From: Lachnospiraceae bacterium
Lineage (GTDB): Bacteria; Bacillota; Clostridia; Lachnospirales; Lachnospiraceae
Direction: 5' to 3'
NCBI GenBank assembly: GCA_024692715.1
Contig: JAILMH010000010.1
Location: 1-41,888 of the forward strand
Length of the DNA: 41,888 nt
Under the pieces are notes generated by a model. It was not told the DNA's origin, ran no database searches, and saw only the letters and a list, made by a program, of their open reading frames with translations. Of this stretch, positions 1 through 41,888 are shown one piece after another; position 1 is the stretch's first letter, and every line of letters starts with the position of its first letter. A program made the position numbers and the translations under genes.

Positions 1-2133
1 GTCAGCATGAATGAGCTCTTTGATGAGTTCCCGGTTGAGATAACACAGTTTGGACTTTCAAAATCTGCGCTTAAAAACTGGAAATATGATGAAGAGTCAG
101 AAAAAGTAGTATTTGATAAGACATACGGTACTGTAAATTACGTAAAGCCTGAGGTTGAAAACGTGGAAGAAGAAACAGTTTCCATGAATGACGGAACCTG
201 GTTTGGACGTAGTGAGGACAAGAGTACAGTTGTAAAAATCACAGTAGAAAACAATGAGGTCAGATCAGCAGAAGTACTTTCTGGCTCGGAATCAGGGGAT
301 GATTATGATGCTGCCCTTGAAAGAGCTAAAGAGAAGGCTGTTTATGGTGATATTACCAACTATGAGCCTGGAGATCCGTCTAAATTTGCTGGCGGCGACG
401 GTACAGAGGAGAATCCTTACAGAATCGCTAATGAAGAGCAGCTTAGATACCTTGCAGAGTCGATCAATGAGGATGTTGACTGGAAGGGAGTATGGTTTAA
501 GCAGACAGCGGATATCACACTCAGTGATGAAGAGTGGCTTCCTATCGGCTGGTCACTTCAGACAAAGATAAATTCTCACCCGACTATAGTTGCTATCTAT
601 TCATTTAAGGGAAGCTATGACGGTGGAAATCATGTCATTAAGAATCTTAAGATGGGTACGGAAGAAAAGCCTTACAATGGCTTCTCGACAGGACTTTTTG
701 GCGTGACTGAGGGTGATTTTGATTCAAATGCTCTTCAGAGCGCTTCTGTTAACAGAGTTACTCTTAAAAATATCAAGCTTAGAGATATCGATATCAACGC
801 AGAGATCGAAGTGGCAACAAGAGCCGGTGGTCTTGTGGGTGCAGGTGAAGACGGAATCTACATTGATAACTGCTCTGTAACAGGAGATATCGAAGTAAAT
901 ACTGAGGAAAGCTATAATCAGGTTGGTTCGGTTGCCGGATATCTTCTCAGAGGATGTATGACAGATACCTGGTCAGATGTCGATCTTAAGGCATATTCAG
1001 ATAAATCATCAGTTTACGCCGGTGGTATCATGGGTATGCAGAACAGGGTGACTGCAGTGAATTGCTATTCACTCGGAGATGTTTCTGTTGGTTCAGGAAA
1101 CAATAATAAGGCTGTTGCCGGTGGAATTGTCGGTCTTGATGGTGGTGTCGTAGTAAACAGCTATGCATCAGGTGATGTTTCATCATCAAAGACAACATTT
1201 GACCTTGGAATTATCGCAGGAAGAGTTGCCGGAATCGCTGATGAGAGAAATAATTACTACAATAGCGATGCAAAGATAGAAAACCAGGGAACAGAGATCG
1301 CAGCCCGTCCGGTTGGCTCAGACATGACTAAAAAGGCAGTCAGCAATAACTTTGCGAGAAGTGCTGAAGAGATCGCTTCTGAGGACTTTGTCGCTGAACT
1401 CAATACTAATCGCAGCGGAATAAAGGATATCATCGGTGAAGTCAGGGATGTACTTGGAACAGATGAGAAAGGAAGCTCTTCATATCACAGTGTTTATTAC
1501 ACAGGAGACGGATCTGACTTAAATAAATGGGTAAGAGATAACGGTGTTACAGGCTTTGAGGACGTGAATCCGGCGGATGATGTAATTGATCCTGCAGAGG
1601 ATGATAAAACACCGTCAGGTAATACGATTTCAGATAATACGGCTTCAGGAAATACAGCTTCCGGGAATACAGCAAAAGCTTATAACACAGTCACAAAGAA
1701 GCTTACAGAGAATGTTTCAGTAACTTATAAAGAGACTGTCTCATTTAACGGTAAGAAGACAGTATTTGGATCAGATGATATTTCTATTTCAGTGAATGGA
1801 GTAGTATACAGCGGGGATAAGCTCAAGCTTAAGTATAAGAACAACAGAAAGGCCGGAGAGGCTACGTTCTATATAAGAAAGCTTAAAGGTGCGACCAGGG
1901 CAGAAAAGAAGCTTATAAAAGAAGTAAGAAAAACTGCTTTGACCTATGAGGTTGAGAAGCTTGCATTGACTGCTTCAAATACAGAAGTAAAGCTTAATAA
2001 AGCGGGAGAGGTCAAGACTGTTAAGGCTGTAGTTAATGGAAAGAAGATCAAGCTTAAGAAATCAGAGTACAGCGTCGCTAATGGAGTGATCACATTCAGT
2101 GGTGACCGTTTCAGCGGATCTATTAAATACTAA
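1..2133 (+). CDS. GLUG-repeat surface protein with FMN-binding-like segment (5' partial)
   Basis: The frame is open from base 1, and the first ATG (base 7) has no visible ribosome site or signal peptide, so the gene almost certainly begins upstream of the window. Residues of about 58-120 (from that ATG) resemble the repeats of FMN-binding extracellular domains: a DGTWFG start, then VVKITVENNEV, then an Ala/Glu-rich helix. Residues of about 125-420 follow the pattern FAGGDGTEENPYRI and carry GLUG-type motifs (AGGLVGAGEDG, AGGIMGM, AGGIVGLDGG), a beta-helix-like fold known from cell-surface and peptidase-associated proteins. A low-complexity linker repeats TASGN, followed by two small Lys-rich beta domains. 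No LPXTG sorting signal is visible at the C-terminus. The role is probably extracellular binding or adhesion; the substrate is unknown. An intrinsic terminator follows. Confidence 0.75.
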   Translation, partial: VSMNELFDEFPVEITQFGLSKSALKNWKYDEESEKVVFDKTYGTVNYVKPEVENVEEETVSMNDGTWFGRSEDKSTVVKITVENNEVRSAEVLSGSESGDDYDAALERAKEKAVYGDITNYEPGDPSKFAGGDGTEENPYRIANEEQLRYLAESINEDVDWKGVWFKQTADITLSDEEWLPIGWSLQTKINSHPTIVAIYSFKGSYDGGNHVIKNLKMGTEEKPYNGFSTGLFGVTEGDFDSNALQSASVNRVTLKNIKLRDIDINAEIEVATRAGGLVGAGEDGIYIDNCSVTGDIEVNTEESYNQVGSVAGYLLRGCMTDTWSDVDLKAYSDKSSVYAGGIMGMQNRVTAVNCYSLGDVSVGSGNNNKAVAGGIVGLDGGVVVNSYASGDVSSSKTTFDLGIIAGRVAGIADERNNYYNSDAKIENQGTEIAARPVGSDMTKKAVSNNFARSAEEIASEDFVAELNTNRSGIKDIIGEVRDVLGTDEKGSSSYHSVYYTGDGSDLNKWVRDNGVTGFEDVNPADDVIDPAEDDKTPSGNTISDNTASGNTASGNTAKAYNTVTKKLTENVSVTYKETVSFNGKKTVFGSDDISISVNGVVYSGDKLKLKYKNNRKAGEATFYIRKLKGATRAEKKLIKEVRKTALTYEVEKLALTASNTEVKLNKAGEVKTVKAVVNGKKIKLKKSEYSVANGVITFSGDRFSGSIKY

Positions 2134-2153
2134 ATTTTAAGTTTATCTGACAT

Positions 2154-2192
2154 AAAGATGCATGCAGGGCAAAATCTGTGTGCATCTTTTAT
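2154..2192 (+). terminator. Intrinsic terminator after the GLUG protein gene
   Basis: The arm AAAGATGCA (2154-2162) pairs with TGCATCTTT (2181-2189), with further weak pairs inside, and is followed by a T-rich tail (TTTATTTTC). It lies 20 bases after the stop codon. Confidence 0.8.
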
Positions 2193-2255
2193 TTTCTTTT
2201 GAACGGGTTTTGATGTATACTGTTAGAGGTTATTTTTTTAGGAAAGGAATATAGT

Positions 2256-2489
2256 ATGGCAGTAAATCCGATAAAGATGATGCAGCTTGCGAAGCGATTT
2301 AATATATTCAAGGATCAGCATCCAAAGGCTGTAAGTTTTATTCAGAGTATAGCGGCAAGTGGTTTTCCGGAGGGAACTATAATAGAAATGAAGGTCATTG
2401 ATCCTCAGGGAAATGAGTCAATAGGAAATATTAAGGTTACAAAGGAAGATCTGGAAACAGTAAGTATATTGAAGGATCTCAATAATTAA
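2256..2489 (+). CDS. Small conserved-looking protein of unknown function (77 aa)
   Basis: A 77-residue soluble protein with no signal peptide or membrane segment. The N-terminal half is Lys-rich and helical (MAVNPIKMMQLAKRF); the C-terminal half looks like a small beta module (GTIIEMKVIDPQGNESIG) followed by VTKEDLETVSIL. The start is supported by AGGAAAGG about nine bases upstream. It is a single-gene unit: a terminator lies upstream and a strong bidirectional terminator sits immediately after its stop. A TATACT -10-like element occurs at 2216-2221 but no good -35 accompanies it. I do not recognise a named family; the layout (initial helix, small domain) resembles short uncharacterised proteins of Lachnospiraceae. 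It is a gene rather than a shadow because of its isolated, well-delimited transcription unit. Confidence 0.7.
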   Translation: MAVNPIKMMQLAKRFNIFKDQHPKAVSFIQSIAASGFPEGTIIEMKVIDPQGNESIGNIKVTKEDLETVSILKDLNN

Positions 2490-2494
2490 AAAGA

Positions 2495-2535
2495 GGCAGC
2501 TGTGGATATTGAAATTCACAGCTGCCATTATTTTT
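2495..2535. terminator. Bidirectional terminator between convergent genes
   Basis: A perfect 10-bp stem, GGCAGCTGTG (2495-2504) with CACAGCTGCC (2517-2526), has a T-rich flank on the right (ATTATTTTT) and an A-rich flank on the left (TAAAAAGA), so it can terminate both the upstream plus-strand gene and the minus-strand oxidase. Confidence 0.88.
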
Positions 2536-3574
2536 ACATTGTGAAAAAGCTTGATGAAGGATCAAAGAGATTTTCACGGGAAATTTCGCCAAGTGTAGCA
2601 GTTCCGCACATGCGCATTGCGTCTTTGAGCTCATTTCCGAGTTTTTCTGTGTAAAGCTTAACGCCTTCTTCTGCACCGCCGTAAACTGAGGTTACGTAAG
2701 GTCTTGCGATAAGTACACCGTCAGCTCCGATAGCAAGAGCCTTAAAAACAGAAATACCGCTTCGGATACCGCCGTCTACGAATACTTTGCAGCGACCGCC
2801 TACTGCGTCGACGATCTCTTCAAGAACTTCTGCTGTCGAAGGGGTCTGATCGAGAACACGTCCGCCATGGTTGGAAACGATGATTCCTGAAGCGCCGGCT
2901 TCGAGTGCTGCAAGAGCACCTCTGATGGTCATTATGCCTTTGATGATGAAAGGCTTTCCGGATGCTTTTATGATATCTGCAAGTTCAAGAACAGTCTTGC
3001 TTCCGGCAGGAGGTGTGAGACCCTGAAGGAAAGGAAGACCTGCTGCATCGATATCCATAGCAACAGCGATGGCATCTGAAGCCTTAACGAGTTCAAATTT
3101 TTCCTTTAAGGTATCAGCATCCCAGGGTTTGACAGTTGGAATACCCATTCCGCCGTTGGATTTTATAGCTTTGCAGGCAGCCTTCATAACGTCGGGATTG
3201 GTTCCGTCACCTGTAAAAGCGGCGATACCGGCATCACGACAAGCCTTTACAAGAATGTCGTTGTAGGCAACGTCGTCGTATTTATCTCCATAGTGAAGCT
3301 TTACGGCACCTACAGGCCCTGCGAGGATAGGGTATTTAAGCTTTGTACCGAAGAAATCAAAAGAAGTGTCCACTTCTCTGTTTTCTGCGATGGTGTTCAT
3401 GTTGATGCGGATCTTCTGCCATGCGTCATAATTTCTTATGGCAACATCGCCGATGCCCTTTGCGCCGGGACCGGGGACAGTATTGCCGCAGGCTTTGCCG
3501 TTGCAGACAGGACAAGCCTTGCAGAAATCACCCATATTGCTGCGGGCATTTTGTATCATTTCATCGTAGGTCAT
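2534..3574 (-). CDS. FMN-dependent alpha-hydroxy-acid oxidase/dehydrogenase (lactate oxidase-like)
   Basis: Predicted to oxidise an L-2-hydroxy acid such as lactate using FMN; a TIM-barrel family. Visible family signatures are IIKGI (substrate/flavin lysine region), SNHGGRVLDQ with the catalytic His, DGGIRSG and GADGVLIARPY near the C-terminus. At 346 residues it is somewhat short against the ~350-390 of the characterised enzymes, as is usual for the clostridial subgroup. The start was placed at MTYDEM because AGGAGG lies seven bases upstream; the longer open frame has no ribosome site. Residues 18-29 carry four cysteines, CKACPVCNGKAC, which classical lactate oxidases lack and which could bind a metal or Fe-S cluster (inference). 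It is transcribed alone; a TATAAT -10 sits about 55 bases upstream of the start. Confidence 0.85.
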   Translation of the reverse strand: MTYDEMIQNARSNMGDFCKACPVCNGKACGNTVPGPGAKGIGDVAIRNYDAWQKIRINMNTIAENREVDTSFDFFGTKLKYPILAGPVGAVKLHYGDKYDDVAYNDILVKACRDAGIAAFTGDGTNPDVMKAACKAIKSNGGMGIPTVKPWDADTLKEKFELVKASDAIAVAMDIDAAGLPFLQGLTPPAGSKTVLELADIIKASGKPFIIKGIMTIRGALAALEAGASGIIVSNHGGRVLDQTPSTAEVLEEIVDAVGGRCKVFVDGGIRSGISVFKALAIGADGVLIARPYVTSVYGGAEEGVKLYTEKLGNELKDAMRMCGTATLGEISRENLFDPSSSFFTM

Positions 3575-3629
3575 AGATAGCCTCCTATTCTTCCCATAAA
3601 TTTTGAGCCTAAGGGAATTACATAAATTC

Positions 3630-3635
3630 ATTATA
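3630..3635 (-). promoter_or_regulatory. Probable -10 element for the hydroxy-acid oxidase gene
   Basis: On the minus strand this reads TATAAT, placing a transcription start about 45-50 bases before the start codon. No convincing -35 hexamer is seen at 16-18 bp, so activator dependence is possible. Confidence 0.45.
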
Positions 3636-3704
3636 CTCTATAGAATGTAAAAATTCTCTGATTGATAAAAAAATACAATATCCAAATATGAAGAGGTCAG
3701 GCGG

Positions 3705-3733
3705 TTGAAATTAAAAAAGTCATAGGGTATAGT
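3705..3733 (+). promoter_or_regulatory. Sigma-A-type promoter of the hemC operon
   Basis: TTGAAA (3705-3710), a 17-bp spacer, then TATAGT (3728-3733). The predicted start near 3740 gives a leader of about 100 bases before hemC. Confidence 0.75.
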
Positions 3734-3775
3734 ATTGTGGTGAAAAAGCCAGTCAACATATAGTTTAATAGATGC

Positions 3776-3820
3776 AGCTGCATTCTTTATGGTTCGTTTT
3801 TAAGAATGCAGCTTTTATTC
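3776..3820 (+). terminator. Terminator-like hairpin (possible attenuator) in the hemC leader
   Basis: AGCTGCATTCTT (3776-3787) pairs perfectly over 12 bp with AAGAATGCAGCT (3802-3813), 14-base loop, followed by TTTATT. It lies between the promoter and the hemC start, so it would stop most transcripts unless bypassed. The left arm is also part of a 12-bp palindrome, ATGCAGCTGCAT (3772-3783), which could fold as an alternative or act as a protein-binding site. The hairpin is seen directly; attenuation is inference. Confidence 0.75.
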
Positions 3821-3838
3821 AATGTAGGAGAAACGAAA

Positions 3839-4702
3839 TTGAAAAAGATAATTCTTGCAACTAGAGGAAGCGCCCTGGCGATGGCGCAGTCTGAGGAAGT
3901 AAAAAATAAGCTGCTTAAGGTTGATCCGGAATTAGAGATAGAATTTTTAGAGGTTGTTACATCGGGTGATAAGGACAGGAAATCATCACTTTCCGCAATC
4001 GGTGGAAACGGTCTTTTTGTTCGAGGTATAGAAGAAAAGCTCTTATCAGGTGAAGCCGATATTGCTGTGCACAGTGCGAAGGATCTGCCCTATGAGATCG
4101 CAGAAGGGCTTATAATCGCCGGTGCGCCGGCACAGGCTGACTGTAGGGATGTGATAATCTCCAAGGTTCCTGAAGCCGATATAAAGGTTATAGGAACAGG
4201 TTCGCCGAGAAGGATCATAGAAGTAAAGAAGCAGTTTCCGAATGCAGAGATCAAAGAGATACGCGGAAATATCACAACAAGAGTACGTAAGCTCAGAGAA
4301 GAGGATTATGATGCGATAATCATAGCCGCAGCGGGAATTGAAAGGATAGATATAGACCTTTCAGGTCTTAATGTGCGTAAGTTTGATACGGAGGAGTTCA
4401 TTCCTGCCGCGTGTCAGGGAATTTTAGCTGTAGAGTGCAGAAAAGAAGATCAGGAAATAAGAAAGCTTCTCGCAGATACCACAGAATATGAGACAATGCT
4501 TCGCTTCGAGATGGAAAGATACCTTTTCGGAAAGCTCAAGGCGGATTGTTCAGTGCCTATGGGAATCCATGCGGAAGTAAATAATTATGAAGTTAAGCTT
4601 TCAGCAATGTTTCGCGGAAAATATGTCCATGAGGAATGTGTTGTTACTGACTGGAAGAGAGTTGCTGATAAAATGGTGGAGGAGTTATGTCTGGACGAGT
4701 AA
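3839..4702 (+). CDS. hemC: Hydroxymethylbilane synthase (porphobilinogen deaminase)
   Basis: Polymerises four porphobilinogen units into hydroxymethylbilane in the cytoplasm, the first trunk step shown in this operon. Recognised by the N-terminal ATRGSALAMAQS, the central GTGSPRR and RGNITTRVRKL, and the cofactor loop ADCSVPMG, whose Cys (about residue 237) carries the dipyrromethane cofactor. I chose the TTG at 3839 because AGGAG lies eight bases upstream; the in-frame ATG at 3806 lies inside the leader hairpin and would add a non-homologous N-terminus. At 287 residues it is slightly shorter than the usual ~310, the difference being at the C-terminus. It overlaps the following cobA-hemD gene by 16 bases, indicating translational coupling. 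With no haem-specific genes nearby, the product is probably directed mainly to corrin synthesis. Confidence 0.95.
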   Translation: MKKIILATRGSALAMAQSEEVKNKLLKVDPELEIEFLEVVTSGDKDRKSSLSAIGGNGLFVRGIEEKLLSGEADIAVHSAKDLPYEIAEGLIIAGAPAQADCRDVIISKVPEADIKVIGTGSPRRIIEVKKQFPNAEIKEIRGNITTRVRKLREEDYDAIIIAAAGIERIDIDLSGLNVRKFDTEEFIPAACQGILAVECRKEDQEIRKLLADTTEYETMLRFEMERYLFGKLKADCSVPMGIHAEVNNYEVKLSAMFRGKYVHEECVVTDWKRVADKMVEELCLDE

Positions 4703-6114
4703 CTATCGTTGGAGCGGGCTGTGGAAAGGGTTTGATAACCCTCAGAGGATTGAAGGCGATCCAAAGCGCAGATGTTATTCTCTACGATAACCTTATAGAT
4801 AACGATCTTTTATCGGAAGCGAGGGAAGATGCAGAGCTTGTCTACGTGGGTAAGCGCTATGGAAAGCATTCCATGAAGCAGGAAGAGATCAGTGCTCTTA
4901 TTGTTAAATATGCAAGAGAAAGGAATGAGGTCGTTCGACTGAAAGGCGGTGACAGCTTTGTTTTCGGACGCGGCGGTGAAGAGGCGATAGCCCTTCAGAA
5001 TGCAGGGATAGATTTTGACATGGTTCCGGGAGTCAGCTCATCGATAGCTGTTCCGGAGGAATTTGGTATTCCTGTGACGCATCGTGAAACTTCGAGATCT
5101 TTTTGTGTAGTCACAGCCCATACAGCGGATGGAACTTCAGAGGATTATGGTGCGCTTGCTAAGCTCAAGGGAACGCTTGTATTTCTTATGTCACTTCATA
5201 AGATTGAAGAGATCACCTCAGAGCTTATAAAAAGGGGTAAATCGCCTAAAACACCGGCTTCAGTGCTTTCCAGAGGCTATTCAGTGGATGAAAAGCGCTA
5301 TGACGGGACACTTGAAAATATTGCTGAAGCCGCCGCTGAGGCTGCTGCACCGGCAATACTCGTAGTCGGTGAAACGGCAGGAATGAAGCTTACAACCAAT
5401 GAAGCACGTCCCCTCGAAGGAAAGCATGTAAAGATCGTTGGAACAGTACATTTTTGCAGAAAAATGGCTGAAAGGCTTAAAAGTACAGGAGCTCTTCTTG
5501 AAACCGAAGAATGCCTCAGAGTACAGGCTGTTCCGAAAAATATACCGGAAAGCTTCGAAGGCTGGAAATGGCTTGTATTTACAAGTGCGAATGGTGTGGA
5601 TACATTTTTTAGGCATCTGCAGGAGAGAGAAATTGATATAAGGTCGCTTTTTGGCCTTAAGTTTGCAGTTATAGGCCCCGGTACGGCTCAGGCACTAAAA
5701 AGATATGGATTTAATGCTGATTTTATACCGACTGAGTACACAGGAGCTGCGCTTGGAAGAGAGGCGGCAAAGAAGGGAATGGATGATCTTTTGATACTCA
5801 GGTCGAAGCAGAGTACACAAGAGCTTCCGGAAGTGCTTAAAGCTAATTCGATAAATTTTAGGGATATTCCAATATACGAGTCGGTGGGCAGCTTTGGAGC
5901 AGAGGATGCGGAAGAAGCAGCAGATTACATTATATTTGGAAGCGCCGCCGGAGTACGTGCCTGGTTTGTAAATAAAAGAGAAGTTAAAGATGATGTGAAG
6001 TATATAGCTATCGGGCCGGTAGCCGGTGCGGAGCTTGATCAGCATATCGGAGGGAAATGTCTTATCCCTCGTGAGTATACGGTTGATGGAATCGCTGAGC
6101 TTCTTTTGAAGTAA
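4687..6114 (+). CDS. cobA-hemD: Fused uroporphyrinogen-III C-methyltransferase / uroporphyrinogen-III synthase
   Basis: A bifunctional protein. Residues of about 1-240 are the SAM-dependent methyltransferase that makes precorrin-2 from uroporphyrinogen III (YDNLI, YVGKRYGKHSM, RLKGGDSFVFGRGGEEA, VPGVSSS). Residues of about 245-475 are HemD, which closes hydroxymethylbilane into uroporphyrinogen III (FTSANGVDTFF, GPGTAQALKRYGFNADFIP, IFGSAAGVRAW). This fusion is common in clostridia. The N-terminal glycine loop reads VGAGCGKGLITLRG where GAGPGDP is usual; the methyltransferase fold is otherwise complete. GGAGGAG stands just before the ATG inside the end of hemC. Together with HemC and the next gene it converts porphobilinogen to precorrin-3-level intermediates. 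Confidence 0.94.
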   Translation: MSGRVTIVGAGCGKGLITLRGLKAIQSADVILYDNLIDNDLLSEAREDAELVYVGKRYGKHSMKQEEISALIVKYARERNEVVRLKGGDSFVFGRGGEEAIALQNAGIDFDMVPGVSSSIAVPEEFGIPVTHRETSRSFCVVTAHTADGTSEDYGALAKLKGTLVFLMSLHKIEEITSELIKRGKSPKTPASVLSRGYSVDEKRYDGTLENIAEAAAEAAAPAILVVGETAGMKLTTNEARPLEGKHVKIVGTVHFCRKMAERLKSTGALLETEECLRVQAVPKNIPESFEGWKWLVFTSANGVDTFFRHLQEREIDIRSLFGLKFAVIGPGTAQALKRYGFNADFIPTEYTGAALGREAAKKGMDDLLILRSKQSTQELPEVLKANSINFRDIPIYESVGSFGAEDAEEAADYIIFGSAAGVRAWFVNKREVKDDVKYIAIGPVAGAELDQHIGGKCLIPREYTVDGIAELLLK

Positions 6115-6128
6115 TAATGGAGGTAAAG

Positions 6129-6836
6129 ATGGGAAGGCTGATAGGAGTTGGCGTAGGACCCGGTGATCCGGAGCTCATGACGCTTAAAGCAGTACGGCTT
6201 ATCAGGGAATGTGACTGCATAATCCTTCCTGCGGCAGTAAAGGAAAAATGCACTGCGTATGGAATTGCAAAGCAGGCTGTCCCTGAGCTTGAGAATAAAG
6301 AGATATATGCCTTTGATTTCCCAATGACTAGAGATAAGGAAAAAATGCTTTCGGAGATAGGAAAGATTTCAGAGGAGATAATTAAGATACTTGAAAAAAG
6401 GGAGAATGCTGTCTTTCTTACCTTAGGAGATCCGACAGTTTATTCGACATTTATGTATGTTCTTGAAAATGTGAAGAAGGCAGGCGCGGAGACAGAAGTT
6501 GTAAGCGGTATAACTTCATTTTGTGCAGCTGCTGCACGGCTTCAGATTCCTATAGGTGCTGGTAATTCTGAGATCCATATAATTTCAGGAAATGATGAAA
6601 TAGAGCATACCTCACGGTTCAAGGGGACAAGGATCTATATGAAATCCGGAAGACAGCTTGGACGATTAAAGCAGTATCTTATAAATGAATCAAAAGAAAA
6701 ACCTCTTCAGATCTATACCATAAATAATTGCGGTATGGAAAATGAAGAGGTTTCGACGGGGGCGGAAGCTATCAATGAAACTGCCGGCTACTTTACTATC
6801 GTGATAGTTAAGGATCAGCTTGCAGCTTCGTCATAA
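6129..6836 (+). CDS. cbiL: (Cobalt-)precorrin-2 C20-methyltransferase
   Basis: Transfers a methyl group from SAM to C20 of (cobalt-)precorrin-2. Tetrapyrrole methylase features: GVGVGPGDPELMTLKAV at the N-terminus, LTLGDPTVYSTFMYV, and VVSGITSFCAAAARLQIPI, typical of CobI/CbiL rather than of CobA or CbiF. At 235 residues the length is normal. The start at 6129 was chosen because GGAGG lies five bases upstream; an in-frame ATG at 6117 falls on that ribosome site. It lies 14 bases after cobA-hemD in the same operon. Its last 22 bases overlap the convergent GGDEF/EAL gene, and its 3' portion contains a hairpin that can serve as terminator for that opposing gene. The other ring-methylation genes lie about 20 kb away or outside the window. 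Confidence 0.93.
   Translation: MGRLIGVGVGPGDPELMTLKAVRLIRECDCIILPAAVKEKCTAYGIAKQAVPELENKEIYAFDFPMTRDKEKMLSEIGKISEEIIKILEKRENAVFLTLGDPTVYSTFMYVLENVKKAGAETEVVSGITSFCAAAARLQIPIGAGNSEIHIISGNDEIEHTSRFKGTRIYMKSGRQLGRLKQYLINESKEKPLQIYTINNCGMENEEVSTGAEAINETAGYFTIVIVKDQLAASS
6690..6753 (-). terminator. Terminator for the GGDEF/EAL gene, embedded in cbiL
   Basis: AAACCTCTTCA (6699-6709) and TGAAGAGGTTT (6743-6753) form a perfect 11-bp stem, with a nested ATACC/GGTAT stem inside. Read on the minus strand it is followed by TTCTTTTG, giving a T-rich tail. It begins 61 bases beyond the stop of the minus-strand gene. Read on the plus strand no T-run follows. Confidence 0.7.
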
Positions 6837-8812
6837 TTCTCAGAAAATACAGAAGTAAATTCCTGCTCGTTCATAGGTTTATAGAAGAGGAAGCCCTGCA
6901 TTTCATCGCAGCCTTCTTTGCGAAGGAAGTTAACGACTTCCTCTTCTTCTACACCCTCACATACAATAGTTTTATTGAGTTTTTTGAGCATATCTATGAT
7001 TTCATGAAGTATGATCTTTGTATTATCTGTGATTCCATTTCGGAAAAACTGTTTATCAATTTTAACTTCATCAAAATTTATATCTCCTAAGCGCTGCAGA
7101 GATGAATATCCGGAACCAAAGTCATCCATTGAGATGCGGATGTTATTTTCGTGTAGGATATCTATCATCTCATTGAGCTGCTCCTTCTGGTGTATGAAGG
7201 CGCTCTCGGTGATCTCAAATATTATACGACTGAGATCTATGCTGTAGCGCTCGGCAAGCGTCATAACCCGCTCGATAAATTCCTGAGGTGCATGAATGTG
7301 CGCAGGTGATACATTTAATGAAAAGTTGATATCATTTTGCTGCATTACCTTATTTTTAGAAATAAAATTAAAACACTTTTCATATACGAGATAATCGAGC
7401 TCGACAATATAGCCTGTACGTTCAAGTAGCGGAATGAATTCATCAGGGCTCCATACAGGTTTTCCGTTGTCAAGCCAGCGGACGAGAGTTTCAGCACTGC
7501 ATATCTCTCCTGTGGAAGCATTGACCTTTGGCTGGAAATAGATCTTGAAGCAGTCATTTTTCAGAGCATCCTGGAATGAAAGAAGTATTTTGGCTTCTCT
7601 GCTTTCGCTTTCCCGAAGGTCATTATTGTAGCAGCACACATGAAGATTATTGAGCTTTGCCTGTCGCCTTGCTGCATTGGCATTTGAGATCATGACCTCA
7701 GGAGCTACATAGTTGCTTTCCATGATGTAGATACCTGAATTTATCATAAAACGACAGACATGATTCTGGCTGCTCACCTGATTTATTATTTTTTTATTGT
7801 TCCAAATGATTTTTGAAGTCAATGTGTTTTCGTCATATCCGGTTATGTCAAGCAGGCTTGCAAAAACATCGGAGTGAAGATGGTGAGTGAAGATAACATA
7901 CGGAGCTCCGATGATCTCGTGATCAATCGTTTTTAATACATTATTGCCGACAGAATATCCGAAGGCATTGTTAAAATAGTGAAAATTGCTGATGTCTGAA
8001 ATCACGAGAGCCAGCTTATTATTTTCAGTGTTACTTTGAATATATGAAAAAATTTCAGAAGCAAGCATATGTTCAGAAAACATTTCGATCCCAAGGTCGT
8101 TTTTATCATCATATTGCTGCTGCTGATCTCCAGTGATCTTTTTCTTGTAGACTTTATCACGATACATTTTCTTATCTACTTCATTAAGAAGATCTTCTAT
8201 AAGAAAGTAGTGGTTTCTATAGCTGACATCGTAGCCTTCCGCATAGGATATTTTAAGGTCGGTGCAGTTGTTGAAATCTTCAACTATACGAAAGAGCTTA
8301 AGACTCATGTTTTTAAGCAGCTCCGGAGTGGCATTTTCCTGAATTATTATAAATTCGTCACCACCGAAGCGGGCAAGAAAGCTTCCGTCGATAATGATTT
8401 TTGAAAGACAGCAGGTAAAATCCTTGATCATTTTATCGCCTCTTTCATGCCCGTAAGTGTCGTTGATATGTTTGAAATTATTTAGATCATACATTATCAT
8501 TCCGACATTCATAGTATCACTGCGCTGTGCAATTTCCGAAAATTTATTTTCAAGAGCTTTTTTATTATGTATTCCTGTAACGTCTTTAGAGTTGCAATTT
8601 ATAAGATCTGAGAAAAATTTCCAGATAATATAGATTATGACTACACATCCAAGTATGAGAAAAATAGCTGAAAGTTGTGAAATGACCAGAAAATCGTGAG
8701 GCTTTTCATGCATATTTTTAAGCGCATAATAGCTGTAGAACTCTGTGACAGCTATCAGGCTTATGAATGTTGATAAGGTTATAAGTAAGGTGTATGGTCG
8801 CTTTTTACACAT
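6815..8812 (-). CDS. Membrane GGDEF / degenerate GGDEF / EAL cyclic-di-GMP protein
   Basis: A 665-residue signalling protein. Two membrane helices (about 7-28 and 43-66) enclose a very short outer loop. Residues of about 78-235 form a diguanylate cyclase domain with an intact GGDEF (150-154) but no RxxD inhibitory site just before it. Residues of about 250-400 look like a second GGDEF fold in which the signature is replaced by HLHSDVF, so it is probably not catalytic. Residues of about 410-660 form an EAL phosphodiesterase domain with ETLVRW in place of the EAL motif, NVSPAHI, ITESAF, MDDFGSG (562-568), KIDKQF and CEGVE; most metal and catalytic residues are kept. It can therefore plausibly both make and break cyclic di-GMP. 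It starts four bases after the feoA-like gene; its own ribosome site is weak, so translational coupling is likely. Confidence 0.9.
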   Translation of the reverse strand: MCKKRPYTLLITLSTFISLIAVTEFYSYYALKNMHEKPHDFLVISQLSAIFLILGCVVIIYIIWKFFSDLINCNSKDVTGIHNKKALENKFSEIAQRSDTMNVGMIMYDLNNFKHINDTYGHERGDKMIKDFTCCLSKIIIDGSFLARFGGDEFIIIQENATPELLKNMSLKLFRIVEDFNNCTDLKISYAEGYDVSYRNHYFLIEDLLNEVDKKMYRDKVYKKKITGDQQQQYDDKNDLGIEMFSEHMLASEIFSYIQSNTENNKLALVISDISNFHYFNNAFGYSVGNNVLKTIDHEIIGAPYVIFTHHLHSDVFASLLDITGYDENTLTSKIIWNNKKIINQVSSQNHVCRFMINSGIYIMESNYVAPEVMISNANAARRQAKLNNLHVCCYNNDLRESESREAKILLSFQDALKNDCFKIYFQPKVNASTGEICSAETLVRWLDNGKPVWSPDEFIPLLERTGYIVELDYLVYEKCFNFISKNKVMQQNDINFSLNVSPAHIHAPQEFIERVMTLAERYSIDLSRIIFEITESAFIHQKEQLNEMIDILHENNIRISMDDFGSGYSSLQRLGDINFDEVKIDKQFFRNGITDNTKIILHEIIDMLKKLNKTIVCEGVEEEEVVNFLRKEGCDEMQGFLFYKPMNEQEFTSVFSENYDEAAS

Positions 8813-8816
8813 AAAG

Positions 8817-9044
8817 TTATGTCACTTTCAGATCAGTTATTATAATTTTTTTAGCGAGAGCTTTATCAATAGCGATGCTTGATCCAAGTATCTTTATTAT
8901 GAAGTTACCTGAAAAGGCTGAAATGATTGAAATTTCAGCTCCTGGAATAAAACCGAGAGAAGCTAAGTAGCATCGTGTTTCGTCTGTTCCGGCAATACGC
9001 TGTATGTAATAAAGCTTATTTAATGCTGCTAAGCTCAATGGCAT
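8817..9044 (-). CDS. feoA: FeoA-domain protein
   Basis: A 75-residue SH3-like protein of the FeoA family: a short helical start (MPLSLAALNKLYYIQRI), then CYLASLGFIPGAEISIIS and a final KALAKKIIITDL. FeoA normally regulates the ferrous iron permease FeoB at the inner face of the membrane, but no feoB is adjacent here; the neighbour is a cyclic-di-GMP enzyme. The start MPLSLA was chosen because AGGGGGA lies about five bases upstream; the longer frame has no ribosome site. A promoter with TTGCAA and TACAAT hexamers lies upstream. Whether it serves iron transport or modulates the downstream signalling protein cannot be decided from sequence. Confidence 0.82.
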   Translation of the reverse strand: MPLSLAALNKLYYIQRIAGTDETRCYLASLGFIPGAEISIISAFSGNFIIKILGSSIAIDKALAKKIIITDLKVT

Positions 9045-9109
9045 AAAATTCCCCCTGCATTGATTTAAGCTTTCTGTTATTGAGTTAAAAAATAACACAA
9101 AACACATCT

Positions 9110-9138
9110 ATTGTATACAGTATTCAATAACATTGCAA
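9110..9138 (-). promoter_or_regulatory. Promoter of the feoA-GGDEF/EAL operon
   Basis: On the minus strand: TTGCAA (9133-9138), 17-bp spacer, TACAAT (9110-9115). The predicted start lies about 60 bases before feoA. Confidence 0.65.
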
Positions 9139-9195
9139 GTTAAAAACAGTTAATAAAATGTAAACAGATAATTATTTCAGATAATAATTTATTTA

Positions 9196-9226
9196 TTGAG
9201 ATTGCTGTGCTGCAGCGCATTATAAT
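9196..9226 (+). promoter_or_regulatory. Probable promoter of the DUF4349 lipoprotein gene
   Basis: A consensus TATAAT (9221-9226) preceded by TTGAGA (9196-9201) at a long 19-bp spacing. A second TATAAT-like hexamer follows at once (9228-9233). Confidence 0.5.
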
Positions 9227-9270
9227 GTATAATAAATTAATCAGAGTTAGATATTTTACAGGGAGGTATA

Positions 9271-10281
9271 ATGAAAAAGTATAGTTTTATTGAAAAAATG
9301 TATACATATTATGGAAAAAATATTCAGCTTACTGCATTGATTTTGGCATGCTGCGTATTGTCTGCCTGTGGGAATTCGTCAGAAAAAAGTGAAGAGGCAT
9401 ATTCTTCCAATTATGAGTCGGATGAAGTCGGAAATTATGCAGTAATGGATGGCGATATGTCTGCTGAGAATAAAGCTGCGGCGGCAGATGGCAGCGGCAC
9501 GGCTGAATTATCAAAGGGAGATACTGCGGTAAGTCTTGCTGAGGAAAAGATAATATACACCGGAAATATTTCTATAAAAACGCAGAATTTTGAAAAAACG
9601 GTTTCTGAGTGCAAGGCTATGATAGATTCGTATAAAGGTATCATCGAATCGGAAAACTATTACGACAATTCAGGCATGTATGCATACGGAGGAGATGATT
9701 CTGCCTCTAAGAACAGGGAATACAGCGTAGCAGTGAGGGTGCCTTCCGAAAGCTACAGCGATTTTATGAATGGGTCTGAAAAGCTTGACGGAATCATAGA
9801 TTCTAAAAATTCTTCGGCGGAGAATATAAGTCAGCAGTATTCTGACGCATCCATAGAGCTTGAGTCGTATCAGTCAGAGTTTAAGAGATTGCAGGAACTC
9901 ATGGAGCAGGCAAGTGAAATGGATGATATAATAGCAATCGGGCAACAGATGACAACGGTTCGGACAGAGATAGATCAGCTTAAATCTGACCTGCGTCGTA
10001 TGGATACTGATGTTGCCTACTCTACTATAAATGTTTCGGTACATGAGGTCTCAAAACGCGAGGCAGAGCAGCCTGAGAAGCAGACATATCTGAAAAGACT
10101 GTCGATCGCCTTCCGTAATTCAATCTCAGATTTTGGAGATTTCATAGTAGATTTTTCAATCGGTATAGTAGAGGTATGGCCTTTCCTTTTAGTGATCGTC
10201 CTGATAATAGTGTCTGCATGTAAATTCAGGAAAAGGAAAAAGGCAAAGGCTCTTGAAAAAGAAAGCAAGAAGGAAGAGTAA
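9271..10281 (+). CDS. DUF4349 lipoprotein
   Basis: Predicted membrane-anchored extracytoplasmic lipoprotein of 336 residues. A lipobox LSAC places the lipidated Cys at residue 33 after a hydrophobic stretch (about 18-32). Residues of about 90-285 match the DUF4349 pattern: IIYTGNISIKTQNFEKTV, a central YSVAVRVPSESY, and a coiled-coil section with long Glu/Gln-rich helices, ending in STINVSVHE. A single membrane helix (about 295-315) followed by a Lys-rich tail anchors the C-terminus. A GGGAGG site is well placed. The family function is unknown. The gene is followed two bases later by a 148-residue soluble protein, probably co-transcribed. Confidence 0.85.
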   Translation: MKKYSFIEKMYTYYGKNIQLTALILACCVLSACGNSSEKSEEAYSSNYESDEVGNYAVMDGDMSAENKAAAADGSGTAELSKGDTAVSLAEEKIIYTGNISIKTQNFEKTVSECKAMIDSYKGIIESENYYDNSGMYAYGGDDSASKNREYSVAVRVPSESYSDFMNGSEKLDGIIDSKNSSAENISQQYSDASIELESYQSEFKRLQELMEQASEMDDIIAIGQQMTTVRTEIDQLKSDLRRMDTDVAYSTINVSVHEVSKREAEQPEKQTYLKRLSIAFRNSISDFGDFIVDFSIGIVEVWPFLLVIVLIIVSACKFRKRKKAKALEKESKKEE

Positions 10282-10283
10282 AG

Positions 10284-10730
10284 ATGGCATTTAAGACAGA
10301 AAATGAATTAAAGAATTTTGATTTCAATGATTCTACACTCATCGAGGTGCAGAAGGGGCTCAGTACATGGAAGCTTATAATCAGCGATGTGCATATTTTG
10401 CCGGATAATTCTGCAAACCGAGATATAAGAACAATGAGGACGAATGATCTCGAGCTGAGCTTCACAGACGGAGAACTCAAGCAGGTGGTGGAAGAGGGTT
10501 ATACATTGCTCGATGTAAATGAGAGACCTTATAAGGAAGTGCCGGATAAATTAGTGGATGAGGCTGATTATGAAGAGGTATTTAAGAAGCTTCAGGAGAC
10601 AAGAGTTGATTCTGTGAATTCTGTAGAAGGCGGCTATAAGGTGGTCGTAAGAGATGAGGATCATACTTGGAGAATGGAATTTAGCGGAACCGGTGATGTG
10701 GAAAAGTGGGAAAGGTTTATGAATTTATAA
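10284..10730 (+). CDS. Uncharacterised soluble protein (148 aa)
   Basis: A charged soluble protein without signal or membrane segments. The composition is rich in Asp, Glu and Lys, with predicted alternating beta strands (STLIEVQKGLSTWKLIISDV, DLELSFTDG, YKVVVRDEDHTWRMEF) that suggest a compact beta-rich fold, and an aromatic C-terminus (KWERFMNL). GAAGGAAGAG from the end of the preceding gene acts as the ribosome site. It is co-transcribed with the DUF4349 lipoprotein and closed by a strong terminator. I do not recognise a family. Confidence 0.75.
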   Translation: MAFKTENELKNFDFNDSTLIEVQKGLSTWKLIISDVHILPDNSANRDIRTMRTNDLELSFTDGELKQVVEEGYTLLDVNERPYKEVPDKLVDEADYEEVFKKLQETRVDSVNSVEGGYKVVVRDEDHTWRMEFSGTGDVEKWERFMNL

Positions 10731-10735
10731 AATAA

Positions 10736-10775
10736 GGGCAGGCAGTGAAGTATATTCATTGCCTGCTCTCATTTT
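10736..10775. terminator. Bidirectional terminator between convergent genes
   Basis: GGGCAGGCAGTGAA (10736-10749) pairs with TTCATTGCCTGCTC (10755-10768) with only two imperfect positions. ATTTTT follows on the plus strand, and TTATTTT on the minus strand, so it serves both flanking genes. Confidence 0.85.
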
Positions 10776-10778
10776 TGA

Positions 10779-11693
10779 TTAAAACTGCATTACAGCACTT
10801 TTGTACTGAACAAGGTTCTGAGATTTTTTAAGCTGTTTAAGAGCTTTTTCAGAACCCGGAAAACTTGCTGAAAGGTAGATCCAGATGCTCTTCATGCGGT
10901 TTACTGCGATCTTTTCATCGCGGAATTTTTCAATATAGGCCTCAGTGAGTTCTGTAGTGAATTTTTTAATAGCCTTTTTGTCTGTAGTTTCTAAACCGGT
11001 CAGCTTAGCAGCAAGATTAGGATCGGCGATGAGTCCGCGTCCTATCATTATGCGAGCTGTATCAGGATAGGCTTCTGTAAACTTTTCTGCTTTTTCAACA
11101 GTGGTGATATCTCCATTATAGGTGACAGGGCATTTAAGTGTGTCAACAGCTTTACGAAAGGCATCCATATGAACAGGACCGCGATAGAAGTCACTTAAAA
11201 GTCTCGGGTGGATTATGAGCTCGCTTATCGGGAAATCCTTAAAGATATTAAGAAGTTCGTCCCATTCTTCTAATGAAGCTGTGCCAATCCTTGTTTTTAT
11301 AGAAATATCGCATACAGCATGTTCGTAAATGTAGTCTAAAAATTCTCTGAGCTGCTTAGGATATTTAAGGAAACCGGCGCCTTTTCCCTTGTGAGTTACA
11401 GTGCCTGAAGGGCAGCCGAGGTTGAGGTTTACAGTGGTGTAGCCCATTTCTTTAAGCTCTTTGCAGGTATTTGTAAATACCTCAGCATTATTGGTAAGGA
11501 GCTGCGGAATGAGTGTCATTCCGGTATTGGTCTCTGGAGAGACTTCTTTATAGTCCCTGGGTGTCAGGTATCTTGTGGAGGTCGGGCTGATAAATGGAGT
11601 ATAGTATCTGTCGATACCTCCAAAATATTTATTGAAGACACCGCGGAAGGTGAAATCAGTAAGTCCTTCCATTGGGGCAAGATCGATAGTCAT
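10779..11693 (-). CDS. dus: tRNA-dihydrouridine synthase
   Basis: FMN enzyme that reduces uridine to dihydrouridine in the D-loop and related positions of tRNA. Signatures: LAPMEGLTDFTFR at the N-terminus, NLGCPSGTVTHKGKGAG with the catalytic Cys at about residue 94, IKTRIG, IIHPR, VTYNGDI and IMIGRGLIADP. At 304 residues it is near the usual ~320. AGAGGA lies about eight bases upstream of the ATG. It is transcribed alone, divergently from mnmA; both are tRNA modification genes. An extended -10 (TGTTATAAT on the minus strand) lies about 35 bases upstream. Which uridine positions it modifies cannot be told from the sequence. Confidence 0.93.
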   Translation of the reverse strand: MTIDLAPMEGLTDFTFRGVFNKYFGGIDRYYTPFISPTSTRYLTPRDYKEVSPETNTGMTLIPQLLTNNAEVFTNTCKELKEMGYTTVNLNLGCPSGTVTHKGKGAGFLKYPKQLREFLDYIYEHAVCDISIKTRIGTASLEEWDELLNIFKDFPISELIIHPRLLSDFYRGPVHMDAFRKAVDTLKCPVTYNGDITTVEKAEKFTEAYPDTARIMIGRGLIADPNLAAKLTGLETTDKKAIKKFTTELTEAYIEKFRDEKIAVNRMKSIWIYLSASFPGSEKALKQLKKSQNLVQYKSAVMQF

Positions 11694-11727
11694 ATTAAAT
11701 CCTCTTTCTAAATAAATTCAGGATATG

Positions 11728-11736
11728 ATTATAACA
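11728..11736 (-). promoter_or_regulatory. Extended -10 promoter element for dus
   Basis: On the minus strand the segment reads TGTTATAAT, a perfect extended -10. A weak -35 is expected for this type and none is obvious. Confidence 0.6.
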
Positions 11737-11747
11737 CAGTATGAAAG

Positions 11748-11776
11748 TTGACGCAGAAACATTTCTGAGATAACAT
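11748..11776 (+). promoter_or_regulatory. Promoter of mnmA with an inverted repeat in its spacer
   Basis: TTGACG (11748-11753), 17-bp spacer, TAACAT (11771-11776). The spacer contains the perfect dyad CAGAAA-CA-TTTCTG (11754-11767), a plausible operator, since a protein bound there would occlude the polymerase. Confidence 0.6.
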
Positions 11777-11821
11777 AAGCTGATAAATTATAGTTTGTTA
11801 ATGGTTTGAAAGGATATATAG

Positions 11822-12907
11822 ATGAAGGCTTTAATAGCTATGAGCGGTGGTGTTGACAGTTCGACTGCTGCCTACTTGATGCAGCAGGACGGATATGAGT
11901 GCGAAGGTGTTACGATGCGCCTTTATCATAATGAAGATGTCGGAGTCTGTACATATCATACCTGCTGCTCGGAAAAGGATATAGATGATGCTGCGGATGT
12001 GGCATATAAGCTTGATATTCCCTATGAGGTCGTTGACTATGTTGCGGATTTCGAAGAAAAGGTCATCGATAAGTTTGTAAAGACTTATGAGGCCGGAGGA
12101 ACTCCGAATCCCTGCATCGACTGTAATAAATATATGAAGTTTGACAAGCTTCTCGAAGAGGCACTTAAACGTGGCGATGACTACATAGTTACCGGTCACT
12201 ACGCAAGGGTGGAAAAAGATGAAAAGACCGGACGTTTTCTTTTGAAAAAGGCTGCAGATCTGACAAAGGATCAGAGCTATGTGCTCTATAATCTCACCCA
12301 GGATGAGCTTTCTCATATAAAGTTTCCTTTAGGAGAAATGACTAAAAATGAGGCAAGGGATATTGCGGAGTCTAAGGGCTTTGTCAATGCGAGAAAGCAT
12401 GACAGCGAAGATATCTGCTTCGTACCTGACGGTGATTATGTAAAATTCATGGAGCAGTACACAGGTAAAAAATATCCTGAGGGAAATTTCATTGATCCTG
12501 AGGGAAATGTGATAGGAAAGCATCGCGGAGCAGTGCGATATACGATAGGACAGCGAAAGGGGCTTGGAATCGCTGCAGGACATCCTATATATGTATGTGC
12601 CAAGGATATGAAGGCAAATACAGTAACGGTCGGAGAGCATGAGAGGCTTTTCACAAGACGTTTTGTGGCGGATACGATGAATTGGATTGCCTTTGACGGA
12701 CTTAAGGAGTCTATACATTGTAAATGTAAGGCAAGATATCGCCAGATTGAGCAGCCCTGCGTTGTAAATCCGCTTGATAACGGGAAGATAGAGGTTATTT
12801 TTGACGAGCCTCAGCGTGCAGTCACTGTAGGACAGGCGGCTGTTCTCTATGATGGTGATGTTGTTATAGGAGGTGGCACGATTGCTGAAGTCGGAGATCT
12901 ATCTTGA
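11822..12907 (+). CDS. mnmA: tRNA-specific 2-thiouridylase
   Basis: Adenylates U34 of tRNAs for Lys, Glu and Gln and inserts sulfur at C2. Motifs: the PP-loop AMSGGVDSS near the N-terminus, NPCIDCN with the catalytic nucleophile Cys about 98, SEDICFVPDG with the persulfide Cys about 199, and VRYTIGQRKGLGI. The 361-residue length is normal. AAAGGATA lies about six bases upstream. The last 26 bases overlap the cysteine desulfurase gene, whose ribosome site lies inside mnmA, so the sulfur donor and the thiolase are made together. A promoter with a dyad lies just upstream. Confidence 0.96.
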   Translation: MKALIAMSGGVDSSTAAYLMQQDGYECEGVTMRLYHNEDVGVCTYHTCCSEKDIDDAADVAYKLDIPYEVVDYVADFEEKVIDKFVKTYEAGGTPNPCIDCNKYMKFDKLLEEALKRGDDYIVTGHYARVEKDEKTGRFLLKKAADLTKDQSYVLYNLTQDELSHIKFPLGEMTKNEARDIAESKGFVNARKHDSEDICFVPDGDYVKFMEQYTGKKYPEGNFIDPEGNVIGKHRGAVRYTIGQRKGLGIAAGHPIYVCAKDMKANTVTVGEHERLFTRRFVADTMNWIAFDGLKESIHCKCKARYRQIEQPCVVNPLDNGKIEVIFDEPQRAVTVGQAAVLYDGDVVIGGGTIAEVGDLS

Positions 12908-14012
12908 TTATGCTGCTAATACTCCGGCAGATCCGAAGGTTGTAAAAAGATTTGCAGATACAGAGCTGGGATTTTTCGGAAATCCTAATTCGAAGCACAG
13001 AGCAGGTGAAAAAGCCAAGGCTGAAATGGCTGCAGTGACGGCCGATATAGCTGAGCTTCTTAAGGTCAGCAGCAATGAGATAATCTATACATCAGGCTCG
13101 ACAGAATCCAACAATACGGCGATAAAGGGTATTGTGGAAAGAACACAGGCGGGAAGCAGAGTGATTACGACACCGCTTGAACATTCTTCTGTTAATGCGT
13201 GTATGGATCACCTTAGAAAAAAAGGATATGAAGTGCTTGAGGTAAAGATCGACAAGTCGGGAGCTGTTGATTTGGAAGACCTTGAAAGCCTTATTACTGA
13301 AAATACTGTATTATTCGCTGTTTCTGCGATAGATTCAGAGACAGGAAGTATAAGGAATATTGAGGACATAAAGAAGGTTGTAAAGAAACACCCTGATTGT
13401 ATGCTGCATGTTGATGCAACTCAGGCAATCGGAAAGATAGATTTTGATATGGAAGGCTGCGATACAGTAAGCCTTTCAGCACATAAATTTTTCGGACTGA
13501 ACGGCAGCGGACTTTTAGTGAAAAGGCGTCATGTGAAAATGGACCCGCTGCTGAACGGAGGAAGCTCAACTACTATATTCAGAAGCGGGACACCGACTCT
13601 TGCTCTTGCAGCGGCAATGGATGAAGCACTGAAACTCGCTCTGGAAAATCTGGATGAAAGATTCGAGAAAGTGAAGGAGCTTAATCGATATCTGCGCCTA
13701 AAGCTTAAAGACTTACCTCAGGTGATAGTCATATCACCGGAAGATGCTGTGCCTCATATACTGAATCTTGCAGTTGACGGTATCCGTGGTGTAAATATGC
13801 AGAGGATGCTTGATGAGAAAGGGATATATGTTTCTGTAAAGTCTGCCTGTGCCGATGCGGGACTTCCGTCCAGAGCTGTCATGGCACTTACAGGTGACAG
13901 AAGAATATCAAACTCTTCCTTCAGAGTAAGCCTTTCATATCTTACGGAGAAAGAAGAGCTTGATGAACTGATCAAAGCGCTTAAAGAGATCCTTGCGGAT
14001 TCTTTGGGCTGA
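12882..14012 (+). CDS. Cysteine desulfurase (NifS/IscS family)
   Basis: PLP enzyme releasing sulfur from cysteine as a persulfide. Signatures: YLDYAANTPADPKV, SGSTESNNTAIKG, PLEHSSVNA, VDATQAIGKI, and SAHKFFGLNGSGLL whose Lys (about 202) binds PLP. The catalytic Cys is about residue 323 in SACADAGLPSRA. The short Cys loop resembles the NifS-like group associated with tRNA thiolation in Firmicutes. I chose the TTG at 12882 because AGGAGG lies eight bases upstream; a GTG at 12873 would sit on the ribosome site. Overlap with mnmA suggests it feeds MnmA directly. The 3' end overlaps the convergent yolD-like gene by 32 bases. Confidence 0.92.
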   Translation: MLKSEIYLDYAANTPADPKVVKRFADTELGFFGNPNSKHRAGEKAKAEMAAVTADIAELLKVSSNEIIYTSGSTESNNTAIKGIVERTQAGSRVITTPLEHSSVNACMDHLRKKGYEVLEVKIDKSGAVDLEDLESLITENTVLFAVSAIDSETGSIRNIEDIKKVVKKHPDCMLHVDATQAIGKIDFDMEGCDTVSLSAHKFFGLNGSGLLVKRRHVKMDPLLNGGSSTTIFRSGTPTLALAAAMDEALKLALENLDERFEKVKELNRYLRLKLKDLPQVIVISPEDAVPHILNLAVDGIRGVNMQRMLDEKGIYVSVKSACADAGLPSRAVMALTGDRRISNSSFRVSLSYLTEKEELDELIKALKEILADSLG

Positions 14013-14208
14013 ATACTTCTTCACGGCCGCCGTTTGATTCATACCTTTCTTCGTTGAATTTATTTACGTCAGTGATTGCGGTATCGTATCCGGTCAGTGC
14101 CTTGAAGGGAGAAAACTGCGCTGCCCGATTAGAAATTGACATCCTTGGATGATTTTTCGAAGTCGGGTGGGGCAGTTTTATTATGTCTTTATACTTATCT
14201 ATGCTCAT
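13981..14208 (-). CDS. YolD-like protein, short form
   Basis: A 75-residue protein with the YolD-like signature SNRAAQFSPFKALTGYDTAI. YolD-like proteins typically accompany Y-family polymerases of the UvrX/UmuC type in Firmicutes and are thought to act as accessory or UmuD-like partners; biochemistry is sparse. Here the gene follows the polymerase with an ATGA overlap and its own GGAGG site, so they are co-translated. It is shorter than the usual 100-130 residues: the C-terminal part after NKFNEERYES is missing or minimal. Its 3' end runs 32 bases into the convergent cysteine desulfurase gene. Confidence 0.8.
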   Translation of the reverse strand: MSIDKYKDIIKLPHPTSKNHPRMSISNRAAQFSPFKALTGYDTAITDVNKFNEERYESNGGREEVFSPKNPQGSL

Positions 14209-15728
14209 GCCTTGTGACCTCCGATCTGGTTATTTCTTTCACGGGTCATTGCCCCCTCTTCTAAATTCATTCCCTTAAGGATCGCATTTTTCCCGAATTT
14301 TTTTCGTATGGAAAGCACTGCCTCCTGCATTTTACGTTCGCGGGCACGCTTTTCTTCTTCAGTCTTGCGCTTCTTTTCGAGAGCAGCAAAATCAGTGAAT
14401 ATATCGAGCTGTTCATATTCCGGCTCGGCCTTGACAGAACCCTCATTTACGACATGGTTTGCAGTGACATATACGCGACGGACCAAAAGAGCCGGGTCAG
14501 TGATACGGTCGAAAAGGCTTAAAGCCGCATTTATGATAAGCTCAGAGGACGAGGTCATTTCGCCTAAATTAGCTGTTCCATGGGCATGCTTTGGTACGCG
14601 GCGTCCGTAATGGTCTACAACAACAGGCCCTCTATAGGCTTTTGCCCGTTCGGGATCTGTCAGATTTTCGATATCATAGCCGATAGTCAGAACTATCTGG
14701 TCTGTAACAAGCCTTTTATCTACGAGGTCGAGTGCAAGCAGGTCAGTCATTTCATGTACGATGAGTCTTGCTTTTTCATGGACGTAGGGAGACTGAAGGA
14801 CCTGACCGCTTCCAAGTGAGTTGAATTCCGGTCTGTAGGCTTTTATGTCTGCCATGGTACAGGGCTCCCAGCCCCACGCATGGTCGATGAGGAGCTCGGC
14901 ATTTACGCCAAAGAGCTTATAGAGCAGCTCTTCATTGTAGTATTCGCCGGGCTTTCCAATGGAGCAGCGTGCCACGTCACCCATGGTTTCCATGCCGTTT
15001 GCAATAAGCTTTTTGGCATAGCCTGCGCCGACCCGCCAGAAATCTGTGAGGGGCTTGTGATCCCAGAGCTTTTCACGGTAACTCATTTCGTCAAGCTCTG
15101 CGATACGTACACCGTCTTTATCTGCCGGGATGTGCTTTGCAACCACGTCCATCGCTATCTTACAGAGATAGAGATTAGTACCTATACCCGCTGTTGCGGT
15201 GATACCGGTCTGCTTTAGGACATCACGTATCATTTTTACGGCGAGCTCACGTGGAGTCATATCATAGGTCTTTAAATAATGTGTAACATCCATAAAGACT
15301 TCATCTATCGAGTAGACATGGATGTCCTCAGGAGCCACGTATTTTAAGTAAATATTATATATTTCAGAACTTATCTGCATGTAGAGCGCCATATTCGGCG
15401 GGGCTGTGATATAGTCTATCTCGAACTCCGGATGTGCTGCGAGTACGTCAGCATCATAGGAGCTTCCGGTGAATTTTTTCCCCGGTGCTTTGAAGCGTCG
15501 GACGGAATTGACCTCCTTGACTTTCTGGACGACTTCAAAAAGACGGGCCCTTCCGGGGATTCCGTGAGCCTTGAGGGAAGGAGACACTGCGAGACAGATT
15601 GTCTTTTCTGTTCTGGAAGGGTCTGCTACCACAAGGTTCGTCGTAAGGGCATTGAGCTTTCGCTGCTGGCATTCTACAGATGCATAAAAAGATTTTAGAT
15701 CGATCGCAATAAAAACATTACCACTCAT
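14205..15728 (-). CDS. Y-family DNA polymerase (UmuC/UvrX type)
   Basis: Translesion DNA polymerase of 507 residues. The N-terminal AIDLKSFYASVECQQR carries the first catalytic Asp, and YSIDEVFMDVTHY carries the Asp-Glu pair of the palm. A thumb region (TAGIGTNLYLCKIAMD) and a little-finger domain (about 250-390) follow. The final 60 residues are highly charged (EKKRKTEEEKRARERKMQEA) and probably contact a partner such as the clamp. The start ATG has no recognisable Shine-Dalgarno site and lies only seven bases after a TAATAT hexamer, so the transcript may be leaderless or arise from the upstream ylmH gene. A LexA-like box lies upstream. The YolD-like gene overlaps the 3' end. Confidence 0.9.
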   Translation of the reverse strand: MSGNVFIAIDLKSFYASVECQQRKLNALTTNLVVADPSRTEKTICLAVSPSLKAHGIPGRARLFEVVQKVKEVNSVRRFKAPGKKFTGSSYDADVLAAHPEFEIDYITAPPNMALYMQISSEIYNIYLKYVAPEDIHVYSIDEVFMDVTHYLKTYDMTPRELAVKMIRDVLKQTGITATAGIGTNLYLCKIAMDVVAKHIPADKDGVRIAELDEMSYREKLWDHKPLTDFWRVGAGYAKKLIANGMETMGDVARCSIGKPGEYYNEELLYKLFGVNAELLIDHAWGWEPCTMADIKAYRPEFNSLGSGQVLQSPYVHEKARLIVHEMTDLLALDLVDKRLVTDQIVLTIGYDIENLTDPERAKAYRGPVVVDHYGRRVPKHAHGTANLGEMTSSSELIINAALSLFDRITDPALLVRRVYVTANHVVNEGSVKAEPEYEQLDIFTDFAALEKKRKTEEEKRARERKMQEAVLSIRKKFGKNAILKGMNLEEGAMTRERNNQIGGHKA

Positions 15729-15735
15729 ATGTTCT

Positions 15736-15765
15736 ATATTATCACAGAATATGTGTTCGAATCAA
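15736..15765 (-). promoter_or_regulatory. Putative SOS-type promoter of the Y-family polymerase gene
   Basis: On the minus strand TTGATT, an 18-bp spacer and TAATAT (15736-15741). The spacer contains CGAACACATATTCT (15746-15759), close to the Bacillus-type LexA box CGAACATATGTTCG. The predicted transcription start falls at the ATG itself. Sequence similarity only; LexA binding is inferred. Confidence 0.5.
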
Positions 15766-15766
15766 C

Positions 15767-16567
15767 CTAAATAAATCGCTCTATTGCGATATTGCATTTA
15801 CCTTTGCGGGTGAGCCTTGTTGTACCGAGGTAGCGCACCTTTCCGAAACCGCGGATGGATATCATGTCACCTTCCTTTGGCTGAAATGACGGATTTTCCA
15901 TTGATCTGCCGTTTACAAAAATTTTCTGGGTACGGAAAAGTTCAAGTACTTTACTTCTTGAAAGCTTTACGATCTGAGCAGCAATGGCATCGATACGCTC
16001 TGACTGAACCTGAAATTCAAGATGCTCGGTGTGAATCTGCATTTCAGATGGTATTTCAGTGACTATTTCGCAGATTATATGAGTATGTTTTACCTGGTCA
16101 AGATTGTCTTTGATGAATTCAGCCATTTTTTCATCTGCAAAAAGCCATGCTTCATTGCCGTCGGTGAGGATATCGCCGGTTACTTTACGGTCTATCCCCA
16201 GATTCAGGATGGCACCGAGGAAATCTCTATGGGTGAAGGTGTCGGCAAATTTGGCCAGTCTTGGGAAAATGTGGACGATCGAGATAGGAAAAGGCTCATC
16301 ATAGGCAAAAACCTCTTCGGAGCCAAAACGCACCATACACCTTGTGGCCATTGAATGACCGCCGTAGATAGTTATACCTGACGGAAAGGCTGAGCAGACG
16401 ACAGTTTTTCCGGTGGAAATCTCTTCGGCGGCGTTGCCTGCGATGTTTAAGACGTCGGAGAGCTCTGCTTCATTTAAGAAGTCGGTGAAAAGATACTGCG
16501 AGTTGGTATAGGAAGTTTCCGAGAGCTCATGTATTCGTTTTTTGAACTGTTCTGTTTCGTTGGACAT
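15767..16567 (-). CDS. ylmH: S4-domain RNA-binding protein YlmH
   Basis: RNA-binding protein of the YlmH family, linked in Bacillus to ribosome-associated quality control of stalled 50S-peptidyl-tRNA complexes and to cell-division gene clusters. Signatures: HRDFLGAILNLGIDRKVTGDI in the middle (about residues 112-132, stretch split for brevity) and a C-terminal S4 domain (about 185-250) with SRSKVLELFRTQKIFVNGR and GDMISIRGFGKVR. Length 266 is normal. AGGAG is well placed before the ATG. Unlike in Bacillus it is not flanked by sepF or divIVA here; the polymerase gene follows after 38 bases. Confidence 0.88.
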   Translation of the reverse strand: MSNETEQFKKRIHELSETSYTNSQYLFTDFLNEAELSDVLNIAGNAAEEISTGKTVVCSAFPSGITIYGGHSMATRCMVRFGSEEVFAYDEPFPISIVHIFPRLAKFADTFTHRDFLGAILNLGIDRKVTGDILTDGNEAWLFADEKMAEFIKDNLDQVKHTHIICEIVTEIPSEMQIHTEHLEFQVQSERIDAIAAQIVKLSRSKVLELFRTQKIFVNGRSMENPSFQPKEGDMISIRGFGKVRYLGTTRLTRKGKCNIAIERFI

Positions 16568-16670
16568 AGTTATAATTCTCCTGAATTTATTAAAAAATAA
16601 AACGTAAATAAATAATATATGTTAGAATAAAAAATATAAATAATTTATAAAAGAAAATGGAAGTCAGACT

Positions 16671-17855
16671 ATGAAAAATTTCAAAGAGGATATGAATCCT
16701 AAATACACGCTGATAGCATTATATGTTATAGCGACATGTATGGCAATCGTCATACTGGTGCGGCTTCTCGATCACATAGACATAGTATTTAATGCGCTGA
16801 ATACTGTTGTGAAGTGGGCCGGCCTTGTAATGCAGCCGATAATCGGAGGGCTCATAATAGCCTATCTTCTTGATCCACTGGTGGATTTTTTTGAACATCA
16901 GATAGAAAAAGTCCCATATATAAAAAAGCGTGGCAGAGACGGACGCCCTATAGCGGTGGCACTGACTGTTGCCATGGCTTTTCTTATAGTGATACTGCTG
17001 TTCTCACTGATAATTTCAACAGTGACGAGGCAGCTTACGCTGGCATCACTTACGCAGATGACAGACATTATGAATCAGTATGGAAAGACCTTGAATAGCT
17101 TCTACAGCTCGCTTCAGAAGGAACTGACAGAAATGAATATTGCCACGCCGGGGCTCAGAGAAGCGCTTGATGAGCTTGTTTCAGCCATTGGTAAGGCCAT
17201 GAAAGCCCAGGTAGGAGGTGTAGGAAGGGCAATCTCAAATATAGGCTCGATCTTTACAAGTGCAATATTTATCATAATATTTGCGATATATTTCATGTTG
17301 GACGGAAAAGGGCTTGCAAGATACTGGAATAATGTACTGATAGCGCTTTCCAATGAAAAATTCGACACGACATTTCATAATTTCCTTAAAAGAGCAGACA
17401 GGATATTCTCAGGCTACATCAGAGGACAGCTCATTGATGCGCTTATCATGGCGATGATGATCAGTATTTCACTTTCGATAATAGGTGTTAAATTCTCGAT
17501 AATAATAGGAATACTCACAGGAATAGGAAATCTGATACCCTATGTTGGAGGAATCGTCGCATATGGCTCGACTATACTGGTATGTGTGATAAATGGCGAT
17601 TTCACGAAGCTTTTGATCTCATTAGTGATTCTTTTTATCGTGCAGACAGTTGACGGTAATGTTATCAATCCAAAGCTGCTGAGCTCAAATATAAAGATAC
17701 ATCCTTTGCTCGTTATCGCTTCGCTTATAGTAGGAAGCTCTGTGGGAGGCTTTTTCGGAATGATCTTTGCGGTTCCGGTGGGAGCGCTCATTAAAGAGCT
17801 GTTTGATGAAATCATAGACAGGATATCAAAGAGGAGAAATAAACTCAGTGAATAA
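16671..17855 (+). CDS. AI-2E-family permease (PerM/YdbI-like)
   Basis: Polytopic membrane protein of 394 residues with about eight helices: paired helices near 15-35 and 43-70, one near 95-118, and a cluster from about 195 to the C-terminus, including the family's [15 protein letters not shown] and the [13 protein letters not shown] motif with [13 protein letters not shown] near the start. The family name refers to AI-2 export by TqsA, but most members have no proven substrate; sodium/proton exchange has been shown for some. The ribosome site GGAAG is modest. Its stop codon overlaps the GTG start of cbiP, so the two are coupled. The 103-base gap before it is A/T-rich without a clear promoter. 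Confidence 0.85.
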
Positions 17856-19293
17856 TATAATGCTGCAGGGAACAATGTCCGGGGTCGGAAAAAGTCTTTT
17901 GACCGCCGGACTTTGTCGTATTTTTAAGGAAGATGGTTACAGACCGGCGCCATTTAAATCCCAGAATATGGCGTTGAATTCTTTTATAACAAATGAGGGC
18001 CTTGAAATGGGCCGGGCACAGGTCACTCAGGCGGAAGCGGCCGGGGTGGAGCCTTCGGTGAGGATGAATCCTGTTTTACTGAAGCCGACAAGTGATGTGG
18101 GTTCGCAGGTGATAGTCAATGGTGAAGTGCTTAAAAATATGAGTGCAAGAGACTATTTTAAGTATAAAACGACGTTGATACCGGAGATCATGAAAGCCTA
18201 TGATTCGCTTGCTTCAGAGTATTCGCCGGTGGTCATCGAAGGTGCAGGAAGCCCGGCAGAAATAAATCTTAAAAGCAATGACATCGTTAATATGGGGCTT
18301 GCAGAGATGGTAGATGCTCCGGTGCTGCTCATAGGAGATATAGACAGGGGTGGAGTCTTTGCGCAGCTTTTAGGTACGATCATGCTTCTGGAAGAGAAAG
18401 AGAGGGCAAGGGTCAAGGGACTTATCATAAATAAGTTCAGAGGTGATGTTTCACTGCTTGACTCGGGACTTAAATTTCTGGAAGAAAAGTGCGGAGTTCC
18501 GGTGCTTGGTGTAATGCCTTATACAAAGCTTGATCTACCTGACGAAGACTCACTTTCTGAAAGATTTGATAAAAAAGAAAGAGGAGCTTTGGATATTGTT
18601 GTGATAAAGCTTCCACGGATTTCAAATTTTTCAGATTTTGATGTTTTTGAAGGAATAGAAAATGTTTCGCTTAGATATGTTTCTGACATAGATGACTTTG
18701 GTGAGCCGGATCTGGTGATGATACCCGGAAGTAAAAATACCATAGAGGATCTTAAATGGCTCAGAAAAAGCGGACTTGAGGCAAAGGTCCTTCGGAATGC
18801 TGAGAAGCATCCTGTATTTGGAATCTGTGGGGGATATCAAATGCTCGGAAGGCGGATATCTGACCCGGAAGGGACAGAAACAGGAGGGGACATCCGAGGA
18901 ATGGACTTGCTTCCGATTGAAACAGTAATGGGAAGGAATAAGGTAAGAAGCAGGACAGAAGGCGAATTCGGCGGACTTTCGGGAGTATTCAGAGCGCTCA
19001 ACGGCCTTAGGTTTGAGGGCTATGAGATACATATGGGGCAGAGCAGCGAGCCTTATTATTCAGAGGGGGATATATATGGGACTTATGTGCACGGAATATT
19101 TGATGCAGAGGGAATAGCTGCAGGGGTGTTGGATGCTCTTGCAGAAAGGAAGGGAATAAGCCTTAAAAATCTTGGCTTGAAAAGCGACAGAGAAAGGAGA
19201 GAGGCTTCGTATTCTAAATTAAGCAGTGTCATGCGTTCAAATATAGATGTTGATAAAATTTATGAAATTGTATTCAATCATAAATGTCAATAA
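17848..19293 (+). CDS. cbiP: Adenosylcobyric acid synthase (glutamine-hydrolysing)
   Basis: Amidates the b, d, e and g side chains of adenosylcobyrinic acid a,c-diamide using glutamine and ATP. Signatures: [20 protein letters not shown] (P-loop variant), [36 protein letters not shown], and a type 1 amidotransferase domain with [10 protein letters not shown] (Cys about 325) and YVHGIF (His about 414). Length 481 is normal. The GTG at 17848 follows AGGAG by about 12 bases. It overlaps the permease gene upstream and is followed by a terminator-like hairpin, so it is separated from the main corrinoid operon by two signalling systems. Confidence 0.95.
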
Positions 19294-19324
19294 CTGATTT
19301 TGAAATAACAGTATCAATTTTGGT

Positions 19325-19350
19325 GATATTATTTGTGCATAATATCTTTT
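19325..19350 (+). terminator. A/T-rich terminator-like hairpin after cbiP
   Basis: Perfect stem GATATTAT (19325-19332) with ATAATATC (19339-19346), six-base loop, then TTTT. The stem is weak because it is A/T-rich. Confidence 0.5.
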
Positions 19351-19366
19351 AATATTTAACTATACG

Positions 19367-19372
19367 TATAAT
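19367..19372 (+). promoter_or_regulatory. -10-like element upstream of the LytTR regulator
   Basis: A perfect TATAAT hexamer 16 bases before the chosen ATG; no matching -35 was found, so activator control or an alternative promoter is possible. Confidence 0.35.
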
Positions 19373-19388
19373 GAAGGTGGGGTTAAGT

Positions 19389-20108
19389 ATGCAGAATTTA
19401 AGAGTTGCAATCTGCGATGATGATGAAGTATTCAGAGAGCAGATAAAAGATATTGCGTTGACGATCAAGCCGGATATAGTCTGCGATGAGTTTGACAGCG
19501 GCGAAGAACTTATCAGCGAATTTGATACGAACAAATATGATCTCCTTTTGCTTGACATATTTATGGATGGCATGAATGGCGTAGAGACATTGGAAAAGAT
19601 ACGCACGAAGGATAATCAGATATGTGCGGCATTTATAACGACGAGTTCTGACTTTGCAATGGATGGCTATCGTCTGCATGTTGCACGTTATATTGAAAAG
19701 CCTGTGAATAAATCTCAGGTGGATGAACTGCTTAATTTTGTTTGTTTTCAAAAAAGTGCCAAGCCGCATATTGAGATCGCCAATAGAGGCAGGACAATTA
19801 AAATTCTTGTCAATGAGCTGATTTATGCTGAACAGAAGGGGCATTCAGTCATTTTTCATATCAAGGGCGGGAAAATTGAGAAAGCCACCGGAAAGCTTGA
19901 TACGATAGAAGAAGAGCTTGAGGGACATCACTTTTTCAGATGTCATAAAAGCTATCTTGTAAATCTTGAATATGTGACGGCAATAGATACTGATCTGCGC
20001 GTATTTCATATGTGTGATGATGAAAACGCATATATCAGAAGAGATGATGTAAGCAAAGCAAGACATGCTTATGAAGATTATATCTTTACGAAAACGCGAA
20101 GTATGTAA
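19389..20108 (+). CDS. LytTR-family response regulator
   Basis: A 239-residue regulator: receiver domain (1-120) with acidic pocket CDDD, phospho-Asp 56 in LLLLDIF and Lys in EKPV, followed by a LytTR DNA-binding domain (about 130-235) marked by LIYAEQKGHSVIFH and HKSYLVNLEYV. Related regulators (AgrA, VirR, ComE) bind direct repeats about ten bases apart. The ATG at 19389 was chosen because AAGGTGGGG lies seven bases upstream; a longer in-frame start at 19371 would place that site inside the gene. Paired with the kinase gene two bases downstream. Confidence 0.9.
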   Translation: MQNLRVAICDDDEVFREQIKDIALTIKPDIVCDEFDSGEELISEFDTNKYDLLLLDIFMDGMNGVETLEKIRTKDNQICAAFITTSSDFAMDGYRLHVARYIEKPVNKSQVDELLNFVCFQKSAKPHIEIANRGRTIKILVNELIYAEQKGHSVIFHIKGGKIEKATGKLDTIEEELEGHHFFRCHKSYLVNLEYVTAIDTDLRVFHMCDDENAYIRRDDVSKARHAYEDYIFTKTRSM

Positions 20109-20110
20109 AT

Positions 20111-21937
20111 ATGTCTTATAAAAGATCATATCTTAAAATTTTAGTGTCGACGATTCTGTTTATTCTGTTTTATGCTCTTATCATGGCTACAGTTTCCTGC
20201 GGCTATAATAATATGGATGAGGGTACATCAGAAATAATCGGAATTAAAAAGGCAACCTTAGAGTATGGAGACATAAAGGAAGAAGTAAAACTTCCTAAAA
20301 AATTAAGAGGGATGAGCAGGTATGATACTGCCTCCCTCAGCTTTATGGTGCCTGAAAAAAGCGGCAATAAACTCTATGTAAAATCCTTTTTTTCAAATCT
20401 TAAAATTTATTGTGATAACGAGCTGATAGACGAGTTGGGCAAAGACGGCACATATCCAGGATATATGAAGTTCCCACCTCCGGAAGCTAAGATGATCACG
20501 ATACCTGAAAAATGCAGAGGAAAAAAGTTAATACTTCAGTATAACACCAATAATGCCGGGGTACTGCATATCGATAAGCCTGTAATTTCCGGAACTGCCG
20601 GTGTTCGAAAGAATATTTTGGAAGAGTACGGTGTGATCTTTCTGACAGCACTTTTTCTTATGATGGCAGGTTTTATATTCGTTTTCAGAGCTATAGCGAT
20701 CCTTCCTTTTGAAAGGATAGGTATAATCTATCTATGGATGGGGCTGTTTTATATGCTTGTCGGTACATGGAGCTTCGGAAAGAATGTTATAACGTTTTTC
20801 CTCGTACGAAATGCTTCAATGCTCTATGTAATAACCTTCTGGAGCAGGTATGCACTGATGATACCGCTCTGCTGCTTTATTATTGCTGTAATTAAAATGC
20901 GCCATGAAAAGTATATAAAAACAGCATTGGGAGTTTTTGTTATATTTTTATTTATAGCTTCTATGCTGCAGTTGACGGGAACAGTTATGTTCTGGGAGCT
21001 TCTTACAGCTTTTAATATCATTGGAATTACAGGTATTGCGGCGCTTTTAATTGAAGTTTACCTGCAGTGGAGAGAAAGCAGGAGCATTACAGCGATGCTT
21101 TTAATGATCGCTGTGTCAGTGCTCATGGTGTCTGATATAACAGAGTTTTTGAATATGCGTTATCATTTATTTGAGGCACATATCGGATTTTTACAGTTCG
21201 GTGCAGTTTTCTTTTATTTCATGATGGGTGCGATAAGCAGTATTTATTTCAGAGATTCGATCACGATCAGAGGGGAAGAACGTAGAAAGACAAGGATGCT
21301 TGAACTGATGAGGATAAGGGTAGAACAGGACAAGCGTCATTACGAGTCGGTGGCGAGAAGCGCTGATCTGATAAAGAGGCAGAGACATGATCTGAGACAT
21401 CAGTTAATGGCGATGAGAGACCTTGCGGAAGATAGAAACAGGGATAAACTGCTTGAATATCTAGATGAACTTATAGATGCCACAAAGATCAAAAGTGATG
21501 AGATTTATTGTGAGAATAGGGCAGTAAATGCCATAGTTCAGCATGGTGTCTATGTAGGAGAGAAAAACGGAATAGAGATGTCTGTAAAGCTGGTAGTTCC
21601 TGAAAGCTCTGAAACTATTTCAGATTCAGAACTTGTAGTTGTTTTTGGAAATATGATCGAGAATGCAGTAGAAGCATGTAAGAGGATGAGCAGCGGGAAA
21701 CGGTTCATAACCATCAGAAGCGTAGAGCAGTATGGAACGCTGGTGATAACGATGGATAACAGTTATAATGGAAAAATCCTGCTTAAGGATGGAAACTATA
21801 TATCCTCTAAGCGAAATGAAGTCGGGACAGGCCTTGGATCTGTGAAGTCTGTTGCCCGTGAGCACGGAGGAAATGCTTCATTTGAACATTCCAATGATGG
21901 AATTTTCCGTTCGTCGGTCTATTTAAGGATATCTTAA
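20111..21937 (+). CDS. GHKL sensor kinase with extracytoplasmic sensor and seven-helix module
   Basis: A 608-residue kinase. An N-terminal helix (about 10-30) precedes an extracytoplasmic beta-rich domain (about 40-170) resembling the 7TMR-DISM extracellular type (KSFFSNLKIYCDNELIDELG). Six to seven membrane helices follow (about 175-385), then a coiled coil. The dimerisation and phospho-acceptor region is RQRHDLRHQLMAM, and the catalytic GHKL domain has NMIENAVEACKR and GTGLGSVKSVAREHGG. This architecture belongs with LytTR regulators and is adjacent to one. The extracellular domain likely binds a small molecule such as a carbohydrate or a peptide; the ligand is unknown. Confidence 0.88.
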   Translation: MSYKRSYLKILVSTILFILFYALIMATVSCGYNNMDEGTSEIIGIKKATLEYGDIKEEVKLPKKLRGMSRYDTASLSFMVPEKSGNKLYVKSFFSNLKIYCDNELIDELGKDGTYPGYMKFPPPEAKMITIPEKCRGKKLILQYNTNNAGVLHIDKPVISGTAGVRKNILEEYGVIFLTALFLMMAGFIFVFRAIAILPFERIGIIYLWMGLFYMLVGTWSFGKNVITFFLVRNASMLYVITFWSRYALMIPLCCFIIAVIKMRHEKYIKTALGVFVIFLFIASMLQLTGTVMFWELLTAFNIIGITGIAALLIEVYLQWRESRSITAMLLMIAVSVLMVSDITEFLNMRYHLFEAHIGFLQFGAVFFYFMMGAISSIYFRDSITIRGEERRKTRMLELMRIRVEQDKRHYESVARSADLIKRQRHDLRHQLMAMRDLAEDRNRDKLLEYLDELIDATKIKSDEIYCENRAVNAIVQHGVYVGEKNGIEMSVKLVVPESSETISDSELVVVFGNMIENAVEACKRMSSGKRFITIRSVEQYGTLVITMDNSYNGKILLKDGNYISSKRNEVGTGLGSVKSVAREHGGNASFEHSNDGIFRSSVYLRIS

Positions 21938-21997
21938 GAAGAAATAAAGCGTGGATTTAGACGATTAAAATATCATATTTATTACAAGGAGAATTTT

Positions 21998-22711
21998 ATG
22001 ACAGAAAATAAAAAATATACATGTCTTATTGCAGAGGACGACAGAGATATAGTAGAACTTCTCACACTTTATCTTAAAAATGCCGGATACGATGTTGTTA
22101 CAGCTTTTGATGGCGTTCAGGCCCTTGAACTTCTTAAAAGTAATCATGCCGATATCGGCATTTTTGATATTATGATGCCGAGAATGGATGGTTTTGAGCT
22201 TACGCAGAAGGTTCGTGAAAAGCATAACATGCCGATAATCATTCTTTCTGCCAAGGACAGACCCGGAGATAAGATTTTCGGATTGGATGCAGGAGCGGAC
22301 GATTATATTACAAAGCCGTTTAATCCTATGGAACTTGTGGCCCGTGTAAATGCTGCTATACGCCGCTTTTACAGCCTTAATGACAATGCGGTGAAGAAAG
22401 AGTCGGATAAGGTAATAAATATCGGTGATCTTACGCTTGATATGGAGGCAATGGCTGTGAGCAAGAATGGTGAAGAGATCAATCTTACACCTATGGAGTT
22501 TAAGATAGTTGAAATGCTCATGAAGCATCCGGGAAGGGTATTCACAAAGGTTCAGATATTTGAAAATATCAGCGGAACTTACTTTGAAAGCGATGCCAAT
22601 ACTGTAATGGTTCACGTTTCAAAGATCAGAGAGAAAATAGAGGACAATCCTAAGGAACCGAGGTATCTGAAAACTGTAAGAGGCCTTGGCTACAGGTTTG
22701 AGAAAAATTAA
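21998..22711 (+). CDS. OmpR-family response regulator
   Basis: A 237-residue regulator: receiver domain with EDDRD acidic pocket, phospho-Asp 57 in GIFDIMMPRMDG, and TKPFNPMEL; C-terminal winged helix (about 140-235) with LTPMEFKIVEMLMKHPGRVF and TVMVHVSKIREKIE, and the end GLGYRFE. AAGGAG is well placed. It is followed 16 bases later by its sensor kinase. The regulon is not visible; the location next to the corrinoid operon does not itself show control of that operon. Confidence 0.94.
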   Translation: MTENKKYTCLIAEDDRDIVELLTLYLKNAGYDVVTAFDGVQALELLKSNHADIGIFDIMMPRMDGFELTQKVREKHNMPIIILSAKDRPGDKIFGLDAGADDYITKPFNPMELVARVNAAIRRFYSLNDNAVKKESDKVINIGDLTLDMEAMAVSKNGEEINLTPMEFKIVEMLMKHPGRVFTKVQIFENISGTYFESDANTVMVHVSKIREKIEDNPKEPRYLKTVRGLGYRFEKN

Positions 22712-22727
22712 ACGAAAGTGCGTATAA

Positions 22728-24359
22728 ATGTTTAAGCCAAACGGAGCAAAAAGGGATAAAAAAAATACAAGCTTACAGATAATCGTTATCAGAAGCTATA
22801 TCTTATTTGTTATAGTCGGGATAATTATTTTATTTAATGTGTATAAGATGGCGTCAAATATAGCTTATCAGAGCTATAATCCGCCGGAGCTTTCTGAATT
22901 TGTGGAGAGGATCTCAAAAACAAATGAAAGTGATTATCACAGACTTCCCGTCAAGAAATATATGGGAGGCAAGGGTTTTGTGGAAATCCTTGACAATGAC
23001 GGAAAGCTGATATACACAAGTGACAATTCGAGGTCGGAAGATTATACCCATGATATGCTTTCTCTTATACCGGACATTCAGTTGGGCACAAGTTATTACA
23101 TTGATGCGATATATAATGAGGATGGTCAGCTTGGATATTATCTCATAAAATATGCGACGTTTAAGGATGAAGAAAATGCAGGGGAATTTATGCAGCCGTC
23201 GGGTATTGCTGTTCTCGACAATGAAAGAAATGTGGTCTACAGCACGGGAGTTGATCTGGAAAAGAAACGCCTTACAATGGATGAGGTGTCATTTTTATTT
23301 AATTCCGGTTCTGATGTTCTGGTGCTTCAAAAGATGCAGTTTACGGCGCTGAATGGCTCAAAGCGTTACTGCATAGCTCACGTTGATTACGATACGTGGT
23401 ATAACAACAGTCATGGGATACAGGTGATACTTACATTCTTTGCAGTGGCAGCGGTGATTCTTTTTGCGCTCACTTCATTCTTTACTTTTATCGTAATGAA
23501 GCATGTGACAAAACCTATGAAGGTCCTTAAGGAAGCAATGAACAGGATGAGCAGCCCTGATGCTTCAGAGCGCATATCGGCTTATGACGGACCTACGGAG
23601 TTTAAGGAGATCATAGAATCTTTTAATGACATGTCGGAGAGACTTGCCAAAAGTGAGAAGCACAGACTCCAGATGGAAGAGGATAGAAGAAATATGCTCA
23701 TGGATATTTCGCATGATCTGAGAACTCCTATAACTGTGATAGAAGGTTATGCGAGAGCTGTAAATGACGGAGTCATTAAGTCTGATGAAGCAAAGCAGTA
23801 TCTAAATACTATTGTCAGAAAATCTGAAATGCTTTCAGAGCTTATAAATCAGTTCTATGAATACAGCAGGATCGAGCATCCTCAGTATGACCTTACGATG
23901 GAGGAGGGGGATCTCTGTGAGTATTTAAGAGAGTATCTTGCTGAAAAATATGAAGAGCTTGACCTTCTCGGATATGAGCTTGTTACAGATATTCCGGATG
24001 AAGTTATAACAGCTTCCTTTGACAGGATGCAGCTTAAGAGGGTCTTTGAAAATATAATAAGTAATACGGCCAGACATAATCCGGAGGGAATTGAGATATA
24101 TGCAGGAGTGAAAACTGACGGATTTTCATGTATAATACAGCTTGGCGATAACGGTGTAGGAATACCGGAGGATATGAGAGAGCGAATATTTGATCCATTC
24201 GTTGTAGGGGAGAAAGCCCGTACAAGCGGTAAAGGAAGCGGACTCGGCATGGCAATAGCCAAGCGTATAGTAGAAGCGCATGGTGGAACGATAACCCTCG
24301 GCGGTTCAGAGAATGAATACTGGCATACCATGTATGAGATCGTAATTCCGGTAAAGTGA
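22728..24359 (+). CDS. HisKA-type sensor histidine kinase
   Basis: A 543-residue kinase with a membrane helix (about 22-45), an extracytoplasmic sensor region of about 190 residues rich in aromatic and charged residues, a second helix (about 237-260), a HAMP linker (KPMKVLKEAMNRM), the HisKA box MDISHDLRTPITVIEGY and the ATPase domain with NIISNTARHNPEG, DNGVGIPEDMRERIFDPF and GSGLGMAIAKRIVEAHGG. Partner of the OmpR regulator. The ribosome site is poor, so translation may depend on coupling to the upstream gene. The sensor domain resembles no family I can name. Confidence 0.92.
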   Translation: MFKPNGAKRDKKNTSLQIIVIRSYILFVIVGIIILFNVYKMASNIAYQSYNPPELSEFVERISKTNESDYHRLPVKKYMGGKGFVEILDNDGKLIYTSDNSRSEDYTHDMLSLIPDIQLGTSYYIDAIYNEDGQLGYYLIKYATFKDEENAGEFMQPSGIAVLDNERNVVYSTGVDLEKKRLTMDEVSFLFNSGSDVLVLQKMQFTALNGSKRYCIAHVDYDTWYNNSHGIQVILTFFAVAAVILFALTSFFTFIVMKHVTKPMKVLKEAMNRMSSPDASERISAYDGPTEFKEIIESFNDMSERLAKSEKHRLQMEEDRRNMLMDISHDLRTPITVIEGYARAVNDGVIKSDEAKQYLNTIVRKSEMLSELINQFYEYSRIEHPQYDLTMEEGDLCEYLREYLAEKYEELDLLGYELVTDIPDEVITASFDRMQLKRVFENIISNTARHNPEGIEIYAGVKTDGFSCIIQLGDNGVGIPEDMRERIFDPFVVGEKARTSGKGSGLGMAIAKRIVEAHGGTITLGGSENEYWHTMYEIVIPVK

Positions 24360-24478
24360 TGAGTTTATAAAAATTTATTATTTTATAAGCCGGATGTATT
24401 GAATAAAAGCCTTTTTGCAGTCATCTTTTATGAGATACTTTAAGTAGCTTGGAAGTTCTTATGAGGTGGAGGTTTTAT

Positions 24479-24754
24479 ATGCAAAAAGCTATGGATTTTG
24501 ATCTTTGGCTGGACTGGTTTATCGTTGATAATAAATTGAACATACAGGAGGTACTCCTGGAGGAGATCATTGACGGTCAGCCTTATAAGGTCAAAATGGT
24601 CGATTTTCTTAATAAAATAAGAAAAATGAATTTTTTGACGCAGCAGAAGGTCAAGGATGATATGTGTAAAGCACTGTATTCCGGCGGCAAGGTTAGCAAA
24701 GCATTAAAGGATGACTGCAGAGAGCTGATATCTTCAGGAAAGTTACTGCTTTGA
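24479..24754 (+). CDS. Small protein of unknown function heading the cobT operon (91 aa)
   Basis: A 91-residue helical, Lys- and Leu-rich soluble protein with an aromatic N-terminus (DFDLWLDWF) and two charged helices (VDFLNKIRKMNF, QQKVKDDMCKALYSGGKV). No signal or membrane segment. The start at 24479 is set by GGAGG six bases upstream; in-frame TTG and ATG codons further upstream have worse sites. Its stop overlaps the cobT start by four bases (TTGA), so it is translationally coupled to nucleotide-loop assembly genes. I do not recognise a family. It could be a regulatory or accessory protein; no enzyme motif supports a specific role. Confidence 0.65.
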   Translation: MQKAMDFDLWLDWFIVDNKLNIQEVLLEEIIDGQPYKVKMVDFLNKIRKMNFLTQQKVKDDMCKALYSGGKVSKALKDDCRELISSGKLLL

Positions 24755-25794
24755 TTAAAATTAATGAACCTTCAAAAGAAATCTATAAAAAGGCAAAGAT
24801 GAGATGGGACAGCATCGCGAAGCCTCTGGACGGAATGGGGCACTTTGAGGAGCTGATCTCACGGATCGCGGCTATTCAGAATACGACAGAGGTCGCGATC
24901 GATAAAAAATGTGTACTTATAATGTGTGCAGATAATGGTATCGTCGCTGAGAACATCAGTCAGTCAGGACAGGAAGTGACTGCGATCTGTGCAAAGAAAA
25001 TGGCTGAAGGAGAGACTTCAGTCTGCAGAATGGCGCAGAAAGTCGGTGCAGATATCGTACCGGTAGATATCGGGATAGTCTCAGAGGTGAATTTCGACGG
25101 TGTCCTTCAAAGAAATGTCCGTCGCGGTACAAGGGACTTTCTGATAGAGCCTGCAATGACAGAAGCTGAATGCAGGCAGGCAATCGAGACGGGCATCGGA
25201 CTTGTCAGAGAATATGCGGATAAAGGTTATAATATAATCGCCACCGGAGAGATGGGCATCGGTAATACAACGACGAGCAGTGCCGTGACGGCTGCGCTCA
25301 CGGGACTCAAGGTCAGTGAGGTTACAGGCCGCGGTGCAGGGCTTGATGACGAAAGACTTAAAAATAAGATAAATGTCATAGAAAAAGCGATTGAGAAATA
25401 TGATCTTAAGAATGCAGATGTAATGACGGTTCTCAGATGCGTTGGGGGCCTTGATATAGCGGCACTTACAGGAGTCTGTATAGGCGGAGCCCTGGCGGGA
25501 GTTCCGATTGTTCTCGATGGTATAATTTCGGATGTGGCGGCTCTCGCAGCAGAAAGGATAGCCCCCGGGGTTAAGAACTATGTTATCCCATCGCACATAG
25601 GTAAGGAGCCGGCTGCCATACATCTTAATAAACTGCTTGGACTGGAGCCTGTGATCCATGGAAATATGGCACTTGGAGAAGGAACAGGGGCTGTTATGAT
25701 GATGGGAATGCTAGATGTGGCTATGACAGTATATGATAGCTGTGAGCTTTTTGGAGACATAGCTGTTCAACAATATGAGAGGTTTAAGAAATGA
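24751..25794 (+). CDS. cobT: Nicotinate-nucleotide--dimethylbenzimidazole phosphoribosyltransferase
   Basis: Activates the lower-ligand base by phosphoribosyl transfer from nicotinate mononucleotide, forming the alpha-ribazole phosphate used in cobamide assembly. Signatures: ADNGIVAENISQSGQEVTA, MGIGNTTTSSAVTAALTG, VTGRGAGLDD and GEGTGA, whose Glu (about 310) is the catalytic base. Length 347 is normal. It starts at TTG, with AGGAAAG as ribosome site within the previous gene, and ends with an ATGA overlap into cobU. The window has no dimethylbenzimidazole synthesis gene, so the native lower ligand may be another base or be imported. Confidence 0.95.
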   Translation: MIKINEPSKEIYKKAKMRWDSIAKPLDGMGHFEELISRIAAIQNTTEVAIDKKCVLIMCADNGIVAENISQSGQEVTAICAKKMAEGETSVCRMAQKVGADIVPVDIGIVSEVNFDGVLQRNVRRGTRDFLIEPAMTEAECRQAIETGIGLVREYADKGYNIIATGEMGIGNTTTSSAVTAALTGLKVSEVTGRGAGLDDERLKNKINVIEKAIEKYDLKNADVMTVLRCVGGLDIAALTGVCIGGALAGVPIVLDGIISDVAALAAERIAPGVKNYVIPSHIGKEPAAIHLNKLLGLEPVIHGNMALGEGTGAVMMMGMLDVAMTVYDSCELFGDIAVQQYERFKK

Positions 25795-26318
25795 TCGTTC
25801 TGGTTATCGGCGGAAGCGGAAGCGGTAAATCAGAGTGGGCAGAAAAGCGTACGATAGAGCTTTCGGGTAATGACCGGAAGCTCTATTTTGCGACTATGCA
25901 AAACGATGGAGAAGAGGCAGTGAGCCGGATAGCGAGACACCGTGAAATGAGGAAAGATAAAGGGTTTCAGACAGTTGAAGTGCCCTTTGGTCTAAAGGCT
26001 CAATTGAAATCCGTCGGTGACTCTGATACCATATTGCTTGAGGATCTTTCAAATCTTGCGGCTAATTTAAGATTTTGGAAGAATATGACAGAAGAGGAAG
26101 TAAACAGGAAAATAACAGAAGAAATTTCTGCGGCAGCGAAATGCTCGGGGAATCTGGTCATAGTGTCAAATGACATTTTTAGAGACGGCACAGAGTATGA
26201 TGCTGAAACAGCGAGATACATATCGCTGCTTGGAAGGCTCAATATAGAGCTTGTCGGACTGGCGAACGAGGTTGTCGAAATAGTTGCAGGAATACCTGTT
26301 TTTTATAAAAAATCATGA
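25791..26318 (+). CDS. cobU: Adenosylcobinamide kinase / phosphate guanylyltransferase
   Basis: Phosphorylates adenosylcobinamide and transfers GMP to form GDP-cobinamide. P-loop GGSGSGKS at the N-terminus; RIARHREMR supplies the guanylated His region; LLEDLSNLAANLRFW and SNDIFRDGTEYD match the clostridial variant of the core. Length 175 is normal. It overlaps cobT and cobS by four bases each (ATGA). A second, shorter CobU-like gene follows two genes later. Confidence 0.93.
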   Translation: MIVLVIGGSGSGKSEWAEKRTIELSGNDRKLYFATMQNDGEEAVSRIARHREMRKDKGFQTVEVPFGLKAQLKSVGDSDTILLEDLSNLAANLRFWKNMTEEEVNRKITEEISAAAKCSGNLVIVSNDIFRDGTEYDAETARYISLLGRLNIELVGLANEVVEIVAGIPVFYKKS

Positions 26319-27079
26319 ATATATTAAAATCATTTTGCATTGCGCTGGCGATGTATTCCAGGATACCAGTGCCGATATTTGACTGGACTGAGGAAAATAT
26401 GAAATATGCTATAAGCTTTTTTCCATTTGTCGGTGTCATTATCATGGGGCTTTCTGTTCTCTGGTATTGGTTTGCGTCGGGGAGAGCAGAGGAAATAGTC
26501 ATTGCACTTGTTGGGATCGCGATCTCGTGTGTGATATCCGGTGGGATACATCTCGATGGCTACATGGATACTTCAGATGCTCTGAGTTCCCATTTGGAGA
26601 GAGAAAAAAAGCTCGAAATCTTAAAAGACCCTCATATCGGGGCATTTTCAGTTATTAGTATAATTACATATATGCTTGTGTTTGCCGGTGCATATACAGC
26701 GGCGGCAGCAAGTAGAACCGACATGATATTCTTGAGCTCGGGCTTTGTGCTTTCAAGGATTCTTTCGGGGCTGGCTGTAGTTTTATTTAAGAATGCAAAG
26801 AGGGATGGACTCTTATATACATTTGCAGACAGAAGCCATAAAAATGCTGTCAGGGTATCACTTGCAGCAGAGCTTATAATATATGCAGCTGTAATGGCTT
26901 TTTTTGGTGTATATGAAATGATCGCCATAACTGCATTGAATCTTGTTCTTTGGGGATATTATTATTTTAAGACAAAGAAGGAATTTGGCGGAATAACAGG
27001 AGATACCTGCGGGTGGTTTTCAAGCCTTTCAGAGCTTCTGACTGCGGTAATTGCCGGAGTATTCTGCATGATGAGGTAA
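26315..27079 (+). CDS. cobS: Adenosylcobinamide-GDP ribazoletransferase (cobalamin synthase)
   Basis: Integral membrane enzyme joining GDP-cobinamide with alpha-ribazole (phosphate). Signatures: CIALAMYSRIPVPIFDW at the N-terminus, GGIHLDGYMDTSDALSS with the metal-binding Asp residues, HIGAFSVISI, and GGITGDTCGW near the end; about six membrane helices. Length 254 is normal. ATGA overlap with cobU; the next gene follows after two bases. Confidence 0.94.
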   Translation: MNILKSFCIALAMYSRIPVPIFDWTEENMKYAISFFPFVGVIIMGLSVLWYWFASGRAEEIVIALVGIAISCVISGGIHLDGYMDTSDALSSHLEREKKLEILKDPHIGAFSVISIITYMLVFAGAYTAAAASRTDMIFLSSGFVLSRILSGLAVVLFKNAKRDGLLYTFADRSHKNAVRVSLAAELIIYAAVMAFFGVYEMIAITALNLVLWGYYYFKTKKEFGGITGDTCGWFSSLSELLTAVIAGVFCMMR

Positions 27080-27081
27080 AT

Positions 27082-27408
27082 ATGATCTTGATCTTAGGCG
27101 GCTTTGCGCAGGGAAAAACAGAATATGCAAAAAAGAAATATCCTGAAAGGCACATTGTGGATGACTATGCACAGAGTTTCAGGAAATGGCTTTCAGATGG
27201 AACTGATCCTGAAAGAGAAATTGCAGAAATATTGAGAAAGGAGCCGGAGTGTGTGATCATTTCAGATGAAGTTAGCTCCGGAGTCATACCTATGGATAAA
27301 TTTGAACGGGAATACAGGGAACGTCTTGGACGTAGCCTTGTGAAGCTTGCAGCAGAGGCAGAGCATGTAGAACGCATATTTGCGGGAATAGGCGTGGCGC
27401 TGAAATGA
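27082..27408 (+). CDS. Short second CobU-like protein (108 aa)
   Basis: A CobU-family protein that keeps the P-loop (GGFAQGKT, residues 5-12) and the C-terminal signature SDEVSSGVIPMDKFEREYR with LGRSLVKLAAEAEHV and FAGIGVALK, but lacks the middle section of about 60 residues that holds the guanylated His region (RHR) and the central acidic core. Start set at MILILGG, two bases after cobS. It may be a kinase without guanylyltransferase activity, or a regulatory relative of the full CobU encoded two genes upstream. It is co-transcribed and overlaps cbiB by four bases. Short CobU forms are, as far as I recall, met in other clostridia. Confidence 0.85.
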   Translation: MILILGGFAQGKTEYAKKKYPERHIVDDYAQSFRKWLSDGTDPEREIAEILRKEPECVIISDEVSSGVIPMDKFEREYRERLGRSLVKLAAEAEHVERIFAGIGVALK

Positions 27409-28379
27409 TAGTTTGTCATCTGATTTCGTTTGTTTTGGGGTTTGCACTTGATCTTTTGTTTGGAGATCCGAGGATACCGTTTCATCCGATAATACTGATA
27501 GGAAAGCTCATCAGTTTACTTGAAAAGCTTTTTTATCCCCGTAAAAGAAACAGTAGAGTCGAATTTATGGCGGGAATTGTACTTGAGATTTTTGTGATCG
27601 CAGTCACGGCGGCAGTTGTAACAGCTGTATTATACTATCTTTATAGGATGTCAGACGGAGCAGGAATTTTGGCAGAAGCGATTCTTACCTGGTTTGCTCT
27701 TGCAATGAAAAGCCTTAAGAAAGAAAGTATGAAGGTCTGGAAAGCTCTTAATGAGGGTGATGTCGATAAGGCAAGAAAGGCTGTTTCGATGATAGTCGGA
27801 AGAGATACTGAGGCTCTTGGCGCTGAGGGTATCACTAAAGCCGCGGTGGAAACTGTTGCGGAAAATGCTTCTGACGGAGTTATAGCTCCGCTTATATTTC
27901 TTGCGCTCGCCGGACCTGTCGGTGGATACATATACAAGGCAGTAAATACGATGGATTCGATGATCGGCTATAAAAATGACAGATATATGTATTTTGGCAG
28001 AGCAGCGGCGAAGACTGATGATGTGCTGAATTATCTTCCGTCAAGGATCACAGCGCTTCTAATGATTGCTGTCAGTATGTTTGCGGATGAGGCACTTGAC
28101 TGGAAAAATGCCTATAAGATATGGAAACGTGACAGAAGAAATCATGCAAGCCCTAATTCGGCGCAGGGTGAGGCTGTAATGGCAGGTGCGCTTGGGGTTC
28201 AGCTTGCAGGTGATGCAAAATATTTTGGCAAGATCGTAAAAAAGCCTACGATAGGAGATGCGTTAAGAACGGTGGAGGCAGAAGACATAGCAAGGGCTAA
28301 CAGGCTCATGGTATCTGCGTCAGTACTTGCGGAACTCATTTGCATCCTTGGAATTTTATTAGTTATTATGGTGATATAA
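27405..28379 (+). CDS. cbiB: Adenosylcobinamide-phosphate synthase
   Basis: Membrane protein attaching aminopropanol phosphate to adenosylcobyric acid. Signatures: FALDLLFGDPRIPFHPI at the N-terminus, SMIVGRDTEAL, TVAENASDGVIAPL, AVNTMDSMIGYKNDRY, FGRAAAKTDDVLNYLPSR, and HASPNSAQGEAVMAGALGV. Length 324 is normal, with about five helices. It overlaps the previous gene by ATGA and its stop shares one base with the cobD start. Confidence 0.95.
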   Translation: MIVCHLISFVLGFALDLLFGDPRIPFHPIILIGKLISLLEKLFYPRKRNSRVEFMAGIVLEIFVIAVTAAVVTAVLYYLYRMSDGAGILAEAILTWFALAMKSLKKESMKVWKALNEGDVDKARKAVSMIVGRDTEALGAEGITKAAVETVAENASDGVIAPLIFLALAGPVGGYIYKAVNTMDSMIGYKNDRYMYFGRAAAKTDDVLNYLPSRITALLMIAVSMFADEALDWKNAYKIWKRDRRNHASPNSAQGEAVMAGALGVQLAGDAKYFGKIVKKPTIGDALRTVEAEDIARANRLMVSASVLAELICILGILLVIMVI

Positions 28380-29404
28380 TGCACGGCGGAGATATATACA
28401 GAAACGATATAAAATACGATTTTTCGGTGAATATCAATCCGCTCGGCTGCCCGGAAAAGCTTAAAGAAGCAATGATAAAGGCGGTTGAGAGGGTTGAGGA
28501 GTATCCGGATATACGTTATGAAAGGCTTAAAAATGCCATTGCCGGAAAATACAGTACGGATGTGGAAAATGTACTTGTGGGAAATGGTGCATCAGAGCTT
28601 TTTATGGCAGTGCTTGAGGCGGTAAGACCCGGAAAAGTGCTGCTCACAGCGCCTTCATTCAGTGGTTATGAATATGCAGCTAATGCAGTTGGAGCTGAGG
28701 TAAAAAGATATTTTCTAAAAGATAAGCTGAATTTCAGGCTTGATGAAGACTTTTCAGAAAGCATCACAGATGATGTGGACTGTGTGATACTGGCAATTCC
28801 CAATAATCCCACCGGTGATATCGCAGATACTGGTTTAATAGAGAAAATTGCCGATACGGGAAAGCTTCTGATACTGGACGAGTGTTTTATATCCCTTACG
28901 GAAAAGAGTGAAAACAGTTTTATTTTTAGACTCAGGAATTATAATAATGTTATAGTTGTGAGATCTTTCACGAAGAGTTTTGCAATACCGGGAGTAAGGC
29001 TCGGCTATGCAGTGTGTGGTGATGAAGTGCTTGCCCGGAGGATAGGCGGCTGCCTTCCTGAGTGGAATTTATCGGTGCTGGCGGAGGAAGCCGGTCTTGA
29101 GGCTTTGGCTGACGAGGGATTTCTTAAAGACAGCAGAAAGATCATAGCAGCGGAGAGAGAATTTCTTTCTTTTGAGTTATCGGAGCTTGGGTTCAGAGTC
29201 ATTCCTTCAGAGGCTGATTATATACTTTTTTATGAAAAAAGTAATACGGGCTTAAAGGATAAACTTATCGAAAAAAAGATATTGATAAGAGACTGCAGTG
29301 ATTACTACGGGCTGGAAAATGGCTGGTACAGGATCGCAGTAAAAAAACACGAAGATAATATAGAGCTTATTAAGAGATTAAAGGAAATAAGATATGGAAC
29401 TTGA
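28379..29404 (+). CDS. cobD: L-threonine-O-3-phosphate decarboxylase
   Basis: PLP enzyme making (R)-1-amino-2-propanol O-phosphate, the linker used by CbiB encoded just upstream. Signatures: MHGGDIYR, FSVNINPLG, GNGASELF, IPNNPTGD, and SFTKSFAIPGVRLGYA whose Lys (about 199) binds PLP. At 341 residues it is near the usual 360. The ATG at 28379 overlaps the cbiB stop by one base and begins the family's normal N-terminus. Confidence 0.94.
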   Translation: MHGGDIYRNDIKYDFSVNINPLGCPEKLKEAMIKAVERVEEYPDIRYERLKNAIAGKYSTDVENVLVGNGASELFMAVLEAVRPGKVLLTAPSFSGYEYAANAVGAEVKRYFLKDKLNFRLDEDFSESITDDVDCVILAIPNNPTGDIADTGLIEKIADTGKLLILDECFISLTEKSENSFIFRLRNYNNVIVVRSFTKSFAIPGVRLGYAVCGDEVLARRIGGCLPEWNLSVLAEEAGLEALADEGFLKDSRKIIAAEREFLSFELSELGFRVIPSEADYILFYEKSNTGLKDKLIEKKILIRDCSDYYGLENGWYRIAVKKHEDNIELIKRLKEIRYGT

Positions 29405-30023
29405 ATATGTCCTTCCGGGAGATATCGAGAAGCGAAGCTTCGAGATAATTGACGCTGAGCTTAAAAATAACGGAATACATTTAGATGATAAAAATCGCCT
29501 TGTGATAATGCGCGCTATCCATACCAGTGCAGACCTTGAGTATGCAAGGACGCTAAGATTCAGCGAGGATGCTGTGGCAAAGGCACAGGAGCTTATAAAG
29601 AACGGCGCGGATATTGTGACGGATACGAATATGGCACTGTCGGGGATAAGTAAAAAAACTCTCGCCAGATACGGAGGAGAGGTACACTGCTTTATGGCTG
29701 ACCCGGAAGTGGCAGCCAAAGCTTCTGAGATGCAGGTCACAAGGGCCTATATAAGCATGAGAAAAGCGGCCGAGACAATTAAAAAGCCGGTCATATTTGC
29801 GATAGGAAATGCACCGACAGCTTTGGTGAGTCTTCATGAGATGATGGAGGAGGGCAGCTATCAGCCGGCCTTCGTCATAGGCGTTCCGGTGGGTTTTGTG
29901 AATGTTGTAGCGGCAAAAGAGCTTATTGTGAACGATAAGGTGGATTCTATAGTGAACATTGGAAGAAAGGGCGGCAGCAACATTGCAGCAGCCATAGTCA
30001 ATGCATTGTTATACACGATCTGA
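29394..30023 (+). CDS. cbiC: (Cobalt-)precorrin-8 methylmutase
   Basis: Moves the C11 methyl group to C12, giving (cobyrinic) hydrogenobyrinic acid. Signatures: IMRAIHTSADLEYA with the catalytic His at about residue 43, DIVTDTNMALSGISK, RAYISMRKA, VIFAIGNAPTAL and VIGVPVGFVNVVAAKE. Length 209 is normal. It overlaps cobD by 11 bases, AAGGAAA serving as ribosome site. Confidence 0.95.
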   Translation: MELEYVLPGDIEKRSFEIIDAELKNNGIHLDDKNRLVIMRAIHTSADLEYARTLRFSEDAVAKAQELIKNGADIVTDTNMALSGISKKTLARYGGEVHCFMADPEVAAKASEMQVTRAYISMRKAAETIKKPVIFAIGNAPTALVSLHEMMEEGSYQPAFVIGVPVGFVNVVAAKELIVNDKVDSIVNIGRKGGSNIAAAIVNALLYTI

Positions 30024-30039
30024 TCATTAAGAGGAAATC

Positions 30040-31080
30040 ATGGCGGATATCATCAGCTTTACAGGAAAAGGATTATTGCTGGCACTTAAGATAAAGCGTG
30101 TGCTGGGAGAAGAAGGACCTGTATATACGAAATTTTCAGAAATCGATAAAAGGGAATTGCCTGAAAGGGTGGTCTATGTCGAAGAAAAGCTTGGAGACTG
30201 GACCAATGAGCGGTTTGAAAATCATACACCTATAGTGTTTATAGGAGCGTGCGGGATCGCTGTAAGGACGATCGCACCGTATGTTAGAGATAAATTCAGC
30301 GATATTCCGGTGATAGTTCTCGATGAAAACGGAAAATTCTGTATCCCACTGCTTTCAGCACATATAGGTGGTGCAAAGAAACTTGCGGAAACAATAGCAG
30401 AAAAGATTGGGGCAGTGCCTGTGATAACGACTGCCACCGATGTGAATGATCTTTTTGCTGTAGATGTTTTTGCAGCTGAGAATGACCTTTTGATACTGAA
30501 TCGTGAAGGAGTAAAAAAGGTATCGTCAAAGATCCTGGCCGCCGGTGAGGTCACGATGAGGCTTGATGGCGGAAAAGTGAAAGGCAGGGTTCCTGATGAG
30601 GTAAAGATCACTAAAAAGAAAAAGGCAGATATCATCATATCGCCTAGAGAGCTTGAAGAGGGAAGCTGTCTTCTTCAGCTTGTGCCGAAGGCGGTATATG
30701 CAGGGATCGGCTGCAGGAAAGATAAGCCTGAGGCGGATATACGAAAGATGTTTTACGATGTTTTAGAGCAAAACGGAATAGAGAGAGGGGCTGTGGCCGG
30801 AGCGGCGACCATCGATATAAAAGAGCACGAGCCGGGCTTAAGACAGTTTGTAAGGGCGGAAGAGCTGAGCTTTCAGACTTTCCCGGCTGAAGTTCTGAAA
30901 GAAGTTCAGGGCGAATTCAGCGTTTCAGATTTTGTCTCTAAAACAGTCGGAGTTGATAATGTATGCGAACGTGCTGCGGCAGCGGCCTGTGGCAAAAACT
31001 ACAGGCTGCTTGTGCCTAAAAATGCCGGGAACGGAGTCACGGCGGCGTTTGCAGTTAAGGACTGGAGCGTGAGATTTTGA
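30040..31080 (+). CDS. cbiG: Cobalt-precorrin-5A hydrolase
   Basis: Opens the delta-lactone of cobalt-precorrin-5A, releasing acetaldehyde, the hallmark of the oxygen-independent pathway. Three parts are seen: N-terminal (FTGKGLLLALKIK, VFIGACGIAVRTIAP), central (LLSAHIGGAKKLAETIA, VITTATDVN) and C-terminal (GIGCRKDKPEADI, ATIDIKEHEPGLRQF, LLVPKNAGNGVTAAFAV). Length 346 is normal. AGAGGAAA precedes the ATG. Overlaps the next gene by TTGA. Confidence 0.94.
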   Translation: MADIISFTGKGLLLALKIKRVLGEEGPVYTKFSEIDKRELPERVVYVEEKLGDWTNERFENHTPIVFIGACGIAVRTIAPYVRDKFSDIPVIVLDENGKFCIPLLSAHIGGAKKLAETIAEKIGAVPVITTATDVNDLFAVDVFAAENDLLILNREGVKKVSSKILAAGEVTMRLDGGKVKGRVPDEVKITKKKKADIIISPRELEEGSCLLQLVPKAVYAGIGCRKDKPEADIRKMFYDVLEQNGIERGAVAGAATIDIKEHEPGLRQFVRAEELSFQTFPAEVLKEVQGEFSVSDFVSKTVGVDNVCERAAAAACGKNYRLLVPKNAGNGVTAAFAVKDWSVRF

Positions 31081-33077
31081 AAAAAGCAGCTAATGTGCTT
31101 ATATTCGGTGGTACAACTGAAGGCAGGAAGGCAGCGGAATTTCTCGATGAGACGGAAATTTCCGGTATTGTATCAGTTGCAACAGAGGCCGGAGCTGAAG
31201 AACTGGAAAACCTTGGGAATATAAGGGTTCTGGTCGGCAGAAGAGATGAGCAGGGAATTGAAAAGCTTATAGAAGAAGAAAAGATCGGGCTGATAATAGA
31301 TGCTGCCCATCCTTTTGCAGAAGAATTAAGGAAAAATATAGCGGCTGCTGCAGTGAACAGCGGAGCCAGTCTTATAAGGCTTAAAAGAGGCACATCAGGC
31401 GGAAATGGTGAAAATTCAACGTACTTTTCAAGTACAGAAGAGTGCGCAGAGGCTCTGAGGGAGATCGATGGAAATATTCTTTTGACCACAGGAAGTAAGA
31501 CCATAAAAGAATATACGGACAGACTTGATGCTGACAGGCTCTATGTGCGTATACTTCCGGTAAATGCGTCAATAGATGCGGTCAAAGAGGCAGGACTGCG
31601 CAATGAACATATAATTGCCATGCAGGGCGTTTTTTCTAAGGAAATGAACAGAGCTCTGATAAGAGAGTTTAATATTAAATGCCTTGTAACAAAGGAAACC
31701 GGAGAGAACGGCGGATTTCCGGAGAAACTGCAGGCGGCCGATGCTGAGGGTATAAAAAGCTATATAATAGCTGACCCTGACGAATCGGAGGGTGTAAGCT
31801 TTGCAGTGCTTAAGAAAATGCTCAAAGAGGAGTATGGCATCAGCAGAAAAAGCGAAGTGGTACTGATAGGAATGGGAAGCGGAGACCCGGATCAGCTTGG
31901 ATCAGCTGCCTGTGAGGCACTGAAAACCGCTGATTTTGTAATCGGTGCCGGAAGGCTTATAGAAGCTGTTTCGGGCAGATTTCAAAAAATAAAGGAATAT
32001 GATCCGGAAAAAATCCTTAATATCATCTTAAAAAGAAATCCCGGAGAGAGAACAGTTGTGCTTTATTCCGGGGATACGGGCTTTTACAGCGGTGCCTCAG
32101 GTCTTATAAAGCTTCTTTCAAAAGAGGGTATAAAGTACAGGATTTTGCCGGGACTTTCAAGTATTCAGCTGCTTTCAGCGCGGAGCGGTATCGCATGGGA
32201 TGATGCGAAGATAGTGAGTATTCATGGACGTGATGCAGATTTTACAGGAGCGGTAAAGGAAAACAGTAAAGTTTTCATGCTCTTGAATAATGCCTCGGAT
32301 GTGAGAAATATTGCTGAGGAGCTTATTTCCGACGGAGTTTATAATGCTGAGATTGTGATCGGGATAAGGCTTGGATATCCTGACGAAAAGGTTGTCAGAG
32401 CAGATATTTCGGAGTGTGCAGGAATGAGCCTTGAAGGGATCGCCTGCTGCTTTATCTTAAATAAAAAGACATATTCTGAGGTCATCACGCCGGGACGGAG
32501 TGACGAAGCTTTTGTTCGTGGAAATGTACCAATGACAAAAAAAGCTGTGAGAGAGCTTTCTGTCTGTGCTTTGAAGCTTAGAAGGGATTCTGTTCTTTGG
32601 GATATTGGAGCCGGAACGGGATCGATATCTGTTGAAACTGCACTTTTGAGCCGAAATATTAAAGTAGTGGCAGTAGAGAGAAATCAAGAAGCAATTGAGC
32701 TGATCAAAGAAAATTGTGTCAAGGCAGGGCTTCACAACGTGGAGGTGGTCGAAGGGGAAGCCCCGGAGGCCCTTAAAGAGCTTGAATGTCCGACGCATGT
32801 TTTTATAGGAGGCAGCGGAGGCCATTTAAGAGAGATACTAAATCTGCTTACGGGCTTTGGGAAACGCATAAGGGTGGTCATTAATGCGGTTAGCCTTGAG
32901 ACGATCTCTGAGACAAAGGAAGTATTGGATACTGTGGAACATACTGATGAATCTGTTGTTCTGGCGCAGATCTCAACAGCGTCTAAGGCCGGAAATTATC
33001 GCCTGATGAGAGCTGAGAATCCGGTCTATGTGGTGTCGTTTGAAATAGGGGGGTATAAATGCATTATCCAAGAATAA
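31077..33077 (+). CDS. cbiJ-cbiE-cbiT: CbiJ-CbiE-CbiT fusion: precorrin-6A reductase and C5,15-methyltransferase/decarboxylase
   Basis: A 666-residue trifunctional protein. Residues of about 1-250: NAD(P)H-dependent (cobalt-)precorrin-6A reductase (FGGTTEGRKAAEF, DAAHPFAEEL, LLTTGSKTIKEY, LVTKETGENGGF). About 260-460: CbiE methyltransferase (IGMGSGDPDQLGSAACEAL, LYSGDTGFYSGA). About 475-666: CbiT SAM-dependent decarboxylating methyltransferase (DIGAGTGSISVETALL, FIGGSGG, INAVSLETI). CbiE-CbiT joining is common (CobL); adding the reductase in one chain lets three successive steps be held together. Start is TTG with GGAG ten bases upstream, overlapping cbiG. GGGGGG near the 3' end serves cbiA. 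Confidence 0.94.
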   Translation: MKKAANVLIFGGTTEGRKAAEFLDETEISGIVSVATEAGAEELENLGNIRVLVGRRDEQGIEKLIEEEKIGLIIDAAHPFAEELRKNIAAAAVNSGASLIRLKRGTSGGNGENSTYFSSTEECAEALREIDGNILLTTGSKTIKEYTDRLDADRLYVRILPVNASIDAVKEAGLRNEHIIAMQGVFSKEMNRALIREFNIKCLVTKETGENGGFPEKLQAADAEGIKSYIIADPDESEGVSFAVLKKMLKEEYGISRKSEVVLIGMGSGDPDQLGSAACEALKTADFVIGAGRLIEAVSGRFQKIKEYDPEKILNIILKRNPGERTVVLYSGDTGFYSGASGLIKLLSKEGIKYRILPGLSSIQLLSARSGIAWDDAKIVSIHGRDADFTGAVKENSKVFMLLNNASDVRNIAEELISDGVYNAEIVIGIRLGYPDEKVVRADISECAGMSLEGIACCFILNKKTYSEVITPGRSDEAFVRGNVPMTKKAVRELSVCALKLRRDSVLWDIGAGTGSISVETALLSRNIKVVAVERNQEAIELIKENCVKAGLHNVEVVEGEAPEALKELECPTHVFIGGSGGHLREILNLLTGFGKRIRVVINAVSLETISETKEVLDTVEHTDESVVLAQISTASKAGNYRLMRAENPVYVVSFEIGGYKCIIQE

Positions 33078-34432
33078 TGGTCGCAGCACCAAAGAGTAAT
33101 TCGGGAAAGACACTTTTGACCTGTCTTCTTATCAAGCTTATGCTTGGAAGTAAGTTCAAGACAGCGGCATTTAAGTGCGGTCCTGATTATATTGATCCTA
33201 TGTTTCATAAAAGGGTTCTTGGAGTTCCGTCGAAAAATCTGGATACGTTCTTTACAGATGTTAAAAAGACGAGAAAGCTCTTCATGGAACACGCGGCAAA
33301 CGTTGATATTTCAATAATTGAGGGCGTGATGGGCCTTTACGACGGCCTTGGAGGTGTGAGTGAAAAGGCTTCTTCTTATGATGTAGCCAGAGCTCTAAGA
33401 TGTCCGATAATTTTTGTATGCGATGTCCACGGAATGGGAGGAACTTCTCTTGCGGCGGAAATAAGGGGCTTCATGGATTATGACAGAGACAACCTTATCA
33501 AGGGAATTTTCCTGAATGGAATAACTGCAGCTTCATATGAGTATGTAAAGAGGCATCTTGAAAGTGAATTGAAGATACCGGTCATTGGATATTTTCCATA
33601 TGATAAAAATCTTAAATTCGATACAAGACACCTTGGCCTTGTCATGCCGGATGAGATCAAAGATCTGAATCTCAAACTGAATATGGCAGCGGGAAATCTT
33701 GCAAGGAATATAAACTTTGAAAAGCTTCTTGAGATCGCACAGGAAGCCGAGGATGTCAACTGGGAAACTCTTCGCCACAGAGTACCTACAAAAGAGCTGG
33801 TCTCAGTCGGTATCGCAGCGGATGAGGTATTCAGATTTTATTACGAGGATAACCTTAATATACTGAGAGATTTTGGCTGTAAGCTTGTTCCGTTTTCTCC
33901 ACTGCATGATAAAGAGATACCTAAGGGGCTGCAGGGCCTTATCTTTTACGGAGGTTATCCAGAGCTTTATGCGAAGCAGCTTTCTGAAAATACGAGCATG
34001 ATGGATTCCATAAGAAGGGCTATAGCTGCGAATATGCCTACTATCGCTGAATGCGGCGGCTTCATGTATCTGGGGGATTCTATTGAAGCAGAGGACGGAA
34101 AAGAGTATCCGATGGTCGGAGCTGTACATTCAAAGTTCTTTAATACAGGGCATTTAGTACGGTTCGGTTATATGAGCGTTTCAGAAAAAGAGGATTCATT
34201 CCTTGGAAACGGTCGTGCGATACGCGGACATGAGTTCCATTATTATAATGGAACGGAAAATGGCGGAGACTGTGTTGCATATAAGCCGATCAGGGCAAAG
34301 ACCTGGGATTGTGTTTTTGTAGATGATTATCACTGGTGGGGCTGGCCTCATCTTTATTATTCATCATGTCCGTCCTATGCGGAAAATTTCATCCGTAAGT
34401 GCCGGAGGTTTGATAGTGAAAAACTCGAGTAA
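33059..34432 (+). CDS. cbiA: Cobyrinate a,c-diamide synthase
   Basis: Glutamine-dependent amidation of the a and c side chains of cobyrinate. Signatures: VAAPKSNSGKTLLTCLLI (P-loop variant), FKCGPDYIDPMFH, EGVMGLYDG, SSYDVARAL, and a glutaminase domain with AECGGFMYLGD (Cys about 331) and RGHEFHYY. Length 457 is normal. It overlaps the previous gene by 19 bases with a GGGGGG site, and its end overlaps the Cys-rich gene. A/T-rich sequence follows the operon. Confidence 0.95.
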   Translation: MHYPRIMVAAPKSNSGKTLLTCLLIKLMLGSKFKTAAFKCGPDYIDPMFHKRVLGVPSKNLDTFFTDVKKTRKLFMEHAANVDISIIEGVMGLYDGLGGVSEKASSYDVARALRCPIIFVCDVHGMGGTSLAAEIRGFMDYDRDNLIKGIFLNGITAASYEYVKRHLESELKIPVIGYFPYDKNLKFDTRHLGLVMPDEIKDLNLKLNMAAGNLARNINFEKLLEIAQEAEDVNWETLRHRVPTKELVSVGIAADEVFRFYYEDNLNILRDFGCKLVPFSPLHDKEIPKGLQGLIFYGGYPELYAKQLSENTSMMDSIRRAIAANMPTIAECGGFMYLGDSIEAEDGKEYPMVGAVHSKFFNTGHLVRFGYMSVSEKEDSFLGNGRAIRGHEFHYYNGTENGGDCVAYKPIRAKTWDCVFVDDYHWWGWPHLYYSSCPSYAENFIRKCRRFDSEKLE

Positions 34433-34667
34433 ATTTTTCGAGAACAGAGATTGTAAGTTTTTTCCCTGCCATAAGCTGGAGGGAGATTTCAACTGTTTAT
34501 TTTGTTATTGCCCATTGTATTTTTTAGATTCTTGTCCCGGAAGTCATACGTGGATCGAAAGAGATGGATATAAGATCAAAAACTGTATAGACTGTACCTG
34601 GCCGCACAGGCCGGAAAATTATGATATCATGATGACCATTCTAAAAAATAAATGTAGAAAAAATTAA
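34416..34667 (+). CDS. Cysteine-rich small-domain protein (84 aa)
   Basis: An 84-residue protein matching what I recall as the 'Cys-rich small domain' family (Pfam PF04071), often beside corrinoid genes: FFENRDCKFFPCHK, FNCLFCYCPLYFLDSC, NCIDCTWPHRPENYD. Nine cysteines before the tail plus His give a probable metal site, perhaps zinc, cobalt or Fe-S. The GTG start at 34416 is fixed by GGAGG seven bases upstream, inside the end of cbiA. It is the last gene of the corrinoid operon. Its role is unknown; metal delivery or corrinoid handling is inference. Confidence 0.8.
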   Translation: MKNSSKFFENRDCKFFPCHKLEGDFNCLFCYCPLYFLDSCPGSHTWIERDGYKIKNCIDCTWPHRPENYDIMMTILKNKCRKN

Positions 34668-34725
34668 AAAAAGGGAAAGTTTCATCAAAATGCCCTCATG
34701 GATTGAACATAGAACATTTGAAACG

Positions 34726-34755
34726 TTGTTTTATTATAATTCACTATGGTATACT
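34726..34755 (+). promoter_or_regulatory. Promoter of the mecA / corrinoid-activation operon
   Basis: TTGTTT (34726-34731), 18-bp spacer, TATACT (34750-34755). The start near 34762 gives an ~80-base leader in which CCGTAA (34805-34810) can pair with TTACGG (34822-34827) just before the ribosome site. Confidence 0.6.
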
Positions 34756-34841
34756 TAAATCACGAAGTACAGCATTTTATGCGGCTTATAAAGGTTGTAT
34801 GTAACCGTAATTGTAGTTTTTTTACGGAGAGGAAGCTGCCG

Positions 34842-35666
34842 ATGAAATTTACTAAACTTAACAAAACAGACATCAGATGCGTCCTTACTGAACAGGAGCT
34901 TTTCGATAATGGTCTAAATCTGGATGATATCATGGCAAAGACAGAAGCCACCAAAAGGTTTTTCAGACAGATCATGGACCAGGCAGCCTTAAAGCTGGGG
35001 ATTATCAGAGAAGACGGAATTCGTATGGCATCTGCGCAGATCAGTGTACTGGAAGACAGAAGTATTTCTATCGTTTTTCATGAAGCTGACCTTGAGGATG
35101 CACTCAAGCACGTAACAGGAGGAGATCCTAAAAAAGCGGCACAGCTTAAGGACAGGATCAATGAGGTGGTTCAAAACCAGAAGGATAAGATCCCGGAACT
35201 TCCGATATCGATGAAGAGAGAGTTGCTCGATATGATGGAAGAACAGCTTAAACTCGACGGTGGAGGATCAACTGAAGCATTGAGTGAGATACGCAGGCTC
35301 AGGACGGAGCTTGATGAGCAGGAAGAAGATGAAGAAAACAAGGATATTATTTCGCAGATAAAAGAGAGAGTAAATAAATCCTTTGTTATCAGGTTTGAGA
35401 CACTTGAGGATTGTATTGGATATGCTAAGGCATGTACAGTAAAAAGAAAGATAGTCAGCAGGCTATATAAGTTCGTTCAGGACGAAGCCTATTACATGTT
35501 TGTTCTGCACAGTGTTCTTCCGGACAATATGTACGAAAGCATAATGAACATAGCATGTGAATTCGGTGAGGTCGTTACATTAAGACCCGCAGCAAGGCAG
35601 TTCCTGATTGAAAATAGTGATGTGATAATTGCAGACATGGCTATCAGAACACTCAGGGAAATCTAA
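34842..35666 (+). CDS. mecA: MecA-family adaptor protein
   Basis: Adaptor that in Bacillus delivers substrates such as ComK to ClpC-ClpP. The N-terminal domain (MKFTKLNKTDIRCVLTEQEL, EATKRFFRQIMDQA) and the C-terminal domain (FVIRFETLEDCIGYAKAC, SRLYKFVQDEAYYMFV, ADMAIRTLREI) match MecA, separated by a charged linker with about 60 Glu/Asp/Lys-rich residues. Length 274 against ~220 in Bacillus, the extra length being in the linker. The start was moved to 34842 because GAGAGGAAG lies just upstream; the longer frame starts inside the -10 region. Five bases separate it from the next, corrinoid-related, gene, so they are likely one operon. Confidence 0.85.
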   Translation: MKFTKLNKTDIRCVLTEQELFDNGLNLDDIMAKTEATKRFFRQIMDQAALKLGIIREDGIRMASAQISVLEDRSISIVFHEADLEDALKHVTGGDPKKAAQLKDRINEVVQNQKDKIPELPISMKRELLDMMEEQLKLDGGGSTEALSEIRRLRTELDEQEEDEENKDIISQIKERVNKSFVIRFETLEDCIGYAKACTVKRKIVSRLYKFVQDEAYYMFVLHSVLPDNMYESIMNIACEFGEVVTLRPAARQFLIENSDVIIADMAIRTLREI

Positions 35667-35671
35667 TTAAA

Positions 35672-36304
35672 ATGAGAATATGGAGCTATAAAGAACCGTC
35701 TGCCGTGTGCAGTACGGTTCTTGCTATGATAGGATGTAAAAAGACAGATCCCTCATATGATGAGTTTGTGAGAACCTTTGCTGAAGTCAGAGATGAAGCA
35801 TTGGAGACTCTTGATATAAAAGCCGGAGCCATAAGGGCTGCGATACCTGCAGATTTTCCAAAGTCCGGAATCTTATATGGCAAAGATCTGATCTTCTTTA
35901 TGATAACAGCAGGTCGTAGAATAAGTGATCTGGCTGAAAAATATATGGATGAGGGCGAATATATTAAGGGCATGATCATCAGCGGAATTGCGGATGAATG
36001 CCTTTTTTCGTGTGAAAAAGAAGCATTTAAGGATATTGAAAAATATGCAAGAATAAATAATATTGGAATAGAGGGAATATTTGATGCACCGAAGGATTAC
36101 AGTTTATCTTTGCATAAGCTGATCTCCTTCAGGCTAAAGGCACGGGAAAATTTAGGAATAACACTGACTGAAGGTGATATGCTTGAACCGGTCAAAAGCT
36201 ATGCCTGTGCACTGGTACTGACTAAAGATACAGAAAAAATGGTGATCCATCATTCATGCAATAATTGTACATTGAAGGAATGCGCATATCGTAATGGAAC
36301 GTGA
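35672..36304 (+). CDS. Methionine synthase activation-domain-like protein with altered SAM motif
   Basis: A 210-residue stand-alone relative of the reactivation domain of B12-dependent methionine synthase (MetH): the helical core (AGRRISDLAEKYMDEGEYIKG, IISGIADEC), GITLTEGDMLEPVKSYACAL, and a C-terminal CNNCTLKECAYR cysteine cluster typical of the free-standing clostridial form. The activation domain of MetH binds SAM through an R-x-x-x-G-Y type motif (RPAPGY in E. coli; SPGYGD in many free-standing forms). At the equivalent place this protein reads APKDYSLSLH, so the motif seems lost. It overlaps the RACE gene by 11 bases. Probably helps reactivate a corrinoid protein, perhaps without methylating it. 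Confidence 0.7.
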   Translation: MRIWSYKEPSAVCSTVLAMIGCKKTDPSYDEFVRTFAEVRDEALETLDIKAGAIRAAIPADFPKSGILYGKDLIFFMITAGRRISDLAEKYMDEGEYIKGMIISGIADECLFSCEKEAFKDIEKYARINNIGIEGIFDAPKDYSLSLHKLISFRLKARENLGITLTEGDMLEPVKSYACALVLTKDTEKMVIHHSCNNCTLKECAYRNGT

Positions 36305-37769
36305 AGATGTCGAAATAAAATGGAATAAAGAACGGGTCATAAAGGGAAAAAAGGGTCGGAGACTTCTTGATACTTTAAGAGATAACGGGGTGTTTATTTC
36401 TGCGCCGTGCGGCGGAAACGGGACCTGTGGAAAGTGCAGAGTTAATGTCGACGGTGAAAGCTTTCTGGCATGTGATTATATTCTGGAAAGGGATATAGAG
36501 GCCTTCCCGGAGCTTTCAGAGGAGAACATGCAGGCCGTATCTGCGGAATATGAAAGTAAAGCTGATATCAGGCTGCCCGGGCTTGCGATAGATCTTGGGA
36601 CAACGACTATAGCCCTGGCTGTAGTGGATATTTCTGACGGAAGGATAGTCGGGTCAGAGAGCTGCATCAATCATCAACGGAGCTTTGGTGCTGATGTGAT
36701 CTCGAGAATAGATGCAGCAGTCTCAGGGAGGGCTATGCTGCTCAGAAGCACAGTTCAGAAGGATATTCTCAATGAAGCCGGGCTTCTTATGGAAAAGACC
36801 GGCAGCGGACTTGGGACATTAAAAAAAATTGTCATTTCGGGAAATACCACAATGCTTCAGCTGCTTATGGGATGGCCTGCAGATGGTCTTGCGGCATATC
36901 CTTTTTCTCCGTTTAGGATCGAGGGCGGAATATTTTCCTTTAACGAAGTTTTTAATTCTTCTGAAAGCGATGCAGAAGTGATGATACTTCCCGGAGTAAG
37001 TGCTTTTGTCGGAGCGGACATAGTTTCCGGGGCAGAGAATACTGGCATTGCAAAGTCTGAAAGTATGCGGGCTCTGATAGATCTTGGAACCAATGGAGAA
37101 ATGGTCGTCGGAAATTCTGAAAAGCTTTGGGTGACTTCTACGGCAGCGGGCCCTGCGTTTGAAGGAGGAAATCTTCGCTATGGAATGCCCGGAGTCAGCG
37201 GTGCGATCAGTCATGTAAATTTTGAAAATGGGAAATGCGCTGTCCAAACCATAGGTGGTGGCGAAGCAAAGGGAATCTGTGGCTCCGGTCTCGTTGAGGC
37301 TGTTTACGAATTGCGAAAAAACGATATAATAGATCGAAACGGGATTTTTGCAGACGAGTACTCAAAGGGATATCCGCTGAGCTTCGGAGCAAGGGATATT
37401 TATATAACCCAGGGCGATATCCAGGAATTCTTGCTGGCGAAAGCTGCGATAAGGACGGGCTTTGAAATTTTGCTCATGAAGGCCGGGTTAAAGGCGGAGG
37501 AGCTTGCAGATATTTATATAGCCGGGGGCTTCGGCTTTTTCCTTGACTTAGAGAAGGCAGCGGGGATAGGACTTTTGCCGGCAGAACTTAAGAAAAAAAT
37601 GAAAGCTGTGGGAAACAGCTCTCTTAAGGGTGCTGTGGATGCTCTCTCTAGCTGGCCGGCAGCAGAATTCGGAGAGACTGCGGCGAAAGCAGAAAGCTTC
37701 GAGCTTGCAGAAATTTCTGAGTTTAATGAAAGATATATAGAAAATATGAGGCTTGATATAAGTGAATAA
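36294..37769 (+). CDS. RACE-type ASKHA corrinoid activator with [2Fe-2S] domain (DUF4445)
   Basis: Reductive activator of corrinoid-dependent proteins. Residues of about 30-75 form a ferredoxin-like [2Fe-2S] domain with cysteines in APCGGNGTCGKCRV and a fourth in FLACDY. Residues of about 97-480 form an ASKHA ATPase: AIDLGTTTIALAVVDISDG, VISGNTTMLQLLMG, LIDLGTNGEMVVGN, GICGSGLVEAVYEL and IYIAGGFGFFLDLEKA. Such proteins couple ATP hydrolysis to reduction of Co(II) to Co(I). At 491 residues it is shorter than RamA-type proteins, lacking part of the linker between the ferredoxin and ASKHA parts. It overlaps genes on both sides, so a three- or four-gene unit is made together. Target corrinoid protein is not in the window. 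Confidence 0.9.
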   Translation: MEREDVEIKWNKERVIKGKKGRRLLDTLRDNGVFISAPCGGNGTCGKCRVNVDGESFLACDYILERDIEAFPELSEENMQAVSAEYESKADIRLPGLAIDLGTTTIALAVVDISDGRIVGSESCINHQRSFGADVISRIDAAVSGRAMLLRSTVQKDILNEAGLLMEKTGSGLGTLKKIVISGNTTMLQLLMGWPADGLAAYPFSPFRIEGGIFSFNEVFNSSESDAEVMILPGVSAFVGADIVSGAENTGIAKSESMRALIDLGTNGEMVVGNSEKLWVTSTAAGPAFEGGNLRYGMPGVSGAISHVNFENGKCAVQTIGGGEAKGICGSGLVEAVYELRKNDIIDRNGIFADEYSKGYPLSFGARDIYITQGDIQEFLLAKAAIRTGFEILLMKAGLKAEELADIYIAGGFGFFLDLEKAAGIGLLPAELKKKMKAVGNSSLKGAVDALSSWPAAEFGETAAKAESFELAEISEFNERYIENMRLDISE

Positions 37770-38445
37770 GGAAAAGACAGAGATACAGATAAATGCTGAA
37801 AGAGCGATAATCAAGAGCCAGAGAAAGGAACTCTGGACAAAATATGTAAAAGCGGTAAAGCACTACGGGCTTCTCGATGATGGAGATGTGATAGCACTTG
37901 ACATAGATGGAAGCAGTAATGCCTTTTTGACGGCAAAGCTTTTTCATGAGATGCAGATGCATGGGACAAATAATTTCAAGGTGAAATATTTTCTGAAGGA
38001 TAAAAGTGAAGAAACCGTAAAAATGGCTGAAAGCCTCGGGATAATTCTGGAACCGGATACTTCAGAAAGAGCTGAGTGCAATAAAACTGCCGGGGTTGAA
38101 AGCCATGATGATGTCATCGCATCTATACTTTCAGGGATGATATATGAGGGAAGAGTTTCCTCTATAATGCCAAGATGCACGGAAGAGGATGGCGAAGTGA
38201 TAAGACCGCTTTATTTAATAAGAGATGAATTTATTGATAAATGGGCTTTTTCAAGTGGGATCAATGCACCCCGCCACATCGTGTCGGAATTGATCGAGAA
38301 TACCAAGAAGCTGGTAGAAGGGTTGAAGGAGACCAATCAGTTTGTTGAGTCAAATATCTTTAGAAGTATGGAGAATGTCCATGTAGACACGCTTATAGGC
38401 TATATGAGGAATGGAGAAAAAGAATCTTTTCTTGATAATTACTGA
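37762..38445 (+). CDS. TtcA-like protein lacking the PP-loop (probable pseudoenzyme)
   Basis: A 227-residue protein whose C-terminal half follows TtcA-type tRNA thiolases: SHDDVIASILSGMIYEGRVS, VIRPLYLIRDEFIDKW, NIFRSMENVHVDTLIGYM and the final SFLDNY. The PP-loop, SGGKDS in active members, reads DIDGSSNAF (residues 47-55), the catalytic CxxC-bearing segment is deleted, and GHHxDD is changed to ESHDD. It is about 60 residues shorter than the family. ATP pyrophosphatase and thiolation activity are therefore unlikely. GTG start with GAGG ten bases upstream; overlaps the RACE gene by eight bases. A structural, regulatory or new catalytic role in the corrinoid-activation unit is inference. Confidence 0.75.
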   Translation: MNKEKTEIQINAERAIIKSQRKELWTKYVKAVKHYGLLDDGDVIALDIDGSSNAFLTAKLFHEMQMHGTNNFKVKYFLKDKSEETVKMAESLGIILEPDTSERAECNKTAGVESHDDVIASILSGMIYEGRVSSIMPRCTEEDGEVIRPLYLIRDEFIDKWAFSSGINAPRHIVSELIENTKKLVEGLKETNQFVESNIFRSMENVHVDTLIGYMRNGEKESFLDNY

Positions 38446-38451
38446 AAGACC

Positions 38452-38480
38452 TTGCATGGCTTAAAGAATCGTGATAAAAT
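38452..38480 (+). promoter_or_regulatory. Sigma-A-type promoter of rpmE
   Basis: TTGCAT (38452-38457), 17-bp spacer, TAAAAT (38475-38480). The first residues of the promoter lie just after the preceding stop codon. Confidence 0.8.
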
Positions 38481-38486
38481 TGAAAA

Positions 38487-38575
38487 GCTGTTGGTGATTC
38501 TATGCTTAAATCACCGAAAATTTTATTTTGATAGAGCCGCGGGTTAGAAATCTACGGCGGGAAAGGGAACACAAA
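38487..38575 (+). promoter_or_regulatory. Structured rpmE leader, possible L31 autoregulatory element
   Basis: The leader holds GGTGATT (38493-38499) paired with AATCACC (38509-38515) followed by a U-rich stretch, and a second hairpin with CCGC (38537-38540) and GCGG (38557-38560) just before the ribosome site AAAGGGA. L31 leaders in Firmicutes are known to bind the protein; identity with those motifs was not tested. Confidence 0.45.
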
Positions 38576-38779
38576 ATGAGAGAAGAAATCCAGCCAAAAT
38601 ATTATCAGGCAACTGTAACATGCAACTGCGGTAACACATTCGTTACTGGTTCTACAAAGCCTGAGATTCACGTAGAAATTTGTTCTAAGTGCCATCCGTT
38701 CTACACAGGACAGCAGAAGGCTCTCCGTACTGATGGACGTATCGAGAGATTCAACAAGAAGTACGGCATGAATAAGTAA
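38576..38779 (+). CDS. rpmE: 50S ribosomal protein L31
   Basis: Ribosomal protein of 67 residues, zinc-binding form: cysteines in TCNCGNTF and [13 protein letters not shown]. The start [10 protein letters not shown] matches the usual N-terminus and has AAAGGGA upstream; the longer frame from 38528 is in the leader. It stands first in a conserved clostridial order with DUF1385, prmC and prfA. A long hairpin follows. Confidence 0.96.
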
Positions 38780-38814
38780 TTAATGAAGTGATTTTATTGA
38801 GTCACTCATTAGCG

Positions 38815-38856
38815 AAACCGCTTGGGCTCATGAGGGCTCAGGCGGTTTATCTTTTA
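38815..38856 (+). terminator. Hairpin terminator after rpmE
   Basis: AAACCGCTTGGGCTC (38815-38829) pairs over 15 bp (some G-U) with GGGCTCAGGCGGTTT (38834-38848), ATGA loop, tail ATCTTTT. An extra hairpin lies at 38782-38810. Downstream genes may be reached by read-through, since no clear promoter follows. Confidence 0.7.
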
Positions 38857-38880
38857 AATAGATATTTATAAGGAGTATTA

Positions 38881-39825
38881 ATGAGCAATACTAAACAGTG
38901 CAGCGCTAAATATTCAGGAATAGGCGGACAGGCAGTAATGGAAGGCGTTATGATGCGCAACATGGAAAAATTTGCTGTCGCAGTTCGCAGACCTAACGGA
39001 GAAATTGCCGTTGTAAAGGACGAATATAAAGGAGTCGGCCCTAAAGCGGTATATAAAATGCCTTTTATCAGAGGTGTGTTTTCATTTGTAGATTCCCTTG
39101 TACTTGGTATGAAAACACTGAATCTTTCCAGTGATTTCTATATGGAAGATGAAAATGGTGCGAAGGAGGAAAAGACAGCAGGAGATTCTGTGATGAGCGG
39201 AGTTATCATGGCGGTGGCTATGATGCTTGCTATCGGTCTTTTTATGGTACTTCCCTACTTTGCGTCATTATTGTTTAAGAAATGGATAACTGAGCCGCAT
39301 CTGCTGGCCCTTGTTGAAGGTGTCATCCGAATGGCGCTCTTTGTATGCTATATTCTGGCAATTTCAAAGATGGAAGATATCAAGAGGGTTTTCATGTATC
39401 ATGGTGCGGAGCATAAATGTATCAACTGTATCGAGACAGGCCATGATCTCACAGTGGAAAATGTAAGAGCTGCTTCGAGAGAGCACAGAAGATGCGGTAC
39501 GAGCTTCCTTTTATATGTTATGGTCATTTCTATCCTGCTATTTGCAGTGATCCAGGTTTCTAATCCATTGATGAAGGTAGTTCTTCGAATCGTGCTCATT
39601 CCGGTGATAGCGGGAATTTCTTTTGAATTTATCCGACTTGCCGGAACAAGTAATAACCGCTTTGTGAGAATGCTTTCTGTTCCTGGACTTATGATGCAGA
39701 AGCTGACAACTGCGGAGCCGGATGATAAAATGATTGAAGTCGGTATTGCTTCGGTCGAGGCTATATATGACTGGAGAAAATATCTTGAAGAGAATTTTCC
39801 GGACAGACAGGCAGAGGCAATTTGA
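38881..39825 (+). CDS. DUF1385 membrane protein (YqhQ family)
   Basis: A 314-residue protein of unknown function. The family start GIGGQAVMEGVMMRN is clear, followed by FIRGVFSFVDSLVLGMK. Four membrane helices are visible (about 100-130, 142-163, 205-225, 235-255). The conserved YHGAEHKCINCIETG and HRRCGTSFLL segments contain His and Cys, suggesting a metal site. AAGGAG is well placed. Its place between rpmE and prmC-prfA is common in clostridia, but no link in function is known. Confidence 0.9.
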   Translation: MSNTKQCSAKYSGIGGQAVMEGVMMRNMEKFAVAVRRPNGEIAVVKDEYKGVGPKAVYKMPFIRGVFSFVDSLVLGMKTLNLSSDFYMEDENGAKEEKTAGDSVMSGVIMAVAMMLAIGLFMVLPYFASLLFKKWITEPHLLALVEGVIRMALFVCYILAISKMEDIKRVFMYHGAEHKCINCIETGHDLTVENVRAASREHRRCGTSFLLYVMVISILLFAVIQVSNPLMKVVLRIVLIPVIAGISFEFIRLAGTSNNRFVRMLSVPGLMMQKLTTAEPDDKMIEVGIASVEAIYDWRKYLEENFPDRQAEAI

Positions 39826-39851
39826 GAAATAAAGAATAGGTAATAGATATA

Positions 39852-40694
39852 ATGACATTTGAAGAAGCTTATAGAGAGGGTATAAAAAAACTTAAGGATG
39901 CAGGTGTACAGGACAGTGATGTGGATGCACGCCTCCTTCTTGAGTTTGTGTCAGGAAAGGACCGTACCTTTTTACTTGTCCATGGCTCGGACATGATAGA
40001 AGATGATATATATGCAGAATACGACGAACTGATAGAAAAGAGAGCTTCACATATTCCGCTTCAGCATATTACGAAAAAAGCTGATTTTATGGGACTTGAG
40101 TTTGAAACGGCTCCAAACGTGCTGATTCCGAGATTTGATACGGAATTTCTGGTGGAAGAGGCTATGCGCTATGTTGAAGATGGTTCCAGGATCCTTGATA
40201 TGTGTACAGGTTCTGGCTGTATTTTGTTATCATTAATGAAATATAAAAATGATATAGTTGGTACGGCAGCAGATATTTCAGATGACGCTCTTGCTCTGAC
40301 AAAGAGAAATGCTGAAAAACTCGGCGTTTCTCCTGAGATAATTAAGAGCAGCATGTTCGAAAATATCACAGGTGAGTTCGACTACATCGTTTCAAATCCG
40401 CCATATATCCCTTCTGACGATATCGAAGGGCTTATGAGCGAAGTACGGGACCATGATCCGCGTCTTGCTCTCGACGGAGGCAAAGACGGGCTCGAATTCT
40501 ATCGTATTATTGCGAATGAGGCTGGAAAATATCTTGTTCCGGAAGGAAAGGTATTTGTCGAGATCGGTTACGATCAGGGAGATGCTGTTAAGGCATTGTT
40601 TGAAGAAGCGGGCTTTATAGATGTGGAAGTCCTTAAAGATTATGCAGGAAATGAAAGGGTTGTTAAATGTTCGAAAAACTGGAAGACACGGTAA
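39852..40694 (+). CDS. prmC: Release-factor glutamine N5-methyltransferase
   Basis: Methylates the Gln of the GGQ motif in release factors, here RF1 encoded immediately downstream. Signatures: N-terminal helical domain, [45 protein letters not shown] and the substrate-binding NPPYIP. Length 280 is normal. The Shine-Dalgarno sequence is weak (AATAGGTAATAG). It overlaps prfA by 28 bases, coupling modifier and substrate. Confidence 0.95.
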
Positions 40695-41743
40695 TGAAAT
40701 ATGAGGAACTGAATCGGCTGCTGGCTGATCCGGCGACTGCCGCAGATTCCAATAAATATATGGAGCTCATGAAGGAGCATTCCTCGCTCACTCCTGTTGT
40801 TGAGGCTTATCTTAAGTATAAAAAAAATGAAGAGGCTAAGGCAGAGGCTTCTGAGATATTAAATGGTGAGGATGATCCGGAGCTTAGAGAAATGGCCAAA
40901 GAAGAGCTTAAAGAAGCTAAAGATTCTGAAGAGGAGCTTGTGCGTAATCTTAAGCTTTTACTGATCCCCAAGGATGCAGATGATGACCGCAACGTAATAG
41001 TTGAGATCAGAGCCGGTGCAGGCGGCGATGAGGCAGCTCTTTTCGCGGCACAGCTTTACAGAATGTATGTAAGATATGCAGAACGTCATAATTATAAGGT
41101 GCAGACAACAGATGTTGAATCTATCGGTATTGGCGGAATGAAATATGTAAGTTTCACAGTTACCGGAGTCGGAGCTTATGCACATCTTAAGTATGAAAGT
41201 GGTGTTCACAGAGTACAGAGAGTACCTGCCACAGAATCGGGAGGAAGAATACATACTTCTACAGTTACCGTGGCAATCATGCCGGAAGCTACAGAAGTAG
41301 AGGTAAATATCGATCCGAAGGATTGCAGGATAGATATCTTCCGTGCTTCAGGAAATGGCGGACAGTGTGTAAATACTACGGATTCTGCAGTCCGGCTTAC
41401 GCATATCCCGACAGGAATCGTTATTTCCTGCCAGGATGAGAAATCGCAGCTTCAAAATAAGGCGAAGGCATTTCAGGTGCTTCGTGCAAAGCTGTATTTT
41501 CTGGAAAAGACAAGACTTCATGAGGAAGAGGCCTCGCTTAGAAAAAGCCAGGTCGGAACAGGTGACAGATCTGAAAAGGTCAGAACCTATAATTTCCCTC
41601 AGTCACGTTTGACAGATCACAGAATCAATCTTACTATCTATTCGTTGGATAAGGTGATGGATGGGGATCTTGATGGAGTCATAGATGCTCTTACTGAAAC
41701 TGAGCAGGCAGAAAAACTTGCGGAGATGGATAACGAGTTATGA
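40667..41743 (+). CDS. prfA: Peptide chain release factor 1
   Basis: Recognises UAA and UAG stop codons and triggers peptide release. The codon-recognition motif PAT is in [14 protein letters not shown] and the catalytic GGQ is in [15 protein letters not shown]. Length 358 is normal. It starts inside prmC, whose product methylates the GGQ glutamine. The next gene begins with ATGATG overlapping the stop. Confidence 0.96.
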
Positions 41744-41888
41744 TGAAAATGAAATTTGCGGCACTGGCGGTGCTGACAATGTGCGCAATGGGGCTTACAG
41801 GCTGTGCCATTGGCACATCAAATAAAAATCTTGATACAGCGATGAAGTCGATAGAAAACAGTGACTATTCTTCAGCGCTCACTTCTCT
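41740..41888 (+). CDS. N-terminus of a putative lipoprotein (3' partial)
   Basis: An open frame runs to the window end from an ATG overlapping the prfA stop. It begins [19 protein letters not shown] and has a lipobox LTGC (Cys about 22), so it is exported and lipidated; the visible rest ([20 protein letters not shown]) resembles a repeat-like helical start. No family can be named from 49 residues. The site GGATAACGAG is weak; coupling to prfA is probable. Confidence 0.7.

Follow-up and report, generated by a model that had tools for sequence, protein, structure and literature searches.

The window analysed here, a stretch of 41,888 nucleotides from a Lachnospiraceae bacterium, carries two overlapping genes whose products probably act together, as two parts of one ATP-driven system, to reactivate an oxidised corrinoid protein. 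The target is most likely a core methionine synthase (MetH) that has no activation domain. The first product, which we call Act-R (35672..36304, plus strand), is a relative of the methionine-synthase activation domain (Act) without the SAM motif, and the second (36294..37769, plus strand) is a RamA-like ATP-dependent corrinoid reductive activator, or RACE protein. The computed basis of this reading is homology, motif loss, recurrent fusion or adjacency, core MetH in sister genomes where no SAM-type Act was detected, and the avoidance between RACE and SAM-type Acts.

The pair lies within a run of four consecutive plus-strand genes that begins with MecA, of the ClpC adaptor family (34842..35666; an alternative upstream ATG of the listed ORF is at 34746), and ends with a TtcA-like protein (37762..38445, GTG start). 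The spacings of +5, -11 and -8 bases first read from the sequence agree with the coordinates, and Lachnospiraceae bacterium KH1T2 has the identical gene order, with overlaps of -11 and -8 and a spacing of +9 after MecA. The single promoter that had been proposed for the unit was not recovered: in a consensus scan the interval 34668-34841 contained no promoter-like site on the plus strand, and over 34400-39000 the scan found 15 promoter-like sites against a shuffle mean of 10.3. Rfam at gathering thresholds gave no match in the window. Upstream on the same strand are a small Cys-rich domain protein (PF04071, 34323..34667, Pfam E 2.9e-22), a relative of which was found by blastp near all 17 loci of the genus where MecA precedes an Act, and a cobalamin biosynthesis cluster (24751..34432) identified by NCBIfam and Pfam. 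The cluster contains CobT, CobU, CobS, CbiB, CobD, CbiC, CbiG, CbiJ-E-T and CobB/CobQ-like genes, several of these names resting on NCBIfam matches below the curated cut-offs. Where family searches gave no name, the gene labels DegV, GalK, PrmC, RF1, UroD-type methyltransferase and rhodanese-independent are presumptive and come from reading the sequences.

A SAM-motif-less activation domain and its probable RACE partner

Although Act-R scores 15.7 bits against PF02965, under the family cut-off of 25, profile comparisons indicate that it is homologous to the MetH activation domain. A mixed Act profile built from both subfamilies (A2) matches both 1j6r (4.4e-26) and methionine synthase 1msk (0.0012), and a profile of Act-R alone matches 1j6r at 6e-4. 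The SAM motif of the MetH activation domain, which we take to be RxxxGY, is replaced by DAPKD in Act-R, as had been suspected from the sequence. It is missing from 37/37 Act-R rows, also when a wider pattern is allowed; the 21 rows of the SAM-type clade all carry it, as do 15/15 Acts of the local test described below. These rows come from 77 hits, reduced to 61 by collapsing overlapping copies of the same hits; in the resulting tree, which leaves out the G141 row (24 bits, an ORF beside RACE), the 37 motif-less proteins split from the 21 SAM-motif activators with support of 100/99. Act-R thus belongs to a conserved subfamily with motifs of its own and is not the eroded relative that the earlier note had described; the SAM independence considered there as a possibility fits the absence of the motif throughout the clade.

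Act-R carries a C-terminal cysteine motif (HxCx2Cx4C) that we considered as a novelty of this subfamily and rejected. Of the 28 Act-R rows that are not of the short form, 27 contain CxxCx4C and one contains CxxCx5C, but CxxCx4C also occurs in 20/21 SAM-type rows. Some of the SAM-type Acts in the local test lack the motif, so it is not required there. AlphaFold models built from two-row alignments were too poor for use (mean pLDDT 54 for Act-R and 52 for the TtcA-like protein). The closest known counterpart, the stand-alone activation protein TM0269 (1j6r), is likewise a separate gene, is homologous to Act-R over most of the domain and reportedly serves a MetH without an activation domain. Its Lachnospiraceae counterparts are found beside core MetH, whereas Act-R has no SAM motif, is tied to RACE and, unlike the stand-alone activators of the family, is linked to metH only in genome G078.

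The RACE protein has the [2Fe-2S] cysteines and ASKHA motifs first noticed in its sequence, and it shares its [2Fe-2S], middle and ASKHA domains with the RamA/RACE/RACo (DUF4445) proteins. Matches to PF14574 (RACo_C_ter; 226.7 bits, E 3.4e-67), PF17651 (Raco_middle; 133.8 bits, E 5.7e-39) and Fer2 (27.7 bits against 21, E 2.7e-6) are all above cut-off, and it aligns with the RACo structure 3zyy at E 1.5e-67, including the CGGNGTCGKC segment and the ASKHA region. Its domains place it among RACE proteins, and reduction of Co(II) corrinoid with ATP is its predicted activity. As far as the accessible accounts describe them, the RamA, RACE and RACo activators each consist of one protein, whereas the system described here adds a relative of the activation domain as a second part, fused or adjoining.

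This pairing recurs. In a family sample of 120 genomes, roughly one per genus, eight are strong Act-R carriers (match to profile A1, built from Act-R, at E 1e-20 or better); Act-R is fused to RACE in six of these (G015, G090, G093, G096, G110 and G078) and is a separate neighbour of RACE in the other two (G000 and G067). The fused ORF of G078 overlaps the ORF of core metH by 20 bases. Among the 31 Act matches of a genus sample, 17 are fused to or adjoin RACE; Act matches are missing from 22 of its 48 genomes. Genome G079 combines RACE with core MetH but lacks any Act, so Act-R is not always needed.

The family data also reveal two alternatives that avoid each other, a SAM-type activator beside metH or RACE. 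Seven of the 120 genomes have both SAM-type Act and RACE, 31 Act only, 58 RACE only and 24 neither (Fisher p 1.2e-7), counted with profile A1, whose sensitivity to SAM-type Acts is lower. With the mixed profile, a SAM-type Act lies next to MetH in 2/20 RACE-positive and 13/20 RACE-negative genomes (p 8e-4), hand-chosen from 58 and 24, respectively, among those with a listed MetH place and no A1 Act match. In both comparisons kinship is handled only by the sampling of roughly one genome per genus.

The probable corrinoid partner

The earlier note proposed looking for a MetH that lacks its activation domain alongside the unit, and such a MetH is present in all seven sister genomes with the MecA-Act-RACE arrangement. 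In each, the MetH match to TIGR02082 stops at position 862-875, and there is one Act, without the SAM motif. No SAM-type Act was detected in the seven, and the TIGR02082 search found no other match over the corrinoid region and no free corrinoid protein, absences that are weakened because three of the assemblies are 76-86% complete (range of the seven, 76-100%). The MetH of KH1T2 comprises four domains, and Met_synt_B12 gave no match to it.

In the window's own assembly (about 90% complete) no MetH and no B12-binding domain was found. PF02965 and PF02310 searches of this genome gave no match, PF02965 missing even the window's own Act. The flanks of KH1T2 MetH lack a full match in the assembly and find just one weak 65-base stretch, which fits MetH loss or an assembly gap alike. 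The partner in the window's own species is therefore one that we infer.

It is conceivable but unlikely that Act-R and RACE reactivate another corrinoid protein, such as that of a methyltransferase, and not MetH. Among the matches listed, the fused Act-RACE gene stands beside a free corrinoid protein and not MetH in four of six family cases (G090, G093, G096 and G110) and two of five genus cases (G151 and G154), in other words in 6/11 fused genes. However, MetH is the only corrinoid methyl carrier that the TIGR02082 search finds in 7/7 of the sister genomes at their 76-100% completeness, and this search does detect free corrinoid proteins in other genomes. RamA-like proteins are known to serve MetH elsewhere. 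According to the accessible part of PMC5764234, RamA-like DUF4445 proteins cofit with MetH in Desulfovibrio, and methionine synthesis in Phaeobacter requires one. As described there, these systems are likewise a DUF4445 protein serving a MetH without a PF02965 domain; the extra factor in Phaeobacter is DUF1638, with no activation-domain relative reported in that part of the source, whereas the window has Act-R.

MecA and the TtcA-like protein

MecA (Pfam MecA, 133.8 bits against a cut-off of 22.5, E 8.8e-39; far below the cut-offs of the NCBIfam MecA equivalogs) is a conserved neighbour of Act, standing directly before it at 17 loci of the genus, the window included. We regard it as distinctly improbable that Act-R, as a regulatory or corrinoid-sensing protein, serves mainly as a MecA/ClpC partner or substrate, with the link to RACE secondary. 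This reading draws on the 17 adjacencies, at least six of them without RACE adjoining, and on the grouping of the 17 Acts in the tree (94/74). Nine of the loci have a short Act without the Cys tail, and at these RACE does not adjoin in six and the contig ends within 142 bases in three. The short Acts, however, form one clade (100/100) in which the Cys tail is kept in 0/9, as expected for a secondary loss, and other lineages fuse Act-R to RACE without an adjoining MecA.

The TtcA-like protein scores 43.7 bits against NF007972, with a cut-off of 272, and retains recognisable homology to the tRNA 2-thiocytidine synthetase TtcA, including a common C-terminal segment. Alignment bears out the lack of a PP-loop: DIDGSSNA replaces SGGKDS, and SGGKD(S/A) occurs in 32 of 34 aligned rows, the two exceptions being the window and KH1T2. 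The region of the PCxxC motif, seen in 31/34 rows, is deleted, CAC is absent, and in the tree the branch of the protein is very long, giving no useful placement. By its motifs it is a pseudoenzyme; an intact rhodanese-TtcA (L192) is encoded at another locus of this genome.

Act-R, RACE and the TtcA-like protein had been proposed to form one machine. The part of this proposal that survives is the Act/RACE pair, which is recurrent and fused in several relatives. A third subunit we consider very unlikely, even though the genes overlap in two species, G138 has an intact TtcA immediately following Act-R (no RACE nearby), and the dN/dS of the TtcA-like gene between the window and KH1T2 is about 0.1, consistent with purifying constraint, where NG86 gives dN 0.19 and a dS of 1.9 that is near saturation. 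The expected conserved three-gene order did not hold: outside the window and KH1T2 the TtcA-like gene was not seen next to RACE, neither at the other six MecA-Act-RACE loci nor at the remaining RACE loci fetched. This confinement leaves the three-subunit machine unsupported and led us to discard the idea that the protein belongs to the unit in general; we read it as a recent accessory.

A proposed exchange of driving force

We give almost no credence to the reading that Act-R is a normal reductive-methylation domain binding SAM through changed residues, with RACE used for something else, since for all its homology to the SAM-type activators the motif is found in none of the 37 Act-R rows against every row of the other clade and every Act of the local test. 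We take this motif to include a conserved tyrosine. The accessible text of PMC10567725 describes such a Tyr, universally conserved, as important for reactivation.

In the two-part reactivator that we favour, Act-R would retain the fold of the activation domain and use it to dock over the corrinoid domain, presumably in physical contact with RACE. RACE would supply an electron from its [2Fe-2S] cluster, and ATP, if used in this species as predicted, would make the reduction of Co(II) to Co(I) possible. For an O-demethylase system, the accessible part of PMC6739815 reports that ATP together with the activator raises the potential of the corrinoid, which goes from about -530 mV to -250 mV. RACE and ATP would thereby replace trapping by SAM; methylation by SAM would no longer be needed to pull the reaction, and the SAM site could therefore be lost. 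We tentatively extend this, at somewhat less than even confidence, to a general swap of driving force, in which SAM-free activation domains joined to RACE by fusion or in an operon aim RACE at cobalamin proteins, with an Fe-S relay through the Cys tail and dosage control by MecA-ClpCP as possible additions.

Searches of open-access titles and the openings of abstracts yielded no description of a SAM-less activation domain coupled with RACE, and to our knowledge few tests have addressed how core MetH is kept active in the anaerobes that have it. The pairing of a SAM-less activator with an ATP-driven B12 reductase suggests that the enzyme is repaired by means of ATP instead of S-adenosylmethionine. 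The Act-R/RACE hybrid connects the two alternatives of the family, the SAM-type activator beside metH and RACE, and offers a direct test of the role of the activation domain apart from SAM binding.

Protein identities and genomic surroundings

Judged by sequence, MecA and RACE (the RamA-like, ATP-dependent corrinoid activator at 36294-37769) are clear members of their families, and the second protein of the plus-strand unit at 34842-38445, here called Act-R (35672-36304), is distantly related to the MetH activation domain. Act-R scores under the Pfam cut-off; a profile that combines it with MetH-adjacent Lachnospiraceae activators matches structure 1j6r at 4.4e-26 and has weaker matches to further structures of methionine synthase. 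The earlier note held that its SAM motif seems replaced, and this is borne out: Act-R has DAPKD where relatives have RFSPGYGD, and many rows of its clade carry an EAP- or DAP-type sequence at this site. The CxxCx4C tail (residues 194-204, window 36251-36283), a possible Fe-S or Zn site, is common to both activator subfamilies. A His stands two residues before this tail in 25 of 28 Act-R rows other than the short ones, and many SAM-type rows have an additional Cys upstream of it.

Against the family's TtcA proteins the fourth protein aligns at about 30-37%, and alignment confirms that it lacks the PP-loop, as previously proposed; it also has neither the PCxxC segment nor CAC. It is seen in two species only, that of the window and Lachnospiraceae bacterium KH1T2, a member of the same genus and the closest named locus found, and between them it is under constraint (dN 0.19, dS 1.9). 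KH1T2 has the unit in identical order, with amino-acid identities of 96 (MecA), 76 (Act), 66 (RACE) and 76 percent (TtcA-like). An intact rhodanese-TtcA is encoded elsewhere in the window's genome. Separately, at locus L171 (8500-10017) in genome G138, Act-R is followed after 3 bases by an intact TtcA with PP-loop, PCxxC and CAC, and the 17 kb stretch that contains them has no MecA or RACE match.

Upstream of the unit are a cobalamin biosynthesis cluster and then a Cys-rich small-domain gene. Rfam at gathering thresholds gave zero matches across the whole window (1-41888), and thus no cobalamin riboswitch was detected despite this cluster. A small ORF at 27013-27408 overlaps a cobS-like gene and matches only the C-terminal third of the CobU family model; a full-length CobU-like gene is also present (25791-26318). 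Downstream are the L31 gene, a DUF1385 protein gene and two genes that we take to be PrmC and RF1. A terminator-like hairpin of 15 pairs (38815-38848) lies 3' of L31, and the stretch from the TtcA-like gene to L31 has no listed hairpin of this kind.

Two kinds of activator

An activator tree of 60 rows separates 21 with the SAM motif from 37 of Act-R type by branches of 100/99 each; G082 and G121, two more divergent rows that lack the motif, fall on the SAM side. The two kinds also differ in their neighbors. Among 120 family genomes, the weaker, non-Act-R matches number 38, and 35 of these are no more than 800 bases from core MetH, the form without an activation domain, whereas strong Act-R matches are fused to or beside RACE in 8/8 carriers. 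Among the matches listed in this sample, most MetH stop near TIGR02082 position 860-890, so that the activation domain is absent; the exception, in G045, extends to 1182, and two reach 923 and 934, reading through stops.

RACE was found at E 1e-20 in 65 of the 120 genomes. Seven have both it and a SAM-type activator, 31 the activator only, 58 RACE only, and 24 neither. A local search around MetH, made with a mixed profile so as not to carry over the Act-R profile's bias, found an activator in 2/20 RACE-positive versus 13/20 RACE-negative genomes (Fisher p 8e-4); in all 15 the SAM motif is present, as such or in closely similar form. Because the two avoid each other in both comparisons, RACE seems to be a substitute for the SAM-type activator. 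At least four of the seven genomes with both (G005, G038, G063, G081) have free corrinoid proteins, which could need RACE.

Arrangements within the genus

A search of 48 genus genomes gave 31 Act matches spread over 26 genomes. MecA-Act-RACE occurs at eight loci, the window included, and Act-RACE fusions at five; Act and RACE adjoin without MecA at four, and RACE lies 3-6 kb from Act at two. Single loci have Act alone, Act then intact TtcA, and a weak Act match beside RACE (G141). The remaining nine have MecA with a short Act; RACE is not next to Act in six, and the other three stop at a contig border, where a RACE neighbor could not show.

The 17 MecA-linked Acts form one tree group (94/74; 99/89 once G138 is included), in which the MecA gene adjoins Act at 17/17 loci and RACE does so at 8. 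Within it the nine short Acts form one clade (100/100), and the Cys tail is kept in 0/9. These short proteins (L172-L180, from nine genomes) have 191-196 aa and no SAM motif, and directly follow MecA; two of the loci read DegV-MecA-Act-GalK, the outer genes being presumed DegV and GalK. Another member of the genus, G079 (L033/L150), has RACE and core MetH with zero Act matches, and RACE may therefore function without Act.

Target and proposed mechanism

In seven sister genomes with MecA-Act-RACE (98, 99, 86, 81, 100, 76 and 90% complete), nothing but core MetH matched across the corrinoid region, and Act-R is the only Act found. In G078 the ORF of an Act-RACE fusion overlaps metH. Free corrinoid proteins adjoin at least 6 of 11 such fusions, and the pair Act-R/RACE therefore probably activates corrinoids in general, with MetH as the protein it serves here. 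In the window's own assembly (2.09 Mb, 79 contigs, 90.5% complete; the window is contig C55), neither MetH nor the flanks of KH1T2 MetH were found; it is one of only two of the 48 genus genomes from which a TIGR02082 match is absent.

In MetH reactivation, as described in PMC10567725, the activation domain is positioned over the cobalamin, which SAM methylates once it is reduced. For an O-demethylase activator, PMC6739815 describes ATP raising the corrinoid potential and so enabling electron delivery from a [2Fe-2S] cluster. We hypothesize that the driving force changed from SAM; an activation domain that is linked to RACE and has no SAM site would then, on the best reading, be the docking half retained after that change.
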